A stretch of 64,000 nt of DNA from Pseudooceanicola algae (GTDB lineage: Bacteria > Pseudomonadota > Alphaproteobacteria > Rhodobacterales > Rhodobacteraceae), in NCBI RefSeq assembly GCF_003590145.2, contig NZ_CP060436.1, positions 1 to 64,000 of the forward strand, read 5' to 3'. The position numbers and the translations under genes were made by a program. Of this stretch, positions 1 to 64,000 are shown in pieces. Below the pieces are notes generated by a model. That model saw nothing but the letters and a program-made list of their open reading frames with translations. It was not told where the DNA came from and searched no databases. The first letter of the stretch is position 1. Each line of letters opens with the position of its first letter.

Positions 1-538
1 GCTGGTTGTCCGTCAGGGCCAGTTCTGCCCGGCGCTGCGCCGCGCGGGCGGTGTCCAGCGTGGCTTGCGCAAGTTCGGCGTCCAGTTGCAGCAGCGCCAT
101 GCCTTCGGTCACGGCCGCGCCGTCCTGCAGGCCAGGGCTGACCGAGGCCACGATGCCGGCAACCGGCAGGCGCAGCGTCGTCGTCTTGCGGCTGGCAAGG
201 CGGCCATAGGCGGTGATGGTCGGATAGGCATCCGTGGTCGTGGCATGGGCCAGTTCCACCTCGGGCGCCCGGCTTGCTACCCCCCGCGTTGCACCGGCAT
301 TGGGGCGGCCAGCCCCCGGACCGCCAGCCCCCGGACCGCCACCACCAGGCCCGCCACCGCCCGGACCACCCGCTCCGGGGCGACCGCCGTCCGATCTGCC
401 GGCCCCTTCGGCGCTGCCGCCCGATGTGGCGGTGTCTTCCCGCAGGGTTTCGGCAAGCCTCAGCCCTTCGAAGACGGCAAAGCCGCCGGCGCACAGGGTC
501 AGGACCAGCACGATTGCCAGCCTGAAAAGTATTTTCAT
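1..538 (-). CDS. HlyD/RND-type efflux periplasmic adaptor (partial, N-terminal part)
   Basis: The reading frame starts at the ATG at 538-536 and runs off the left edge, so only about 179 residues are visible. It begins with a membrane anchor or signal segment (MKILFRLAIVLVLTLCAGG). A Gly/Pro-rich linker of repeated GGPGGGGPG-type blocks follows at about residues 48-80. Then comes the biotinyl-lipoyl-like start of an adaptor (RLASRKTTTLRLPVAGIVASV, then DGAAVTEGMALLQLDAELAQ) leading into the coiled-coil hairpin. Such adaptors connect an inner-membrane RND or ABC exporter to an outer-membrane channel. A GGAG ribosome site precedes the ATG. The gene is divergent from the RND operon at 828. Its pump is outside the window and the substrate is unknown. 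The Gly-rich linker is unusually long for the family. Confidence 0.85.
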   Translation of the reverse strand, partial: MKILFRLAIVLVLTLCAGGFAVFEGLRLAETLREDTATSGGSAEGAGRSDGGRPGAGGPGGGGPGGGGPGAGGPGAGRPNAGATRGVASRAPEVELAHATTTDAYPTITAYGRLASRKTTTLRLPVAGIVASVSPGLQDGAAVTEGMALLQLDAELAQATLDTARAAQRRAELALTDNQ

Positions 539-716
539 GCTTTGGCTCCGGGGTATTCGATCTTTTACGAAGATCCGGCAGGGTTCCGTCGAAATAAAGT
601 CGACTGCAAGCAAGTATTTCCGCGCCGCGTGGTTCCGGGGCCTCAGCGTGGGGCAAGGGCGCTGCCGGTTTCGCAGGCACATGGAAATGATTGATAAATT
701 GCATTCTATTTTCATA

Positions 717-744
717 TTGACGATTTTGTCACTATGACTAATGA
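717..744 (+). promoter_or_regulatory. Divergent promoter region with a TetR-type operator candidate
   Basis: The 539-827 gap separates two divergent efflux gene sets and is clearly AT-richer than its surroundings at about 685-745. TTGACG (717-722) and TAATGA (739-744), 16 bases apart, resemble a sigma-70 promoter reading toward the adaptor at 828. Overlapping this is an imperfect inverted repeat, TTTGTCA-CTA-TGACTAA, at 725-741. This size and placement would suit the TetR regulator encoded at the end of the operon. Assignment is inference. Confidence 0.4.
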
Positions 745-827
745 GAGGGATCGGCGCGGGGTGACTCGCGACGAAGCGATATTTGACCACGCGGATTTTG
801 GCGTCGGTCGCAAGAAAGGTGGGTTGG

Positions 828-2012
828 ATGGTGACCAGTGACAGAAGGCCCCTGCGCGGGGCAGGCCGCCCTGCATCCTGGTCCGGTCGGACCTTGGCCG
901 CGGTGCTTTGCGGCACGATCGCGGGCCTCGCGCTGACACCGGGCGCCGCTTTGGCACAGGAGATGGCCGAGGCTGCGCAAGCGCCTTCCGAAACCCCGTC
1001 CGACGCCTCGGCGCAAGGCGACAATGCCTTTCCGGTCGGCGTGGTGACCGTGCGCCAGACCCTTCAGGTCAACCGTCACAGCCTGACCGGCACGATCCAG
1101 GCCCTCGACAGCTTTTCCGCCGGGTTCCGGGACGGGGGTCGCGTGATTTCGGTCCTGGTGGACGTGGGCGATGTGGTGCGCGTCGGGGAGCAGATCGCCC
1201 AGATCGACCCGACCCAGGCGCAGGCCAGCCTGAATTCCGCCCAGGCGACGCTGGACGCCGCCGAGGCGTCTCTGGTGCAATCGCGTCAGGCACAGACCCG
1301 CGCTTCGGGCCTTCTGGAACGCGGTTCCGGCACCCAGGCGGATCTGGATTCCGCGACCGAAGCCTATCTGACCGCTCAGGCCTCCCGCGATCAGGCGGCT
1401 GCCCAGCTCGAAGCGGCGCAGCAGACCATGGAAGACACTGCCCTGACCGCGACCGAGGATGCCATCGTGACCGAACGCTCTGCCGAACCGGGGCAGGTGG
1501 TGGGCGCGGGCCAATCCATCGTGACCCTCGCCAGCCTGGAGGGCCGTGAAGCGGTGTTCTACGTGCCCAACCTGCCCGAACTGGACGAGGTCATGGGGAT
1601 CGACGCCCGGCTGACCCCTCTTGGCGGCGGCGACGGGGTCAGCATGCCGGTGACCGAGATCTCTCCGGTCGTTGCCTCCAACGGAACGGTGACGGTCAAG
1701 GTTGCCATCGAAGGCGATGCGGCGCGGCGCTTTATCATCGGGGAACCGGTGATCGGTGAATTGACCACCGAAAGCGAACCCGGCATCAGCATCCCCTGGA
1801 CGACATTCAATGCAACGCAGGAGGGCCCGGCGGTCTGGGTTTATGACCCAGAAACCGGACAGGTCCACCTGCAGCAGATCACCATCGGGCGCTATCGGTC
1901 CAGCACCATCGAAGTCGCTTCGGGGCTGGACGATGGTGATCTGATCGTCACCGCCGGATCGCATGCCCTGTATCCCGGCCGCCACGTGGTGGTGAAGGAG
2001 TCCGCTGAATGA
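828..2012 (+). CDS. RND efflux periplasmic adaptor (membrane fusion protein), first of a tandem pair
   Basis: Encodes 394 residues. The ATG at 828 was chosen because a GAAAGG ribosome site lies 8 bases upstream; an in-frame TTG at 783 has no such site. An N-terminal export signal with a basic region and hydrophobic core ends near AALAQE. The lipoyl-like half (LTGTIQALDSFSAGFRDGGRV, about residues 70-90), an alpha-helical hairpin rich in Ala/Gln (IAQIDPTQAQASLNSAQ onward), the second lipoyl half (ERSAEPGQVVGAGQSIVTLA), the beta-barrel and the membrane-proximal domain follow in normal adaptor order. The stop overlaps the start of the next adaptor by 4 bases (ATGA), so translation is probably coupled. 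Role: bridging the RND permease at 3136 to an outer-membrane factor that is not encoded here. Substrate unknown. Confidence 0.92.
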   Translation: MVTSDRRPLRGAGRPASWSGRTLAAVLCGTIAGLALTPGAALAQEMAEAAQAPSETPSDASAQGDNAFPVGVVTVRQTLQVNRHSLTGTIQALDSFSAGFRDGGRVISVLVDVGDVVRVGEQIAQIDPTQAQASLNSAQATLDAAEASLVQSRQAQTRASGLLERGSGTQADLDSATEAYLTAQASRDQAAAQLEAAQQTMEDTALTATEDAIVTERSAEPGQVVGAGQSIVTLASLEGREAVFYVPNLPELDEVMGIDARLTPLGGGDGVSMPVTEISPVVASNGTVTVKVAIEGDAARRFIIGEPVIGELTTESEPGISIPWTTFNATQEGPAVWVYDPETGQVHLQQITIGRYRSSTIEVASGLDDGDLIVTAGSHALYPGRHVVVKESAE

Positions 2013-3139
2013 CCATGCTGCGTTTCGGGCAAAGGATGACGCTTTGCCTTGCTGTCCCGCTCTCCCTTGCTTTGGCCCTTGCCACGACCCTGCCGCCGCC
2101 CGCCGTAGCGCAGGAAGAGGTCGCGGCCCCAATGCCGCGTCCGGTGGTCACCGAAATCGTCTCGGCCGACCCGACCCGCCAGCGCGACTTTTCCGGCGAA
2201 ATCGAGGCCGCCCATGAGACCGAACTGGCCTTCCAGACCATCGGTCGGATGTCGGAACTGAATGTCTCGCCCGGCGATGTCGTCGAAAAGGGCGCCGTGC
2301 TGGCGCGGCTTGACCGGGTCTCGCTGCAACAGGATCTCGATTCGGCTCAGGCCGCGGTCAGATCGGCGCAGGCCCAGGCGGAATACGCCCGGACAAGCTA
2401 TTCCCGCGCCCGTGCGCTGAGCGAACGCGATATCACCACACAAGAGGACGTCGAGGCCGCGAAGGCAGGTCAGGATTCCGCCAATGCGCAGCTTCTGGCC
2501 GCCAAAGCCAGCCTTGCCGGCGCCCAGGAGGCGCTGAGTTACGCCACCCTGATCGCCCCCGAGGCCGGTGTCGTGCTGGAAACGCCGGTCGAACAGGGCA
2601 CCGTGGTCTCGGCCGGGACCACCGTCGTCACCCTGGCCGACCAGAATGATCGCGACGCGGTCATCGACGTGCCGGCGGAGTTCATCGCCGTCCTGCCGCC
2701 CGATGCGCGGTTCCGGCTGGTCGGACTGGAAAATTACGAACAGGCCGTCGAGGCACGGTTGCGCCTTGTCGAACCCGTCGCGGATGACACGACCCGGGGC
2801 CGCACCCTGCGCCTGACCCTGGACGAGGCCCCCAGCCAGTTCCGGCTCGGCAGCCTGGTGACCGCGACCTATATCGCCGGAGACAAGCCGTTGATGACCC
2901 TGCCCGAAAGCGCGCTTGTCGACCCGGACGGGGCGGCATCGGTCTGGCGGGTCACCACGGAGGCTGACGGTACCCGCCATGTCGCCAGCGTTGCGGTCAC
3001 CCTTGGCTACCGGATCGCCTCGCGGGTCATCGTGACCGAAGGCGTCGGCCCCGGGGACGAGATCGTGGTACGGGGGGCGCATTCCCTCGAAGAAGGACAG
3101 GCTGTCGGACATCGGGCCGTCGGAGAAAGCATCGAATGA
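2009..3139 (+). CDS. RND efflux periplasmic adaptor, second of the tandem pair
   Basis: Encodes 376 residues with a signal peptide (hydrophobic stretch about residues 10-32, ending PAVAQEE). The adaptor architecture is complete: the lipoyl half with TELAFQTIGRMSELNVSPGD, a coiled-coil hairpin (ARLDRVSLQQDLDSAQAAV onward), the second lipoyl half (LETPVEQGTVVSAGTTVVTL), beta-barrel and membrane-proximal domains. It overlaps the preceding adaptor and the following permease by 4 bases at each end, so three proteins are made from one tightly coupled message. The two adaptors are related but clearly different in sequence. Pumps with two dissimilar adaptors exist, for example MdtABC-like or TriABC-type systems with paired adaptors. 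That comparison is family knowledge; the pairing into one pump is inferred from the operon. Confidence 0.92.
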   Translation: MTMLRFGQRMTLCLAVPLSLALALATTLPPPAVAQEEVAAPMPRPVVTEIVSADPTRQRDFSGEIEAAHETELAFQTIGRMSELNVSPGDVVEKGAVLARLDRVSLQQDLDSAQAAVRSAQAQAEYARTSYSRARALSERDITTQEDVEAAKAGQDSANAQLLAAKASLAGAQEALSYATLIAPEAGVVLETPVEQGTVVSAGTTVVTLADQNDRDAVIDVPAEFIAVLPPDARFRLVGLENYEQAVEARLRLVEPVADDTTRGRTLRLTLDEAPSQFRLGSLVTATYIAGDKPLMTLPESALVDPDGAASVWRVTTEADGTRHVASVAVTLGYRIASRVIVTEGVGPGDEIVVRGAHSLEEGQAVGHRAVGESIE

Positions 3140-6100
3140 CCAACAAGTTCAACCTTTCCGACTGGGCGCTGAAGCACAAGTCGTTCGTCTGGTACGTGAT
3201 GATCGCCTCGCTGCTGGCGGGCTTGCTGTCCTATGCCTCGATGGGCCGCGAAGAAGACCCGAGTTTCGCCATCAAGGTCATGGTGGTGGGGGCCTCGTTG
3301 CCCGGCGCCACGGCCGAAGAGACTGTCACCCAGGTCACCGACCGCATGGAAAAGAAACTGCAGGAGCTCGACAGCCTGGATTTCACCGAATCCGTGACCT
3401 ATCCGGGCGTCTCGGTGGTCCATGTGAACCTGCGCGCCGACACCAAACCCGACGAGGTGCGTCCGATCTGGCTTCGGGTGCGGCACATGATGTCCGACAT
3501 CCAGAGCGAGATGCCGGATGAATTCGCGGGCTTTTCGTTCAACGACGATTTCGGCGACGTCTATGGCAATATCTTCGCCTTTACGGCTGACGGCTATTCG
3601 CCGCGCGAATTGGAAAGCTACGTAGAGGAAATCCGCACCGCGGTGCTGCAACTGGATGACAGCGGCAAGGTCGATCTGGTCGGCACCCGCGAACCGGTCG
3701 TCCATGTGGAATTTTCCAACACCCGGCTTGCCGCGCTCGGGCTGGATCGTCAGACGGTGCTGGACACCCTGGCCCAGCAGAACGCCATCGTTCCTTCCGG
3801 CATCATCCAGACGGGCGGCGAACAGATCCTGATCCGGGTCTCGGGTCAGTTTTCGACCGCGGATGAGCTTGCCTCGGCGCCGCTGCGCAGTGACGAGACC
3901 TATTTCACGCTTGCCGACGTGGCCGAGGTCACCGCCGGTTACGACGACCCGCCCTCTGAACTGATGCGCGTCGATGGACAGGAGGCCATCGGCCTGATCA
4001 TCGGCATGCGCGAGGGCGGCAATATCCTCGATTTCGGCGAAAAGCTCGACACGCTGATGGAAGAGATGGTGCAGGATCTGCCCATCGGCATCGAAGTGCA
4101 CCATGTCGCCAATCAGCCTCATGTGGTGGATGAATCGGTCAGCCACTTCGTGCGTGCCCTGGCCGAAGCGGTGGTGATCGTCCTGGCGGTCAGCTTCATA
4201 TCGCTCGGGTTCCGGGCCGGTATGGTGGTGTCGCTGTCGATCCCGCTGGTGCTGGCCATGACCTTCGTCATCCTCGACACGATGGGGATCACCCTGCAAC
4301 GTATTTCGCTAGGGGCGCTGATCATCTCGCTCGGGTTGCTGGTGGACGATGCGATGATCGCCATCGAAACCATGATCTCGCGGCTGGAACTGGGCGAAAG
4401 CCTGACCAAGGCGGCCTCTTATGCCTGGACCTCGATCGCGTTTCCGATGCTGACGGGGACACTGGTGACCGTGGCCGGGTTCATCCCCATCGGGCTGAAC
4501 TCAAGCCAGGCGGGCGAATATACCCGGTCGCTGTTCTACGTGATCGCGATCTCGCTTGTGCTCAGCTGGGTTGTCGCGGTGCTGATGGCCCCGGTCCTTG
4601 GCACGACCTTCCTGCCCGAGAAGATGAAGCATGAACATGCCAAGGCGGGTGCGACGCGGCGCGGATTCCGCCGGGTGCTGATCCTGGCGATGCGGTTCAA
4701 GTGGCTGACGATCGGTGCGACCGTCCTGATCTTCGCGACCTCGGTCTACGGCATGAAATTCGTCGAACAGCAGTTCTTCCCCACTTCCGACCGGCCCGAG
4801 CTTCTGGTGGATATCACCATGCGCCAGAACGCCGATTTCGACGCGACCGACAGGGAAATCGCCCGCTTCGACGAATGGCTGGGCAACCAGGAAGAGGTCA
4901 CCTATTGGTCGACTTACGTCGGGCGGGGCGCGCCGCGCTTCCTGCTGACACTGGACGCGCCGACCGCGACGCCGAATATCGGCCAGGTTGTCATCATGAC
5001 GCCGGACCTGGATGCGCGGGACAGCCTGACCGCCAAGGTCCGCGCCTTCGACAAGACACAGCCCGATGCGGAATTCTTCCCCAAGAACCTGGAACTGGGC
5101 CCGCCGGTCGGCAAGCCGGTTCAGTATCGCGTCACCGGGCATGACCCGGAGGTGCTGCGCGATACGGCCCGAAACCTCGCGGCGGCGATTGGCGCCGATG
5201 ATCGGCTGACCTCCATCACGCTGGACTGGAACGAACCCGCGCGGGTCGTTCGGGTGGTGCTGGACCAGGCGCGGCTGCGTCAGCTTGGCCTGACCCAGTC
5301 GGATGTGGCGCAATCGCTTTATCAGGTCTTCAACGGGTCCAGCGTGACGGACCTGCGTCAGGGCGACAAGCTGGTCGAGGTACTGGCGCGCGGGGTGGAA
5401 ACCGACCGCAGTTCGCTCGATCTGCTCGAGAACCTGCAATTCGGGAATGCCGATGGCCTGCCGATCCCCCTGTCCGCCTTCGCGCGGCTGGAATGGACGC
5501 TGGAACAGCCGGTCATCAACCAACGCAACCGCGTGCCGACGATCACGGTCGAGGCGGCCGTGCTGGGCGACGACCAGCCCGACACCATCGTCACCGCCCT
5601 TGAACCGATCATTGAACAGTTCCGCGATGATCTGCCGGCCGGATACCGGGTCGTTGTCGGCGGGACGGTGGAATCCAGCGCCGACAGTCAGGCCCCGATC
5701 CTGGCGGTGGTGCCGATCATGGTGCTGATCATGCTGACCCTCGTCATGGTGCAGATGCAAAGCTTCCGCCTGACCTTCGTGGTCTTCGCCGTGGCGCCCC
5801 TGGGTCTGATCGGCGTGGTGGCGGCGCTGCTGGCGACGGGCGCACCGCTTGGCTTCGTGGCGGTCCTCGGGGTGCTGGCGCTGATCGGCATCCTGATCCG
5901 CAACTCGGTCATCCTGTTCCAGGAGGTCAAGGACCAGCTTGCCCTCGGCAAGTCCCGGTGGGAGGCGATCTACGAAGCCTCCGACAGCCGGGCCCGGCCG
6001 ATCCTGCTGACCGCGGCGGCGGCGTCCCTGGCGCTGATCCCGATCTCGCGGCAGGTCTTCTGGGGGCCGATGGCGGTGTCGATGATGGGCGGTATCATCG

Positions 6101-6198
6101 CCGGCACGGTCATCACGCTGCTGTTCGCACCCGCACTGTATTGCGCCGTCTTCGGGGTGCGCCCGCCCAAGGATGGGGACAGGGCCCCCGCCTCATGA
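3136..6198 (+). CDS. RND efflux transporter permease (AcrB-type superfamily)
   Basis: Encodes 1020 residues, the usual length for the hydrophobe/amphiphile efflux RND family. The first transmembrane helix (about residues 17-36) is followed by a large periplasmic loop. Helices 2-6 begin near residue 340, and helix 4 carries the proton-relay aspartate pair D404/D405 in GLLVDDAMIAIE, matching the position of the AcrB pair. A second large periplasmic loop and helices 8-12 follow, with GVLALIGILIRNSVILFQE in the last bundle. The protein pumps substrates out using the proton gradient. The ATG overlaps the upstream adaptor, and the stop overlaps the TetR gene. It belongs to the less-studied branch with GREEDPSF near the N-terminus, often annotated as a general efflux RND permease; the substrate cannot be read from sequence. 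Confidence 0.95.
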   Translation: MTNKFNLSDWALKHKSFVWYVMIASLLAGLLSYASMGREEDPSFAIKVMVVGASLPGATAEETVTQVTDRMEKKLQELDSLDFTESVTYPGVSVVHVNLRADTKPDEVRPIWLRVRHMMSDIQSEMPDEFAGFSFNDDFGDVYGNIFAFTADGYSPRELESYVEEIRTAVLQLDDSGKVDLVGTREPVVHVEFSNTRLAALGLDRQTVLDTLAQQNAIVPSGIIQTGGEQILIRVSGQFSTADELASAPLRSDETYFTLADVAEVTAGYDDPPSELMRVDGQEAIGLIIGMREGGNILDFGEKLDTLMEEMVQDLPIGIEVHHVANQPHVVDESVSHFVRALAEAVVIVLAVSFISLGFRAGMVVSLSIPLVLAMTFVILDTMGITLQRISLGALIISLGLLVDDAMIAIETMISRLELGESLTKAASYAWTSIAFPMLTGTLVTVAGFIPIGLNSSQAGEYTRSLFYVIAISLVLSWVVAVLMAPVLGTTFLPEKMKHEHAKAGATRRGFRRVLILAMRFKWLTIGATVLIFATSVYGMKFVEQQFFPTSDRPELLVDITMRQNADFDATDREIARFDEWLGNQEEVTYWSTYVGRGAPRFLLTLDAPTATPNIGQVVIMTPDLDARDSLTAKVRAFDKTQPDAEFFPKNLELGPPVGKPVQYRVTGHDPEVLRDTARNLAAAIGADDRLTSITLDWNEPARVVRVVLDQARLRQLGLTQSDVAQSLYQVFNGSSVTDLRQGDKLVEVLARGVETDRSSLDLLENLQFGNADGLPIPLSAFARLEWTLEQPVINQRNRVPTITVEAAVLGDDQPDTIVTALEPIIEQFRDDLPAGYRVVVGGTVESSADSQAPILAVVPIMVLIMLTLVMVQMQSFRLTFVVFAVAPLGLIGVVAALLATGAPLGFVAVLGVLALIGILIRNSVILFQEVKDQLALGKSRWEAIYEASDSRARPILLTAAAASLALIPISRQVFWGPMAVSMMGGIIAGTVITLLFAPALYCAVFGVRPPKDGDRAPAS

Positions 6199-7049
6199 CG
6201 GACTTGCGGATGGAAGCCGGTGCCTGCGACGGCGCGGAGCGGGACAGGGGGGAAGCCGGCCCTTCTTCCGCGATCGGAAGTGGGCACCCCAACGCCATCG
6301 GGTCGGAGGCGGGCAAGCCCGACCACCGCAAGCCCGACCACCGCAAGCCCGACCACCGCAAGGCCGTGGCGGCTGCCCGGCGTCAGCGCATGGAACGACG
6401 GCTGGTCGAGGCGGCGATCTTCGTGGTTGCCGCCCGCGGCTCCGAGGCGCTCAGCATTGATGACATCATCTCGGAGGCAGGAGTAGCGCGCGGCACCTTC
6501 TACAAGTATTTCGTCAACGTCGATCAGGTGCTTCTGGAAGCCAAGGGGATGCTGGGCGGCGAGATCATGCAACTGGTGCTGGATTCGACCCCGCCGGTGG
6601 AGGATCCCGCCGAAACGATGGCGCATTTCATCCTGAGTTTCTTCGCGACCTTCCGGCGCTATCCGTTGATGGGCGAATTCGTGGCCTGCACGGGGTTGGC
6701 GGCGTTGGATGATCCGGCCACGCTGACGGCGGCGGAGCAGTTCTTCGATGCGCTGGAGGCCCTGCTGGCGCTGGGGCGGGCCGCCGATCGTTTCATCGAC
6801 ATGCCGCCCGGGATAGCCTTCGATTTCATGCGTGTCGGCGTGGTGATGTCACTGCGACGGAGCTTGGCCGGCCACCCGCCGGACGACGCGGAAACGACGG
6901 CGGCGCTTCTGCGCCTTTATGGTGTTCCGGCACAGGATGCCGCGCGTCTCGGCAATCTGGAAGGCCGCTCGCTGGAAGCCCCGCAAGGGGGCTTGATCGA
7001 ACGGTCCGAGAAAATCCGATGGAGCCGCCCGGTCGGCCTTGGCTTGTAG
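6195..7049 (+). CDS. TetR/AcrR family transcriptional regulator with a long low-complexity N-terminus
   Basis: Encodes 284 residues from the ATG at 6195, which overlaps the permease stop (ATGA). The TetR helix-turn-helix lies at about residues 65-110 (RMERRLVEAAIFVVAARGSE, then SIDDIISEAGVARGTFYKYF). A C-terminal ligand-binding domain follows. TetR proteins are usually about 200 residues. The extra roughly 60 N-terminal residues are hydrophilic and contain three copies of a five-residue repeat, KPDHR. An internal GTG at 6366 could give a standard-length protein, so the start is uncertain. Being the last gene of the efflux operon, it probably represses it, perhaps through the inverted repeat at 725-741. 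Confidence 0.88.
   Translation: MTDLRMEAGACDGAERDRGEAGPSSAIGSGHPNAIGSEAGKPDHRKPDHRKPDHRKAVAAARRQRMERRLVEAAIFVVAARGSEALSIDDIISEAGVARGTFYKYFVNVDQVLLEAKGMLGGEIMQLVLDSTPPVEDPAETMAHFILSFFATFRRYPLMGEFVACTGLAALDDPATLTAAEQFFDALEALLALGRAADRFIDMPPGIAFDFMRVGVVMSLRRSLAGHPPDDAETTAALLRLYGVPAQDAARLGNLEGRSLEAPQGGLIERSEKIRWSRPVGLGL
6315..6359 (+). repeat. Three perfect tandem copies of a 15-bp unit inside the TetR gene
   Basis: The unit AAGCCCGACCACCGC occurs at 6315-6329, 6330-6344 and 6345-6359, adding KPDHR three times in frame without changing the reading frame. It lies just upstream of the DNA-binding domain. Such an in-frame repeat can expand or contract by slippage, so its copy number may vary between strains. 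Confidence 0.95.
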
Positions 7050-7172
7050 GGGGGGCGGGGGCTTTGAAACCGGGCCCGGCGCCTCTGGCAGGTCCGTGCC
7101 GGGATAGCTTGCAGAGTCGAAGCGCGACGTGCCCATAGCCGGTAGTCCTGATGCCGTGACCCAAACGAGGCC

Positions 7173-7787
7173 TCAGAACAGCCCTTCTTCCTTCGCGATC
7201 ATCGCTGCCTGCGTCCGGTTCGACGCGCCGATCTTGCGATAGAGCGTCTTCATATGCAATTTCACCGTCGGTTCGCGGATATCGAGATCGCGGGCGATTT
7301 CCTTGTTGGACTTGCCTTGGGTCAGCCCCTGGAGAACCTCGTATTCCCGGCGCGACAGCTTTTCCGCCAGCGGATGCGTCGACTCGTCATCCCCCCCGCG
7401 CAGGAAGTCGAGCGGCGCATATTGTTCGCCCATGGCCATGAAGCGCACTGCATTGACCAGGGATTTGGCGGGCAGGGTCTTGGGCAGGAAACCGGCCGCG
7501 CCCGAGGCAAGGACCTGCTCGGCGATGTCGCGGCTCGCGGTGCCCGAGATGATTGCCACATGGGCCGCGCCGGGTTCCTTGGACATCACGTCCAGACCTT
7601 GCAGCCCATTCATCCCCGGCATGGTGAAATCCAGCAGCACCAGATCATATTTGGGGTTGTCACGGACCATGCGCAGCGCTTCGTCGAAATCCGGCGCAGT
7701 ATCGGTTTCGAAACCGCTTTCGGACTGCATGAAAAGCACCAGCGTGTCCCGCAGAAGGTCATGGTCATCGGCGATCAGAATACGCAT
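7173..7787 (-). CDS. Two-component response regulator, NarL/FixJ (LuxR) type
   Basis: Encodes 204 residues. The receiver domain has the acidic pair in LIADDHD, the phospho-acceptor D53 in VLLDFTMPGMNG, and the conserved lysine in GFLPKT. A LuxR-type helix-turn-helix follows (LSRREYEVLQGLTQGKSNKE, then PTVKLHMKTLYRKIGASNR). Phosphorylation would switch on DNA binding. It is divergent from the hybrid histidine kinase at 8341 with a 553-bp gap, which suggests they are a pair. The kinase carries its own receiver and Hpt domain, so a four-step relay ending on this D53 is the likely scheme; that step is inferred from domain content. The gene is convergent with the TetR gene. Confidence 0.93.
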   Translation of the reverse strand: MRILIADDHDLLRDTLVLFMQSESGFETDTAPDFDEALRMVRDNPKYDLVLLDFTMPGMNGLQGLDVMSKEPGAAHVAIISGTASRDIAEQVLASGAAGFLPKTLPAKSLVNAVRFMAMGEQYAPLDFLRGGDDESTHPLAEKLSRREYEVLQGLTQGKSNKEIARDLDIREPTVKLHMKTLYRKIGASNRTQAAMIAKEEGLF

Positions 7788-8340
7788 CTAAGTCTCGCTG
7801 CAAGTCGGCCGGATCGGCCTAGAAGGAGATTATGGGAAACTTTTGGGAAATACGACCCAATATTCAGACCGGTGTTTTCCGGGCGCTGGCAGGGACTTCG
7901 GTGGTACTTGCAGGCCCTGTCCAGGGGGCGCAGGACCATTTTCCGCGCTGGATCCTGTCTCAAGGTTCGGCCTGTGTCGCCGGCGCCCCCCGACCTATCC
8001 GAAAGGATAGGCGCGCCATGCCGATGACCCTTTGCGCCTACCCCGGACCAGGCGCCAGATCCGCCCGACGGTTTGCAAGGGAAACAGGTTCGCGCGGCAT
8101 GCTGATCTTGGTTCCGAAATCCTGTCATGCGGCGCGCGTCGTTGGCGCCAAGGTCACGTTTTCGTGCAAACCGGCCCGACAACCCTGCGCCTTGCAGGGC
8201 GGGGCCGAAACGAGCATTTACGACCGGCACCTGCCTTGTCACACTGTATTCGACGAACTTGGCGAATCCGGACGCAGATCCGCACCATACCCCCAAGGGT
8301 TGTTCACCTGCTGCCGACCCGCCAGCCTGAAGGAAGGCCG
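7788..8340. other. Intergenic region between the response regulator and its kinase
   Basis: This 553-bp gap holds no gene that I accept. It contains the hairpin/dyad described separately at 7982-8017. A 170-codon frame at 7832-8344 starts after a strong purine-rich AGAAGGAGAT and ends in an ATGA overlap with the kinase start, but its composition (many Cys and Arg, poor third-position GC) is unlike the neighbouring genes. The first part (about 7830-7865) is relatively AT-rich and is the likely promoter zone. Confidence 0.5.
7982..8017. promoter_or_regulatory. Nested inverted repeat (7-bp arms around GAAA) upstream of the kinase gene
   Basis: CCTATCC (7994-8000), GAAA (8001-8004) and GGATAGG (8005-8011) form a perfect dyad. 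GGCGC (7982-7986) and GCGCC (8013-8017) can extend it. As RNA this would be a hairpin with a GNRA tetraloop; as DNA it is a symmetric operator. The same arms with a four-base spacer recur at 11114-11131, which favours a protein-binding site. No T-tract follows, so it is not a normal terminator. Confidence 0.55.
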
Positions 8341-10998
8341 ATGAGCCTGATGGAAGACAACACCGCCGCGGCGCGGCTTTGGACGCGCGGCAGCGCGGCT
8401 GTCATCGTTTTTGTCTTCTGTGTCGGTCTGGTCGGCGGAATGGCGCTGCTGGTGCTGCGCGAGGTTGAAACCCTGAGCGGGTCGAACACCGATACCCTGC
8501 AATGGAGCATCGCTCAGGCGGATCTTGAGCTCATGCAGTTCCGTCTGGCCATCGAACAGTCTTCCGACAGCCCCACCAGCCTGCAAGAGGTCCGCCCGCG
8601 TTTCGATATCTTCTATTCGCGTTTCCGGACCCTGGAAGAGGGCCCGATCTACGAAATGATGCGCAATGCGCCCGAACTCGCGCTGCCACGCAGGCGGATC
8701 CAGGCATTTCTGGATTATACCGCGCCCTATATCGACGGCAGTGATGCTGCGTTGCGTGCGGCCTTGCCGCAAATCGAGGCGCGCGCCGACGAGGCGATGC
8801 AGGACGTCCGCGCGATGAGCCTGTCCGGGCTGTCGACCTACTCTCAGGTTGCCGATGGTCTGCGCGACGAGGTGGCCGCGACGCTGGTCCGTCTTGCCGC
8901 GGTGCTGGCCGTGGTGCTTGCCGGGCTGGTTCTTCTGGCAATGGCGCTGTGGCGTATCAACAGCCTGGCGCAACTGCGTTCTGCCGAGGTGCAGCGTACC
9001 GCCGGTCGGATGCAGACCATTGTCGAGACCTCTCTGGATGCCATCGTTCTAAGCGACGAGGCCGGCCGGATCCGGGAATTCAACAGTTCCGCCCAAAGCA
9101 TCTTCGGCTATACGCGGGACGAAGCCCGCCAGGCGGACATGCTGGACCTGTTGTTCCCGCCGGAAAGCCGCGATGCCATCGTGCGCAATGCGGCCCGTTA
9201 TTTCCAGGACCGTCGCGCCGATGCGCCGACCCCGGAACGCACCCTTGAGGTCCGCGCCTGCGCGCGGGGTGGGCGCAGTTTCCCGGCAGAAATGTCCTTT
9301 GACCGGGCCGACGGCGAAGATGGGCCGGTCTATGTTGCCTATATTCGCGATATTTCCCGCCGCAAGGCTGCCGAGGACGGTTTGACAGAGGCCCGCGACC
9401 GGGCGCTGGCCGGCGAACGCGCCAAGGCCGAATTCCTCGCCGTGATGAGCCACGAGATGCGCACGCCGCTAAACGGACTGTTGGGGACCATGCAATTGCT
9501 GCGCGACCATGACCTTGGCCCGAAGGAAACCGAGCTTCTGAATCGGATGCAGGCTTCCGGGCGGCTGCTTCTGGGGCTGGTGAACGACGTGCTGGACCTG
9601 GCGAAATTCGAGGCCGGCAAGCTGGTCGCGGAGCGCCAGCCGTTTTCCATCGGCCGGATGCTGGACCGGGTGGTGGAGACTACCGGCCCGATGGCTGCCG
9701 ATCAGGGCAACAGGCTGCGCTGGCGCTGGGAAGGGACGCCGCAGGATGCGGTCTACGGCGATGTGCGCAGGCTGCGGCAGGTCTTGCTGAACCTGGTCGG
9801 CAATGCGTTGAAATTCACCCGCGACGGCCTTGTCGAGATCGAGGTCGAGATCGTCGGTCAGACCGAACCCGAGATCGAGATCCGGGTATCCGACACCGGG
9901 ATCGGCATTTCCGAGACCGATCTGGACCGGATCTTCAACGATTTCGAGACACTGGATTCCTCTTACGCGCGCCAGGCCGGGGGCACGGGCCTTGGTCTTG
10001 GCATCGCGCGGCGCCTGACCGGGCTGATGGGCGGGACCATCGGGGCGGAAAGCGAGCCGGAAGAGGGCTCTCTTTTCTGGCTGCGCATCCCGCTGGAACC
10101 GGCCGACCCCGCCGAGGCCGAACGGATCGAGGTGCCTGCCCCGGCCCAGGCGGCCGCGTTGCCCGATGCGTCGGGCAGCCGTGCCGGGTTGTCGATCCTG
10201 CTGGTCGAGGATAACGAGATAAACCGCTTCGTGGCCCGCGCGATGCTGCAGGCGGACGGACACGAGGTGACCGAGGCGGTGGATGGCGCCGCCGGTGTGG
10301 CCGAAGCCGAGGCGCGGGTCTTCGATGTCATCCTGATGGATATTTCCATGCCGGTCATGGATGGCCAGGAGGCCGCCCGTCGCATTCGCGCCGGGGCCGG
10401 ACCATCGGCGCGCACGCCGATCCTGGCGGTGACGGCCCATGCCCTGCCCGAAGAGGTGGCGCGATTCCGCGATTCCGGCATGGATCAGTGCATCTCCAAG
10501 CCGCTGGACCGCACCGAATTGCGCGATGCGCTCGCCGAGGTACTTCCCGCCGCCGCCGCTACGAAACGTGCCGATGCGGGGACGGATGAGGGCGCCGATG
10601 GCGTGGCGCCGGTCGCGGCCGATCCGGTCCCGCCAAAATTCGATCCGGCCGATCTGCTTGATACAGTCGTGCTGGGTCAGCTTTGGTCCGACATTCCCGA
10701 AGCGGCGCGGGACCAGCTTCTGCACCGTTTCCTTGAGGAAACGGAAGCCGAGGTCGCGCGTCTTGCCAGCGAAGGCCCCGCAGCAGACGGGATCGCGGCG
10801 CGGGCGCACAAGATCGCCGGAAGCTGTGCGGCCTTCGGGTTGCGCGGTCTTCGGCTGCGCCTGGCCGAGATCGAGACCATGGCGAAATCCGGTCCGGGCA
10901 AGGTCCCTGCGGACAAGCTACTGTCGCTTCCGGCGTTCTGGGCGGCCAGCCGCAAGGCGCTGCTGGACTGGGCCGCCATGGTGCATCACTCCGATTGA
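8341..10998 (+). CDS. Hybrid sensor histidine kinase with PAS, receiver and Hpt domains
   Basis: Encodes 885 residues from the ATG at 8341, which follows GAAGGAAGG; longer in-frame starts upstream lack a ribosome site. Order of domains: transmembrane helix (about 17-40), periplasmic sensor of about 140 residues, second helix (about 183-206), PAS (about 222-345), HisKA with phospho-accepting H371 in FLAVMSHEMRTPLNG, HATPase with GNALKF and GTGLGLGIARRL, receiver with D667 in VILMDISMPVMDG, and a C-terminal Hpt domain with H823 in ARAHKIAGSCAAFG. All relay residues are present. This is the BarA/ArcB-like tripartite layout, in which phosphate passes H371 to D667 to H823 to a separate regulator, most likely the one at 7173. 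The signal is unknown. Confidence 0.95.
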   Translation: MSLMEDNTAAARLWTRGSAAVIVFVFCVGLVGGMALLVLREVETLSGSNTDTLQWSIAQADLELMQFRLAIEQSSDSPTSLQEVRPRFDIFYSRFRTLEEGPIYEMMRNAPELALPRRRIQAFLDYTAPYIDGSDAALRAALPQIEARADEAMQDVRAMSLSGLSTYSQVADGLRDEVAATLVRLAAVLAVVLAGLVLLAMALWRINSLAQLRSAEVQRTAGRMQTIVETSLDAIVLSDEAGRIREFNSSAQSIFGYTRDEARQADMLDLLFPPESRDAIVRNAARYFQDRRADAPTPERTLEVRACARGGRSFPAEMSFDRADGEDGPVYVAYIRDISRRKAAEDGLTEARDRALAGERAKAEFLAVMSHEMRTPLNGLLGTMQLLRDHDLGPKETELLNRMQASGRLLLGLVNDVLDLAKFEAGKLVAERQPFSIGRMLDRVVETTGPMAADQGNRLRWRWEGTPQDAVYGDVRRLRQVLLNLVGNALKFTRDGLVEIEVEIVGQTEPEIEIRVSDTGIGISETDLDRIFNDFETLDSSYARQAGGTGLGLGIARRLTGLMGGTIGAESEPEEGSLFWLRIPLEPADPAEAERIEVPAPAQAAALPDASGSRAGLSILLVEDNEINRFVARAMLQADGHEVTEAVDGAAGVAEAEARVFDVILMDISMPVMDGQEAARRIRAGAGPSARTPILAVTAHALPEEVARFRDSGMDQCISKPLDRTELRDALAEVLPAAAATKRADAGTDEGADGVAPVAADPVPPKFDPADLLDTVVLGQLWSDIPEAARDQLLHRFLEETEAEVARLASEGPAADGIAARAHKIAGSCAAFGLRGLRLRLAEIETMAKSGPGKVPADKLLSLPAFWAASRKALLDWAAMVHHSD

Positions 10999-11113
10999 CC
11001 GGGACGCAAGGCGGCCGTTGATCGGCACATTGCTCGGACACCGGCGAAACCGGGCGGGATGCAGCCGGTGCAGGCGTTTCCCCCTTGTGATTCGATCCGT
11101 TTGCGCCTGTGGA

Positions 11114-11131
11114 CCTGTCCATATGGATAGG
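11114..11131. promoter_or_regulatory. Inverted repeat matching the dyad upstream of the kinase
   Basis: CCTGTCC (11114-11120), ATAT and GGATAGG (11125-11131) form a 7-4-7 dyad with one mismatch. The right arm is identical to that at 8005-8011 and the left arm differs by one base. It lies 113 bases upstream of the small membrane protein and glycosyltransferase genes. The recurrence on both sides of the kinase suggests a shared regulator site. Which protein binds is not known. Confidence 0.5.
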
Positions 11132-11243
11132 GGACTCTCCGGTTGGGGCCTCGGCCTGTCCACACGTGCCCGCGACCCGGACCGGCAGGAGACGTAGAAG
11201 GATGGCAACAGGCCCAAACCCGGGTCCATCCAAGGATCTTGCC

Positions 11244-11510
11244 ATGACCCGTCTCGCCCGTTTCAGAATCGCTGCCACCCGTTTCGTCGGCCGCTCCGCG
11301 CGGTTCGTCGTTGCCGGGGCCGTGCTGGTGGTCACTGCAGCGATCCTCGCGTGGGGCGTTTCCGCCAGCGTCGTGGACAGTGTCGCGGTCATCGTTCCGG
11401 GCCTGCTGCTTTTGGCGGCAGGGATCGTCGCGCAGGGTTTCCCGCGCGCTCCGCAACCTGTTGCTGTCCGGGCGGCGCGCGACCGCTCGGCACGCGGAAG
11501 GCGTGAGTGA
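11244..11510 (+). CDS. Small two-helix membrane protein, unknown function
   Basis: Encodes 88 residues from the ATG at 11244, which has AAGGA 8 bases upstream. A basic N-terminus is followed by two hydrophobic segments (about residues 22-41 and 48-66, VVAGAVLVVTAAILAWGV-type and VAVIVPGLLLLAAGIVA), then a basic tail. No family was recognised. The stop overlaps the start of the glycosyltransferase by one base (TGATG), so the two are translated together and this may be a membrane partner of that enzyme. An upstream in-frame start at 11109 exists but would add an Arg-rich stretch without a good ribosome site. Confidence 0.65.
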   Translation: MTRLARFRIAATRFVGRSARFVVAGAVLVVTAAILAWGVSASVVDSVAVIVPGLLLLAAGIVAQGFPRAPQPVAVRAARDRSARGRRE

Positions 11511-12436
11511 TGGCGCCGCTCTTTTCCCAGCCACGCTTTTCGATCGTGCTGCCGTGCTGCAATGACGGGGCCGTCATCGCCGGCACGCTTGCCAGCATGG
11601 CGGCCCAACAGTACGGCGATTACGAATTGTTGGTGATCGAAACCGGCGCTTCCGAGGAAACCCGCAGAATCCTGACCGCAGCGGCCGCAGCGGACGACCG
11701 CATCCGTCTGGTCCGCAGTCCGGGTCTTAACCGCGCAGCCGCCCGCAACCGTGCGATCGACCTCGCGCGGGCAGAATTGCTGGCCTTCTGCGAACCGGGC
11801 GACAAGTTCGAACCCTACAAGCTGACCATCATGGACGAGGTCTTTGCAGCCTCCGAGATCGACGCGGCCTTTGGCCGGGTCGGTAGCTGGCGTGGCCCGC
11901 GTGGCCGCTGCCTGCCGGTCGATGCCCGCGGGGATCTGACGCTGGGACGGCTGATGCAGGACAATCCGGTGGTCACCCTGTCCAATCTCTGTGTCCGGGC
12001 GCCGGTTTTCCGGGCCAGCCACGGCTTCGATCCCGCTCTGGATTACCATGACGACATGGAATGGCTGATCCGGCTGGTCGGCGGAGGCTATCGCGTCGTG
12101 CCGGTCGAAGCGCCGGTGACCCAGTTCAGCCTGGCCGATTCGCGTCTGTCGGGGGATCTGGGCGGGCTGTGGCGCGGCCGCGATGCCGTGCGGCAAAGCG
12201 CGCATCGCTTTGGCCAGCAGACCGATCCGCGCAACGAGGCCACGCATCTGCGCCTGTTGGCACATCGGGCCCTTTGCAGTGGCGTCCGGGGCCGCACCGC
12301 GTTGAAATATGCCCTGGCCGGGATCGGCACCAGCCCGCGTGGATATTTCTCGGATCCGCGCGGCGGCGTCGGGACCTTGCTGGGCTGCCTTGTCTCCATG
12401 ATCCTGCCCGCCGGCCTGCGCCGCGCGCTGTTCTAG
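11510..12436 (+). CDS. Glycosyltransferase family 2 protein
   Basis: Encodes 308 residues from the ATG at 11510, which overlaps the previous stop. The GT-A fold is visible from the N-terminus: FSIVLPCCNDGAVIAGTLAS, then ELLVIETGASEETRRIL, RNRAIDLARAELLAFCEPGD (the DXD-equivalent region) and, near residue 185, DPALDYHDDMEWLIRL, as in family 2 enzymes. These transfer sugars from nucleotide-sugars to polysaccharide, lipid or protein acceptors. There are no clear transmembrane helices except a short hydrophobic C-terminal stretch (LLGCLVSMILPAGL). Acceptor and sugar are unknown. The gene follows the small membrane protein and precedes a strong terminator. Confidence 0.88.
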   Translation: MAPLFSQPRFSIVLPCCNDGAVIAGTLASMAAQQYGDYELLVIETGASEETRRILTAAAAADDRIRLVRSPGLNRAAARNRAIDLARAELLAFCEPGDKFEPYKLTIMDEVFAASEIDAAFGRVGSWRGPRGRCLPVDARGDLTLGRLMQDNPVVTLSNLCVRAPVFRASHGFDPALDYHDDMEWLIRLVGGGYRVVPVEAPVTQFSLADSRLSGDLGGLWRGRDAVRQSAHRFGQQTDPRNEATHLRLLAHRALCSGVRGRTALKYALAGIGTSPRGYFSDPRGGVGTLLGCLVSMILPAGLRRALF

Positions 12437-12448
12437 GGAGCGGTTGTC

Positions 12449-12586
12449 GTGGTCTGGGTGATCGCACCAATCTGCGATGCGGGACTGCCGTTCAGGCATG
12501 CCCTGCAACGCCGAATCTTCCAGACCCATGGCGTGTTCGCCATTCTGCCTTGCCGCGAGACGTCCGAGGACGAGGCATCAGAATAG
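12449..12586 (+). CDS. Possible short ORF after the glycosyltransferase
   Basis: A 45-residue frame starts at the GTG at 12449, 12 bases after the glycosyltransferase stop, with GGGAG 8 bases upstream. It ends before the terminator at 12656. The product would begin VVWVIAPICDAGLPFRHAL and end in an acidic tail. There is no recognisable family. Position in the transcript and the ribosome site support it; the length and GTG start make it doubtful. Confidence 0.3.
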   Translation: MVWVIAPICDAGLPFRHALQRRIFQTHGVFAILPCRETSEDEASE

Positions 12587-12655
12587 CCGGACCGCCGCTT
12601 GAAGTGCACCCCAACACGCTGCTCATGCGGATCCCCATACCGGTCTGGCCAACTC

Positions 12656-12691
12656 GGCCCGGAAGTTCCCTCGGATTTCCGGGCCCTTTTT
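12656..12691 (+). terminator. Rho-independent terminator after the glycosyltransferase transcript
   Basis: GGCCCGGAA (12656-12664) pairs perfectly with TTCCGGGCC (12677-12685) around a 12-base loop, followed by CTTTTT at 12686-12691. This is the clearest intrinsic terminator in the window. It isolates the preceding genes from the RND genes at 12874. Confidence 0.88.
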
Positions 12692-12873
12692 CTGTCCATG
12701 CGCGCGCTTGCCGGGTGTCGTCTGCAGCCCGGGTGTGGCGCGCCCTGCGGTGCCTGCTTCAGGTTCCGGTTGTGAAGACATGTTGTTAAGGCAGGGGCGA
12801 AACGGATAGCATCGCGGCCAACCCGCCCGCCGTCGCCCTGCCTGACAGACAGGGTGTGCACAGGATCAGAGAC

Positions 12874-14139
12874 ATGACCGACGAGACTCCGAAAGAGCCT
12901 GCCCCACTCGGATCCGCCAAGCCCGAATGGGCGCTGACCCGCCGGGATCTGCGGGCTAGGGACCGTGCGGCGGACAGCCGGGCACCGGGCCAGATCGCGC
13001 CGAAACGCCGACGCTGGCTGATTGCGCTGCTGTTGCTCTTGGCGCTGGTCGTCGCCGCAGGCCTCTGGCTGCGCGGGCAGGCGCCGCTGGCAGAGGGGGA
13101 GCCTGCCGTCGCAACCACACCCGAAGGCGGCGACCGCCGGTTGATCCTGCAAGTCACGCCCGACGAGTTGATCGAGGTCCAGCCGCTGCGACTGCGGGAC
13201 ACGGTCAAGGTCACCGGATCGCTGGCCCCGCAACGCCAGGTCCATATCGCGGCCGAAGTTTCCGGCCGGCTGGAGGAGGTCTTCTTTCGGGCAGGGGACA
13301 ATGTGCCGGAAGGCGCGCAACTGGTGCAGGTCGATATCGAGACCCTGCGCAACCAGTTGGAGCAGCAACGCGCCACGACCGAGGCGACACGGGCGCAGCT
13401 GACCCTGGCGCAGAACCAGCTGGAACGGACCCGCAGTCTGGTCAACCGCGGACTGACGGCGTCGTCCGAACTGGAAATCGGGCAGGCAGGCGTCGATCAG
13501 CTGACCGCCAGCCTCGCCGCGCAGAACAAGCAGGTGGAAACCGCACAAAGCTCTCTGCGTCATGCGGAGATCGCGGCGCCCTTTGCTGGCATGATCTCGG
13601 AACGGCTGGTGGATCCGGGGGCCTACGTGGCGCCGGGGGCGGAGCTGATGACGCTCGTCGATCTCAGCCGGATGGAATACGAAGCCGCGGTGCCGGTGCG
13701 CTACGCGCCCCAGATGCGGGCCGGCCAGAATGTCGAGGTCACGGTCGAGGGCATCGGGGACGCGAAGGTTCTGGGCCAGATCGACCGCATCAGCCCGGTG
13801 GCGATTGCCGGCACCCGGATGCTGCCGGTCTATGTGGTGATCGACAACGCCGACCTGCGCCTGCGCGGCGGCATGTTCGCGGCGGGCGAGCTGATCCTTG
13901 AGGAAAAGCGCGATGCCATCGGCCTGCCCTTCGCGGCGGTGCATCAGGATGACAGCGGCAGCTATGTGCTGCGCAAGGCCGGCGACCTGATCGAGCGGGC
14001 CGATGTCGGGATCGCCCGCACCTGGGATGGTGGTCGCATGGTCGAGATCGCCAGCGGCCTTGCCCCCGGTGACGTGATCGTCGGCGCGGCGCTGGAACAA
14101 TTGCGCCCCGGTGCGCAGGTCCAGATCGTTGGGGAATAG
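12874..14139 (+). CDS. RND efflux periplasmic adaptor anchored by one transmembrane helix
   Basis: Encodes 421 residues from the ATG at 12874; an in-frame GTG at 12856 is an alternative start. A hydrophilic cytoplasmic stretch of about 47 residues precedes one membrane helix (about 48-66, RWLIALLLLLALVVAAGLWL). The adaptor domains follow: lipoyl (LAPQRQVHIAAEVSGRLEEV), coiled-coil hairpin (LEQQRATTEATRAQLTLAQN), second lipoyl half (IAAPFAGMISERLVDPGAYV) and beta-barrel (NVEVTVEGIGDAKVLGQIDR). A long cytoplasmic N-terminus is less common than a cleaved signal. It is followed after 3 bases by its RND permease. Together they would export an unknown substrate with an outer-membrane channel encoded elsewhere. 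Confidence 0.92.
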   Translation: MTDETPKEPAPLGSAKPEWALTRRDLRARDRAADSRAPGQIAPKRRRWLIALLLLLALVVAAGLWLRGQAPLAEGEPAVATTPEGGDRRLILQVTPDELIEVQPLRLRDTVKVTGSLAPQRQVHIAAEVSGRLEEVFFRAGDNVPEGAQLVQVDIETLRNQLEQQRATTEATRAQLTLAQNQLERTRSLVNRGLTASSELEIGQAGVDQLTASLAAQNKQVETAQSSLRHAEIAAPFAGMISERLVDPGAYVAPGAELMTLVDLSRMEYEAAVPVRYAPQMRAGQNVEVTVEGIGDAKVLGQIDRISPVAIAGTRMLPVYVVIDNADLRLRGGMFAAGELILEEKRDAIGLPFAAVHQDDSGSYVLRKAGDLIERADVGIARTWDGGRMVEIASGLAPGDVIVGAALEQLRPGAQVQIVGE

Positions 14140-14142
14140 GCG

Positions 14143-17100
14143 ATGATCCTGACCCGCATCTCGGTCAATCAGCCGGTCTTTGCCACCATGATGATGGTGG
14201 CCATGCTGGTCATCGGCCTGTTTTCCTATCAGCGCCTGCCGGTCGAACAGCTGCCCAATGTCGATTTCCCCATCGTCGCCGTGGTCACCGCCTATCCCGG
14301 CGCCACACCCGAGGCGGTCGAGGCCGATATCGTCAAGCCCATCGAAGACGCCGTTTCGACGCTGTCGGGTATCGATTCCATCCAGAGCACCGCGCAATCC
14401 GGTTCCTCCCTCGTGTTGCTGCAATTCGACCTCGAAATCGACAGCGCTGCCGCATCCCAGGACGTGCGCGAGAAGGTCTACCAGATTTCCAACGCCTTCC
14501 CGGAGGCCGCCGAGCAGCCGCAGATCCTGCGGTTCGACCCCAACGAACTGCCGGTCCTGTCGATCGGAATCTCGTCGCAGATCCTGTCGCCGGGCGCCCT
14601 GACCCAGTTGACGGAAGACTACATCGCGACTCGTCTGGCCAATATCAGCGGCGTCGGGCGGGCCTCGGTCGTCGGGGGTCTGCCGCGAGAGGTGCAGGTG
14701 CTGATCGACCCGGACCGGCAGGCCGCACTGGGTATCGGCGTGGTCGAGGTCACCAATGCGCTCACGGCGGAAAACAACGACCTGCCGGCGGGCAGCATCA
14801 CCGAGGGCAGCTATCGGCAATCGGTGCAGGTCGAGGGCCGCATCCAGTCCCTGCGCGATTTCGATGACATCATCGTGGCGCGGCGCGGGGGACAGCCGGT
14901 GCGGCTGGGCGATGTGGCGCGGATCAACACCGACCTTGCCGAAGCCGACAGCCTGGCGATGATCAACGGCCGGCGCGCGCTGGCCGTCGACGTGGTCAAG
15001 ACGCAGGGCGCCAATACCGTTGGCGTGGCCGAGGCGGTGCGCGCCGAGGTCGCCAGGATGTCGGATGAGCCGCAGTTTCAGGGCGTGAAGCTCGAGGTGC
15101 TGCGTGACAATGCGGTGCCGGTCGAACAAAGCTTTGCATCCGTGCAATCCATGCTGATCGAGGGCGCGCTGCTGGCCACGGCCATTGTCTTTCTGTTCCT
15201 GAACTCCTGGCGCTCGACCGTGATCACCGGGCTGACCCTGCCGATCGCGGTGATCGGCACCATGGCGGTGATCTATTTCCTGGGCTTCACGCTGAACATG
15301 ATGACGATGATGGCCCTGTCCCTGTCGGTCGGCCTGCTGATCGACGACGCCATCGTGGTGCGCGAGAATATCATGCGCCACCTTCACATGGGCAAGAGTC
15401 ATCGGCAGGCCGCGCTTGATGGCACCAACGAGATCGGGCTGGCGGTATTGGCCACCACCCTGTCGATCTGCGCGGTCTTTCTGCCGGTCGCCTTCATGGA
15501 CGGGATCATCGGGCGGTTCTTCCTGCAATTCGGAGTGACGGTGTCGGTCGCGGTGCTGATTTCGCTGTTCGTCTCTTTCACGCTGGATCCGATGCTGTCT
15601 TCGGTCTGGTATGATCCAGCGGCGGAACCGGACCTGCGACGCGGCCCCGTCGGGCGGGCTGTGGCACACTTCGACCGGTTCTTCGACCGGATCGGGCGGC
15701 GCTATGAAACCCTGGTGCGGTGGAGCCTGCGTCACCGACCTGCGACCCTTGGCCTGGCGCTGGCCGCCTTTGCCGGCGGGCTCATGCTGTTCCCGTTGGT
15801 CGGGGCGGAATTCGTGCCCGCTTCGGACAATTCCGAGATGCAGATCGAACTGGAAACCCCGGTCGGTTCGACCATGGACCGCACAGCGGCCAAGGTGACC
15901 CAGGTCGATGCCCTGCTGCGCGGTTTCCCCGAAATCACCGGCACCTATGCCACGGTCAATTCCGGCAGCCAGAACGGCGACAATATCGCCACGATCTATG
16001 TCCGGCTGACCGACCCGCATGACCGCAATCTGACGCCCGGCCAGCTGACCGGCCCGATCCGCGACGCCCTGGCGTCCGTTCCCGGTGCGCGTTACACCGT
16101 CGCCGCCGATCCCGGCATCGGCGGCGTCGCAGCGCCGGTGCAGATCAAGATCTTTGGCGATAACCTGATGGTACTTGGCCGGCTTGCGGATGAGTTGGCC
16201 GGGGATATCGCCGACATCGACGGGCTGGTGGATATCCGCACCTCGCTGGACGAACCGCAGCCGACTTTGGCGATCCGTATCGACCGTGACGCGGCTTCGG
16301 ATCTTGGCGGCAGTCTCAGCAATGTCGGGAATGCACTGAGCCCGATGCTGGGCGGGACGACCGTTTCGGACTGGCTGGACCCGCAGGGCAACAATCTGGA
16401 CGTCACGGTGCGACTGCCGGCCGAGTTTCGCGACGATCCCGGTGTGCTGGGCGCGTTGCCCATCGTGTCGACCGCCAATGGGGCCGGGGTGATCCGGCTG
16501 GATCAGGTGGCACAGGTCGTGCGCTCCGAAGGGCCGGGCGAGATCACGCGCGAGGACCGCCGCCGGTCGGTCAAGGTGACGGCCAATCTGGTGGATCGCA
16601 ACGTCGGCGAGGTCACCGCGGCGCTGAACGACCGGATCGCGGCCCTGTCGGTGCCCGCCGGCTATAGTGTCGGCATGGGCGGTGACGCCGAAGATATCGC
16701 CGAAACCAGTGCCTCGGCGGCGGCGGCCCTGATGCTGGCGGTGATCTTCATCTATCTGGTGCTGGCCTCGCAATTCGGCAGCTTCCTGCAGCCCTTCGCC
16801 ATCATGTCTTCACTGCCGCTGGCGCTGATCGGGGTGATGCTGGGCCTGCTGCTCGGGGGCTCGACCCTCAACATGTTCTCGATCATCGGGTTCATCATGC
16901 TGATGGGACTGGTGGTCAAGAACGCCATTCTGCTGGTCGACAACGCCAATCAGCGCGTCGCGGAAGGACTGCACCTGTTCGATGCCCTGGTCGAGGCCGG
17001 GCGCACGCGGTTCCGCCCGATCGTGATGACCACGCTGGCGATGATCTTTGGCATGCTGCCGCTGGCGCTGAACATCCACGGCGGGTCGGACCAGAACGCA

Positions 17101-17241
17101 CCGATGGCCCATGCGGTGATCGGCGGGCTGATCTCTTCTTCGCTGCTGACGCTGGTCGTGGTGCCGGTGATCCTGACTTATGTCGACAGCTTTGCCAGGC
17201 ACATGGCGCGGCTGCTGCCCAAGGCGCCGGATCACGGGTGA
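14143..17241 (+). CDS. RND efflux transporter permease (HAE family, AcrB/MdtB-like)
   Basis: Encodes 1032 residues starting [20 protein letters not shown], the typical start of hydrophobe/amphiphile efflux RND pumps. Helix 1 includes [20 protein letters not shown] and is followed by the porter motif [20 protein letters not shown]. Helix 4 holds the proton-relay pair D401/D402 in [13 protein letters not shown]. The second half repeats the fold, with [20 protein letters not shown]-type sequence in the last helices. The gene lies 3 bases after its adaptor, so the two form a simple pump operon. Substrates of this branch include drugs and hydrophobic compounds, but the specificity here is unknown. 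It differs clearly from the pump at 3136, so they are not a recent duplication. Confidence 0.95.
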
Positions 17242-17411
17242 AAGGACCCTTGCCGGGGCCAGAGAGGGCAGGAAACCCTGTCCGAAGCGAAGATTCCTTA
17301 GTGAAATCCCAAAAATGACGCAGTTGGCGTCGTCAAAGGTTACCAGTCGTTAACACATTGGCGCCAATCTCTCTCCCTAGCGGCAGATCCGCTATCGCAG
17401 GGGAGCGGTTC

Positions 17412-17744
17412 ATGAGTAAATATTCGGTCCATACAGGTATCTACGTTTCCGGCCCATATCGGGACGCGGGCTTTTCTCCGGGCTTGGTGCAGCCGGCTGG
17501 ACGGGGATACGCGGTGCAACATGCAGACGGTCCGCAGGCGGATGTTGTCCAGGCGGGGGGCCGTGACGGGATGGCGGGCAGGGGTCTGGTCCTGGCCACC
17601 TTCTGCGGGTTGATCGGGCTGGTCCTTGCGACCCTGACCTTTGTGGCGGGCGGTGGTCTGCTTCTGGCCGGGTTGGTGCATTTCATCACCACGCCGCTGG
17701 CGGTCGCGCTGGCCTATCTGATGTTCCTGCGCCATCGGGACTGA
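17412..17744 (+). CDS. Small membrane protein, unknown function
   Basis: Encodes 110 residues from the ATG at 17412, preceded by GGGGAG 7 bases upstream. The first half is hydrophilic and Gly-rich (starting MSKYSVHTGIYVSGPYRDAG). The second half has two membrane helices (about residues 57-80 and 83-103), ending in FLRHRD. No family was recognised. The gene stands alone between the RND operon and the hydrolase gene. The sequence just upstream (17330-17360) contains an AT-richer stretch (GTTAACACATTGGCG) that may be its promoter. Confidence 0.65.
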   Translation: MSKYSVHTGIYVSGPYRDAGFSPGLVQPAGRGYAVQHADGPQADVVQAGGRDGMAGRGLVLATFCGLIGLVLATLTFVAGGGLLLAGLVHFITTPLAVALAYLMFLRHRD

Positions 17745-17861
17745 TCTTTGCAGCCGCAAGGGGCTTCACGAAATAGCGAGGTCCGGTATCCCGCATAGGC
17801 AGAAAGTCCTCCTTGGGTCAAAGTGGCGCCATCACTTCCCGACACAGAGAGAGGGCCGGAC

Positions 17862-18749
17862 ATGACGCGACTGACCGCCAGAGACTTCAACAAGGATCTG
17901 CTTGAGCTTTACGACTTCTACGCCCACGGCAAGATCAGCAAACGGGATTTCCTGGAACGGGCCGGGCGTTATGCCGTCGGTGGTCTGACCGCCGCCGCGA
18001 TTCTGGACCAGATGAAGCCGGATTACGCGCTGGCCGAACAGGTTTCCTTCACCGATCCCGACATCGTGCCGGAATACATCACCTATCCTTCGCCCGATGG
18101 GCACGGAGAGGTACGCGGCTATTTCGTGCGTCCCGCCAATGCCACGGGGCCGGTTCCGGCGGTGGTGGTCGTGCACGAAAACCGCGGCTTGAACCCCTAT
18201 ATCGAAGATGTCGCGCGGCGCCTGGCCAAGGAAGGCTTCATCGCGCTGGCGCCCGACGGGCTGTCGTCGGTCGGTGGCTATCCCGGCAACGACGAAGAGG
18301 GCCGCGAACTGCAGCAGCAGGTCGATGGCGAGAAGCTGATGAATGACTTCTTTGCCGCGATCACCTTCCTGATGGACAGCGATCTGACCACCGGCAAGGT
18401 CGGGATCACCGGCTTCTGCTATGGGGGTGGCGTGGCCAATGCCGCCGCCGTCGCCTTCCCCGAACTGGGGGCCGCCGTGCCCTTCTACGGTCGCCAGCCC
18501 GCCGCCGATACCGTGTCCCGGATCGAAGCGCCGCTGCTGATCCATTACGCCGGGCTTGATGATCGGGTGAACGCCGGCTGGCCGGATTACGAGGCCGCGC
18601 TGCAGGCCGAGGGCAAGACCTACGAGGCCTATGTCTATCCGGACGTGAACCACGGCTTCCACAACGATTCGACGCCCCGCTATGACGCGGAAACCGCCGA
18701 GCTTGCCTGGTCCCGGACCATCGACTGGTTCAATACCCACCTCAGCTGA
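17862..18749 (+). CDS. Dienelactone-hydrolase-family alpha/beta hydrolase
   Basis: Encodes 295 residues from the ATG at 17862 after GAGAGAGG. A short N-terminal section contains SKRDFLERAGRYAVGGLTAA, which resembles a twin-arginine-like (KR) export signal; many homologues carry this feature. The dienelactone hydrolase core follows: VVVVHENRGLNPYIEDVARR, the nucleophile cysteine in GFCYGGG, an aspartate in AGLDDRVNAG and the histidine in VNHGFHND, forming a Cys-Asp-His triad. These enzymes hydrolyse cyclic esters or related substrates; the natural substrate is rarely known. It is convergent with tex and shares a bidirectional terminator. Location (periplasm or cytoplasm) depends on whether the N-terminal signal works. 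Confidence 0.88.
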   Translation: MTRLTARDFNKDLLELYDFYAHGKISKRDFLERAGRYAVGGLTAAAILDQMKPDYALAEQVSFTDPDIVPEYITYPSPDGHGEVRGYFVRPANATGPVPAVVVVHENRGLNPYIEDVARRLAKEGFIALAPDGLSSVGGYPGNDEEGRELQQQVDGEKLMNDFFAAITFLMDSDLTTGKVGITGFCYGGGVANAAAVAFPELGAAVPFYGRQPAADTVSRIEAPLLIHYAGLDDRVNAGWPDYEAALQAEGKTYEAYVYPDVNHGFHNDSTPRYDAETAELAWSRTIDWFNTHLS

Positions 18750-18754
18750 CGGTC

Positions 18755-18779
18755 AGGGGGCGGGTCCGGCCCGCCCCCT
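18755..18779. terminator. Bidirectional terminator between the hydrolase and tex
   Basis: AGGGGGCGGG (18755-18764) pairs perfectly with CCCGCCCCCT (18770-18779) around TCCGG. The two genes converge here with only 37 bases between their stops. A weak TTGTCCTG follows on the plus side. One hairpin probably serves both transcripts. Confidence 0.8.
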
Positions 18780-18786
18780 TGTCCTG

Positions 18787-21159
<2,373 letters not shown>

Positions 21160-21333
21160 GGGGGATCCTCCGGTGCTGGAAGATCCTTCTAGCCCTGCGC
21201 CGGGGTGCCGCCAAGCCCCTGCGGTATCCCCCCGCGCAGCGCTGCCGAAGAACTGCCGATGGGACAGGCATTTGCCCTCGGGCAGAGTCGGGAAACACGC
21301 GACAGGACGCCGATCTGTTTGTAGGGTCGTGTT

Positions 21334-21349
21334 AAACGTGAAAACGTGA
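21334..21349 (+). repeat. Two tandem AAACGTGA octamers in the promoter region of the DUF2126 operon
   Basis: AAACGTGA occurs at 21334-21341 and 21342-21349, ending 27 bases before the start codon at 21377. Direct repeats one turn or less apart near a promoter often bind a regulator. No regulator was identified. Confidence 0.5.
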
Positions 21350-21376
21350 TTGCAAATTATCAGAACGGGCGGACCC

Positions 21377-24300
21377 ATGGCGATCAAAGCGGCGATTCAC
21401 CACGTAACCCATTACAAATACGACCGTCCGGTCACATTGGGGCCGCAGATCATCCGCCTCAGACCGGCGCCACACAGCCGCACCAAGGTGATTTCCCATT
21501 CGCTGAAAGTCACGCCCAAGGATCACTTCGTGAACCTGCAGCAGGACAGCTACGGCAACTGGATGACGCGTTTCGTCTTTCCCGAGCCGGTGCGTGAGTT
21601 CAAGATAGAGGTCGATCTTGTCGCGGACATGACGGTCTTCAATCCCTTCGACTTCTTCGTCGAGGAATTCGCCCAGAAATGGCCGTTCAAGTACCCCAAG
21701 GATATCCGCAAGGACCTGTCGATCTACATGAAGAAAGAGCGCATGGGCAAACGCCTGCGCAAGTTCATGGAGACGATCGACATGTCCGAAGGGCAGCCGA
21801 CGGTCGACATGCTGGTGGCGCTGAACATGCGCCTGTCCCAGGAAATCGAATATACGATCCGCATGGAACCCGGCGTGCAGACGCCCGAGGAAACCTTCAA
21901 GTCGGGCTTCGGCTCCTGTCGCGATACCTCGTGGTTGCTGGTGCAGATCCTGCGCCGTCTCGGGCTGGCCGCGCGGTTCGTCTCGGGCTACCTCATCCAG
22001 CTGAAACCGGACCTCGAGGCGCTGGATGGCCCCTCCGGCACCGACAAGGATTTCACCGACCTGCATGCCTGGTGCGAGGTCTATCTGCCCGGCGCGGGCT
22101 GGGTCGGTTTCGATCCGACTTCGGGTCTGCTGACCGGGGAAAGCCATATCCCGCTGGCCGCCACGCCGCATTACAACAACGCCTCGCCGATCTCGGGCGG
22201 CTTTGCCTCGGACGGCCCGCCCGAGGTCGAGTTCGAATTCGAGATGGAGGTCACGCGGGTTTCCGAACATCCGCGCATCACCAAGCCCTTCTCCGAAGAG
22301 GCCTGGGAAGAGCTGGATCGCCTTGGCCACCAGGTCGACGAAGCCATCGAGACGGCCGACATGCGTCTGACCATGGGCGGCGAGCCGACCTTCGTGTCGA
22401 TCGACAACTTCGAGGCCGATGAATGGAACACCGCTGCCGTCGGCCCTGAAAAGCGTGCGCTGGCCGATGACCTGATCCGTCGCCTGCGCGACCGCTTCGC
22501 CCCCGGTGGCTTCCTGCATTACGGGCAGGGCAAATGGTATCCGGGCGAAACCCTGCCGCGCTGGACCTTCTCGCTGTACTGGCGCCGGGACGAAGAACCG
22601 ATCTGGAAGAACCCCGACCTGATTGCCCGCGAAAAGATCGACGACGGCACCGATGTGACGGTCGAGGATGCCGCGATCTTCCTGCGCGAAATCGCCGCCG
22701 AGCTTGAGGTCTCGCCCGATCACGTCGTGGCCGCTTACGAGGACCCGGCGGAATGGATCCTGAAGGAAGCCCAGCTTCCCGACAATGTCTCGCCGGAAAA
22801 CTCAAAGCTGAAGGATGCCGAAGAACGTCACCGGCTGTCGAAGGTGTTCGAACGCGGGCTGACCAAGGCATCGGGGTATGTGTTGCCGGTGCAGCGCTGG
22901 CAGAACCGCGCGCGGGCGGAAAAGTGGATGTCCGAAGTTTGGAAATTCCGCCGTGGGCACCTGTTCCTTGTGCCCGGTGACAGCCCGGTGGGCTACCGTC
23001 TGCCGCTGGGGGCGCTGCCCTTCGTGCCGCCGGCGGACTTCCCCTATATCAATCCGACCGATCCGACCGAGGACCGCAATGACCTGCCGGTCTTTGAGCG
23101 CAGCGTCGAGGCCGAGGGCCATCCGTCGGGGGCCGAGGCCCGCGCCATGGCCCGTGCGCAGGCCCGCGCGATGTTCCGCGCCGCGCAGGATCAGGGCGAT
23201 CAGGTCGAACAGACCATCGTCGACGATATCACCGGCGCCGTGCGCACCGCGATTTCGGTCGAGCCGCGCGAGGGCAAGCTGTGTGTCTTCATGCCGCCCG
23301 TGGTCGATGTCGAGGATTACCTCGAACTGGTCGCCATGGCCGAGGATGCCGCGGAAAAGCTGGGCCTGCCGGTGCATATCGAAGGCTATGCCCCGCCGCA
23401 TGACCCGCGCCTGAACGTGATCCGGGTCGCCCCCGATCCCGGCGTGATCGAGGTCAACATCCATCCCGCGTCCAACTGGGACGATTGCAAGGCGATCACC
23501 AATGCCGTCTACGAAGAGGCGCGCCAGTCGCGTCTGGGCGCCGACAAGTTCATGATCGACGGGCGCCACACCGGCACCGGCGGTGGCAACCACGTGGTCG
23601 TGGGCGGCGCGACGACGAACGATTCCCCCTTCCTGCGGCGGCCCGATCTGCTGCGCTCCATGGTGCTGCACTGGCAGCGGCATCCGTCGATGTCCTACCT
23701 GTTCTCGGGCATGTTCATCGGCCCGACCAGCCAGGCCCCGCGGGTCGACGAAGGCAGGGCCGACAACCTATACGAGCTGGAAATTGGCCTGTCGCAGATC
23801 CCCGCACCGGGGCAGGGGGTGCCACCGCTGCCATGGCTGACCGACCGGCTGCTGCGCAACCTGTTGACCGATGTGACCGGAAACACCCACCGGGCCGAGA
23901 TCTGCATCGACAAGATGTTCTCGCCCGATGGGCCCACGGGGCGGCTTGGCCTGGTGGAATTCCGCGGTTTCGAGATGCCGCCCGACCCGCGCATGTCGCT
24001 GGCCCAGCAATTGCTGATCCGCGCCCTGCTGATCCGTTTCTGGCAAAACCCGATCACCGGCGACTTCACCCGCTGGGGCACCACGCTGCATGACCGTTTC
24101 ATGCTGCCGCACTTCCTGTGGACGGACTTCCTTGATGTGCTGGGCGATCTGCGCCGCCACGGTTTCGACTTCCGCCCCGACTGGTACGAGGCCCAAGCCG
24201 AGTTCCGTTTCCCCTTCTGTGGCGAGGTCGAATACGACGGCGTGCATCTGGAACTGCGCCAGGCGCTGGAACCCTGGCATGTGCTGGGTGAAACCGGTGC

Positions 24301-24757
24301 GATCGGCGGCACGGTGCGCTATACTGACAGTTCGACCGAACGGCTTCAGGTCAAGCTGCAGACCACAGATCCAAGCCGCTATATCGTCACCTGCAACGGG
24401 CGCCGCGTGCCGATGGCCACGACCGAGACCTCGGGGGTTTCGGTCGGCGGCATCCGCTACAAGGCTTGGCAGCCGCCAGAGGCGATCCACCCGGTAATCC
24501 CGGTCCACACGCCGCTGACCATCGACATCTTCGACAGCTGGTCGAACCGCGCCATCGGGGGGTGCACCTATCACGTCGCACACCCCGGGGGCCGCAATTA
24601 CGAGACCTTCCCGGTTAATGCCAACGAAGCCGAGGCGCGCCGTCTGGCCCGGTTCGAGGATCGCGGCCATACCCCCGGCCTCTATCTGCCGCCGCAGGAG
24701 CTGAGCCGTGGGGAATTCCCGATGACCCTTGACCTGCGCCGCGCTCCGGGCGTCTAA
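21377..24757 (+). CDS. Transglutaminase-like domain fused to DUF2126 (putative amidoligase)
   Basis: Encodes 1126 residues from the ATG at 21377. The N-terminal 80 residues match the bacterial transglutaminase N-domain ([20 protein letters not shown]). The papain-like transglutaminase core has C181 in [11 protein letters not shown]230 in DLHAWCEVY and D246 in GFDPTSG, a complete triad. The remaining roughly 800 residues are the DUF2126 region (for example [19 protein letters not shown] and [18 protein letters not shown]), which comparative work assigns to putative amidoligases. The protein is cytoplasmic by lack of a signal. It begins an operon with an ATP-grasp/alpha-E fusion and a second transglutaminase-like protein. 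The set is thought to make and process an unidentified peptide or peptide tag; that function is prediction from families, not shown. Confidence 0.92.
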
Positions 24758-24972
24758 GGGGCCGGACAGAGGGCCGGTTTGGGCGGGCCCGGCAGGGCGG
24801 GTCGGAAGGATCGGCCGGAAATAACCGGGGTGGGGCTGCGCGGCAGCCTCCGCGCCGGAAAAGATGGACCCGTGGCCTTTGGGCTGCGGGCCATTGTGTT
24901 AAAAGGGGCCGACGGCTCTGTCCGGTGCCGATGGGGCGCTGCGCGGGGTCTGGCCGACGGGAAGGCGACACG

Positions 24973-27597
24973 ATGAGCGGGGAGACAAGATACGATCCCG
25001 CCGGAAATCCGGTCGGGCAGGCCGCTGGCTCCTGCGATCCGCAGGGTCAGGCGGGCGATCCCTTCGCCGCGCCTCAGCAAGGCTATGTGTCGGGGGGGCA
25101 GCAATTCGGTGCCGACCCGATGCAGATGCAGCAGGGGCAGGGCGCGGATCAGTCCCAGACCCAGACCAGATCCTCGGGGGAACCGTCGCGTGCCTCGGCC
25201 CGCGCGCGCGCGCCGGACCGGCTGGCGGCGCTGCTGGCGGACTATCGGCCCCTGCCGGGCGTGGCAGACGAGTTGATGGACCGGCAGGGCAATATCCGCC
25301 CGGTCTGGCAGCCCTTCCTGCAACAGCTTGCTGGCTTGAGCGAAGATGACCTGGCCCAGTCCCAGGCCCGTGGCAGCCAGTACCTGCGCGACGCGGGCGT
25401 CTTCTTTCGCCATTACGGACCCGAGGACAGCCAGGAAGACCGGGACTGGCCGCTCGGCCACCTGCCGCTGCTGATCGACAGTGCCGAATGGCAGCGCATC
25501 GCCTCTGGCCTCGTGGAACGCGCCGACCTGCTGGAACGGATGATGCAGGATTTCTACGGTCCCAACACCCTGACCGAGCGCGGCATCATCCCGGCCGAGA
25601 TCCTTGCCTCCAACCCCGAATGGTTGCGCCCGATGGTGGGGATGACCCCGGCGTCGGGGCATCACCTGCATATGCTGGCCTTCGACATCGGGCGCGGACC
25701 GAATGGCAAATGGTGGGTGCTGGGGGACCGGGCGCAGGCGCCGTCGGGCGCGGGTTTCGCGCTGGAAACCCGGATGGCCACGGCGCGGAGCTTCGGTGAC
25801 ATCATGGGGCGCAGCCATGTGCTGCGGCTGGCTGGGTTCTTCCGGGCCTTCCGCGATGCGCTGCTGGACCTGCGGGCCGAAGGCGACAGCCGGGTGTCGA
25901 TCCTGACACCGGGGCCGCTGAACGACACCTATTTCGAACATGCCTATATTGCGCGCTACCTCGGTTTCCTGCTGGTGCAGGGCGAGGATCTGGTGATCCG
26001 GGATGGCCGGTTGATGGTCAATACCGTCGGCGGGCTCGAGCCCGTCTCAGTCCTGTGGCGGCGGCTGGATTCGGCCTGGCTGGATCCGCTGGAACTGCGC
26101 GAGGACAGCCAGATCGGCACGCCGGGCCTGTTGGGCGCGCTGCGCTCGGGGCGGCTGACGATGATCAATGCGCCGGGGTCAGGCGTGCTGGAAACACGCG
26201 CACTGATGGCCTTCATCCCGCGTATCGCGCGCGAATGGCTGGGCCGGGATCTGGCGATCCCCAATATCGCGACATGGTGGTGTGGCCAGCAGGCGGCGCG
26301 GGACTATGTCGCCCGCCACGGCGACCGGATGACGGTCGATGCGGCCCTGTCCACCAGCCTGCCCTTCGACAACAGCGCCGAGGTGGTGATCGGCGGCAAG
26401 CGCCCCGATGGCTCGCCCCCCGAAGCGGGCTGGCTGGAACGCGGCGCCGGGACGCTTGCCGCACAGGAGATCGTCTCGCTTTCGACGGCGCCGGTGCTGG
26501 TCGATGGCCGGCTTCAGGCCCGGCCCATGTCCCTGCGCGTGATGTTGGCGCGTACCGCGACCGGCTGGCAGGTCATGCCCGGCGGCTTTGCGCGGACCGG
26601 CCATTCGGCGGCCACGGCCGACCTGTCGGTGCAGCGCGGCGGGTCGGTAAGCGATGTCTGGGTTGTCGCGCCCCAGGCCCCGCCAGATGATACCCTTCTG
26701 GCCGCGACCGGCAGCCGGGCACTGCTGCCGCAACATGCCTCGCTGCCGGTGCGCGCGGCAGAAAACATGTTCTGGCTCGGGCGCTATTCAGAACGGGTGG
26801 AACACAAGATCCGGCTGCTGCGCGCCTATCACCTGCGGCTGGCCGAAAGCGGGCAGACCGGGCTGCCGCTGACCGGTTACCTGGCCGACAGCCTGGCAGC
26901 CATGGGCGTCGCCGTGGATCAGACCATGCCGGCGGGGCTGATGGGCGACATGCAGGCCACCATGGCCAGCGCCGGGCGCATCCGCGACCGGTTTTCCACC
27001 GACGGCTGGAACGCCCTGACCGACCTTGCGCGCACGGCCGAAAAGATCGGCCCACGCCTGCTGCCCGGCGACGATTGCGCCCGCGCGATGAGCGTGCTGC
27101 TGCGCAAGATCTCGGGCTTTTCGGGGCTGGTGCATGAAAACATGTACCACGGCACCGGCTGGCGTTTCCTGGCCCTGGGGCGGGCCATCGAACGGGCCTG
27201 GTCCACTGCGTTCATGCTGCAGCAATCCATCGCGCCGGAAGCCCCTGACGGCGCCTACGAGATCGTGATCGAGGCCGGGGATGCCAGCATGACCCACCGC
27301 CACCGCTATGCCAGCACGACACGGGAAAGCGTGCTCGATCTGCTGCTGCTGGACGAAGACAACCCGCGCTCGATCCTGAGTCAGGTGAACGAGATCCTCG
27401 GCCATCTTGCCGGGCTCGAGGACCTGCCATCCCCGGCGGGTCGCCCGGGGATGACCCGGATCAGACGCGCTGTGATGAAGTTGCAGGTGGATCTGTCGGT
27501 GACCGAGGCGGCCTCGGTCGATGCGGCCCGGATCGCCGGGATCGTCGCGGCGACGGGCGATTTCTCGGACCTGCTGGCGGATGCCTACCTGAGGTAA
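24973..27597 (+). CDS. Circularly permuted ATP-grasp enzyme fused to an alpha-E domain
   Basis: Encodes 874 residues from the ATG at 24973 after GAAGG. The first roughly 75 residues are low-complexity and Gln/Gly-rich. The circularly permuted ATP-grasp type 2 domain spans about 80-540 (IPAEILASNPEWLRPMVGMT, SVLWRRLDSAWLDPLELRED). The alpha-E domain follows from about residue 590 (LPVRAAENMFWLGRYSERVE). In many genomes these are two adjacent genes; here they are one polypeptide. ATP-grasp enzymes activate carboxylates with ATP for attack by an amine, thiol or similar group. The alpha-E domain is all-helical and always travels with it. The gap of 215 bases to the upstream gene holds nothing I recognise. 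Substrates are not known for this family. Confidence 0.92.
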   Translation: MSGETRYDPAGNPVGQAAGSCDPQGQAGDPFAAPQQGYVSGGQQFGADPMQMQQGQGADQSQTQTRSSGEPSRASARARAPDRLAALLADYRPLPGVADELMDRQGNIRPVWQPFLQQLAGLSEDDLAQSQARGSQYLRDAGVFFRHYGPEDSQEDRDWPLGHLPLLIDSAEWQRIASGLVERADLLERMMQDFYGPNTLTERGIIPAEILASNPEWLRPMVGMTPASGHHLHMLAFDIGRGPNGKWWVLGDRAQAPSGAGFALETRMATARSFGDIMGRSHVLRLAGFFRAFRDALLDLRAEGDSRVSILTPGPLNDTYFEHAYIARYLGFLLVQGEDLVIRDGRLMVNTVGGLEPVSVLWRRLDSAWLDPLELREDSQIGTPGLLGALRSGRLTMINAPGSGVLETRALMAFIPRIAREWLGRDLAIPNIATWWCGQQAARDYVARHGDRMTVDAALSTSLPFDNSAEVVIGGKRPDGSPPEAGWLERGAGTLAAQEIVSLSTAPVLVDGRLQARPMSLRVMLARTATGWQVMPGGFARTGHSAATADLSVQRGGSVSDVWVVAPQAPPDDTLLAATGSRALLPQHASLPVRAAENMFWLGRYSERVEHKIRLLRAYHLRLAESGQTGLPLTGYLADSLAAMGVAVDQTMPAGLMGDMQATMASAGRIRDRFSTDGWNALTDLARTAEKIGPRLLPGDDCARAMSVLLRKISGFSGLVHENMYHGTGWRFLALGRAIERAWSTAFMLQQSIAPEAPDGAYEIVIEAGDASMTHRHRYASTTRESVLDLLLLDEDNPRSILSQVNEILGHLAGLEDLPSPAGRPGMTRIRRAVMKLQVDLSVTEAASVDAARIAGIVAATGDFSDLLADAYLR

Positions 27598-27599
27598 CG

Positions 27600-28487
27600 A
27601 TGCTATATTCCATAACCCTGCGCATCCTCTACCAGTACAACAGCCCGGCCGAGGTCGGGCGCCACCTGCTGCGGGTCACGCCGCTGCATCTGCCGGGTAT
27701 CCAGATCCTGCGCAGCGCCCGCGTGACCTGTGACCCGGTGCCGTCCGAAACCCTTGTGCGGCGGGATTTCTTCGCCAATACCTGCACCGAGATTTCCTAC
27801 CGCGACAGCCAGGACCGCACCATGTTCGAGATGCAGGCCGAGGTCGAGCGGCTGGAGCCGGAGCCGGGCATGGATGTCTCGCCCCGCCGTCCGGGGTTCC
27901 GGGGCGAGGTTCAGGGGGCGACGTCCCTGCACCCCCTGTCGCCGCAGCATTTCCTGCCCGCCTCGCCCCGTGTGCCCCGGCATGACGGGATCGCCGCCTG
28001 GGCCGCTGCGGCCGCGCGCGAGGCCGATACCGCCTTTGCCGCCGTGGATACGATCTGCGCCGCGCTTCACCGGGACATGACCTTTGATTCCACCGCCACG
28101 CTGGTCGATACCCCGATCGCCAGGGCCTTTGATCTGCGGCGCGGAGTCTGCCAGGACTTCAGTCATATCGCGATCTGCGCGCTGCGGTCGCTGGGTATTC
28201 CGGCGGGCTATGTCTCGGGCTTTCTGCGTACGCTGCCGCCCGAGGGGCAGGCCCGGCTTCAGGGGGCGGATGCGATGCATGCCTGGGTCCGGGCCTGGTG
28301 CGGCAAGGACATGGGCTGGGTCGAATTCGACCCGACCAATGCGGTGCTGGCGGGCAGCGACCATGTGGTCATCGCCTACGGGCGGGATTATTTCGATGTC
28401 GCCCCGGTCAAGGGCGCCCTTCGGATCGCCGGCGGCCAGAGCACCAGCCAGGCCGTCGACATGATCCGCATCGGGGAAGGCCGCTAG
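27600..28487 (+). CDS. Transglutaminase-like cysteine protease/peptidase domain protein
   Basis: Encodes 295 residues. The ATG at 27600 lies two bases after the stop of the ATP-grasp gene. It has the bacterial transglutaminase N-domain (SITLRILYQYNSPAEVGRHL) and a transglutaminase core with C184 in RGVCQDFSH, H227 in DAMHAWVRAW and D244 in EFDPTNAV, so the triad is complete. Bacterial members usually act as peptidases or amide hydrolases and not cross-linkers. As third gene of the operon, it may cleave or process a peptide made by the DUF2126 and ATP-grasp proteins. Its stop codon shares a CTAG with the stop of the oxygenase gene on the other strand, a four-base tail-to-tail overlap. Confidence 0.92.
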   Translation: MLYSITLRILYQYNSPAEVGRHLLRVTPLHLPGIQILRSARVTCDPVPSETLVRRDFFANTCTEISYRDSQDRTMFEMQAEVERLEPEPGMDVSPRRPGFRGEVQGATSLHPLSPQHFLPASPRVPRHDGIAAWAAAAAREADTAFAAVDTICAALHRDMTFDSTATLVDTPIARAFDLRRGVCQDFSHIAICALRSLGIPAGYVSGFLRTLPPEGQARLQGADAMHAWVRAWCGKDMGWVEFDPTNAVLAGSDHVVIAYGRDYFDVAPVKGALRIAGGQSTSQAVDMIRIGEGR

Positions 28488-29455
28488 GCGGTCTTCGTCT
28501 CCGCCGAGGCCGCCTTGTAGGTGCGGTCATACATCGCCCGCAGGTGGTTTTCGACAGTGATGGGCGGGTATTTCGCCGTCTCACCGGCCGCGAGGCAGGT
28601 CGGGATACAGGCGACCTCGTGATCCTGCTGGCCGGTATAGAAGAACGGCACCGAATAGCGTTCCCGCCCCGAGCGGTTGATCACCCGGTGCAGCGTCGAC
28701 CGGTAGGTGTCGTTGGTCCAGCGCGCGATCATGTCCCCGAGGTTGACGACAAAAGCGCCGGGGATCGGCGGCGCGTCGATCCAACTGCCGTCGTCATCGC
28801 GCACCTGCAGGCCGCCGACATTGTCCTGCAGCAACATGGTCAGCCCGCCGAAATCCGTATGCGCCCCGGCGCCCATCTCGTCGGGCACATCGGGTTGCGC
28901 TGGCGGGTAATGCAGCAGCCGCAGGGTGGCGGCGGGCTGGTCGCAGAAATCGGCAAAATAGTCTTCGGGCAGGTCCAGCGACAGGGCCATGCCGCGCATC
29001 AGCGTATCCCCCAAAGTCGTGAGCGCGCCGAAATAGGCCATCATCGTGGGCCGGAAACCGGGCAGGTCGGCGGGCCATTGGTTCGGACCCTGATTGAACT
29101 TGCCGGTCGCCACGCGGGGATCGCGCGCGGTCAGCTCTTCGCCGATGTAATAGCCTTCCTTGCGGTCGGGCAGGGCGCCCGGTTGCAGGGTCTGACCGCC
29201 CAGTTGCTCATAGCCGCGATTGCAGGGCGACTGTGCCTTGTCCACTGCATCCTTGGCGGCGTCGGGCAGGTCGAACAGGCTGCGGGTCTCGGTCATCACG
29301 GCGTCGATCAACCCGTCGGGGATGCCATGGCCGGTGACGTAGAAGAACCCATGCGCCAGGCAGGCGCTGCGGATGCTGGCCCCGACCATCGCGCGGTCGG
29401 TCGGATCCGACGAGGCAAGGCCGGAAATGTCGATGATCGGAAGGCTCTTTGTCAC
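28484..29455 (-). CDS. 2-oxoglutarate/Fe(II)-dependent oxygenase, isopenicillin N synthase family (second gene)
   Basis: Encodes 323 residues from a GTG at 29455-29453, chosen because GGAG lies 8 bases upstream. The N-terminal DIOX_N domain (LPIIDISGLASSDPTDRAMV) precedes the jelly-roll core with the iron-binding HxD in GAHTDFGGLTMLLQD, the distal histidine in STLHRVINRSGRERYSVPFF, and the Arg that binds 2-oxoglutarate (RYSVPF). All cofactor residues are present. These enzymes hydroxylate, desaturate or demethylate small molecules. It follows a related oxygenase gene, with a strong hairpin between. The context is a purine-related transporter and deaminase island, so a purine or purine-like substrate is inferred but unproven. 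Confidence 0.92.
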   Translation of the reverse strand: MTKSLPIIDISGLASSDPTDRAMVGASIRSACLAHGFFYVTGHGIPDGLIDAVMTETRSLFDLPDAAKDAVDKAQSPCNRGYEQLGGQTLQPGALPDRKEGYYIGEELTARDPRVATGKFNQGPNQWPADLPGFRPTMMAYFGALTTLGDTLMRGMALSLDLPEDYFADFCDQPAATLRLLHYPPAQPDVPDEMGAGAHTDFGGLTMLLQDNVGGLQVRDDDGSWIDAPPIPGAFVVNLGDMIARWTNDTYRSTLHRVINRSGRERYSVPFFYTGQQDHEVACIPTCLAAGETAKYPPITVENHLRAMYDRTYKAASAETKTA

Positions 29456-29484
29456 GGGGGTCTCCGGTAACTGAAAGGGAAAGG

Positions 29485-29513
29485 GGCGGGCGGGGCGCTG
29501 ATCCCCGCCCGCC
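29485..29513 (-). terminator. Strong GC hairpin between the two oxygenase genes
   Basis: GGCGGGCGGGG (29485-29495) pairs perfectly over 11 bases with CCCCGCCCGCC (29503-29513). On the minus strand it is followed by CCTTTCCCTTTC, a poor T-tract. It may be a leaky terminator or an mRNA-stabilising hairpin, lowering expression of the second oxygenase relative to the first. Confidence 0.65.
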
Positions 29514-29521
29514 GAAAGGGG

Positions 29522-30517
29522 TCACTGCCTGGCGAAGTTCGCGCCAAGGCGCATCTGGATGTAATCGTGGCCGGTCATCGGCTCGTATTTCCCTTCGGGG
29601 CCTTCCAGCAGCGTGTCCATGTTGGCCTGGGCGAAATAGGCCATGGAGTAGCGCGGCCCGAGGTAATCGTCGGGCTTGGGCATCCGCACGCGGTGCAGGG
29701 TCGACTGCAGCTTGTCATCGGACCAGCGCATCAGCATGTCGCCGATGTTGCAGGTGACCACGCCGGCCAGCGGCGGCACATCGGTCCAGGCGATGGCGCG
29801 GCCCTTGGCGTCCTTGCCGGGGCAAAGCTGCAACCCGCCCTGGCCGGGCTTCTGGTGCAGCAGCGTCAGGCAGTCGAAATCCGTATGCGCCCCGGCCCGC
29901 CAGGCCTTGAAATCCGCCGGTTTGGCGTCTTCCATGCCAAGGTAGTGGATCAGCCGCAGGGTCGACTGATAAGCCTTGGTGTCCGGGTCGTGGCCGTCGG
30001 TGAAGAAATCCGTGGCAAAGCCCAGCCGGTCGGCAAAACAGCTGAGCACCTTCATCGCCAGCGCCCAGTTGTGCCGTTCGAAGGCCATCAGGACCTCCTT
30101 GAACTGGGGCACTTCGGCGCCTTTCGGCCAGAGGCCGGACATGCGGGGCAGGGTGATCTGGTAGCTTTCCTTGCGATCCGCCGTCCCGGTCGACGGGCGC
30201 ACCTGCTCCATGTATTCCCAGCCCGCGTTGGTGCCGGGCTTCAGCGGGTATTGCGCCTTTGCATCGGCGGGCAGGTCGAAGAATTCGCCCGACAGCCAGA
30301 AGGCTTCGTCGATCAGATCCTGCGGGATGCCGTGGTTGTAAAGCTGGAAGAACCCGATCTCGGTCGCCGCGTTCCACAGCGCTTCGGTGATCTCTTCCTT
30401 GCGGTTGAAGTAGTCCGACATGTCGATCTGGGGGATATCCCGTTCGACCAGCTCTCCTTCACCGCCGAAGCGAGTTTCGTCGTTCAGTTCCTGCAATCCG
30501 TAGCTGGTGTCAGTCAT
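29522..30517 (-). CDS. 2-oxoglutarate/Fe(II)-dependent oxygenase, isopenicillin N synthase family (first gene)
   Basis: Encodes 331 residues; the ATG at 30517-30515 is preceded by GAAGGAGAG. DIOX_N features (VERDIPQIDMSDYFNRKEEI) lead to the jelly-roll core with HxD in GAHTDFDCLTLLHQK, the distal histidine in STLHRVRMPKPDD and the 2-oxoglutarate-binding Arg in GPRYSMAYF. It is related to but distinct from the downstream oxygenase. The NMT1-type riboswitch at 30543-30585 lies 25 bases upstream of the start codon, so translation is probably controlled by xanthine or urate. This makes a role in purine oxidation or demethylation attractive; no member of this family with that activity is known to me. 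Confidence 0.93.
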   Translation of the reverse strand: MTDTSYGLQELNDETRFGGEGELVERDIPQIDMSDYFNRKEEITEALWNAATEIGFFQLYNHGIPQDLIDEAFWLSGEFFDLPADAKAQYPLKPGTNAGWEYMEQVRPSTGTADRKESYQITLPRMSGLWPKGAEVPQFKEVLMAFERHNWALAMKVLSCFADRLGFATDFFTDGHDPDTKAYQSTLRLIHYLGMEDAKPADFKAWRAGAHTDFDCLTLLHQKPGQGGLQLCPGKDAKGRAIAWTDVPPLAGVVTCNIGDMLMRWSDDKLQSTLHRVRMPKPDDYLGPRYSMAYFAQANMDTLLEGPEGKYEPMTGHDYIQMRLGANFARQ

Positions 30518-30542
30518 GGTCTCTCTCTCCTTCAGGTTTGGG

Positions 30543-30585
30543 GGAGCAATGACCTGTGCCGGGGGGCACTGCCTGCTTCTACTCC
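30543..30585 (-). promoter_or_regulatory. NMT1-motif riboswitch (xanthine-II type), copy inside the operon
   Basis: Read on the minus strand, this 43-nt element has GGAG pairing with CUCC (P1), the conserved 5' loop strand UAGAAGC-AGGCA, a GUGCC/GGCAC hairpin (P2) with a CCCC loop, and the 3' loop strand AGGUCAUUG. The blocks GAGUAGAAGC and AUUGCUC are shared exactly with the second copy at 34861-34913, while P2 differs in sequence but keeps pairing. That is the known shape of the NMT1 motif, which binds xanthine and uric acid. It sits between the amidohydrolase stop and the oxygenase start. The P1 3' strand CUCC could pair with the GGAG of the ribosome site, suggesting translational control; direction of control is inference. 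Confidence 0.82.
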
Positions 30586-30597
30586 AGGGGGTAGTTT

Positions 30598-31968
30598 CTA
30601 GACCGGCACAAGCGCGCTTTCGCGCTGCCGCCGGACAAGGCTCTGTGTGGCGCGGGCGGCCTCCTGGCCCAGTTCGCCCAGGTCGATGCCGGGCAGGAGG
30701 CCTGCGGCCAACACCACCTTGCCGTCCACGATCAGGTCGCGCACCACCAGTCCGCCGGTTATCACCGGGGCAAGTGCGCGGTCATGCAGGCCGAAGTTGC
30801 GCGGGGCAGTGAGGTCCAGCACCGCGATATCGGCGGCCATGCCGGGGGCCAGCGTGCCGACCTCGGGCATGTCGAGAACCCGCGCCCCGCCGGCGCTGGC
30901 CCAGTGCAGCACCTCTTCGGCGCGGACCGCTTCGGCGCCCTTGGTGGCGCGGTGCAGGGTAAAGGCGGAAAACAGCAGCGCGCCCATGTCGGCGGCTTCG
31001 TTCGCGGCGGCGCCATCGACGCCCATCGACACCTTGCCGCCCAGCCGGTGCAGCGCGTCTGCCGGCGCGATGCCCGACCCGAGCCGCGCATTGGCGTTGG
31101 GACAATGGGCCATGCCGGTGCCGGTCTGCGCCAGCAGCGCGACTTCGGAAGGGTCCAGGTCGACAAGATGGGCGAACCAGACATCCGGGCCCAGCCAGTC
31201 CTGCCCGGCCAGCCAGTGCACCGGGCGCTGGCCGTACTTGTCCATCGTGAAACGGGCGTAGCTTTCGTTTTCGCTAAGATGCGCATGCAGCAGCATCCCG
31301 TTTTCACGGCCGAAGCCTGCGATCTCGCGTAGTTCTTCCGGGGTGACGTTGAAGGTCGGCGTGGTCGGAGCCAGCGCGACCTTGCGCATCTTGCCATCGG
31401 CCCATTTTGCCGCCGTCTTCGCGGTTTCCGACAGGAAGGTGTCGAGGCTTTCGCAAGGCGCGGCCGGGATCGCCGGATCGTCGAAGGCGCGTCCCCGCGT
31501 CATGCCGCCCCGTGCCAGAACCGCCCGCAGGCCAAGCTTTCCCGCCTCTTCGAAGAAGACGTCCGACGGGTTGTAGTCGTAGCTTTCCGCATAAATGTAA
31601 TGATGCTCGGCCACCGTGGTCGCCCCGGTCAGGGCCAGTTCCACCAGCCCGACGCGGACAGCCGTGCGATAGGTGGCCTCGTCGAAATGCGGCCACCAGG
31701 TATAGGGCACATGCATCAGCCAGGGATCGAGCGGCAGGTTCATGCCCTTTGGTACCGCCTTCAGCAGCGATTGGTTGAGGTGGTGGTGGGTGTTCACCAG
31801 GCCGGGGATCACGACACATCCGGTGGCATCCAGCACCTCTTCGCCCGGGCGCGGCGTCAGCGCGCCCATCTCGGTGATCTTGCCGCCTTCGATACGGATC
31901 GCCCCGCTGAAGCGTTCGCCGTCGCCCAGGCGCCCGGTCAGGCAGTCGGAGATATGGGTGATGAGCAT
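30598..31968 (-). CDS. Amidohydrolase, 8-oxoguanine deaminase / TRZ-ATZ family
   Basis: Encodes 456 residues. Metal-dependent hydrolase features are in order: IPGLVNTHHHLNQSLLKAVP with the HxH pair, a histidine in MLLHAHLSENESY, a histidine in GMAHCPNANARLGSG, and the catalytic aspartate in SMGVDGAAANEAADMGALLF. The overall sequence resembles 8-oxoguanine deaminases and hydroxydechloroatrazine-type hydrolases. The former convert 8-oxoguanine to uric acid and ammonia. Its start lies one base after the permease stop on the minus strand (TGAGATG), so it is in the transporter operon. The neighbouring xanthine/urate-type riboswitches fit a product of urate. Exact substrate is inferred from family and context. 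Confidence 0.85.
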   Translation of the reverse strand: MLITHISDCLTGRLGDGERFSGAIRIEGGKITEMGALTPRPGEEVLDATGCVVIPGLVNTHHHLNQSLLKAVPKGMNLPLDPWLMHVPYTWWPHFDEATYRTAVRVGLVELALTGATTVAEHHYIYAESYDYNPSDVFFEEAGKLGLRAVLARGGMTRGRAFDDPAIPAAPCESLDTFLSETAKTAAKWADGKMRKVALAPTTPTFNVTPEELREIAGFGRENGMLLHAHLSENESYARFTMDKYGQRPVHWLAGQDWLGPDVWFAHLVDLDPSEVALLAQTGTGMAHCPNANARLGSGIAPADALHRLGGKVSMGVDGAAANEAADMGALLFSAFTLHRATKGAEAVRAEEVLHWASAGGARVLDMPEVGTLAPGMAADIAVLDLTAPRNFGLHDRALAPVITGGLVVRDLIVDGKVVLAAGLLPGIDLGELGQEAARATQSLVRRQRESALVPV

Positions 31969-31969
31969 C

Positions 31970-32821
31970 TCAGCGGCTTTCCTTGGGCAGCGACCAGGGG
32001 AAGAAGTACTTCTGCGTCTGGCTGACCGCCTGGAACAGAAGAAGGCTCATCACCAGCAGCACGACCAGCCCCGCCCAGGCCTGCGGCAGCCGGAACATCG
32101 AGGTCGAGAACTGGATGAAATACCCGATGCCCACGTCTGCGGCGACGAATTCGGCAACCACCGCGCCGATGACGCTGAGCGTGATCGAGATCTTGAGCCC
32201 GGAAAAGATATAGGGCGTCGCATAGGGCAGGCGGATCTGGGTGATCTCGCGGCGCACCGGGGCGCGCAGGGACCGCGACAGTTCGATCAGTTCGGGCGGG
32301 GTGGCCATCAGCCCGGTGGTCATAGACACCACCAGCGGGAAGAACGAGATCATGAAGGTGATGACGATGCGCGGCGCGTCATCGGTGCCCAGTACCACGA
32401 TGATGATCGGCGCGACGGCCACGACCGGCACCGACTGGATCACCACCAGCAGCGGATAAAGCGACCGGCTGAGAAAGCGCGACTTGGCCAGGCCGATGGC
32501 GATCGGCAGCGAGACCGCGATCGAGACCAGGAAGCCCAGAAGCGAGACCCGCAGGGTGGCCCAGACATGTTCCATCCAGCGCTCAAAGCTGACCACCTCG
32601 AACCCGCCGAGGATGCGGGACGGGGCCGGCAGGACAAAGCTCGGCACCGCGAAAAGCCGCGTGCCGCCTTCCCACAGCGCCAGGATCAGCACGAAGGTCA
32701 GCAGGGGCAGCAGGACCGGGGTGCGGATCAGGCGTTCGGTCAGCGGCAGTCTGGGGGCGACGCTTGTGGAGGGTGTGGGAGTCTCGGCGGGCGCGCGGGG
32801 CGTATCGGCTTGGGCGGTCAT
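31970..32821 (-). CDS. ABC transporter permease (NitT/TauT/NMT1 type)
   Basis: Encodes 283 residues with about six membrane helices and the binding-protein-dependent permease signature (EITQIRLPYATPYIFSGLKI, the EAA loop that contacts the ATPase). The N-terminal 30 residues are Pro/Thr-rich and cytoplasmic. It starts one codon gap after the ATPase gene. With the ATPase at 32823 and the binding protein at 33721 it forms an importer. The riboswitches around the operon suggest xanthine, urate or a related purine as cargo. Other NMT1-type importers carry pyrimidines, taurine or nitrate, so the cargo remains an inference. Confidence 0.92.
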   Translation of the reverse strand: MTAQADTPRAPAETPTPSTSVAPRLPLTERLIRTPVLLPLLTFVLILALWEGGTRLFAVPSFVLPAPSRILGGFEVVSFERWMEHVWATLRVSLLGFLVSIAVSLPIAIGLAKSRFLSRSLYPLLVVIQSVPVVAVAPIIIVVLGTDDAPRIVITFMISFFPLVVSMTTGLMATPPELIELSRSLRAPVRREITQIRLPYATPYIFSGLKISITLSVIGAVVAEFVAADVGIGYFIQFSTSMFRLPQAWAGLVVLLVMSLLLFQAVSQTQKYFFPWSLPKESR

Positions 32822-32822
32822 G

Positions 32823-33608
32823 TCAGGCTACCTTGTCCTTGATCAGCAGGCCGCGCAGATGGCCGAGGAAATCCTGCATCTCGGCAGAGCGCAGTGAGCT
32901 TTCGTCGCGGGGCCGTCCCAAAGGCACCTTCAGATCGGCGATGACCCGGCCGGGGCGTTCGGACATCACCACGACCCGGTCGGCAAGGATGACCGCTTCG
33001 GGGATCGAATGGGTGATGAACAGCACGGTCTTGGGGCTGGCCTGCCAGAGGCGCAGCAATTCGAACCCCATGGCATCGCGGGTCAGTGCGTCGAGCGCCG
33101 AGAAGGGTTCGTCCATCAGCAGGATGTCGGGGTTCAGAAACAGGGCGCGGGCGATGCCGACGCGCTGCTGCATGCCGCCCGACAACTCGCCCGGCAGGCG
33201 GTCCTCGAACCCGGCAAGGCCGCAAGTCGCGATGATGGTGCGGGCATGGTCGCGATCCTTGCGGGACACGCGCCCGCGCTTGTGCCGGGCCGGGAAGACG
33301 ACATTGTCCTCGACGCTGGCCCAGGGCAGCAGGGTGGCCTGCTGAAAGACGATACCGATATCGTCGCGCGGTTGCGTCACCGGCACGCCGAAGACCGAGG
33401 CAACGCCGGCAGTGGGCTTGATCAGTCCGGCCGTCAGGCGCAGCAGGGTCGATTTCCCGCAGCCCGAGGGGCCGAGCACGGCTACGAATTCATGGCGGCG
33501 GATGGTCAGGTCCACCCCGGACAGGGCGGTCAGCGGCCCCGCATCGGTTAGGAAGGTCTGGCCGACATCGGCAAAGCTGATGGCATCGGTTTCTAGGGGC
33601 ATGGACAT
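32823..33608 (-). CDS. ABC transporter ATP-binding protein (NitT/TauT/NMT1 type)
   Basis: Encodes 261 residues. Walker A is GPSGCGKST, the signature is LSGGMQQRVGIARAL, Walker B is ILLMDEPFSALD, and the H-loop is VLFITHSIPEA. The ATG at 33608 follows GAGAAGAGAG; a second ATG two codons in is also possible. The gene is separated from the binding-protein gene by 112 bases that contain a strong hairpin (33680-33701), so the binding protein is probably made in excess over the membrane components. It powers import of the substrate bound by the 33721 product. Confidence 0.94.
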   Translation of the reverse strand: MSMPLETDAISFADVGQTFLTDAGPLTALSGVDLTIRRHEFVAVLGPSGCGKSTLLRLTAGLIKPTAGVASVFGVPVTQPRDDIGIVFQQATLLPWASVEDNVVFPARHKRGRVSRKDRDHARTIIATCGLAGFEDRLPGELSGGMQQRVGIARALFLNPDILLMDEPFSALDALTRDAMGFELLRLWQASPKTVLFITHSIPEAVILADRVVVMSERPGRVIADLKVPLGRPRDESSLRSAEMQDFLGHLRGLLIKDKVA

Positions 33609-33679
33609 CTCTCTTCTCGCATCGCGCGGCGATCCGGGCCTGACATGGGGCGGCAGCGCGCCGCCGCCCCAGTTTTGGT

Positions 33680-33701
33680 GACCGGCCTCGCGCGGCCGGT
33701 C
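33680..33701 (-). terminator. Hairpin between binding-protein and ATPase genes (partial terminator or stabiliser)
   Basis: GACCGGCC (33680-33687) pairs perfectly with GGCCGGTC (33694-33701) around TCGCGC. It lies within the transporter operon and has no T-tract. In ABC operons such hairpins typically protect the upstream binding-protein message or reduce read-through. Confidence 0.6.
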
Positions 33702-33720
33702 TTGGCGACGTCAGCGCGGC

Positions 33721-34713
33721 TTATTCCGGCAGGTAGTCGCGCGAAACCGCGGTTTCCGGATCAAGGTCTGCGGCGTCCAGACCCTGGCTTGCCGCGACGC
33801 GGTCCCAGGTGGCTGCCACGCGGTCGGCGTCAAAGGCGCCAAGACCGAATTCGTCGGTCACCTCGTTGAAGGCCAGCTTGGAGGCATCCATCCAGGACCC
33901 CATCACGTCTTCGGCTGTCAGTTCAGGCACCTGGGCGGCGACGGCTTCGGCGGCGATCTGGGGGTTCTCGTAGGCGAATTCCAGCGAGGCCTTGAAGGCC
34001 GCGACAAAGGCCTTGGTCAGTTCGGGGTTGGCGGCCATGTAATCGTCGTTGCCGACCAGCGATGCGGAATAAAGTTCCAGCCCGGCATCGGCCCAGGGCA
34101 GATAAACGATTTCCTTGCCGGCTTCGCTGGCCTGGTTGGAATAGCGTGTCACATCCGTCAGCCAGGCGATGATGACATCGGACTGGCCGGTCATCAGCAG
34201 CGGGCCAAGCGCGCCGGGATCGGCCTTGGTCAGGGTGATGTCATCCTCGGTCATGCCATTGTCGGCCAGCACCAGCGGCAGGAAGACGTTGGAGGAGGTG
34301 AAGGGCGAGGTGGCGATGGAATGCCCCTTCACGTCTGCGATCGAGGCGATGCCAGTGTCCTTGGTGGTGTAGAAGGCATGGGGACCGGTGTTGAAGATCG
34401 ACATGATCGCGGTCACCGGCACATTTTCCATCGCCCTGGCTGCCATCACGGCACCCATCCCGGCCGAGCCGAATTCGGCCACGCCGGTGGCCAGCTTGGT
34501 GATCGCCTCGGAAGACCCGCGACCGGGCGAGACGGTGACGTCAAAACCGGCTTCTTCGCAGATACCCTGTTCGATGCAGACATAGATCGGGGCCTTGTCG
34601 CCCCCGGGCAGCCAGTCCAGTTGGAAGGTGATTTCCTCGAGGGCCGAGGCGGGCATGGCAAAGGCCGTGCTGGCAAGCGTGGCCGCAAGGGCCGTAGCGC
34701 GAAGTCGGGTCAT
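33721..34713 (-). CDS. ABC transporter substrate-binding protein, NMT1/THI5-like
   Basis: Encodes 330 residues from the ATG at 34713; the frame extends further upstream but the signal peptide starts here (MTRLRATALAATLASTAFAM, cleaved after PASA). The NMT1/THI5 fold is evident from ITFQLDWLPGGDKAPIYVCI, then GRGSSEAITKLATGVAEFGS and GHSIATSPFTSSNVFLPLVL. It captures the substrate in the periplasm for the permease at 31970. A riboswitch of the class named after this family lies at 34861-34913, about 150 bases upstream. The family includes pyrimidine-precursor and purine-related binders; the riboswitch favours a purine. Confidence 0.92.
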   Translation of the reverse strand: MTRLRATALAATLASTAFAMPASALEEITFQLDWLPGGDKAPIYVCIEQGICEEAGFDVTVSPGRGSSEAITKLATGVAEFGSAGMGAVMAARAMENVPVTAIMSIFNTGPHAFYTTKDTGIASIADVKGHSIATSPFTSSNVFLPLVLADNGMTEDDITLTKADPGALGPLLMTGQSDVIIAWLTDVTRYSNQASEAGKEIVYLPWADAGLELYSASLVGNDDYMAANPELTKAFVAAFKASLEFAYENPQIAAEAVAAQVPELTAEDVMGSWMDASKLAFNEVTDEFGLGAFDADRVAATWDRVAASQGLDAADLDPETAVSRDYLPE

Positions 34714-34860
34714 TGGAGCTTCCCTGTCATGTTGTTGTTTTGATTTGTATTTGCCGACGCCTGCAGCAAGCGGCAGCGCGGGGCTGCGGCAAGGGGGCGG
34801 CACGTCGGGATCAAGTAGTGCAGTCGCAATTGTTCACCTCAACCGTAGAATGGCCTCGAT

Positions 34861-34913
34861 GAGCAATGTCAGGTCCCGGATCCGCCGTGGCGGGGGCCTT
34901 ACCGCTTCTACTC
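34861..34913 (-). promoter_or_regulatory. NMT1-motif riboswitch (xanthine-II type), leader of the transporter operon
   Basis: Read on the minus strand, this 53-nt element starts GAGUAGAAGC, continues GGUAA, then an imperfect P2 formed by GGCCCC and GGGACC with an inner CCGC/GCGG hairpin, then UGACAUUGCUC. The terminal GAG/CUC form P1. The conserved blocks are the same as in the copy at 30543-30585. It lies in the 501-bp gap between the binding-protein gene (34713) and the divergent deaminase (35215). The roughly 147 bases between element and start codon could hold a terminator or anti-ribosome-site structure; I did not find a clear one. The rest of the gap (34914-35214) shows no gene. Confidence 0.8.
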
Positions 34914-35214
34914 GGCTTCATTGCTAGTCGTTCGGGACCGATTCCAGAACGGAGTCTGCCCGGTTTCCATCCGGGCATCGGCGGATGTGACTAATTTTGG
35001 GGCAGTATTTGTATTGTTTGCTTTCAAATTGGGCATGTATCCAGCCGGGTGCCGCGAAAACCGCCTGTTGCGGGTCATGCGCCTCTGGCCACGGGGGGCC
35101 AGCGGGGGCTAGGCCAACCGGGCGTGGGTGAAGCCCTGCGCCCGGCCTCCGGACCGCCTCCGGACGAGACAGCGCCCGGCCAGCGGATCGGCCGGGTCAG
35201 ACGAGGAGCCCACC

Positions 35215-35703
35215 ATGCCCATCAGCCCCGAACAGGATCTTGCCCTTCTGCGCCGGTCGATCGAACTGGCCCAGGAAAGCCGCGACCGTGGCGATCATCC
35301 CTTTGGCGCCCTGCTGGCCAGCCCGGACGGAGAGATCCTGCTGGAAGACATGAACACCGGCGGCGTCAAGGGCGACCGCACCGGCCATGCCGAACGCAAC
35401 CTGATGACCGCGGCCTCGCTGAAATACGACGTCGATTTCCTGCGCGGCTGCACGATGTATACCTCGGCCGAACCCTGCGCCATGTGCGCCGGATCGGTCT
35501 ATTGGACCGGCGTGGGCCGTGTTGTGCATGGCATGAGCGAAAAGGCCCTGAAGGCCCTGATCGGCCCGGACCCCGAGAACCTGACCATGGACCTGCCCTG
35601 CACCGCGATCTTTGCCGCCGGCCAGCGCCCGGTCGAGGTTGTCGGCCCGCTGCTGAGCGAAGAAAGCGCGGTCGTGCACGACGGCTTCTGGGTCGGTCTT
35701 TGA
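35215..35703 (+). CDS. Nucleobase/nucleoside deaminase, cytidine-deaminase fold (guanine-deaminase-like)
   Basis: Encodes 162 residues from the ATG at 35215, preceded by GAGGAG. The zinc-binding CDA motifs are present: H58 and catalytic E60 in GHAERNL, and C88/C91 in AEPCAMCAGSVYW. The sequence DHPFGALLASPDGEILLEDM resembles small guanine/nucleoside deaminases and tRNA adenosine deaminase relatives. Guanine deaminase activity would give xanthine, the ligand expected for the nearby riboswitches. It is divergent from the transporter operon. Substrate is inferred; cytosine or another base cannot be excluded. A terminator hairpin follows at 35733. Confidence 0.85.
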   Translation: MPISPEQDLALLRRSIELAQESRDRGDHPFGALLASPDGEILLEDMNTGGVKGDRTGHAERNLMTAASLKYDVDFLRGCTMYTSAEPCAMCAGSVYWTGVGRVVHGMSEKALKALIGPDPENLTMDLPCTAIFAAGQRPVEVVGPLLSEESAVVHDGFWVGL

Positions 35704-35732
35704 CCGGGCGGGCCGAAATGCGCGGAACGGGC

Positions 35733-35760
35733 CGGATTGCCGCCAAATAGGCGGCGTCCG
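35733..35760 (+). terminator. Terminator after the deaminase gene
   Basis: GCCGCC (35739-35744) pairs with GGCGGC (35750-35755) around AAATA, extended by flanking CGGA/TCCG. It is followed by a pyrimidine-rich GGCCTTCTCTCTT. It is a plausible intrinsic terminator with a weak T-tract. Confidence 0.6.
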
Positions 35761-35857
35761 GGCCTTCTCTCTTGCGGTCGGGGTCGCTAGGCTCCGGCCA
35801 TCTTTGCACCAGCCCGCGGGTCATCCGGCCCCGGCGGGCGACGTTCGGGAGCGTCTC

Positions 35858-37240
35858 ATGAACGAATTGTCCAACTCTCTGGCAGCGGCCGATATCGCCC
35901 ACCAGCTTCACCCCTATACCAATGCCCGCGCGCATGAGGAAAAGGGCCCGATGATCATCACCCGGGGCGATGGCATCCGGGTCTACGATTCCACGGGCAA
36001 GGAATATATCGAAGGCATGGCCGGGCTCTGGTCCGTCGCCGTCGGCTTTTCCGAGGACAGGCTGGCCAAGGCCGCCTATGACCAGATGCTGAAGCTGCCC
36101 TACTACCACACCTTCGCGCATAAATCGACGGAGCCCTCGATCCGACTGGCCGAGAAGCTGGCCGAGATGACGCCCGAGCACCTGACCCGCTGCTTCTTCA
36201 CCAACTCCGGTTCCGAGGCCAATGACACCATCGTCAAGATGGTCTGGTTCATGAACAACGCCCTGGGCCGTCCCGAGAAGAAAAAGTTCATCGCCCGCCA
36301 CAAGGGCTATCACGGCATCACCGTCGCGTCGGGCTCGCTGACCGGTCTGGGCGGCAACCACCGCGACTTCGACCTGCCCGCGATCCCCGTCACCCATCTG
36401 ACCACGCCGCATTTCTGGCGCGAAGGGGCAGAGGGCGAGACCGAGGCCGATTTCACCGCCCGCCTGCTGAAGGAGATCGAGGACACGATCCTGGCCGAGG
36501 GCCCCGAGACCATCGCCGCCTTCATCGGCGAACCGGTGATCGGCGCCGGGGGCGTCTTTGTGCCCCCCGAAGGCTATTGGCCCGGTGTCGCGGCGCTGTG
36601 CAAGAAATACGACATGCTGCTGATCGCGGACGAGGTCATCAACGGCTTCGGCCGTCTGGGCACGCCCTTCGGCAGCCAGCGCTATGATTTCGAACCCGAC
36701 ATCATGACGCTGTCCAAGCAGATCTCCTCCTCCTACATGCCGCTTGCGGCGATCATGCTGACCGATGCGGTCTATGACGTGATTGCCGACAACACCGCCA
36801 AGCTGGGCAGCTTTGGCCATGGCTTCACCGGGTCGGGGCATCCGGTCGCCTGCGCCGTGGGTCTGGAGAACCTCAAGATCATCGAGGAAAAGGACCTGAT
36901 GGGCAACGCCGCCCGGATGGAAGCGCCGTTCCAGGAGGGGCTGCGCAAACTGCTGGATCACCCGCTGGTGGGCGAGGTCCGCGGTGTCGGCCTGATCGCC
37001 GGAATCGAATTCGCCGACAAGACCACCAAGGTCAATTACGCCCCCGCCGGTTCGGTTGCCGCCAAGGCCGCCGCGCTCTGCACGGAAGAAGGCCTGATCG
37101 CGCGCAATGTCTACGAGACGCTGGCCCTGTGCCCGCCGCTGATCGTGACCGAAGAGGACGTGGCCGAGATCCTCGCCCGCTTGGGTCGCGCTCTGGATCG
37201 CCTGTCCGACTGGGCGAAGGACGAAGGCCTGATCGCCTGA
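35858..37240 (+). CDS. Class III PLP-dependent aminotransferase (omega-transaminase group)
   Basis: Encodes 460 residues from the ATG at 35858. Fold type I class III motifs are present: FFTNSGSEANDTIVKM for phosphate binding, ARHKGYHGITVASGSLTGLG, the Asp in LLIADEVINGFGRLGTPFGS, and the PLP-binding lysine K287 in TLSKQISSSYMP. Length and sequence are close to amine/omega-amino acid:pyruvate transaminases well known from Rhodobacterales. Likely donors include taurine, beta-alanine, putrescine or other amines; the specificity is not readable. It is monocistronic, with a terminator after it. Its relation to the deaminase upstream, separated by a terminator, is uncertain. Confidence 0.92.
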   Translation: MNELSNSLAAADIAHQLHPYTNARAHEEKGPMIITRGDGIRVYDSTGKEYIEGMAGLWSVAVGFSEDRLAKAAYDQMLKLPYYHTFAHKSTEPSIRLAEKLAEMTPEHLTRCFFTNSGSEANDTIVKMVWFMNNALGRPEKKKFIARHKGYHGITVASGSLTGLGGNHRDFDLPAIPVTHLTTPHFWREGAEGETEADFTARLLKEIEDTILAEGPETIAAFIGEPVIGAGGVFVPPEGYWPGVAALCKKYDMLLIADEVINGFGRLGTPFGSQRYDFEPDIMTLSKQISSSYMPLAAIMLTDAVYDVIADNTAKLGSFGHGFTGSGHPVACAVGLENLKIIEEKDLMGNAARMEAPFQEGLRKLLDHPLVGEVRGVGLIAGIEFADKTTKVNYAPAGSVAAKAAALCTEEGLIARNVYETLALCPPLIVTEEDVAEILARLGRALDRLSDWAKDEGLIA

Positions 37241-37265
37241 TCTGCGACAAAGATATCACAGCGGA

Positions 37266-37292
37266 CGGGCGGGCCATGATCTGGTCCGCCCG
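37266..37292 (+). terminator. Terminator after the aminotransferase gene
   Basis: CGGGCGGGCC (37266-37275) pairs with GGTCCGCCCG (37283-37292), ten pairs with one G-U, around ATGATCT, followed by TTTGC. The position 26 bases after the stop codon supports its role. Confidence 0.72.
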
Positions 37293-37755
37293 TTTGCAGT
37301 TTCGGCCCGCAAGTCGTTGAAATCACGCCAGCGGGCATCAGCTTGATGTGCGAGGATCGGCGAAACACCGCAGGTTGAGCCCTTAAAGCCAAGCCATTTC
37401 CCGCCGCCACAGATGGACGCCGCCGCAGTGCAGAGCTGCATCGGCGCCTTTCCCCCGGAAATCGCAAATTGCCTGCAAGATTCTTCTGGCGCAGTGTTGC
37501 GGATCGGCTATATCTTGCCGTCGGCCAACTTACTGGAATCAAGGGGTTTCTGCTGCCGGAAGCCCAAAAATGCGCTTTTTGTCCGCCCCGCATTGAACCA
37601 AAGGCCCGTTTTCCGCGTTGCAGCACAGAGGGTCTTGGCAAAAGGCCGCCACTCGTGCCCGGCCGGATTGCACTTTGCCGCCCCGGGCGAAACTTTGGGA
37701 AATGTCCGTCGGATCTGTCGTGTCCGGTGAAAGTTGATCTATTCGAGGATTTTAC
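37293..37755. other. Intergenic region upstream of opgG
   Basis: These 463 bases contain no gene I can support. The region holds a small inverted repeat CAAAAA-TGCGC-TTTTTG at 37565-37581. Nearer to opgG, GAAACTTTGGGAAAT (37689-37703) resembles GAAACTTTTGGGAAAT at 7836-7851 upstream of the kinase. The opgG promoter must lie here, but I cannot place its -35 and -10 boxes with confidence. Confidence 0.4.
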
Positions 37756-39414
37756 ATGCTGCCAAGTCCCCTCTGCCCCCGCGTCGGTCACCGGCGCCCG
37801 GGCGGGAACGTCTCGCCCAACGACTGCAAACCGACTTCTCCGACACGACGTCGCCTTCTCGCTCAAATGGCAGGCTCTGCCGCTGTCCTGCCGCTTGCCC
37901 TTGCCTCTGCCGGCACGGCTCTTGCGCAGGATGACGCCGCTGGCGCGCCGCCCGCCGGCCAGCCTTTCAGTTTCGATGCGCTGACCGAGGACATGCGTCA
38001 GCGCGCGACCCAGACCTATACGCCCCCCCAACAGTTGGGCGGCCCGCTGGCGACCCTGGATTACGATGACTACCAGCGCATCCAGTTCGATCCCGAAGCG
38101 GCCCGCTGGAATGACGAGGCCTCGTTCTTCCGGCTTAACGCGTTTGCGCCCGGCTGGCTGTTCAAGGAGCCGGTTTCGGTCTTTGAGATCGTCGATGGCA
38201 CCGCAACGCCAATGCAATTCTCGGCGCAGGATTTCCTGTTCCACCCGCCTCTGGATGAAAAGATCCCGTCCGACCTGTCGCTGGCGGGGGTCGCGGGCAT
38301 TCGCCTCAACGCGCCGCTGAACCGCGCCGACACCCTGGACGAGGTCGTCGCCTTCCTGGGTGCTTCCTATTTCCGCGCGCTCGGTCGGGACAACCGGTAT
38401 GGTCTGTCCGCCCGGGGGCTGGCTGTGAACACCGGCCTTGCGGCGGGCGAGGAATTCCCCCGCTTCTCGGCCTTCTACCTGGAACGGCCCGAGCCGGGCG
38501 CGACCCGCATCGTGCTATACGCCACGCTGGACAGCACATCGGTGACCGGCGCCTTCCGGTTCGTGATCAGCCCCGGCACCGAAACCCTGATGGATGTCAC
38601 CGCGCGGCTGTTCCTGCGCAAGGATGTCGAACAGTTGGGGATTGCGCCGCTGACCTCGATGTTCCTCTTCGGGGGGGTCGACAAGGGCGACTTCGATGAT
38701 TTCCGCCCGGCCGTGCATGACAGCGAGGCCCTGGTGCTGGTGACCGGCGAGGACACGCTCTACCGCCCGCTGAAGAACCCCGAACGCCTGTCGAGCTCCT
38801 ACCTCTGGGCCTATAATCCCAAGGGCTTCGGGCTGGTGCAGCGCAACCGCACCTTCGAGGAATATCTCGATGCGCAGGCGCGCTACGATCTGCGCCCCTC
38901 GCTGATGATCCAGCCGCTGGGGGATTGGGGCGAAGGCTCTGTCCGTCTGGTGGAGATCCCCTCGGATCTGGAAGGCAACGACAATATCGTCGCCTTCTGG
39001 GTGCCCAAGACGAGCTTTTCGGCTGGCTCCAGCTTCGAGATGTCCTACCGGATGCGGTGGGGCATGGAGCCGGGCTACGGCCAGCAGGAACTCGCCAAGG
39101 TGCTGCGCAGCCGCGCGGGCCATGGTGGCGTGGCCGGTGTCGCACCGGCGAAGGACCGCCGAAAGTTCGTAATCGACTTCGCCGGCGGAATTCTGTCGGA
39201 ACTTCCGGGCGACGCCGAGGTTACTCCTTCAGTCATTATCGATAAGGGGGACATCCGCGAGATTGTCCTTTCCAAGATCGAAGGAACCGGTGCCTGGCGC
39301 CTGGTGGTCGAAATCGCGGCCTCGGATGCTGAACTGGTTGAAATCAAGGCCAACCTGTCGGGTTTCGGGCGTCAGCTCTCGGAAACCTGGCTCTACCAAT
39401 GGGTGATCAAATGA
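37756..39414 (+). CDS. opgG: Periplasmic glucan biosynthesis protein OpgG/OpgD (MdoG family)
   Basis: Encodes 552 residues from the ATG at 37756, with GAGGA 6 bases upstream. A 30-residue N-terminal extension precedes a twin-arginine signal (SPTRRRLLAQMAGSAAVLPL, cleaved near ALAQ), so export is probably folded through the Tat system, as for OpgD. The mature part is the MdoG domain from start to end (FSFDALTEDMRQRA, FRLNAFAPGWLFKEPVSVFE, ending SETWLYQWVIK). OpgG-type proteins shape and branch beta-glucan chains made by OpgH in the periplasm, which helps cells at low osmolarity. The stop overlaps a small ORF, and opgH follows at 39666, so the three form an operon. Confidence 0.94.
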   Translation: MLPSPLCPRVGHRRPGGNVSPNDCKPTSPTRRRLLAQMAGSAAVLPLALASAGTALAQDDAAGAPPAGQPFSFDALTEDMRQRATQTYTPPQQLGGPLATLDYDDYQRIQFDPEAARWNDEASFFRLNAFAPGWLFKEPVSVFEIVDGTATPMQFSAQDFLFHPPLDEKIPSDLSLAGVAGIRLNAPLNRADTLDEVVAFLGASYFRALGRDNRYGLSARGLAVNTGLAAGEEFPRFSAFYLERPEPGATRIVLYATLDSTSVTGAFRFVISPGTETLMDVTARLFLRKDVEQLGIAPLTSMFLFGGVDKGDFDDFRPAVHDSEALVLVTGEDTLYRPLKNPERLSSSYLWAYNPKGFGLVQRNRTFEEYLDAQARYDLRPSLMIQPLGDWGEGSVRLVEIPSDLEGNDNIVAFWVPKTSFSAGSSFEMSYRMRWGMEPGYGQQELAKVLRSRAGHGGVAGVAPAKDRRKFVIDFAGGILSELPGDAEVTPSVIIDKGDIREIVLSKIEGTGAWRLVVEIAASDAELVEIKANLSGFGRQLSETWLYQWVIK

Positions 39415-39581
39415 AAGCCGAATTGAACCTGGATACTGCCGCTCGTAACGCCGCCGCCGTCGAGGCCGTGCATTGGGAACCGCCGATGGCGCCCCTGGAC
39501 ATGCCACGCCAGACGCTGGAACGCGAAGCGCAGGCCGGCGGCTTTGTCGCTCGTCTGTTCGGGGCGCTGCGCCTGGCCTGA
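39411..39581 (+). CDS. Small protein between opgG and opgH
   Basis: Encodes 56 residues. The ATG at 39411 overlaps the opgG stop (ATGA), which strongly suggests translational coupling. The sequence (MKAELNLDTAARNAAAVEAV, then a stretch EPPMAPLDMPRQTLEREAQA, ending GGFVARLFGALRLA) is soluble with an amphipathic C-terminal end. It resembles in general character the cytoplasmic N-terminal region of long OpgH proteins, which is missing from the OpgH here. I cannot confirm homology. It may be a detached regulatory segment of OpgH. Confidence 0.7.
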   Translation: MKAELNLDTAARNAAAVEAVHWEPPMAPLDMPRQTLEREAQAGGFVARLFGALRLA

Positions 39582-39665
39582 TCCGGCCACAGCATTGCGG
39601 TCCGGTCTGTCGGGTCGGGGTGCGGGACGCCGCCCGTTGACGGGACAGCAAAAGGGGAACGACGG

Positions 39666-41450
39666 ATGAAAGATCAGAGCATGGCCGCCACACGCGGCTA
39701 CCGGGCGCTGGCGATCGGATTTTCAGCCCTGGCGGCCATCGCGGCCACGATGATGCTGACCGAAGCGGCTGTCGAGGATGGAACCGATGTCTGGGATATC
39801 GCCCGCGCGCTGCTGATCTTTCTGACCACCGCCTGGCTGGCCTGGGGGGCGTCCCTGTCGCTGATCGGGCTGGCCCCGCGTCTGCGCCGCCGCCCCACGC
39901 CGCAGATCGCCATGCCGCAGCCCGGCACGGTGGTTCTGGTTCCAATCTGCAACGAAGACCCCGTGGCCACCTTCGCCCGCATCGCGGCGATGGACCATTC
40001 GATCCAGTCGTCCGGCGTCGTCGCGGACATCGCCGTCCTGTCCGACACGCGCGATGAAACCGCTGCCGAGGCCGAGCGCAACGCCTTTGTCCGCCTGCTT
40101 CAGGAAACGGCCGGCGAGGGCCGCATCTTCTATCGCCGTCGTCAGGACAACCGGGGCCGCAAGGCCGGCAACATCGAGGATTTCGTGCGCAATTCCGGCG
40201 CCGCCTATGAATTCGCGGTGATCCTGGATGCCGACAGCCTGATGGAAGGCGGCGCCATTCGTCGCATGATCGCCGAAATGCAGGCCGATCCTGCGCTTGG
40301 CCTTTTGCAGACCCTGCCCAAGATCACCGGCGCGGAATCGGTCTTTGGCCGGGCCATGCAATTCGCGGCCAGCTTCTTTTCCCCGATCTTCGCCCGTGGG
40401 CTGGCCCGGATGCAGGGCACCACGGGGCCCTTCTGGGGTCACAATGCGATCATCCGCACCGGTGCCTTCGCCGAAAGCTGCGCGTTGCCGCCCCTGGCGG
40501 GCAAGCCCCCCTTCGGCGGACATATCCTGAGCCATGATTACGTCGAAGCCGCTCTTCTGGCGCGCGCCGGCTGGAGCGTTCGTGTCGATGAGACCATCGA
40601 GGGCTCCTACGAAGAAGGCCCCGAGAACATCCTGTCCTTTGCCAAGCGCGACCGGCGCTGGTGTCAGGGCAACCTGCAGCATATCCGCCTGCTGACCGCC
40701 CCGGGCCTGCGCTTCTGGAGCCGCTTCGTCTTTGTTCAGGGTATTTTTGCCTATGTCGTGTCGCTGATCTGGGGCCTGTTCCTGATCGCTTCCGTGGCCG
40801 GCGCCGTCTTTGCCCCGGAACCCGATTACTTCCCCGAACCCTACCAGTTGTTCCCGGTCTTCCCTTCGGACCGGACCCAGCAGATCATCGCGCTCGGCAT
40901 CGGGATCGTCGGGCTGCTGGTGCTGCCGAAACTGTCGATCGTGATCGAGGCCACCGCCAGCGGCAGGGCGCGCGGCTTCGGTGGGGGCCTGCGGGCAGGG
41001 GCCTCGATGCTGGTCGAATTGCTGATGTCCTCGATGCTGGCGCCGGTGATGCTGATGTATCAATCCCGCGCCGTGCTGCAGGTCCTGATGGGCCGGGACG
41101 GCGGCTGGCCGGCCAACCAACGCGGCGAAGGCCGGCTGACCCTGGGCCAGGGGATCGCCGCCGGTCTCTGGATCACCATCTTCGGGGCTGCCGTGCTTTA
41201 CGCGACCTGGTGGGTGGCCCCAAGCCTTCTGATCTGGCTGCTGCCGGTCGGTGTCCCGATGCTTTGTGCACCGTTGCTGATCACCTGGACCTCGCGCAGC
41301 GGCTTTTCCGGCCTTTTCATCACGCCCGAAGAATCCGCAACCAGCCCGGTGATCGAACGCTACCGCAAGATCCACGCTCGCTGGGTCAGCGACAGCGCCC
41401 CGGTGGACCCGGAGACGGATGAGCCGCCCGCGCTCGGCGCGCTGGCCTGA
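39666..41450 (+). CDS. opgH: Glucans biosynthesis glucosyltransferase OpgH (MdoH)
   Basis: Encodes 594 residues, with AAAGGGG before the ATG. Membrane helices lie near the N-terminus (about residues 14-34 and 43-70) and four to six more in the C-terminal half. The family 2 glycosyltransferase core has VVLVPICNEDPVATFARIAA, VILDADSLMEGGAIRRM (DXD), a TTGPFWGHNAIIRTGAFAES region, and the QXXRW-type KRDRRWCQGNLQHIRLL. It polymerises glucose from UDP-glucose into beta-glucan across the inner membrane. E. coli OpgH is about 850 residues with a long cytoplasmic N-terminus; this shorter form is typical of Rhodobacterales. Confidence 0.94.
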   Translation: MKDQSMAATRGYRALAIGFSALAAIAATMMLTEAAVEDGTDVWDIARALLIFLTTAWLAWGASLSLIGLAPRLRRRPTPQIAMPQPGTVVLVPICNEDPVATFARIAAMDHSIQSSGVVADIAVLSDTRDETAAEAERNAFVRLLQETAGEGRIFYRRRQDNRGRKAGNIEDFVRNSGAAYEFAVILDADSLMEGGAIRRMIAEMQADPALGLLQTLPKITGAESVFGRAMQFAASFFSPIFARGLARMQGTTGPFWGHNAIIRTGAFAESCALPPLAGKPPFGGHILSHDYVEAALLARAGWSVRVDETIEGSYEEGPENILSFAKRDRRWCQGNLQHIRLLTAPGLRFWSRFVFVQGIFAYVVSLIWGLFLIASVAGAVFAPEPDYFPEPYQLFPVFPSDRTQQIIALGIGIVGLLVLPKLSIVIEATASGRARGFGGGLRAGASMLVELLMSSMLAPVMLMYQSRAVLQVLMGRDGGWPANQRGEGRLTLGQGIAAGLWITIFGAAVLYATWWVAPSLLIWLLPVGVPMLCAPLLITWTSRSGFSGLFITPEESATSPVIERYRKIHARWVSDSAPVDPETDEPPALGALA

Positions 41451-41715
41451 CCGTTATTCTCTTACCCCCGAGCGTCCCCTGGCGGTTGTGACCTGTCCCC
41501 GTTGCATCCGTTTGCCCGTGGGGTGAACCCGGCTTCGACCTGACCGCATGTCGGCCCGCGTGACGGCTCGCATGTCAGGTCGGGCCGAAGCCGGTCGTTT
41601 CCCGGTCCGGCCCCTGCGCGCCGGCCATGATACCCAAATTGCCCAATTCTTCACCATTCCGGCGTCGGTCCACAGGCCGGGGCGGGTTAGGGCTTGCCCG
41701 AAAGGGGGCAGCGAT

Positions 41716-41851
41716 GCTGGTCTGAAGGGGCAGGGTGCTTAGGGTTCCGTTCGCGCAAGCGAAGCCTGGTCCGAGAAGCGCCGCCTTTCCGGCAAAATCC
41801 GGTCAGGTACACGGCGGGGCAAAATCCCGGGAGGTTACTGCGCAGGCCAGC
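41716..41851 (+). promoter_or_regulatory. Guanidine-I riboswitch (ykkC/yxkD motif)
   Basis: P1 is formed by GCTGGTCTG (41716-41724) and CAGGCCAGC (41843-41851), nine pairs with one G-U. The conserved ykkC blocks are in order: TTAGGGTTCCG (41739-41749), a TTCGC-GCAA-GCGAA hairpin (41750-41763), CTGGTCCGAGA (41766-41776), ACACGGCGGGGCAAAATCCC (41810-41829) and GGGAG. These match guanidine-I consensus elements. The leader precedes an ABC transporter and a GdmH-like enzyme, which fits guanidine and argues against the ppGpp or PRPP variants. The 78 bases to the start codon at 41930 include CTCTTTTCG; the expression platform was not resolved. The earlier part of the gap, 41451-41715, shows no gene. 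Confidence 0.9.
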
Positions 41852-41929
41852 CCCGCGCCCTAACTCTTTTCGTTCCGCCAACGGGGAAGCCAGAACAATA
41901 ACAGGCGGAACCAACGGGGAAATTGTAAC

Positions 41930-43006
41930 ATGCCGACACGCAAGACCCTTGCCGCCACCGCCCTTGGTGCCGTGCTGACGGCGGGCCTGCTGGCCCCTGC
42001 CGTGCAAGCGCAGGAAAAGACGGACTTCAAGATTGCCTGGACGATCTATGCCGGCTGGATGCCCTGGGGCTATATCCAGGATTCCGGCATCATGGACAAG
42101 TGGGCCGCGAAATACGACCTCGATATCGAGGTCGTGCAGCTGAACGATTATATCGAATCGATCAACCAGTATACCGCCGGGGCCTTCGACGGGGTCACCG
42201 CCACCACCATGGACGCGCTGTCGATCCCGGCAGGCGGCGGCGTGGACAGCACGGCGCTGATCATCGGCGATTATTCGGACGGCAATGACGCGATCATCGC
42301 CAAGTCCGACATCGGCCTGGGCGATCTGGCGGGGATGCCGGTGAACCTGGTGGAACTGTCGGTCTCGCACTACCTGCTGGCCCGCGCACTGGAAAGCGCG
42401 GAACTGTCCGAACGTGATCTGGGCGGGGTCATCAATACCTCGGACGCGGATATGATCGCCGCCTACCAGACCCAGGATGTCGAGGTCGTGGTGACCTGGA
42501 ACCCCCTGGTCGAGGCGATCATGGAGGGGGGCGATGCCCACAAGATCTATGATTCCAGCGATATCCCGGGCGAGATCATCGACGCGCTATTCGTCAGCAC
42601 CGAGGTGCTGGAGGCCAACCCCGACTTCGGCAAGGCGCTGACCGGGGCCTGGTATGAAACCATGGCGCTGATGGATTCCGGCACGCCTGAGGGCGACGAA
42701 GCCCTGTCGGCCATGGCCGAGGCCGCCGGCACCGATCTGGCAGGCTACAAGCGCCAGCTTGCGGCGACGGCGATGTTCTATACCCCCGGCGCGGCCAAGG
42801 ATTTCACCGAAGGCGCGGCGCTGCCCGACACCATGGTCTCGGTCGCGGAATTCCTGTTCGACAAGGGTATCCTTGGCGAAGGCGCGCCCGGTGCCGATTT
42901 CGTCGGTGTGGCCTATCCCGATGGCTCGACCACGGGGGATGCGGGCAATGTCAACATGCGCTTCGACACGACCTATGTGACCATGGCGGCCGAAGGCGCG
43001 CTTTGA
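41930..43006 (+). CDS. ABC transporter substrate-binding protein (guanidine-associated, NitT/TauT-like)
   Basis: Encodes 358 residues with a signal peptide (MPTRKTLAATALGAVLTAGL, cleaved near VQAQE). The mature protein has the NitT/TauT-like fold (FKIAWTIYAGWMPWGYIQDS, DYIESINQYTAGAFDGVTAT, VVVTWNPLVEAIMEGGDAHK). Transporters of this type lie directly under guanidine-I riboswitches in many bacteria, commonly with urea carboxylase; here they precede a guanidine hydrolase. Guanidine or a guanidino compound is the likely cargo. It is the first gene after the riboswitch, 78 bases downstream, and begins a compact operon. Confidence 0.92.
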   Translation: MPTRKTLAATALGAVLTAGLLAPAVQAQEKTDFKIAWTIYAGWMPWGYIQDSGIMDKWAAKYDLDIEVVQLNDYIESINQYTAGAFDGVTATTMDALSIPAGGGVDSTALIIGDYSDGNDAIIAKSDIGLGDLAGMPVNLVELSVSHYLLARALESAELSERDLGGVINTSDADMIAAYQTQDVEVVVTWNPLVEAIMEGGDAHKIYDSSDIPGEIIDALFVSTEVLEANPDFGKALTGAWYETMALMDSGTPEGDEALSAMAEAAGTDLAGYKRQLAATAMFYTPGAAKDFTEGAALPDTMVSVAEFLFDKGILGEGAPGADFVGVAYPDGSTTGDAGNVNMRFDTTYVTMAAEGAL

Positions 43007-43070
43007 TCCACGGGCCGGGCGGCACGGCGTTGCCCGGACCTTTCCCCGCCCCTGAACGGGATAGACGCCC

Positions 43071-43883
43071 ATGCGCCTGATCAACCAAAGCCCCGCGCGG
43101 CCCGCCGCCATCGTGCTGATGATCCTGCCCTTCGCGGCGCTGGCCATCGCCTATGCGGTCGGCTCGGAAATCCGGCTGGCAGCCAATCCGCAGGACAAGC
43201 TGCTGCCCGCACCGTCCCAGATCTGGGATACGGCGGTGCGTCTGTTCACCGAAGGCGACCGGCGCACGGGGCGCATCCTGTTGTGGTACGACACCGGGGC
43301 GTCGCTGGGGCGGCTGGCCATCGGGGTGGCGATTTCGGCCCTGTCGGCGCTGGTCTTCGGCATGGCCATCGGCATGTTGCCTTATGCGCGCCGCACGTTG
43401 GGTGGTTTCGTCGGCGTGATCTCGATGGTGCCGCCGCTGGCGATCCTGCCGATCCTGTTCATCATCTTCGGGCTGGGAGAGGTGTCCAAGGTGGCGCTGA
43501 TCGTGGTCGGGATCACCCCGGTGATGATCCGCGACCTGTCGGCCCGCACGCTTGAAATCCCGCGCGAGATGATCGTCAAGGCCGAGACGCTGGGGGCGTC
43601 TTCTGCGGTCATCGCGCTGCGTGTGGTGCTGCCGCAGATCCTGCCGCGGCTGATCTCGTCCATACGGCTGTCGCTTGGGCCGGCCTGGCTGTTCCTGATC
43701 GCCGCCGAAGCCATCGCAGCGCAGCTTGGCCTTGGCTACCGGATCTTTCTGGTCCGGCGCTACCTGGCGATGGACGTGATCCTGACCTACGTGATCTGGA
43801 TCACCTTGCTGGCCTTCGTGATGGATTACGCCCTGCGCCTGCTGGCGCGGAAGGCCTTCCCCTGGACGGAGGCCGCGCTGTGA
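43071..43883 (+). CDS. ABC transporter permease (guanidine-associated)
   Basis: Encodes 270 residues with about six membrane helices (first at about residues 12-28, LMILPFAALAIAYAVG) and the EAA-type loop AETLGASSAVIALRVVLPQI, which docks with the ATPase. It is 64 bases after the binding protein and overlaps the ATPase start by four bases. It forms the channel for the cargo delivered by the 41930 product. Confidence 0.92.
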   Translation: MRLINQSPARPAAIVLMILPFAALAIAYAVGSEIRLAANPQDKLLPAPSQIWDTAVRLFTEGDRRTGRILLWYDTGASLGRLAIGVAISALSALVFGMAIGMLPYARRTLGGFVGVISMVPPLAILPILFIIFGLGEVSKVALIVVGITPVMIRDLSARTLEIPREMIVKAETLGASSAVIALRVVLPQILPRLISSIRLSLGPAWLFLIAAEAIAAQLGLGYRIFLVRRYLAMDVILTYVIWITLLAFVMDYALRLLARKAFPWTEAAL

Positions 43884-44653
43884 GCTTCGTCGAGGTGCGC
43901 AACATCTTTCAAAGCTACGGCAAACGCCCGATCCTGGAGCGCGTCAACCTGGATGCGGAGGAAGGCGAGTTCGTCTCGATCGTCGGTGCCTCGGGCTGTG
44001 GCAAGTCCACCTTCCTGCGGCTGCTGCTGGCGCAGGAGGTCCCGACGCGCGGCCATATCCGCATCGACGGCAACGACCCCGCGGTCGAACCGGGGCGCGA
44101 ACGCGGTGTGGTGTTTCAGCGATATTCGGTCTTTCCGCATATGACCGTGCGGGAAAACATCGTGGCTGGCAAAAGCTTTCACCGCCCCCTTGGGCGCTTC
44201 TTTGGCGCCGAACGGCGCGCGGCGCAGGCCCGCGCCGACAAGACGCTGGACCGCATCGGACTGGCCCATGTGGCGGATGCCTATCCGGCGATGCTGTCGG
44301 GCGGCATGCAGCAGCGGCTGGCCATCGGTCAGGCGCTGGTGGCGCAACCGCGCATCCTGCTGCTGGACGAACCCTTCGGCGCGCTGGACCCCGGCACCCG
44401 GCTGGCCATGCATGCCTTCCTGACCGAATTGCGCAGCCAGACCGCCATGACAGTCTTCATGGTCACCCATGACCTCGAAGAAGGTTTCAAGCTGGGCGAC
44501 CGGGTGCTGGTTTTCGACAAGACCCGCTGGGACGTGGATTACCCGGACAATTACGGGGCCACGATCACCTACGATTTCGACGCCAGAAATGGCGGCATTC
44601 CCTTCCAAAATATCATGGAGGAACAAGATGTTCTGCTTTCCGCAACAGCGTAG
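43880..44653 (+). CDS. ABC transporter ATP-binding protein (guanidine-associated)
   Basis: Encodes 257 residues from a GTG at 43880 that overlaps the permease stop (GTGA). Walker A is GASGCGKST, signature LSGGMQQRLAIGQAL, Walker B ILLLDEPFGALD, H-loop FMVTHDLEE. After the nucleotide-binding domain there is a C-terminal extension (KTRWDVDYPDNYGATITYDF and about 20 more residues) not needed for ATP binding but common in this subgroup. The 3' end overlaps the start of the guanidine hydrolase gene by 26 bases, so expression of transport and catabolism is tied. Confidence 0.93.
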   Translation: MSFVEVRNIFQSYGKRPILERVNLDAEEGEFVSIVGASGCGKSTFLRLLLAQEVPTRGHIRIDGNDPAVEPGRERGVVFQRYSVFPHMTVRENIVAGKSFHRPLGRFFGAERRAAQARADKTLDRIGLAHVADAYPAMLSGGMQQRLAIGQALVAQPRILLLDEPFGALDPGTRLAMHAFLTELRSQTAMTVFMVTHDLEEGFKLGDRVLVFDKTRWDVDYPDNYGATITYDFDARNGGIPFQNIMEEQDVLLSATA

Positions 44654-45872
44654 CCGCTCGCACCACCCGGCCGACCGCCGGACCCCTGACCGGCGGGCGC
44701 ATCACCCCGACCTGACCAAGCTGCTTGGCTGGAAGGCGATGCAGAAGGAAGCCGAGCTTTCCGGCGCCGGCTGGGCCGAGGAACGCAAATGGGCGCTGCG
44801 CATGGGGCTGACCGGCGCGGACAGCATCGACGACAAGTCGATCCCGACCTTCGCGCGGGGCGAACTGCCACATTTCGCCGGTATCAACACGTTCCTCAAG
44901 GCGCCCTATGCCGAGGATGTCACCGAGGTGCAGCATTATGATGCGACCGTGCTGGGTATCCCCTTTGACGGGGGCACCACTTATCGCCCCGGCACCCGCT
45001 TCGGGCCTCAGGGCCTGCGCAAGATCTCGGCCCTTTACACGCCTTACAACTACGAACTGGGTGTCGATCTGCGTGAACAGATGACGCTGTGCGATGCGGG
45101 CGACGTGTTCACCATTCCGGCCAATATCGAAAAGAGCTTTGACCAGATTTCCCGGGCGGTCAGCCATGTGTTCTCCTCCGGGTCGCTGCCGATCATGATC
45201 GGCGGGGACCATTCCATCGGCTTTCCCTGCGTGCGCGGGATCGCGGAGTGCACCAGCAAGAAGATCGGGATCGTCCACTTCGACCGCCATGCGGATATCC
45301 AGGAAAAGGACCTGGACGAACGGATGCACACAACGCCCTGGTTCCATTCGACCAACCTGCCCAATGTCCCGGCGAAGAACCTGGTGCAGGTCGGCATTGG
45401 CGGCTGGCAGGTGCCGCGCGACGCGGTGAAGGTGGCGCGGGATCGCGAGACCAACATCATCACCATGTCCGACATGGAACGCATGGGCATCGACAAGACC
45501 GCCGAAATGGCGCTCGAAATGGCCTGGGACGGGGTCGACATGGTCTACATGTCCTTCGACATCGACAGCATCGACTGCGGCTTCGTGCCCGGCACAGGCT
45601 GGCCCGAACCCGGTGGCTTCCTGCCGCGCGAGGCGCTGGCGCTGGCCTCCAAGGTTGCGGCCGAAGGCATCTGCGGCATGGAGTTGGTCGAGGTTTCGCC
45701 GCCCTATGATACCTCGGACATCACGGCCCTGATGGGGACGCGGGTCATCGTCGATGTGCTCGGCTCGATGGTCTCGGCTGGCACGTTGGGCAACCACAAG
45801 CGCCATATCGACAAGCCGGTGACAATCCCGCATGGGGAATTCGAAGGCAACCGCTGGTCCAACAAGCGCTAA
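44628..45872 (+). CDS. gdmH: Guanidine hydrolase (GdmH-like, arginase/agmatinase superfamily)
   Basis: Encodes 414 residues from the ATG at 44628, with GGAGGA just upstream and inside the ATPase gene. The ureohydrolase metal ligands are all visible: H195 in GGDHS, D219, H221 and D223 in HFDRHADI, D311 and D313 in SFDIDSIDCGFVPGTG. The usual DAHxD is DRHAD here. The long N-terminal region (about 90 residues before YDATVLGIPFDGGTTYRPGT) is longer than in agmatinases and like the guanidine hydrolase group, whose characterised cyanobacterial member (Sll1077) is nickel-dependent and makes urea and ammonia. The guanidine-I riboswitch and transporter make this assignment strong. Residues 8-30 are rich in His and Arg. 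Confidence 0.87.
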   Translation: MFCFPQQRSRSHHPADRRTPDRRAHHPDLTKLLGWKAMQKEAELSGAGWAEERKWALRMGLTGADSIDDKSIPTFARGELPHFAGINTFLKAPYAEDVTEVQHYDATVLGIPFDGGTTYRPGTRFGPQGLRKISALYTPYNYELGVDLREQMTLCDAGDVFTIPANIEKSFDQISRAVSHVFSSGSLPIMIGGDHSIGFPCVRGIAECTSKKIGIVHFDRHADIQEKDLDERMHTTPWFHSTNLPNVPAKNLVQVGIGGWQVPRDAVKVARDRETNIITMSDMERMGIDKTAEMALEMAWDGVDMVYMSFDIDSIDCGFVPGTGWPEPGGFLPREALALASKVAAEGICGMELVEVSPPYDTSDITALMGTRVIVDVLGSMVSAGTLGNHKRHIDKPVTIPHGEFEGNRWSNKR

Positions 45873-45896
45873 GATGACGCCGGGGGGCCGAGCATC

Positions 45897-45938
45897 GCGC
45901 CCGGTCCCCCGCGCCCGGTCCCCCGCGCCCGGTCCCCC
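45897..45938 (+). repeat. Three perfect tandem copies of a 14-bp unit after gdmH
   Basis: GCGCCCGGTCCCCC repeats at 45897-45910, 45911-45924 and 45925-45938, between gdmH (stop 45872) and the His-rich gene (start 45981). The unit can pair with GGGGGGCC-type sequence at 45881-45890, so the region may form a hairpin that tunes read-through. A 14-bp unit does not preserve a reading frame, in keeping with noncoding sequence. Confidence 0.93.
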
Positions 45939-45980
45939 GCGCGCGGCGCGTTTCAAATACAATGACAGAGGAGGTCACCC

Positions 45981-46436
45981 ATGCCTCACGATCACCACCA
46001 CCACCATGCTCATGGTCCTGACGCCCATGATCACGCCCATCCGCACCCCCATGACCACAACCATGGGCCGGAGGCCGACCACCTGCATTCGCACATGCAC
46101 ACCCATGACGATGCGGCGGATCTTCAGGTGCTGACGGCGCAGTTCATCGACGGCTTCGTGACGGCGGCGGACAAGGCCAGCTATCTCAAGCTGGCCGGTG
46201 TGCCACTGGAACGCCCCGGCAAGGGCGGCGACAAGGCGCTGAAGCTGGTGGATGTGGAGCTCAAGACCGAATGGCAGGTCGGCACCGCCAGCCCGTCCTT
46301 CGGGTCGCGCGAACTCAGCTATCTGCCGTTTCCCGGCCAGATGGTGACCGAGCGGACCAACATGGCGCTTGTCTATGTCTCGATGGACGAAAAGCAGCTG
46401 TGGGATATCCGTGACTTCCTGAAGGACCGGCTTTAG
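45981..46436 (+). CDS. Histidine-rich protein, candidate nickel chaperone or store for GdmH
   Basis: Encodes 151 residues; GAGGAGG-like sequence precedes the ATG. The first 42 residues contain 19 histidines in HxH and HD patterns (MPHDHHHHHAHG, then HAHPHPHDHNHG, then HLHSHMHTHDD). Residues 47-151 form a soluble domain I do not recognise (LQVLTAQFIDGFVTAADKAS to WDIRDFLKDRL). There is no signal peptide, so it is cytoplasmic. Known nickel accessory proteins such as HypB, UreE and SlyD carry similar His stretches. GdmH enzymes need nickel, and in cyanobacteria HypA/HypB-like partners; no such genes lie here. The nickel role is inference from composition and position as the next gene in the operon. 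Confidence 0.85.
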   Translation: MPHDHHHHHAHGPDAHDHAHPHPHDHNHGPEADHLHSHMHTHDDAADLQVLTAQFIDGFVTAADKASYLKLAGVPLERPGKGGDKALKLVDVELKTEWQVGTASPSFGSRELSYLPFPGQMVTERTNMALVYVSMDEKQLWDIRDFLKDRL

Positions 46437-46505
46437 ACCTTGGCCTGAATTGATATCCGGTTCCGGGCACGCTCCGGGGCCGGGTCAGGCTGAAAGGACG
46501 CGCTG

Positions 46506-46745
46506 ATGACCACCCCGCTTTTCGTGCAGGTCCGCTGCAAACCCGGCACCACATATGACGTGGCCGGCCAGATCAACCTACGGGAATTCCATTCCGAGCT
46601 TTACTCGACCTCGGGCGAATTCGATCTGCTGGTCAAGATCTATCCGCCCGAAGGGCGCGACATCGGTCATTTCGTCGACGAAAGCTTTGGCGGCATCGAG
46701 GGCATCGAACGCACCCTGACCACGCTGACCTTCAAGGCGTTCTGA
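46506..46745 (+). CDS. Stand-alone Lrp/AsnC ligand-binding (RAM) domain protein
   Basis: Encodes 79 residues (MTTPLFVQVRCKPGTTYDVA onward) that match only the C-terminal ligand-sensing half of Lrp/AsnC regulators; the helix-turn-helix is missing. Such small proteins bind amino acids or other small molecules and sometimes modulate full-length regulators. It is the last plus-strand gene of the guanidine island, 69 bases after the His-rich gene. Its stop lies within the 3' end of the convergent hydrolase gene (14-base overlap). Ligand unknown. Confidence 0.82.
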   Translation: MTTPLFVQVRCKPGTTYDVAGQINLREFHSELYSTSGEFDLLVKIYPPEGRDIGHFVDESFGGIEGIERTLTTLTFKAF

Positions 46746-47580
46746 ACGCCGTCAGGATTTCGCGCAGCAGGGCGATGTCCTCGGCCCGGCTCAGGGTCGG
46801 GGCATGGCCGCAGCCGGGGATCTCGGTCAGGACAGGGCGCGGGCCGCTGCGCGTCATGCGCGCCGCGATCTCGGGCGTCAGCAGGTCCGAATCCGCCCCC
46901 CGGATCAGGTGGCAAGGCGTGGTGATCCGCTCCCAGCGATCCCAGCAGGTCAGCTCCTCGGGCCAGCAGGTGAATTGCTGTATGATGGCCGGATCATAGT
47001 GCAGCGTCAGGCTGCCGTCCGCCTGCCGCCGGGTCGAGGTCAGCGCCATGCGCCGCCAGAAGGCATCGCTTGCCTCACCGAAGGGCTGATAGGTGCGGCG
47101 CAACCAGGCCTCGGCCTGCGCGATGGTGTCGAAACGCGGCAGGTCGCCGACGTAGTCGAGGATACGCTGCACCGCCGCCTCGGGCAGTTCGGGTCCGATA
47201 TCGTTCAGGATCAGCCCGCGCAGCCGGTCACCCTGTGGGCCGGAGGCAAGGCGCATCCCGATCATCCCGCCCATCGAGGTGCCCAGCCAGTCGGCCTTCT
47301 GCACCCCGTAGTGGTCCAGCAGATCCGTGGCGATCCCGGTGTAACAGGTGATGGAGTATTCCGCCTCAGGGGCAACGGCCCAGCTGGACAGGCCCCGCCC
47401 CGGGGTATCGGGACACAGGACGAAATGGTCCCGCGCCATGGCAGCGGCCAGTTCGTCGAAATCCCGCCCCGTGCGCGCCAGCCCGTGCCACATCACCAGG
47501 GCGGGGGCGGCGGGGTCGCCCCATTCGGTCACATGGATCTCGTGATCCATGACCGGCACCAGGGCCCGACGCGGCGTCAT
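46732..47580 (-). CDS. Alpha/beta hydrolase fold protein
   Basis: Encodes 282 residues from the ATG at 47580, overlapping the LivM-like stop by four bases (ATGA). The fold is complete: oxyanion region MWHGLARTGRDF, nucleophile serine in GTSMGGMIGMRL, an acid residue near RGADSDLLTPE and the histidine in GCGHAPTLSRAED. There is no signal peptide. It is co-transcribed with a branched-chain-type ABC importer, so it probably hydrolyses the imported ester, amide or lactone in the cytoplasm. The substrate is unknown. It converges with the Lrp-domain gene. Confidence 0.9.
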   Translation of the reverse strand: MTPRRALVPVMDHEIHVTEWGDPAAPALVMWHGLARTGRDFDELAAAMARDHFVLCPDTPGRGLSSWAVAPEAEYSITCYTGIATDLLDHYGVQKADWLGTSMGGMIGMRLASGPQGDRLRGLILNDIGPELPEAAVQRILDYVGDLPRFDTIAQAEAWLRRTYQPFGEASDAFWRRMALTSTRRQADGSLTLHYDPAIIQQFTCWPEELTCWDRWERITTPCHLIRGADSDLLTPEIAARMTRSGPRPVLTEIPGCGHAPTLSRAEDIALLREILTAFRTP

Positions 47581-48644
47581 GACCGCGTGCCCTTCTGCAT
47601 GGCGGTACCGGCGATGCCACGGGGGAAGAAGTAGACCAGCAGGATGAACAGGATACCCAGCCACAGCAGCCAGCGGTCCGGGTTCAGCAGGTCGGGCAGC
47701 AGGGGCAGGGCGCTGACCGCCTCGGCCGCCGCGCCCATCAGGTCGCGCAGGTAATATTGCGCCACCACCAGAAGCACCGCCCCGATGACCGGCCCCAGCA
47801 TCGTGCCCATGCCGCCGATCACCACCATCAGCAGGATGTCGATCATGATGTCGAAGCTCAGCACCGTCTCCGGCCCGGTGTATTTCAGCCAGACCGCGTA
47901 GATCGTCCCGGCGAGCGAGGCGATCACCGCCGAGATGCAGAAGACGAAGGTGCGATAGGCCACGACGCGATAACCGATGGCCTCCGCCCGGGCCTCGTTC
48001 TCGCGGATCGCCTTCAGTACCGTGCCGAAGGGCGAGGCGACCAGCCGCAGCATGGCCCAGAACAGCAGCGCGGCCCCGCAGAAGACAAAGTAATAGGCGG
48101 CGATCTTGCCGTTCATCCGCACGCCCCAAAGCTGCGCGACCCGGCCATCCGCATCGGTCCAGAGCTTGGTCGCCGGTTTGAACAGGTCCGGCGCGCTATA
48201 GGTGATGCCGTCCTCGCCCCCGGTCAGATGCGACAGTTGCGAGGCCAGCACCAGCGCGACCGAGGCCGCCGCCAGTGTGATCATGGCAAAGAAGATCGCC
48301 TTCACCCGCAGGCTCAGCAGGCCGATGCCGGCGGCCACGACCAACGACAGCGCCGCACCTGCGCCCGCGCCGAGCAGGATCGGGGTCCAGCCCGGGCCCA
48401 TCTGTCGCAGCAGGATCGCCGCGCCGTAAGCGCCGAAGCCGAAGAACATCGTATGGGCAAAGCTGACGATGCCGGTATAGCCGATCAGCAGGTCATAGCT
48501 GCCCACCAGCACGATGAAGATGCAGATCCGCGCCGCCACCTGAATGCTGCGCACGTCCTGAAACAGGAAGGGCGCGAACAGCAGGGCCGCCCATATCGCC
48601 AGCACGGTCAGTTTGACGGTCCATGTTCCGTAGGTCTGTTTCAT
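47577..48644 (-). CDS. Branched-chain-type ABC transporter permease (LivM-like)
   Basis: Encodes 355 residues, with eight to ten membrane helices and the LivM pattern (LLIGYTGIVSFAHTMFFGFG, GTVLKAIRENEARAEAIGYR, VIGGMGTMLGPVIGAVLLVV). It pairs with the LivH-like permease at 48646, separated by one base. About 40 residues near 160-195 form a periplasmic loop (SQLSHLTGGEDGITYSAPDL). These importers carry amino acids, urea, amides or aromatic acids; the neighbouring hydrolase suggests an amide- or ester-like compound. Confidence 0.92.
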   Translation of the reverse strand: MKQTYGTWTVKLTVLAIWAALLFAPFLFQDVRSIQVAARICIFIVLVGSYDLLIGYTGIVSFAHTMFFGFGAYGAAILLRQMGPGWTPILLGAGAGAALSLVVAAGIGLLSLRVKAIFFAMITLAAASVALVLASQLSHLTGGEDGITYSAPDLFKPATKLWTDADGRVAQLWGVRMNGKIAAYYFVFCGAALLFWAMLRLVASPFGTVLKAIRENEARAEAIGYRVVAYRTFVFCISAVIASLAGTIYAVWLKYTGPETVLSFDIMIDILLMVVIGGMGTMLGPVIGAVLLVVAQYYLRDLMGAAAEAVSALPLLPDLLNPDRWLLWLGILFILLVYFFPRGIAGTAMQKGTRS

Positions 48645-48645
48645 G

Positions 48646-49629
48646 TCATTTCACCGCCGGGCGCAGGCCCGAAGGCCGCCACATCAGGATCGCGATCATC
48701 AGGATCATGTTTGACGCCAGCGCCAGCTTGGGCGCCAGGAAGCCGACGTAATTGGCCACCAGCCCCACCATCAGCGCGCCCAGCAGGGTGCCTTCGATGG
48801 ACCCGAGGCCGCCGATGATGACGACGATGAAGACCACGATCATCATTTCTCCGCCAAGGGCCGGGGTGATCAGCGTCTGGTAGCCCGCCCACATGGCCCC
48901 GCCGAGCGCCGCCAGCGCCGAGCCAAGCATGAAGACCCCGACGAACAGGCGGTCGACCCGGAACCCCAGCGCCTCGACCATCTCGCGGTTCTCGACGCCG
49001 GCCCGGATCAGCAGACCCAGCCGCGTGCGGTTCAGACCCCAGTAGAGCCCGGCAAAGACGATGCCGCCCAGCACGAAGGCGAAGGCGCGGTAGATCTCGA
49101 TCGAGATATCGCCGATGATCCAGGCCCCTTCGAGGAAAGCGGGGCGCGGAACGGTGATCGGCGTGCCACCCCAGATCGCGAGGATCAGCTCTTCGGCGAC
49201 GATCAGCGCGCCCATGGTGATCAGGATCTGGCGCAGGTGGTCGCGGTAGACCGGCTTGATGATGACCTTTTCAAAGAACAGCCCCGCCGCGAGGCCAAAG
49301 GCGAGGGCGGCTGAAAACGCCAGCACCAGGGCGGCAATGTTGAGCAGGACCGAAGGCGATCCCAGCCAGCCGCCAAGCGAGGCCAGCACGCTGGCCGCCA
49401 CGAAGGCGCCGAAGCTGACAAAGGCCGAATGGCCGAAGTTCAGCACATCCATCAACCCGAAGACCAGGCTCAGCCCGCTGGCCATCAGGAAGACCATCAT
49501 CCCCATGGCCAGCCCCGCCACGGTCAGTGTCACCCAGCTGGAGGGCGCCCCGATCAGCCCGAAGGCCAGGGCCGCCACGACCAGCGGCAGCAGGTTCACC
49601 CCGCCAAAACGTTCAAGCGTTGCGGTCAT
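48646..49629 (-). CDS. Branched-chain-type ABC transporter permease (LivH-like)
   Basis: Encodes 327 residues. The ATG at 49629-49627 with AGGGG upstream was preferred over an in-frame ATG at 49644-49642. LivH features include GLSLVFGLMDVLNFGHSAFV, GVENREMVEALGFRVDRLFV and VFIVVIIGGLGSIEGTLLGA. The permease has about eight membrane helices and forms a heterodimer with the LivM-like protein. Position in the operon, after the LivF-like ATPase, is normal for this class. Confidence 0.92.
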   Translation of the reverse strand: MTATLERFGGVNLLPLVVAALAFGLIGAPSSWVTLTVAGLAMGMMVFLMASGLSLVFGLMDVLNFGHSAFVSFGAFVAASVLASLGGWLGSPSVLLNIAALVLAFSAALAFGLAAGLFFEKVIIKPVYRDHLRQILITMGALIVAEELILAIWGGTPITVPRPAFLEGAWIIGDISIEIYRAFAFVLGGIVFAGLYWGLNRTRLGLLIRAGVENREMVEALGFRVDRLFVGVFMLGSALAALGGAMWAGYQTLITPALGGEMMIVVFIVVIIGGLGSIEGTLLGALMVGLVANYVGFLAPKLALASNMILMIAILMWRPSGLRPAVK

Positions 49630-49640
49630 TCTTGTTCCCC

Positions 49641-50345
49641 TCATGCGGACAGGCTCAGCAGCTGGTCCTGAAGCGTCTGGTCGGCGGCGAAATCCGCCAT
49701 GGTACCGCGATGGACGATGCGCCCGTCGTCGATCACGGCCATGTCGCGGCCCAACCGGCGGGCAAAGTGAAAATTCTGCTCGACCAGCAGGATGGTCGTC
49801 TCGGCGCTGATCTCGGCAAAGGCGCCGGCCATGGCATCGACGATGGCGGGGGCCAGCCCCTTTGTCGGCTCGTCGATCAGGATCAGGTCGCGTTTCTCGA
49901 TGATGGCGCGGGCAACGGACAGCATTTGTTTCTGTCCTCCCGACAGGCTGCCCGCGGGCTTGTCCCAGAACCGTTCGAGTGCCGGAAAGATCCCATAGAC
50001 GAAATCCAGCCGCCCCTTGTCGAAGCGGCCGTCGCGGGTGGCGAGCACCATGTTCTCCTCGACCGTCAGACCACCGAAGATGCCCATGTTCTCGGGGACA
50101 TAGGCGATGCCGAGGCGGGCGATGTCGGCAGTGTGCAACCCGGTGATGTCCTGTCCGCGAAACCGGACCGAGCCGGGCGTCGGGGACCACAGCCCCATGA
50201 TCGACCGCAGGGTGGTGGTCTTGCCCGCCCCGTTGCGCCCCAGCAGGACAAAGACGCCGCCTTCGGGCACATCGAAGGTCACGTCGTGCAGCACATGGTA
50301 CTGGCCGATGTCGGTCTTCATTCCTGTGAGGGACAGCAGGCTCAT
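49641..50345 (-). CDS. Branched-chain-type ABC transporter ATP-binding protein (LivF-like)
   Basis: Encodes 234 residues. Walker A is GRNGAGKTTTLRSIMG, signature LSGGQKQMLSVARAI, Walker B LILIDEPTKGLAP, H-loop ILLVEQNF. The short sequence with KGLAP is typical of LivF as against LivG. It overlaps the LivG-like gene upstream by four bases. It powers the importer together with the LivG-like subunit. Confidence 0.94.
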   Translation of the reverse strand: MSLLSLTGMKTDIGQYHVLHDVTFDVPEGGVFVLLGRNGAGKTTTLRSIMGLWSPTPGSVRFRGQDITGLHTADIARLGIAYVPENMGIFGGLTVEENMVLATRDGRFDKGRLDFVYGIFPALERFWDKPAGSLSGGQKQMLSVARAIIEKRDLILIDEPTKGLAPAIVDAMAGAFAEISAETTILLVEQNFHFARRLGRDMAVIDDGRIVHRGTMADFAADQTLQDQLLSLSA

Positions 50346-51121
50346 GCGACCTCCTCGGTTGCGGAGCCAAGGTAGACTTCGCGCACCACGTCGCTGGACA
50401 TGACCGTATCGGGGTCGCCATCGGCCACCAGCGCGCCGTTGTGCAACACGATGATCCGGTCCGCGAGGCTGCGCACGACGCTCATCTTGTGTTCGACCAG
50501 CAGCACGGTCTTGCTCGGGTCGGCCTTGATCCCGGCGATCAGGTCAAGGACGCCGGGCGCGTGATCAAGGCTCATCCCGGCGGTGGGTTCGTCGAACATG
50601 TAGATATCGGGCTCCATCGCCATCAGCAGGGCGACCTCGAGCTTGCGCTGGTCGCCATGGGGCAGGTTGGCCGCCAGGTCATGGGCCCTCGCCCCCAGCT
50701 TGGCGGCTTCGAGGTAATGTTCGGCCTTTTCGGTCAGGGCGCGGTAGTGGTGCACCGGGCGGAAGATCCGCCAACCCATGTGCGCCCGGGCCTGTACCGC
50801 AAGGCGGATGTTTTCCAGCACCGTGAGGGCGGGAAACAGGTTGGTCAGCTGAAAGGCGCGGCCGATCCCATGATGCGCCCGGGCCGAGGGTGCCATGCGT
50901 GTCAGGTCCTGACCGCCTTTCAGCACCTTGCCCGAGGTGGCGGGCAACTGGCCGGAGATCAGGTTGAAATAGGTCGTCTTGCCGGCGCCATTGGGGCCGA
51001 CGATCACCGTCAGCTCTCCGGCATGGAAATCGCAGGTGACGGCGTCGACCGCGACATGGCCGCCAAAGCGGATCGTCAGATCCTGCGTGCTGAGGGAAGG
51101 GGGGATCGTGGAAAGGGTCAT
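50342..51121 (-). CDS. Branched-chain-type ABC transporter ATP-binding protein (LivG-like)
   Basis: Encodes 259 residues from the ATG at 51121-51119; a longer in-frame start upstream would add a stretch with no homology pattern. Walker A is GPNGAGKTTYFNLISG, Walker B IYMFDEPTAGMS, H-loop VLLVEHKMS. The signature region is NLPHGDQRKLEVALLMA, which replaces the usual LSGG with LPHG, as is common in LivG. It overlaps the LivF-like gene. Confidence 0.92.
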   Translation of the reverse strand: MTLSTIPPSLSTQDLTIRFGGHVAVDAVTCDFHAGELTVIVGPNGAGKTTYFNLISGQLPATSGKVLKGGQDLTRMAPSARAHHGIGRAFQLTNLFPALTVLENIRLAVQARAHMGWRIFRPVHHYRALTEKAEHYLEAAKLGARAHDLAANLPHGDQRKLEVALLMAMEPDIYMFDEPTAGMSLDHAPGVLDLIAGIKADPSKTVLLVEHKMSVVRSLADRIIVLHNGALVADGDPDTVMSSDVVREVYLGSATEEVA

Positions 51122-51203
51122 TCCGGGGTCCGCTGTCAGGGGAGAGGCGGCCCCGGCGCCGCAGGGGCGGGCCGGGACCGGTTGATCGGGCAAACGCGCG
51201 GGC

Positions 51204-52406
51204 TCAGCGGCCCAGTGGGATGTCCATTTCCCCGGGTTCGATGATGCGGACCAGCTCGGGGATCGCCCAGTCGACATCATCGTCGACGCGGATCTTGAAG
51301 TGCACCATGCTTTGCAGCGCCTGGTGGTCTTCGGGGCGGAAGGTCATCTGCCCCTTGGGGGTGTCCCAGGACATGCCTTCCATGGTGGCGATCAGGTCCT
51401 CGGTGTCGAGGCTGGGCGAGGTTTCGATCGCCTTGGCGACGGCCAGTGCGGCGGCCATGCCCCCGGCGGTGAAGAAATCGGGCGGGGTTTCGAAGCGCGC
51501 CATATGCTGTTCGACCAGCCAGTTGTTGATCGGGTTGTCATAGGATTCGTAGTAGTAATAGACCGCGCCTTCCATGCCGGGGAACCGCTTGTAGGTCGGC
51601 AGCACCGGCAGGATATGCCCGCCCATCGAAATCTCGATCCCGTGGCGGCCCGGGTCCATCGCCTGGATCTTGCCCGGCGCGTCACCGCCCCCGGCGATGT
51701 AGACCAGGATCACCTTGCGCCCGTCGAGATCCTTCAGCGCGTTGAACATGCGTTCCGTCGCGGCGGTGAAATCGGCGGTGCCCTGGGGCACGTATTCCTC
51801 GGCCACCACGGTGGCGCCGGTGCCGTCCAGCGCGGATTTGAACGCCTCGATCCCGTCGCGGCCAAAGGCATAGTCTTCGGCCAGTGTGGCCACATGCAGC
51901 GTCTCGTCGGGGTTCAGCGCGATGGCCTGCGCCTGCATGTCCATCGAGGAATTGCGCGAGGTCTTGAAGACATAGCGGTTGCCATCCGGCCCGGTCAGGC
52001 TGTCCGCGACCGCCGGTTCGACGATCAACAGCTTTTCGTAATCCGCCGCGATCGGCAACATCCCCTTGGTCACCCCGGAAGAGGTCGCGCCGACGGCCAG
52101 CAGCACATCGTCGTCGCCATAGGCTTCTTCCAGCACCGCGCGGGCGATGTCGGGTTTGAACTGCGTGTCCTTCTCGATGATCTCGATCGGGTGACCGTTG
52201 ATCATGTTGGTGCCGCCGGTGGCATATTCCAGCCCCATCTCGAAGCCGGTCTGGCTTTGCTTGGAAAAGGCTTCGAAGCTGGAACCGGAAAGCCCGTGGA
52301 TCAGTGCGATGCGAATCGGATCGCCGTCCTTGATCTGGGCCCCGGCCGCGCTGGTCAGGCTGAACGCCGCCAGCGCGACGCCGAAGACGCGTGCGAATTG
52401 TCTCAT
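51204..52406 (-). CDS. Branched-chain-type ABC transporter substrate-binding protein (LivJ-like)
   Basis: Encodes 400 residues from the ATG at 52406-52404, after GGGAGGAATATC. The signal peptide is MRQFARVFGVALAAFSLTSA, cleaved near AGA. The periplasmic type 1 binding fold follows (IRIALIHGLSGSSFEAFSKQ, LLAVGATSSGVTKGMLPIAA, VATLAEDYAFGRDGIEAFKS). It is the first gene of the transporter operon (LivJ, LivG, LivF, LivH, LivM, hydrolase order on the minus strand) and is divergent from a PAS-LuxR regulator. The ligand is unknown. Confidence 0.93.
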   Translation of the reverse strand: MRQFARVFGVALAAFSLTSAAGAQIKDGDPIRIALIHGLSGSSFEAFSKQSQTGFEMGLEYATGGTNMINGHPIEIIEKDTQFKPDIARAVLEEAYGDDDVLLAVGATSSGVTKGMLPIAADYEKLLIVEPAVADSLTGPDGNRYVFKTSRNSSMDMQAQAIALNPDETLHVATLAEDYAFGRDGIEAFKSALDGTGATVVAEEYVPQGTADFTAATERMFNALKDLDGRKVILVYIAGGGDAPGKIQAMDPGRHGIEISMGGHILPVLPTYKRFPGMEGAVYYYYESYDNPINNWLVEQHMARFETPPDFFTAGGMAAALAVAKAIETSPSLDTEDLIATMEGMSWDTPKGQMTFRPEDHQALQSMVHFKIRVDDDVDWAIPELVRIIEPGEMDIPLGR

Positions 52407-52543
52407 GATATTCCTCCCTTGAAGGCCGCAGGACGCGCCGTTGCCGTTGGCCCGCCTGTCGTCTACCTTGTGCCCCCAAGCATCCCTGCATTCTGGTGTC
52501 AGGCAATATCGTGAAAATACGTAGGCCCGATCCGGGGGCGCCC

Positions 52544-53134
52544 ATGGACAGCGAAACCCCTTTTGACAGCGAAGACCTGGCGGAACTGGCCTATCTGCAC
52601 GCGCCCATCGGCCTTGTGGTGACCGAGAACCGGGTGATCCGTGATTGCAACTTCGCCTTTGCGCAGATGTTCGGCTATGGCCGCGACGGCCTGCGCGATC
52701 AGCTGTTCGCACGGCTCTATCCGTCGGAATCCGAGTTTGCCAATATCCGCGACCGGGGTGTCGACCAGCTTCGCGAAACCAATTCCTACTGGGATGAACG
52801 GATCATGGCGCGGCGCGATGGCACGCTGTTCTGGTGCCGGGTGCGCGGCCACAGCTTTACCCCCGAGGACCCGCTGGCCCGCGCGGTCTGGAGCTTTGCC
52901 GACCTCAGCCGCATCCGGCCCTATATTCCGTTGACCCGGCGCGAACGCGAAATCGTGTCGCTGCTGGCGGAGGGCGACACCAGCAAGGAAATCGCCATCG
53001 CGCTGGATATCTCGCACCGCACGGTCGAGGTCTATCGGGCCAAGCTGTTGAAGAAATTCGGGGTCAGCAATACCAGCGCGCTGCTGAACTGCCTCGCCGG
53101 CGTCTATCAGGACCATATCGTCGGGCGCGACTGA
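52544..53134 (+). CDS. PAS-domain LuxR family transcriptional regulator
   Basis: Encodes 196 residues from the ATG at 52544; GTG starts at 52496 and 52511 are alternatives. A PAS domain (LAYLHAPIGLVVTENRVIRD, then FWCRVRGHSFTPEDPLARAV) is followed by a LuxR helix-turn-helix (LTRREREIVSLLAEGDTSKE, then HRTVEVYRAKLLKKFGVSN). It lies divergent from the LivJ-like gene with a 137-base shared control region, so it most likely regulates that transporter operon in response to a ligand or redox cue sensed by the PAS domain. Similar arrangements control amide or short-chain compound uptake; here the signal is unknown. Confidence 0.9.
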   Translation: MDSETPFDSEDLAELAYLHAPIGLVVTENRVIRDCNFAFAQMFGYGRDGLRDQLFARLYPSESEFANIRDRGVDQLRETNSYWDERIMARRDGTLFWCRVRGHSFTPEDPLARAVWSFADLSRIRPYIPLTRREREIVSLLAEGDTSKEIAIALDISHRTVEVYRAKLLKKFGVSNTSALLNCLAGVYQDHIVGRD

Positions 53135-53206
53135 CGCGATCGGTGCTTCTGCCCGAAAGGGCCGCGCCAGCGGAGGCGCGGCGGAATGGTGTCAGGTTGG
53201 GGGGAC

Positions 53207-53515
53207 TCAGGCTGCGGCTTCGCCGGCGGTGCCGTCCGTCCAGTCGAGGCTGTCGAAAGGTTCACGGAAGGCAAATTTCTTCAGGTGGTCTTCGAAGACG
53301 AACTTGGCGCGTTTCATCGTCGCGTCGTCTTCGGCAGTCACGACCATGTGCAGACCGTTTTCATCCGCCTGCATCGTCGCCGGACCGGCAGGCATTGCCG
53401 CCTTGGCCGAAGTGGCGTCGTATTCCACGGGCACCTTATGTGCGAAGTGCTTGCAAAGCTGCTGAAGGTATTTCGACCCATTGGCCGTTTCCAGATACGC
53501 GCTGGCGGTGAGCAT
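53207..53515 (-). CDS. DUF2218 domain protein
   Basis: Encodes 102 residues, the whole length being DUF2218 (MLTASAYLETANGSKYLQQL, then CKHFAHKVPVEYD, ending KKFAFREPFDSLDW). GAAAGGA lies ahead of the ATG. DUF2218 genes frequently sit beside siderophore uptake genes in alphaproteobacteria, as here, where it is divergent from a siderophore ABC transporter. Function is unknown; a role in handling the ferri-siderophore or iron response is inferred from this association only. Confidence 0.88.
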   Translation of the reverse strand: MLTASAYLETANGSKYLQQLCKHFAHKVPVEYDATSAKAAMPAGPATMQADENGLHMVVTAEDDATMKRAKFVFEDHLKKFAFREPFDSLDWTDGTAGEAAA

Positions 53516-53669
53516 GACGCCTGTCCTTTCTCCGATTCTTTTACTAGGGTATGAGCTTGACCCCTTCTTGGCAACGGGTTAGCCCCGAGGCCAACACAGC
53601 TTGCCCGCCGGGGGCGGCCTGCGCGTCAGGCCGGTTGAACCGCCCGAAGCCAGCCCACCCGGAGTTGCC

Positions 53670-54617
53670 ATGTTCCAGATCCCGTCCCGCGCCGTCCGCC
53701 TGATCGCCCGTCCCTCTGCCCTGCTGGCCATCGCCGCAACGCTGGGGCTGGCGCCCGTCGCCGCCATGGCCGAGCCGATTACCTTTGAAACGGCCACCGG
53801 CACGATGGAGCTGCCCGCAACACCAAAGACCGTGGTCGCCCTCGACATCGCTGCCATCGATACGCTGGCCGCCCTGGGCGAAGTGCCCGCCGGCATCGTC
53901 ACGCCGCTTTATACCGATTTCCTGGAACCACAGGTGGCCGGGTCCCAAGCCGTCGGCACCCTGTTCGAGGTCGATTTCGAAAAACTCGCCATCCTGCGCC
54001 CGGACCTGATCGTCGTCGGCACCCGCGCCGCCGCCCAGTCCGATGCCCTGTCGCGGCTGGCCCCGGTGGCAGACATGTCGATCGGCAATGACGCCTACGG
54101 CGACGGGGTGGCCCGCCTTGCCGCATATGGTGGGATCTTCAACAAGCAGGACGAGGCGGCAGCGCTTCGGGCCCAGCTGGACGCAACCCTTGCCGAGACC
54201 CGTGCCGCCGTCGCGGCCCATGGCGGCAAGGCGATGATCCTGCTCAGCAATGGTCCCAAGATCTCGACCTTCGGCAAGGACAGCCGGTTCGGCTGGCTGC
54301 ACCGCCGCCTCGACTGGCCCGAAGCCGTCGACGGGATCGAGACATCGAACCACGGCGAACCGGTCTCGTTCGAATATGTCGCCCAGGCCAATCCCGAGAC
54401 GATCCTGGTGATCGACCGGGGCACGGCCGTGGGGGAAGGCGCGCAGAATGCGCAGGCCACGCTGGACAACGCGCTGGTCCATGGCACCACGGCCTGGGAA
54501 GAAGGCCGGGTGATCTATCTTTCGGCACCCGAAGCCTATGTGTCGGCCGGGGGCGTGCAATCCTTGATCTTCACGCTGAACCAGATCACCGAGGCCCTGA
54601 CCGGGGGCGGCGCCTGA
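53670..54617 (+). CDS. Siderophore ABC transporter substrate-binding protein (FatB/CeuA-like)
   Basis: Encodes 315 residues from the ATG at 53670, after GGAG. The signal peptide has a hydrophobic core (SALLAIAATLGLAPVAAMAE). The mature protein has the two-lobed periplasmic-binding fold with one linking helix (VVALDIAAIDTLAALGEVPA, LAILRPDLIVVGTRAAAQSD, EAVDGIETSNHGEPVSFEYV). This resembles catecholate-siderophore binders such as FatB or CeuE. It captures a ferri-siderophore in the periplasm. It begins a four-gene operon with two permeases and an ATPase. Confidence 0.9.
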   Translation: MFQIPSRAVRLIARPSALLAIAATLGLAPVAAMAEPITFETATGTMELPATPKTVVALDIAAIDTLAALGEVPAGIVTPLYTDFLEPQVAGSQAVGTLFEVDFEKLAILRPDLIVVGTRAAAQSDALSRLAPVADMSIGNDAYGDGVARLAAYGGIFNKQDEAAALRAQLDATLAETRAAVAAHGGKAMILLSNGPKISTFGKDSRFGWLHRRLDWPEAVDGIETSNHGEPVSFEYVAQANPETILVIDRGTAVGEGAQNAQATLDNALVHGTTAWEEGRVIYLSAPEAYVSAGGVQSLIFTLNQITEALTGGGA

Positions 54618-54621
54618 CCGC

Positions 54622-55599
54622 ATGGCGCTGCTGGGTCGCCGGATGTCGAAGCTACGCTGGGCGGGGGCGCTGACGCTGCTGTTGGTGCTGGCGCTCCTGT
54701 CGCTGTTCATCGGCGCGGTGCCGGTGACCCTGCACGATCTGCTGACCGATCCGCAGGGGCAACAACTGCTGCTGGTCAGCCGGCTGCCGCGCACCCTTGC
54801 CGCGATCCTTGCGGGCGGCGCGCTGGCCGTGTCGGGGCAGATCATGCAGATCCTTGCCCGCAACCGCTTTGTCGAGCCGATGACGGCGGGGGCGGGGCAA
54901 AGCGCGGCGCTCGGCATCCTGATCGCGGCGCTGTTCTTTCCGGCCACGGCGATCTGGGCCAAGATGGGCATTGCCGCCTGCACCACGCTGATCGGCAGCG
55001 CCGGGCTGCTGGTGCTGATCCGGTCCCTGCCGCTGACCCAGCCGCTGCTGGTGCCGCTTGTTGCGTTGGTCTACGGCGGCGTCATCGGGGCCTTCACCAC
55101 CTTCTTCGCCTACCAGGGCGACATGATGCAATTCCTCGGCGCCTGGATGACCGGAGAGCTGTCGGGCGTGCTTCAGGGCCGCTACGAGCTGCTTTGGGTC
55201 GGGGCGGGCGCGGCGGCGCTGACCTGGTTCATTGCCGACCGGATCACGGTGCTGAGCCTTGGTGAAAACGCCGCCCGCGGTCTGGGGCTGAATGTCGGCG
55301 CGGTGACGGCGGCGGGGCTGGTGGCGGTGTCGCTGACCACGGCCATGGTGGTCGTGACCCTTGGCGCGATCCCCTTTGTCGGGCTGGTGGTGCCCAATAT
55401 CGTGGCCCGGCGCATGGGCGACAACCTGCGCCAGGCGCTGCCGGTGGCGGCCTGGTCGGGGGCGGTGCTGGTGCTGGCGGGCGACATGCTGGGCCGGGTG
55501 ATGCGCGCGCCATTCGAGATCCCGGTGGCCTCGCTGGTCGGCGTGGCCGGGGCCGGGGTCTTTCTGGTGCTGCTGTACAGCGAGCCCCGCCATGACTAG
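54622..55599 (+). CDS. Siderophore ABC transporter permease 1 (FecCD family)
   Basis: Encodes 325 residues with nine to ten helices. FecCD features include VSRLPRTLAAILAGGALAVSGQ, FVEPMTAGAGQSAALGILIA and FVGLVVPNIVARRMGDNLRQ. The start lies 4 bases after the binding-protein stop, and the 3' end overlaps permease 2 by 8 bases. Forms half of the channel for ferri-siderophore import. Confidence 0.93.
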   Translation: MALLGRRMSKLRWAGALTLLLVLALLSLFIGAVPVTLHDLLTDPQGQQLLLVSRLPRTLAAILAGGALAVSGQIMQILARNRFVEPMTAGAGQSAALGILIAALFFPATAIWAKMGIAACTTLIGSAGLLVLIRSLPLTQPLLVPLVALVYGGVIGAFTTFFAYQGDMMQFLGAWMTGELSGVLQGRYELLWVGAGAAALTWFIADRITVLSLGENAARGLGLNVGAVTAAGLVAVSLTTAMVVVTLGAIPFVGLVVPNIVARRMGDNLRQALPVAAWSGAVLVLAGDMLGRVMRAPFEIPVASLVGVAGAGVFLVLLYSEPRHD

Positions 55600-56557
55600 G
55601 CGGTTGTGGATCCTGACGGGGCTGCTGGTCGCGCTGTCGCTGGTCTATGTGCTGGCCGGGGCAGGGCCGGCCTGGGAATTCCTGCTGCCGTTCCGCGCGA
55701 CCAAGCTGGCGGCGATGTTGCTGGTGGGGCTGTGCCTGTCGGTGGCCACGGTGCTGTTTCAGACGATCACCGCGAACCGTATCCTGACGCCGTCGGTCAT
55801 GGGGTTCGATGCGCTTTACATGCTGGTGCTGACGATCATGGTGCAGCTGCTTGGGTCCTCGGGCTATGCCGGTCTGCCCACGGCGCTGATCTTTGCCATC
55901 AACGTCAGCCTGATGACCCTGCTGGGACTGGGCCTTTTCACCCTGCTGCAAAAGGGCGCGCGGGGCGACATGATGCGGCTGGTGCTGACCGGGATCATTT
56001 TCGGCGTGTTGCTGCGCTCGGTCACCGAGTTCATTCAGCGGATGATCGACCCGGCGGAATTCCAGATGGTGCAAAGCATCTCCTTCGCGCGCTTCACATC
56101 GGTTGAACCGGCGTTGCTGGCCTTTGCCGCGCTGGTGTCCCTGCCGACGGTCTGGCTGGCCTGGCGGATGCGCGCCCGCCTCGACGTGCTTGGGCTGGGC
56201 CAGGTCCCGGCCACCGGCCTTGGCGCGCGCCCGAAACAGGGGCAGGCCGTGGCGCTGATCCTGATCTGCATCCTTGTCGCCGCCGCCACGGCGCTGGTCG
56301 GGCCGATGTCGGGCATGGGCGGCGGGCCGGCCAGCTTCTTCGGGCTGATCGTCACCGCGCTGGCCCATGTCATTACCCCGACCGAGCGGCACGCCGTTCT
56401 GATCCCGTCCGCCGCGCTGATGGGCTGCATCATCCTGGTCGGCGGGCAGACCATCATGGAACGGCTGCTTGCCCTCAGCACGCCGCTGTCGGTGGTGATC
56501 GAACTGGTCGGCGGTCTTCTGTTCCTGGCGCTTCTGCTGAAAAGGAAACGCGCATGA
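55592..56557 (+). CDS. Siderophore ABC transporter permease 2 (FecCD family)
   Basis: Encodes 321 residues with about nine helices. It shows the second-subunit FecCD pattern (LLVGLCLSVATVLFQTITAN, ILTPSVMGFDALYMLVLTIM, GGPASFFGLIVTALAHVITP). It is typical of the FatC/FatD or CeuB/CeuC pairs. It overlaps permease 1 and the ATPase at its ends, so the complex is made from one coupled message. Confidence 0.93.
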   Translation: MTRRLWILTGLLVALSLVYVLAGAGPAWEFLLPFRATKLAAMLLVGLCLSVATVLFQTITANRILTPSVMGFDALYMLVLTIMVQLLGSSGYAGLPTALIFAINVSLMTLLGLGLFTLLQKGARGDMMRLVLTGIIFGVLLRSVTEFIQRMIDPAEFQMVQSISFARFTSVEPALLAFAALVSLPTVWLAWRMRARLDVLGLGQVPATGLGARPKQGQAVALILICILVAAATALVGPMSGMGGGPASFFGLIVTALAHVITPTERHAVLIPSAALMGCIILVGGQTIMERLLALSTPLSVVIELVGGLLFLALLLKRKRA

Positions 56558-57306
56558 TCCGTATCCGCGACCTGCATCACCACATCGGCCGTGCCGAGAT
56601 CCTGACCGGCATCGACCTTGATCTGCCAAGGGGGGGCATCACCGCGCTGGTGGGGCCGAACGGGGCGGGGAAATCCACGCTTCTGTCGCTGGTCGCGCGC
56701 TTGCAGAAGATCCAGCGCGGCACGATCCATGTAGATGACCTTGGCATCGGCAAGGCCGCCGACCGCGATCTGGCCCGGCTGCTGGCGATCATGGCGCAAA
56801 GCAACCACGTCTCGGCCCGCCTGCGCATCCGCGAGCTGGTCGGTTTCGGGCGCTACCCCTGGCACCATGGCCATCCGACGGCGAAGGATCAGCAGGTCAT
56901 TGCGACCGCTCTGGATCGCTTTGGCCTGACGCCGATGGCGGATCGCTTCCTCGACGAGATCTCGGGCGGGCAACGCCAGCGGGCCTTTGTCGCCATGGCC
57001 TTTGCGCAGGATACCGACTACCTGCTGCTGGACGAGCCATTGAACAACCTCGACCTTGCCGGCGCGCGCGGGCTGATGAAGCTGCTGCGCCGCATGGCCG
57101 ACGAAGATGGCAAGACCATCGTGATCGTGCTGCATGACATCAACTACGCCACGGCCTTTGCCGATCGTATCGTGGCGATGAAGGACGGGCGAATCGCCGC
57201 CCAGGGCGCGCCCGGAGAGGTTGTGACAGAACCCTTCCTGCGCGAGGTGTTCAGCTCCGATGCCCGGATATCGCACATCGACAACCGGCCCTATGTTCTG
57301 ATCTGA
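56554..57306 (+). CDS. Siderophore ABC transporter ATP-binding protein
   Basis: Encodes 250 residues. Walker A is GPNGAGKSTLLSLVAR, signature ISGGQRQRAFVAMAF, Walker B YLLLDEPLNNLDLAG, and the H-loop IVIVLHDINY. The FepC/FatE-type sequence begins MIRIRDLHHHIGRAEILTGI. The ATG overlaps the permease 2 stop. It drives import of the ferri-siderophore bound by the 53670 product. The gap of 296 bases after it has no gene. It contains an 8-bp tandem GCGTACCT at 57395-57410 and an AT-richer patch near 57340-57370 that likely carries the exbB promoter. Confidence 0.94.
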   Translation: MIRIRDLHHHIGRAEILTGIDLDLPRGGITALVGPNGAGKSTLLSLVARLQKIQRGTIHVDDLGIGKAADRDLARLLAIMAQSNHVSARLRIRELVGFGRYPWHHGHPTAKDQQVIATALDRFGLTPMADRFLDEISGGQRQRAFVAMAFAQDTDYLLLDEPLNNLDLAGARGLMKLLRRMADEDGKTIVIVLHDINYATAFADRIVAMKDGRIAAQGAPGEVVTEPFLREVFSSDARISHIDNRPYVLI

Positions 57307-57602
57307 TCCGCAATCCCGCCCTCGCAGCGGAGCGCGGCGATTAATGTTGACTAGAACAGTTGGTTATCCTACCCCCTGCGGGACGCCAGCCGCCGCGTAC
57401 CTGCGTACCTCCCTCGGTTTTCCCGGACGCAAAGCCAGCCTCGTCGCGAAAGTGGTTCCCTTGCGCTCCCGGACAGGCCGGGTCGAGACGTCCGGCGCCC
57501 TTTCACCCGTGTGACATTTTCGGCCGGTGGCATCGCCTTCCGGCCCACACCTGTGAGTTTCGTCGCGACCGGCGGCCATGGGATCTGACAAAGGAGTTCG
57601 AC

Positions 57603-58733
57603 ATGGCAGGCCGGCACAGCAGCACCGCGATGGGTTTCCTGACATTCGCCGCCCTGACGGCATGTCTGGCGGTCCCGGCTTTCGCGCAGAACGCGACCGC
57701 GCCGACCGATGGCTCCGGTGCCGTCACAGTCGAAAGCGCCCCCGTTATCGGCGACAGCATCGAACAGCCCTCGGCGCCCTCGGCCAGCGGCGGGACACCC
57801 GCAGCGCCTCGGACGACCGATGATGCCGCCCCCGCTGCGCCGGCTGCCAGCGACCTTCCGGCAGAGCCTTCGGCCCCGGCAAGCGGTACTGATACGCAGG
57901 CCGCGCCGGGTTCCGTCGCAGAAAATGCGACATCGGCGGAAATTGATCCCGAGACCGCTCCGGCTGATGGCGCCGCACCTGTTGCCGCAGAGGACGCCAC
58001 TCCCCCGACCGAGGCGCAACCATCCGTACCGGAAGCGCCGCAAACCCTGACCGGAATGGTTTCGGATGCCTCCGATCGGGGTATGGAGTTCCTGATCAAC
58101 GGCGGCCCGGCGATCTGGGCCATCGCGGCCCTGTCGGTGGTGACCGTGGCGTTGATCCTGTGGAAAGTCTGGCGCCTGGTGCTGGAAGGGGCCTGGTCGC
58201 GCCGCACCTCGCGCCGCGCCGTCGCCGCCTGGGAACAGGGCGAAGCCGCCGTGGCCATCGCCACCGTCCGCGACCGCAAGGGGGTGCGTTCCCGCATGGT
58301 CCATGCCGCGATGCGCGCCCGCCTGACTCTTGAAGAGGACGCCGCGCGCGAGGAAACCGCGCGGGTGGCCAAGCGGCTGCTTGGCGCCCAGGGGTCGGCC
58401 CTGCGGGCGCTGGAACTGATCTCGACCATCGCGCCACTGCTGGGTCTTCTGGGCACGGTCATGGGCATGATCTCGGCCTTCCAGGCCCTTCAGGCCGCAG
58501 GCTCCAACGCCGATCCCTCGCTGCTTGCCGGCGGGATCTGGGAGGCCCTGCTGACCACCGCCGCCGGCATGGCGGTGGCGATCCCGGCCTCGGCGGCACT
58601 GACCTGGTTCGAAGCCGTGGTCGAACGCCTGCGCCAGGATCTCGAGGACCTGGCGGCGCGGATCTTCATCGCCGACCTGCCGGGCGAAGGCATGGGGGCG
58701 GGCGACACCCTGTCGAAACTGGCCGCGCAATAG
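57603..58733 (+). CDS. exbB: ExbB, TonB-complex proton channel (MotA/TolQ/ExbB family)
   Basis: Encodes 376 residues from the ATG at 57603, after AAGGAG. A signal peptide ([18 protein letters not shown]) is followed by a Pro/Ala/Glu-rich segment of about 130 residues. The ExbB core starts near residue 160 ([20 protein letters not shown]) and includes the conserved region [20 protein letters not shown] and [20 protein letters not shown]. It forms the proton-conducting ring that energises TonB. The long Pro/Ala-rich periplasmic extension is longer than in E. coli ExbB (about 245 residues). It heads an exbB-exbD-exbD-tonB operon. Confidence 0.93.
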
Positions 58734-58754
58734 GCGGGGGCAGGTACCGGATAG

Positions 58755-59135
58755 ATGAGCTTTCTTGCCACCACCCCAAGGCCGCGCCGCAAGCCGAGCC
58801 TCACGCCGATGATCGACGTGGTGTTCCTGCTGCTGGTCTTCTTCATGCTGGCCTCGCGGTTCGGCGTGGACCAGGTGTTGCCGCTGCCGCTGGCCTCTGC
58901 GGGGCAGGGCTATGAAGGGCCGCCACGACTGGTCGACATCTTGCCCGAGGGACTGCGCGTGAACGGCCGCGATATCGCTCCGGGCGCGCTGGCGACGGAG
59001 ATCGGCGGGCTGACTTCCGCGCCGACCGACACGATCATCCTGCGCGGTGCCGAGGGCGCCGAACTGCAGCGCGTCGTCGATGTGGCCGCTGCCCTGCGCA
59101 CGGCGGGCTATGCCAATCTCGTGCTGGTGGAGTGA
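58755..59135 (+). CDS. exbD: ExbD biopolymer transport protein, first copy
   Basis: Encodes 126 residues. It has a short cytoplasmic N-terminus (MSFLATTPRPRRKPSLTPMI), one helix with the proton-carrying aspartate (MIDVVFLLLVFFMLASRF), and a periplasmic domain. It starts 21 bases after exbB and is followed 2 bases later by a second, different exbD. The Asp in MIDVV is the expected key residue. Confidence 0.92.
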   Translation: MSFLATTPRPRRKPSLTPMIDVVFLLLVFFMLASRFGVDQVLPLPLASAGQGYEGPPRLVDILPEGLRVNGRDIAPGALATEIGGLTSAPTDTIILRGAEGAELQRVVDVAAALRTAGYANLVLVE

Positions 59136-59137
59136 CC

Positions 59138-59530
59138 ATGGCAACCGATTTTTCATCCCCCGCACGCCGACCGCAGGGCGAATCCATCGTCCCGATGATC
59201 AACGTGGTGTTCCTGCTGCTGATCTTCTTCCTGATGACTTCGCGCCTGACCCCGCCTGAACCCTTCGAGGTGGCCCCCCCCAAGGCCGCCGAAGGCGCCG
59301 AAGCCGATGAGACGGCGGTGCTGTTCGTCTCGGCCGAAGGCGAAGCGGGCTTTCGCGACCTGCGCGGCGCCGAGGCGGTCGCGGCCTATGTCGCGGACAA
59401 CGACGGGCGCGAAGGCGCGCCCCAAATCCGAGCGGATGGCAAGACCGAAGCCGCCGTCGTGGCCCGTCTGCTGGGCGATCTGACAGCGGCGGGGATGCAG
59501 AACGTCGCGCTGGTGGTGGCGCCGCAATGA
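59138..59530 (+). CDS. exbD: ExbD biopolymer transport protein, second copy
   Basis: Encodes 130 residues from the ATG at 59138 (a GTG at 59132 is also possible). The membrane helix reads MINVVFLLLIFFLMTSRLTP, in which the position of the key aspartate in the first copy (MIDVV) is an asparagine (MINVV). The periplasmic part differs too. If Asp is required for proton coupling, this copy could be a non-conducting partner in a mixed ExbD dimer. It overlaps tonB by 4 bases. Confidence 0.9.
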   Translation: MATDFSSPARRPQGESIVPMINVVFLLLIFFLMTSRLTPPEPFEVAPPKAAEGAEADETAVLFVSAEGEAGFRDLRGAEAVAAYVADNDGREGAPQIRADGKTEAAVVARLLGDLTAAGMQNVALVVAPQ

Positions 59531-60540
59531 AACGACTTGCTGAAATCGCGGCCTTTCTGGCCCTCGCCATCGGCCTTCACGTGGCTTTCGCGATCCGCAT
59601 TCCGTCGAAGGACGGCGCGGATGCAGGCGGGCAGGGCGGGGCTGCGCTGGTGACGCTGCAAGGCGCGCCTCCGGGCACGGTGGACATGGTGGAACGCTGG
59701 GAAACCCCGCCCGAGATGGTGAGCGAACCCGTGGTCGAGGAAATGGTGCAGGAGGCCGCGCTGACCCCGCCGACCCCGACCCGCCCGGTCACGCCGGTCG
59801 CCCCGCGCCCGGCCTTCCCGATGGTGACCCTGCCGGACGCGATGCCCGAAACGGCTGCCCTGCCAAAGGTTGAAACCGATGTGCCCCCGCCCCCGGAGCC
59901 TGAACCCGAGGTCGAGCCTGATCCCGAGCCAGAGCCAGAGCCAGAGGAAGTCGCCGAGCCGCTTCCAGAGCCGGAACCCGAAGTGACCCCTGAACCCGAA
60001 CCCCAGGTGGCCGAAGAAGCGCCGTCGGAGATGGTGCCCGATACCTCGCGCCGTCCACAGGCGCGGCCGCGTGATTTCACGCCCAGGGTCGTCGCCCGCG
60101 AGGAGCCCCGCCCGGAAAAGGCCGAAGACGGTCCGCGCCAGCAGGCCGCCCGTGCCGGTGGCAGCGGTGGGGCGACGCAACAGGCCGCAGGCTCTGGCGG
60201 ATCGCAGCAGGCGGGGCAGAACAACGGTCAGGTCCGGGCCGGTGCGGGCAAGGATGCCGCCCGGCTGGAAGCCGTCTGGGGCGGGCAGATCCGCAACCGG
60301 ATCGAACGGCGCAAACGCTTTCCGGGTGGGATGCGGGGCAAGCAGGGCCGGGTGGTCGTGCGCATCACCGTGTCGCGGGACGGCAACGTGATGGGTGCCC
60401 GTGTCGTGCGTTCGTCCGGGGAGGCCGTCTTTGATCAGGAAGCGATGAAGGCGATCCAGCGGGCCGGGCGCATGCCCTCGGCGCCCGCCGGGCTGAGCCA
60501 GGCAAGTTATACCTTCACCCTGCCGATGGACTTCAGCTGA
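59527..60540 (+). CDS. tonB: TonB energy transducer
   Basis: Encodes 337 residues. One N-terminal helix (IAAFLALAIGLHVAFAI) is followed by a long Pro/Glu-rich spacer at about 118-160 (PPPPEPEPEVEPDPEPEPEP pattern), a Gly/Gln-rich part, and the C-terminal TonB domain (RVVVRITVSRDGNVMGARVV, FDQEAMKAIQRAGRMPSAP, ending FTLPMDFS). It spans the periplasm and pulls outer-membrane receptors using energy from ExbB/ExbD. No TonB-dependent receptor lies in the window, so the siderophore receptor must be elsewhere. Confidence 0.93.
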   Translation: MKRLAEIAAFLALAIGLHVAFAIRIPSKDGADAGGQGGAALVTLQGAPPGTVDMVERWETPPEMVSEPVVEEMVQEAALTPPTPTRPVTPVAPRPAFPMVTLPDAMPETAALPKVETDVPPPPEPEPEVEPDPEPEPEPEEVAEPLPEPEPEVTPEPEPQVAEEAPSEMVPDTSRRPQARPRDFTPRVVAREEPRPEKAEDGPRQQAARAGGSGGATQQAAGSGGSQQAGQNNGQVRAGAGKDAARLEAVWGGQIRNRIERRKRFPGGMRGKQGRVVVRITVSRDGNVMGARVVRSSGEAVFDQEAMKAIQRAGRMPSAPAGLSQASYTFTLPMDFS

Positions 60541-60653
60541 GGGTCTGTTTCAGCTGAGATTTGGCGGCGCGGGGGGCCCTTGCGCCGCGTGTGGTCAGGA
60601 TCGGGCCTGCCGAAGGCCGAGGCCCCAAAGGCGGATGTTCAGAATACCGCTGT

Positions 60654-62108
60654 TCAGAAAACCGGGCCGAACATCGCCACCGTGTTGTGCCACAAGCGCC
60701 ACCAGAAGCCCCAATGCGTGACCTCCTCGATCGTCATGACATGGGAGGCGTCGATATAGCTTTGCTGCCGGGCGCGCAGTTCGCCGGTCAGCTCGGCATC
60801 TTCGAGCAGGATGTTGTTCTCGTAGTTCAGCTCGAAACTGCGCCGGTCTAGGTTGGCCGAGCCGATCAGGGCGGCGCGCCCGTCGAAGGTCAGGCTTTTG
60901 GCGTGCAGCAGGCCCAGCGGGTATTCACAGATCTTAACGCCGGCCTTCAGCAACTCGTAGTAATAGCTGCGGCTGGCGGCGGCGACGATCCAGCTGTCGT
61001 TGCGCGCGGGCATGACCAAGGTGCAATCCACCCCGCGCCGCGCCGCGATGCAGAGCGCCGATTGCATGGCCTCGGTTGGCACGTAATAGGGCGTGGTCAG
61101 CACCAGTTCGCGGCGCGCCGCATGGATCAGCAGGTCGAAAAGTTCCGGCATGGTCTCGGCGTGGACCGTGGGGCCGGTGCCGATGACCTGCGCGAGGATG
61201 CCGCCCGTGGGGAAATCGGGCCGCGGCTGGGTCAGGATCGGACGCAGGTCGTCCTTGCGATGCGCCATCCAGTCGGAGATGAACAGCGTCTGGTTCTGCA
61301 CCGCGATCGGGCCTTCGAAGCGCACCATCAGGTCGACCCAGGGGGCATATTTCGACTTTACGGCGAAAGAGGCATCGGCGCAGTTCTGGCTGCCGCAATA
61401 GGTGATGCGATTGTCGATCACCACGATCTTGCGGTGATTGCGCAGGTCGATGCGGCCCCGCACGGGATGCACCAGAGGATTGCTGACCGGCAGGGCGCGG
61501 GTCAGCTGTACCCCGGCATCCGCCATGCGCTTCCAATGGGCCGAGCGGATCAGGCGGCGCGATCCGATATCATCCGCCATGGCCCGGACGGCGACGCCGC
61601 GCCGGGCGGCGCGGATCGCAGCCTCGGCCATGCGGATGCCGCTGTTGTCGTCGAGCCAGATGTAGAACAGCAGGTGCACGTGATCTTCGGCCGCGTCGAT
61701 ATCGGCGGTCATGGCGTCGATGGTCGCCTCTGAATCCGCCAGCAGACGCGCCCTGTTGCCGCGCAGGGGCACCACGCCGCAGACCGCTTCGACATATTGG
61801 AACAGGTGACGCAGGTCGGGCGAGGCAAGCTCGGTCCCGGCCTCGACCTCCTTGGCCTGACGATGCGCCCCGGCGCGCATGTCCGACTGGATCTGGCGAT
61901 AGCGCGCCGCACGGCGTCGCCCGATATTGGTTTCCCCGAACAGCAGGTAGCCCAGCATGCCCAGGGCCGGCAGCGCCAGCATGACCAGTACCCAGGCCAC
62001 GCGGGACGAAGGCGCGCGCCCCGGCCGGATCAGCGCCCGGATCAGGAAATACCCCTGCGCCAGCAGGTAGCAGACCGCAAAGACCGCTCCGAAGGGAAAG
62101 GATTCCAT
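60654..62108 (-). CDS. cls: Cardiolipin synthase (ClsA-type, phospholipase D family)
   Basis: Encodes 484 residues. Two N-terminal helices (about 5-25 and 36-58) anchor it to the membrane. Two phospholipase D HKD motifs are complete: H225 in NHRKIVVIDNRITYCGSQN and H402 in LLHAKSLTFDGRAALIGSAN. The enzyme joins two phosphatidylglycerol molecules into cardiolipin and glycerol. The length is the usual one for ClsA. It is convergent with tonB and divergent from the zinc-ribbon gene. The stop is preceded by a typical C-terminal GFWWRLWHNTVAMFGPVF. Confidence 0.95.
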   Translation of the reverse strand: MESFPFGAVFAVCYLLAQGYFLIRALIRPGRAPSSRVAWVLVMLALPALGMLGYLLFGETNIGRRRAARYRQIQSDMRAGAHRQAKEVEAGTELASPDLRHLFQYVEAVCGVVPLRGNRARLLADSEATIDAMTADIDAAEDHVHLLFYIWLDDNSGIRMAEAAIRAARRGVAVRAMADDIGSRRLIRSAHWKRMADAGVQLTRALPVSNPLVHPVRGRIDLRNHRKIVVIDNRITYCGSQNCADASFAVKSKYAPWVDLMVRFEGPIAVQNQTLFISDWMAHRKDDLRPILTQPRPDFPTGGILAQVIGTGPTVHAETMPELFDLLIHAARRELVLTTPYYVPTEAMQSALCIAARRGVDCTLVMPARNDSWIVAAASRSYYYELLKAGVKICEYPLGLLHAKSLTFDGRAALIGSANLDRRSFELNYENNILLEDAELTGELRARQQSYIDASHVMTIEEVTHWGFWWRLWHNTVAMFGPVF

Positions 62109-62283
62109 TGTCTTTTACTCCGGGGTTCAGACGTTGCGTTACCTCTAGCCGCTTGGGGCGGCCCAAAGAAGACGCAAAGACCCCGGCACCAGGCCTTTGT
62201 GGGATGCGGGCCACGCCGGACGGCTTGCGAAGCCGGGTGATTTTGCGCTGGTCAGACCGCCCCCGGCTGCCTATGGAAAAGGA

Positions 62284-62625
62284 ATGAACGACAGCTTGCC
62301 CCCATGCCCCCAATGCGCCTCGATCTATGCCTATCAGGTCGATGCGTTGCTGATCTGCCCCGAATGTGGCCATGAATGGTCTGCCGAGGCCGCGCCGGAC
62401 GACGAGACGGCGGTGCGCGACAGCGTGGGCAATATCCTGGCCGATGGCGATACGGTGACGCTGATCAAGGATCTGAAGCTGAAGGGAACCTCTTCGGTCA
62501 TCAAGGTCGGCACCAAGGTGCGCGGCATCCGGCTTGTGCCAGGCGATCACGACATTGACTGCAAGATCCCCGGCGTCGGTCCGATCGGGCTGAAATCCCA
62601 ATTCGTCAAGAAAGTGACCGGCTAG
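62284..62625 (+). CDS. PhnA/YjdM-family zinc-ribbon protein
   Basis: Encodes 113 residues from the ATG at 62284 after AAAAGGA. An N-terminal zinc ribbon has two CxxC pairs (CPQC and CPEC with [18 protein letters not shown]). The PhnA C-domain follows ([57 protein letters not shown]). Despite the name, this family is not the phosphonoacetate hydrolase, and its role is not settled. It is monocistronic, with a hairpin terminator at 62656. Confidence 0.92.
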
Positions 62626-62655
62626 GGCCGACACCCCACCGGCCAAGCGTTGACG

Positions 62656-62679
62656 ACCTGACCGGGCAGCCGGTCGGGT
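62656..62679 (+). terminator. Terminator hairpin after the zinc-ribbon gene
   Basis: ACCTGACCGG (62656-62665) pairs with CCGGTCGGGT (62670-62679) around GCAG, ten pairs with one G-T wobble. It lies 30 bases after the stop codon. No T-tract follows, so factor-dependent help is possible. Confidence 0.6.
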
Positions 62680-62805
62680 CCTGCCATCCCCCCGATTCCC
62701 GCCTTTCTGCCCGCGACGTGGTTTCCGCTGCTTCGCAGGGGTCCCCTGCGCGCGCATGGGGTCCCCTGCTTTGCGGACAGGCAACATCTGGCGGTGTCCC
62801 CAGCT

Positions 62806-62834
62806 ATATCCACAAGAAATCGTATTTATCCCCA
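62806..62834 (+). promoter_or_regulatory. AT-rich patch with two DnaA-box-like sequences upstream of the YbjN gene
   Basis: In the 347-bp gap 62626-62972, ATATCCACA (62806-62814) and TTATCCCCA (62826-62834) each match eight of nine positions of the DnaA box TTATCCACA, and both face the same way. The surrounding 62805-62890 is AT-rich relative to its neighbours and probably carries the promoter for the YbjN-proC genes. Whether DnaA binds is untested. Confidence 0.3.
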
Positions 62835-62972
62835 AGAATTGTCTTTACAGGTCCTCCCCCGCACACCACCATATCTGGTATAGGACACGGGAAATCGCCC
62901 TGTCCTTCGAGCAGGCACCTAGCGCTTGGGGCGCTGCCAGCCCCACGCGCTACACAAAAAAGAGGTGGCGCC

Positions 62973-63473
62973 ATGGCCTTGTCCGAATCCTTCATTTCCG
63001 AAGATCTGCACCCTATCGACATCGTCGAGACCCTTGCCGAATTCAACGACTGGGATTTCGACCGGATCGGCGACGACCAGATCGCCATGGCGGTCGAAGG
63101 GCAGTGGCGGACCTATTCCATCACGCTGGCCTGGTCGGGCTACGACGAGACGCTGCGCATGGTCTGCACCTTCGAGATGGAGCCCCCCGCCGAGACCCTG
63201 CCGGGCCTTTACGAACTGCTGAACCTCGTCAATGACCAGCTCTGGGCGGGCAGCTTTACCTACTGGGAAGAACAGAAACTGATGGTCTTCCGCTACGGCC
63301 TTGTGCTGTCGGGGGAACAGATGGCCAGCCCGGAACAGATCGACACACTGATCACCGCGGCGGTGACATCCTCGGAACGCTATTACCCCGCCTTCCAGAT
63401 GAATGTCTGGGGTGGACGCTCGGCGCGGTCGTCGCTGGAGGTCGCCATTGCAGAGGCCTACGGGCGGGCGTAA
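62973..63473 (+). CDS. YbjN domain-containing protein
   Basis: Encodes 166 residues from the ATG at 62973, with AGAGGTGG upstream; longer in-frame starts cross the AT-rich promoter region and were rejected. The YbjN fold covers most of the protein (ISEDLHPIDIVETLAEFNDW, then LYELLNLVNDQLWAGSFTYW, ending SLEVAIAEAYGRA). It resembles type III secretion chaperones in fold and is linked to regulation and stress, but no molecular role is known. It is followed 30 bases later by proC, an arrangement common in alphaproteobacteria. Confidence 0.9.
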   Translation: MALSESFISEDLHPIDIVETLAEFNDWDFDRIGDDQIAMAVEGQWRTYSITLAWSGYDETLRMVCTFEMEPPAETLPGLYELLNLVNDQLWAGSFTYWEEQKLMVFRYGLVLSGEQMASPEQIDTLITAAVTSSERYYPAFQMNVWGGRSARSSLEVAIAEAYGRA

Positions 63474-63503
63474 CACTGGCCCCCGAATGACATTGGGGGA
63501 CTT

Positions 63504-64000
63504 ATGGCACTGGAAAACGTGGCCGCGAAGGGGCTCGTGCTTCTTGGATGCGGCAAGATGGGCAGCGCGATGCTGGAAGGCTGGCTCAAGGGCGGTCTTC
63601 CGGCCGGATCGGTCTGGGTCCTTGACCCCAATCCCTCAGATTGGCTGAAGGCGACCGGCGTCCATCTGAACGAAGAGATCACCATTACACCCGCCGTCGC
63701 CATCGTCGCGGTGAAACCGCAGATGATGGGCGCCGCCCTGCCTGCGCTGCGCGCGCTTGGCGGGGGCGACACGCTGTTCATCTCCATCGCCGCGGGCACG
63801 CCAATCAGCGCCTTCGAAAAGGCCTTTGGCGCGACCAGCCCGATCATCCGCGCCATGCCCAACACGCCTGCCGCCGTCGGCCGGGGTATTTCCGCCATCA
63901 TCGGCAATGCCCACGTTGGTGAGGCCGGGCTGAACCAGGCCGAGGAATTGCTGTCCGCTGTCGGGCAGGTGGTCCGACTGGAAGGCGAAGAGCAGATGGA
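63504..64000 (+). CDS. proC: Pyrroline-5-carboxylate reductase ProC (partial, N-terminal)
   Basis: The frame starts at the ATG at 63504 and runs off the right edge after about 165 residues. The N-terminal Rossmann motif is GLVLLGCGKMGSAMLEGWLK, which binds NADPH. VKPQMMGAALPALRALGGGD, SIAAGTPISAFEKAFG and RAMPNTPAAVGRGISAI are characteristic of ProC. It reduces pyrroline-5-carboxylate to proline, the last step in proline synthesis. No disruption is seen in the visible part. Confidence 0.95.
   Translation, partial: MALENVAAKGLVLLGCGKMGSAMLEGWLKGGLPAGSVWVLDPNPSDWLKATGVHLNEEITITPAVAIVAVKPQMMGAALPALRALGGGDTLFISIAAGTPISAFEKAFGATSPIIRAMPNTPAAVGRGISAIIGNAHVGEAGLNQAEELLSAVGQVVRLEGEEQM

Follow-up and report, generated by a model that had tools for sequence, protein, structure and literature searches.

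The window analysed here is the first 64,000 nucleotides of contig NZ_CP060436.1 of Pseudooceanicola algae. It contains an operon that, judged from its predicted products, serves purine uptake and breakdown and in which a presumed xanthine-sensing RNA occurs twice, first at the start of the operon and again within it. The features of the locus are as follows.

28484-29455, minus strand: 2OG-Fe(II) oxygenase 2 (Pfam)
29522-30517, minus strand: 2OG-Fe(II) oxygenase 1 (Pfam DIOX_N and 2OG-FeII_Oxy)
30518-30554, minus strand: predicted competing hairpin GGUC..CUCC/GGAG..GACC (MFE fold, pairing probability)
30527-30532, minus strand: Shine-Dalgarno AAGGAG of oxygenase 1 (sequence)
30539-30589, minus strand: internal xanthine-I riboswitch aptamer in the gap between amidohydrolase and oxygenase 1 (RF03054)
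30598-31968, minus strand: amidohydrolase of purine-deaminase type (NCBIfam PRK12393.1)
31970-32821, minus strand: ABC transporter permease (PF00528)
32823-33608, minus strand: ABC transporter ATPase (PF00005)
33721-34713, minus strand: NMT1-type ABC substrate-binding protein (PF09084, E 1.6e-39)
34710-34829, minus strand: putative 39-codon leader ORF beginning with UUG (SD GAGGUG 34840-34835; stop/start overlap AUGA)
34829-34867, minus strand: predicted competing hairpin AUUG.UCAUC../..GGUGA.CAAU at the leader site (MFE fold, pairing probability)
34856-34918, minus strand: head xanthine-I-type element, a variant whose P2a/J2 is compressed and whose P2 is long (RF03054 and model R2)
35128-35703, plus strand: divergent TadA/guanine-deaminase-like nucleobase deaminase (PF00383)

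The protein families of the operon are ordinary. The amidohydrolase scored 570 bits with PRK12393.1 (cut-off 543) and has 2paj as its best solved relative, the solved chain nearest to oxygenase 1 is the thymine dioxygenase 5c3p, and the best solved relatives of the divergent deaminase include the CMP/dCMP deaminase 5xkq and the guanine deaminase 1wkq. Genes of purine transport or oxidation type, going by their predicted substrates, lie downstream of both RNA elements.

Identity of the two elements

A first-pass annotation had placed two xanthine-type elements in this operon, one ahead of the uptake genes and one ahead of the oxygenase. This reading held, and the pair is kept in relatives. The minus-strand positions given were right, GAGUAGAAGC and AUUGCUC are identical in both copies, the hairpins between these shared strands differ in sequence yet both pair, and 25 bases do separate the CUCC of the internal element from the oxygenase ATG (30517). 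The name xanthine-II had to be replaced, since published work uses xanthine-I for the NMT1 RNA (PMC9295807).

Both elements had been expected to pass the RF03054 cut-off, for which the Rfam gathering score is 36 bits. The internal element (30589-30539, minus strand) does so with 43.4 bits (E 2.8e-6, 64 kb searched), while the head element (34918-34856, minus strand) scores 31.4 bits (E 6.7e-4, 7.6 kb searched) and is thus a sub-threshold variant rather than the typical family member it had been taken for. With model R2, built from 12 relatives with the window excluded, the head element scored 43.4 bits. Chance repeats were ruled out, since head and internal element are the best two RF03054 matches across the 4.09-Mb genome (the third reaches 21.3 bits). 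A third, weak candidate element lies on contig C2.

The internal copy contains GUAGAAGC, C15, G41, A45 and U46, pairs in P1, P2a and P2b, and has A16 and a G.U pair at 18-43; by its sequence it is a xanthine-I (NMT1, RF03054) riboswitch. The head copy lacks the P2a pair 19-42 and the A20 / G40 G41 pattern of junction J2. Because it has a shifted pair and one unpaired G where pair 19-42 should be, we term it a variant instead of a class member, and it is best placed in a conserved variant of the xanthine-I type. In Rhodobacterales-type heads, pair 19-42 gives way to pair 19-41 plus one bulged G. P2 pairs in the head copy and pair changes are seen in head P2; in the head alignment, neither the 3 pairs changed on both sides (reached by 181/500 shuffles) nor the 8 further pair types (218/500) exceed chance.

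Two other readings of the head copy were weighed. Because P2a is one pair shorter and J2 reduced, the head variant of this lineage might sense another ligand or bind xanthine differently, so that the operon would respond to two compounds. The canonical 19-42 pair occurs in 0 of the 13 head variants and the shifted 19-41 pair in all 13, in three pair types, and J2 nucleotides shape the ligand pocket (PMC8266621). We nevertheless consider this reading improbable, as the window head retains the pocket nucleotides U5 A6 G7 A8 A9 G10 C11, A39 and U40 (named in PMC8266621; numbering aligned in this analysis) and one G can stand in for G35. That the head copy is a decaying, functionless duplicate in this genome, with regulation left to the internal copy only, would agree with its RF03054 score below the Rfam cut-off and with the loss of the 18-43 pair in the heads of the close relatives L008 and L009. 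Against it stand the R2 score, the P2 pairing and the exact GAGUAGAAGC and GACAUUGCUC of the window head, shared by 11 of 12 further heads in the alignment (the exception, L037, reads GAGUAUAAGC), and we regard decay as highly unlikely.

Conservation of the pair and differences between the copies

The two-copy arrangement is conserved. Among 79 loci scored with RF03054, the transporter gene lies upstream of the oxygenase in 52, and 36 of these 52 contain both a head and an internal element. The two elements are separated by 166-282 nt in 7 related loci. A score under 36 bits is also found for 22 of the 50 head/other elements of relatives (RF03054). A regex search overlooked internals that carry GUAUAAGC or whose P2 is long; the RF03054 search recovered them. 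An order-wide search with R1 gave E<=0.01 in just 6 of 390 genomes, three of them known from RF03054 (the window's own, G054 and G139) and three weak (21.7-22.6 bits); since R1 also gives good scores to canonical heads and to one internal (L084), it is no clean separator of the variant.

The copies differ consistently in sequence. Heads mostly have G16 and a U18-A43 pair, internals mostly A or U at 16 and U.U or G.U at 18-43. A G ahead of GAG together with a C behind CUC, giving CUCC complementary to GGAG, is found in 57 of 62 internals and in 0 of 49 head/other elements. Since the G12A mutation (position 16 here) weakens affinity 7-fold (PMC8266621), the internal copy may require more ligand than the head. 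With both copies and these consistent differences kept in many related operons, a single compound may control two pathway steps independently of each other. The earlier proposal that a single ligand sets uptake and oxidation separately is plausible, and strengthened by how the copies differ.

Predicted action on two ribosome sites

The explanation we prefer, with confidence that is evenly balanced, is that the elements are two cis-acting xanthine/urate switches acting on the translation of different cistrons. The 3' strand of P1 would have two partners, the 5' strand of P1 in the ligand-bound state or a downstream ribosome-binding site in the ligand-free state. The internal copy would guard the Shine-Dalgarno of oxygenase 1 and the head copy the start of the short leader ORF, whose translation we infer, from the AUGA overlap, to be coupled to that of the transport binding protein. 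Ligand binding would form P1 and free the ribosome site, and xanthine or urate would consequently turn on both genes; with A16 and G.U at 18-43, the internal copy is probably the weaker binder, responding at higher ligand levels than the head.

At the internal copy, as long as P1 is unformed, the 30518-30554 hairpin is predicted by folding to hide the Shine-Dalgarno of the oxygenase (pairing probability 1.00), in line with the suggestion that CUCC could mask GGAG. The MFE fold of 30597-30500 has a z of -1.85, with 8 of 200 shuffles equally stable. At the head, the 34829-34867 hairpin is predicted to cover the leader ribosome site and the first base of the UUG start (probability 1.00), in a region (34920-34826) whose MFE fold is not unusually stable overall (z -0.86), as 38 of 200 shuffles equal it. 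The head does precede the NMT1-type binding protein, as annotated, but that start codon (34713) is 147 bases away; the likely target is the start of the leader ORF rather than of the transporter. Different mechanisms had been suggested for the two copies; they seem instead to be of the same kind, P1 3' strand against ribosome site, with different targets.

Leader ORFs are enriched in relatives, where 30 of 38 cases have an ATG-initiated ORF that runs uninterrupted as far as the start of the binding protein (14.6 expected); the window's own leader ORF, starting with UUG, falls outside these 30. In heads, the P1 strand and tail pair with their own leader site at -8.21 kcal against -6.96 with those of other loci, and 0 of 2000 permutations were as low. 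The same permutation test gave no co-evolution for CUCG-type heads (p 0.82) or for internals (p 0.51).

Competing pairing is likewise enriched. The fold tests, run with ViennaRNA, which ignores ligand and tertiary energy, covered the 62 internals matched by the regex (the RF03054 search gave ten more) and were controlled by mononucleotide shuffles of the bases downstream of the element. Without ligand, the probability that the ribosome site is paired to the 3' strand of P1 exceeds 0.5 in 23/62 internals (shuffled mean 7.9) and 27/47 head/other elements (8.4). P1 formation opens the site by >0.1 in 31/62 internals (14.9 shuffled) and 23/47 head/other elements (11.4), and closes it in 5/62 (7.2) and 1/47 (1.1); as the loci are related, these counts are not independent. 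On average, folding thus predicts ligand-activated translation.

The sole published reporter points the other way: for a Hydrogenophaga intermedia element in E. coli it indicates an OFF switch, the binding-dead mutant being expressed more (PMC7373994). Both copies here could be OFF switches as well, with the ligand-bound aptamer hiding the ribosome site, in the internal copy through pairing of the upstream CCU with AGG beside P1, as product feedback on uptake and oxidation. In the fold model, the window's internal site is partly masked in the P1-formed state too: its predicted openness is 0.46 with P1 and 0.38 without, a small opening because the CCU can pair with the AGG of the site once P1 has formed, and the predicted sign of this copy is ambiguous. 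The idea that the C-run upstream of short-spacer internals serves generally as an anti-Shine-Dalgarno strand was not taken up, since by eye this run usually allows only two G-C pairs; it suits the window itself (CCU). We hold the OFF reading possible but lean against it, given the excess of opening over closing in both sets, with opening beyond the shuffles, and given that 13 of 24 other-genome elements with a set start codon open and 0 close by >0.1 (counts taken without a shuffle control). A terminator mechanism was rejected, as the 7-kb region has 5 terminator-like sites (4.0 expected), none at either element. If the preferred ON explanation applies, a two-step threshold device can be imagined, in which the head would respond at low xanthine/urate and turn on leader ORF and uptake, and the weaker internal copy would turn on the oxygenases at higher levels; this version is doubtful.

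Relation to known riboswitches

The class is known; the arrangement and the variant are new. The window shares with xanthine-I (NMT1, RF03054) the J1 GUAGAAGC, the CAUUGC strands, P1 and P2a/P2b, and its genes match the types of PMC7373994 (NMT1/THI5-like, PRK12393 amidohydrolase, pcbC-like oxygenase, tadA). Unlike typical xanthine-I cases, the operon has two copies with consistent sequence differences, its head has a shortened P2a and a reduced J2, and the sign that folding favours on average is opposite to the published OFF result. The NMT1 pair of H. intermedia S1 (PMC7373994, Figure 5 legend) also comprises two elements near similar genes, but those are adjacent and in opposing orientations, whereas the two of the window share a strand and are separated by 4.3 kb and four genes. 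Tandem riboswitches likewise have two aptamers of one class on one presumed transcript, are defined by a gap of <=300 nt with no ORF between, and are listed as not found for xanthine-I (PMC9481103). With 4.27 kb and four genes between its elements, the window pair is not tandem in this sense. In relatives, xanthine-I elements do lie <300 nt apart, a finding absent from a 2022 survey.

The locus makes the general question of why one ligand should be read twice per mRNA open to testing, and its natural controls are a head and an internal aptamer that match each other but differ where a mutation is known to alter affinity. It also adds a conserved aptamer variant beneath the current Rfam cut-off and gives reason to re-examine the sign of xanthine-I switches.

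Two elements in one operon and in its relatives

The operon of the window lies on the minus strand and comprises the following parts.

Same-strand genes (-): NMT1-type binding protein, ATPase, permease, amidohydrolase and two 2OG-Fe(II) oxygenases
34918-34856 (-), head element of the xanthine-I type, before the binding protein
34829 (-), UUG start of a leader frame with the SD sequence GAGGUG, whose stop overlaps the ATG at 34713 as AUGA
30589-30539 (-), internal element, before oxygenase 1

The first-pass annotation had located both elements correctly in the sequence. Its expectation that both exceed the gathering score of RF03054, the Rfam model of the xanthine-I riboswitch (NMT1 RNA), held for the internal element (43.4 vs 36 bits) and failed for the head (31.4 bits). 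These are the top two RF03054 matches in the 4.09-Mb genome, the third scoring 21.3 bits. This third, weak element (contig C2, 86109-86155, minus strand; 1501-1547 of locus L003) scores 23 bits with the head-variant model that includes the window, contains GAGUAGAAGC and UUGCUCAUCC exactly and is similar to the first element of locus L043. Another NMT1-like binding protein lies about 0.73 kb downstream of it, with a RidA-like ORF between them on the opposite strand (both named by eye).

The amidohydrolase exceeds the PRK12393.1 cut-off, its best solved relative being 2paj, and a TadA/guanine-deaminase-like gene is divergent to the operon. These gene types are among those given for the class by Yu and Breaker in the excerpted text of PMC7373994. 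Gaps of one base separate ATPase from permease and permease from amidohydrolase; the spacing is 112 bases from binding protein to ATPase, 80 from amidohydrolase to oxygenase 1, riboswitch included, and 66 from one oxygenase to the other. The internal GAG follows the amidohydrolase stop by 13 bases. A scan of 28300-35300 for sigma-70-like sites, the one promoter type sought, returned 0 against 0.8 expected. We infer a single transcript common to all genes. Between the oxygenase genes, an 11-pair GC hairpin (29485-29513, minus strand) is followed by CCTTTCCCTT and is a possible terminator or mRNA-end element. The gap between binding protein and ATPase holds GC-rich inverted repeats (33620-33720, minus strand), one at 33646-33671 and another seen by eye.

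Conservation was assessed in the best 80 of 583 confirmed oxygenase 1 relatives. RF03054 was applied at E up to 0.1 to the genomes of 79 of these loci (L008 left out), and five matches elsewhere in those genomes were excluded from the locus counts. Elements no more than 320 nt upstream of a binding-protein match were called heads, and those no more than 140 nt upstream of an oxygenase match internals. Among these 79 of the best 80 loci, 45 carry at least two same-strand elements, and in 52 a same-strand binding protein lies upstream (head and internal in 36, internal only in 13, head only in 2, neither in 1). In the 27 loci without a binding protein, an element lies within 140 nt of the oxygenase in 23 and none does in 4. 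Locus L008 has a head located by regex and an internal element found by eye. Among the 52, a head element was present in 0 of 10 loci with a TadA-like gene first in the operon on the same strand, in 27 of 31 where that gene is divergent and in all 11 where none was found nearby.

Two further samples were chosen independently of the oxygenase, 390 genomes of the order and 398 of the phylum, our own genome being in both. RF03054 matched at E<=0.001 in 9 and 17 of them, own genome counted each time. Same-strand pairs within 4 kb were found in genomes G054 and G139 (0.33 kb), G493, G607 and G588; the own pair spans 4.3 kb. The samples overlap, since G139 and the L039 genome share the same coordinates. 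From the sample and locus counts together, the element occurs seldom, and loci that have this operon frequently carry the pair.

Structure and sequence of the head and internal types

Scores below 36 bits were obtained for 22 of 50 head/other elements, Rhodobacterales-type heads among them, and for 6 of 72 internals. Thirteen variant heads, from the window and 12 loci chosen for clean alignment, were aligned; heads outside this alignment include L007, L008, L009, L014, L019, L021, L039, L043 and L045. The canonical 19-42 pair forms in 0 of the 13 and a shifted 19-41 pair in all 13 (A-U 7, G-U 4, G-C 2). Cells changed on both sides numbered 8 against 3.8 in shuffles (3/500 as high) and, without the window, 8 against 2.9 (0/500). 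The number of pairs with both-sided change, 3, was not beyond shuffles when the window was included (181/500 as high); without it, 22/500 were as high. In a wider set of 25 distinct regex-located heads of the CUCA type, some of them canonical, 19-41 pairs in 20.

Under a model built without the window, the window head reaches 43.4 bits, with an E-value of 3.8e-11 in 64 kb. The model that includes the window gave, for heads outside its training, 50.8 (L039), 49.5 (L021), 49.2 (L007), 40.8 (L019), 39.7 (L045), 39.3 (L008) and 36.2 bits (L009), and 63.6 bits for L014, whose core is the same as a training row; canonical heads reached up to 45.5 bits. Since the 5' strand of the window head has one extra A, A19/G42 may be a mismatch and not a clean bulge. 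By our own numbering alignment, pocket nucleotides described in the excerpted text of PMC8266621 are retained in this head: U5 A6 G7 A8 A9 G10 C11, A39, U40 and a G able to substitute for G35. In the L031 head (3689-3746), P1 is seemingly changed on both sides, CGGUA/UUGCCG for GAGUA/UUGCUC, which, if true, is independent support for P1.

Anchoring on core motifs succeeded for 121 of the 122 elements of the 79 loci, one internal of L019 being dropped. Head/other elements mostly have G at position 16 (48 of 50), A at position 43 (44 of 50) and U-A as pair 18-43 (42 of 50); internals mostly have A or U at position 16 (60 of 71), U at position 43 (57 of 71) and U.U or G.U at 18-43 (56 of 71). In the window, position 16 is G in the head and A in the internal element. 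By our own numbering alignment it corresponds to G12 of the crystal structure, where, in the excerpted text of PMC8266621, G12A lowers xanthine affinity 7-fold and the authors describe position 12 as not highly conserved, with changes largely tolerated. By analogy with this mutant, made in another background, we infer that the internal copy would bind with lower affinity than the head. A natural G11-to-U core change (GUAUAAGC) is carried by 9 of the 71 internals that were anchored and by one of the 50 head/other elements, plus L008 by eye; the internals are L007, L008, L009, L011, L014, L015, L028, L051, L076 and L082, and the window's three best-matching relatives carry the change.

Leader frames, expression platforms and predicted sign

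The binding-protein start lies about 90 to 190 bases beyond the head element. With script-chosen binding-protein starts, 30 of 38 head loci have an ATG no more than 70 bases from the element in a frame open to that start, against 14.6 in dinucleotide-shuffled leaders; with all start codons counted, the figures are 34 and 25.4. As the leader frame relative to the gene varies among loci (mostly 0 or 2), the sequences suggest coupling rather than a conserved peptide. In 33 of the 52 loci with a gene upstream of the internal element, the stop of that gene is at most 40 bases ahead of the element, so that terminating ribosomes could, we guess, touch P1.

Regex searches located 49 head/other elements and 62 internals, the latter from 61 loci plus the window. 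A CUCC P1 strand, the GAG being preceded by G and the CUC followed by C, is present in 57 of the 62 internals and 0 of the 49 head/other elements, and this CUCC is the complement of the oxygenase GGAG. Folding compared ensembles with P1 forced and free, with 8 mononucleotide shuffles each. Elements with no start codon found were dropped (L046, 1 of 63 internals; L043 and L071, 2 of 49 head/other), one false regex match by an unrelated ATPase was removed, and ten RF03054-only internals lay outside the fold set. When P1 was forced, 31 of 62 internals gained more than 0.1 in site access (shuffles 14.9) and 5 lost access (7.2); of the head/other elements, 23 of 47 gained (11.4) and 1 lost (1.1). 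Against an ensemble with P1 penalised rather than free, opening is predicted for 35 of the 62 internals and closing for 4. Access at the window head is 0.51 with P1 vs 0.31 without, and at the window's internal element only 0.46 vs 0.38. Among 24 elements from other genomes, with start codons set in the analysis and no shuffle control, 13 rose and 0 fell by more than 0.1.

Matched pairing of elements with their own sites was beyond permutation for heads (n=45, p 0.0005), including the CUCA type (n=24, p 0.0015), and reached p 0.013 for long-spacer internals, all uncorrected for relatedness; it was not beyond permutation for internals (n=53, p 0.51) or CUCG-type heads (n=21, p 0.82). On average, the modelled folds point to activation of translation by the ligand. 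The sole published reporter in the excerpted text of PMC7373994, for which one H. intermedia element was placed in E. coli, indicates an OFF switch. At L098, L102 and L104, in genomes of other classes, P1 is followed by CUCUUGAAG, which is complementary to a CUUCAAGAG located far away, ahead of the oxygenase start; this is a different platform, whose sign could differ too.

Relation to known systems

A Guanidine-I riboswitch (79 bits) lies elsewhere in the window, at 41728-41835 (+). The plus-strand ORFs that follow (41930-45872) resemble by eye an ABC binding protein, permease, ATPase and agmatinase/arginase-type hydrolase, and on these gene types perhaps form a guanidine uptake and hydrolysis operon.

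The excerpted text of PMC9481103 lists Xanthine-I among the classes not found in tandem, within a limit of 300 nt and with no ORF between. Same-strand elements 166-282 nt apart occur in seven related loci (L043, L039, L021, L059, L066, L069 and L080), possibly with a leader ORF between the two. In L059, L066 and L069, the first element scores 48.0-51.8 bits and the second 35.8-40.9, that of L069 falling just below the cut-off. No report of two same-strand xanthine-I elements in one operon was found in searches of the open-licence literature, covered mostly at the level of listings; Figure 1B/S1 of Yu and Breaker may show some, figures and supplements lying outside that scope. Function, sign and thresholds are predictions; a new arrangement and a sub-variant of a known riboswitch class are well supported.
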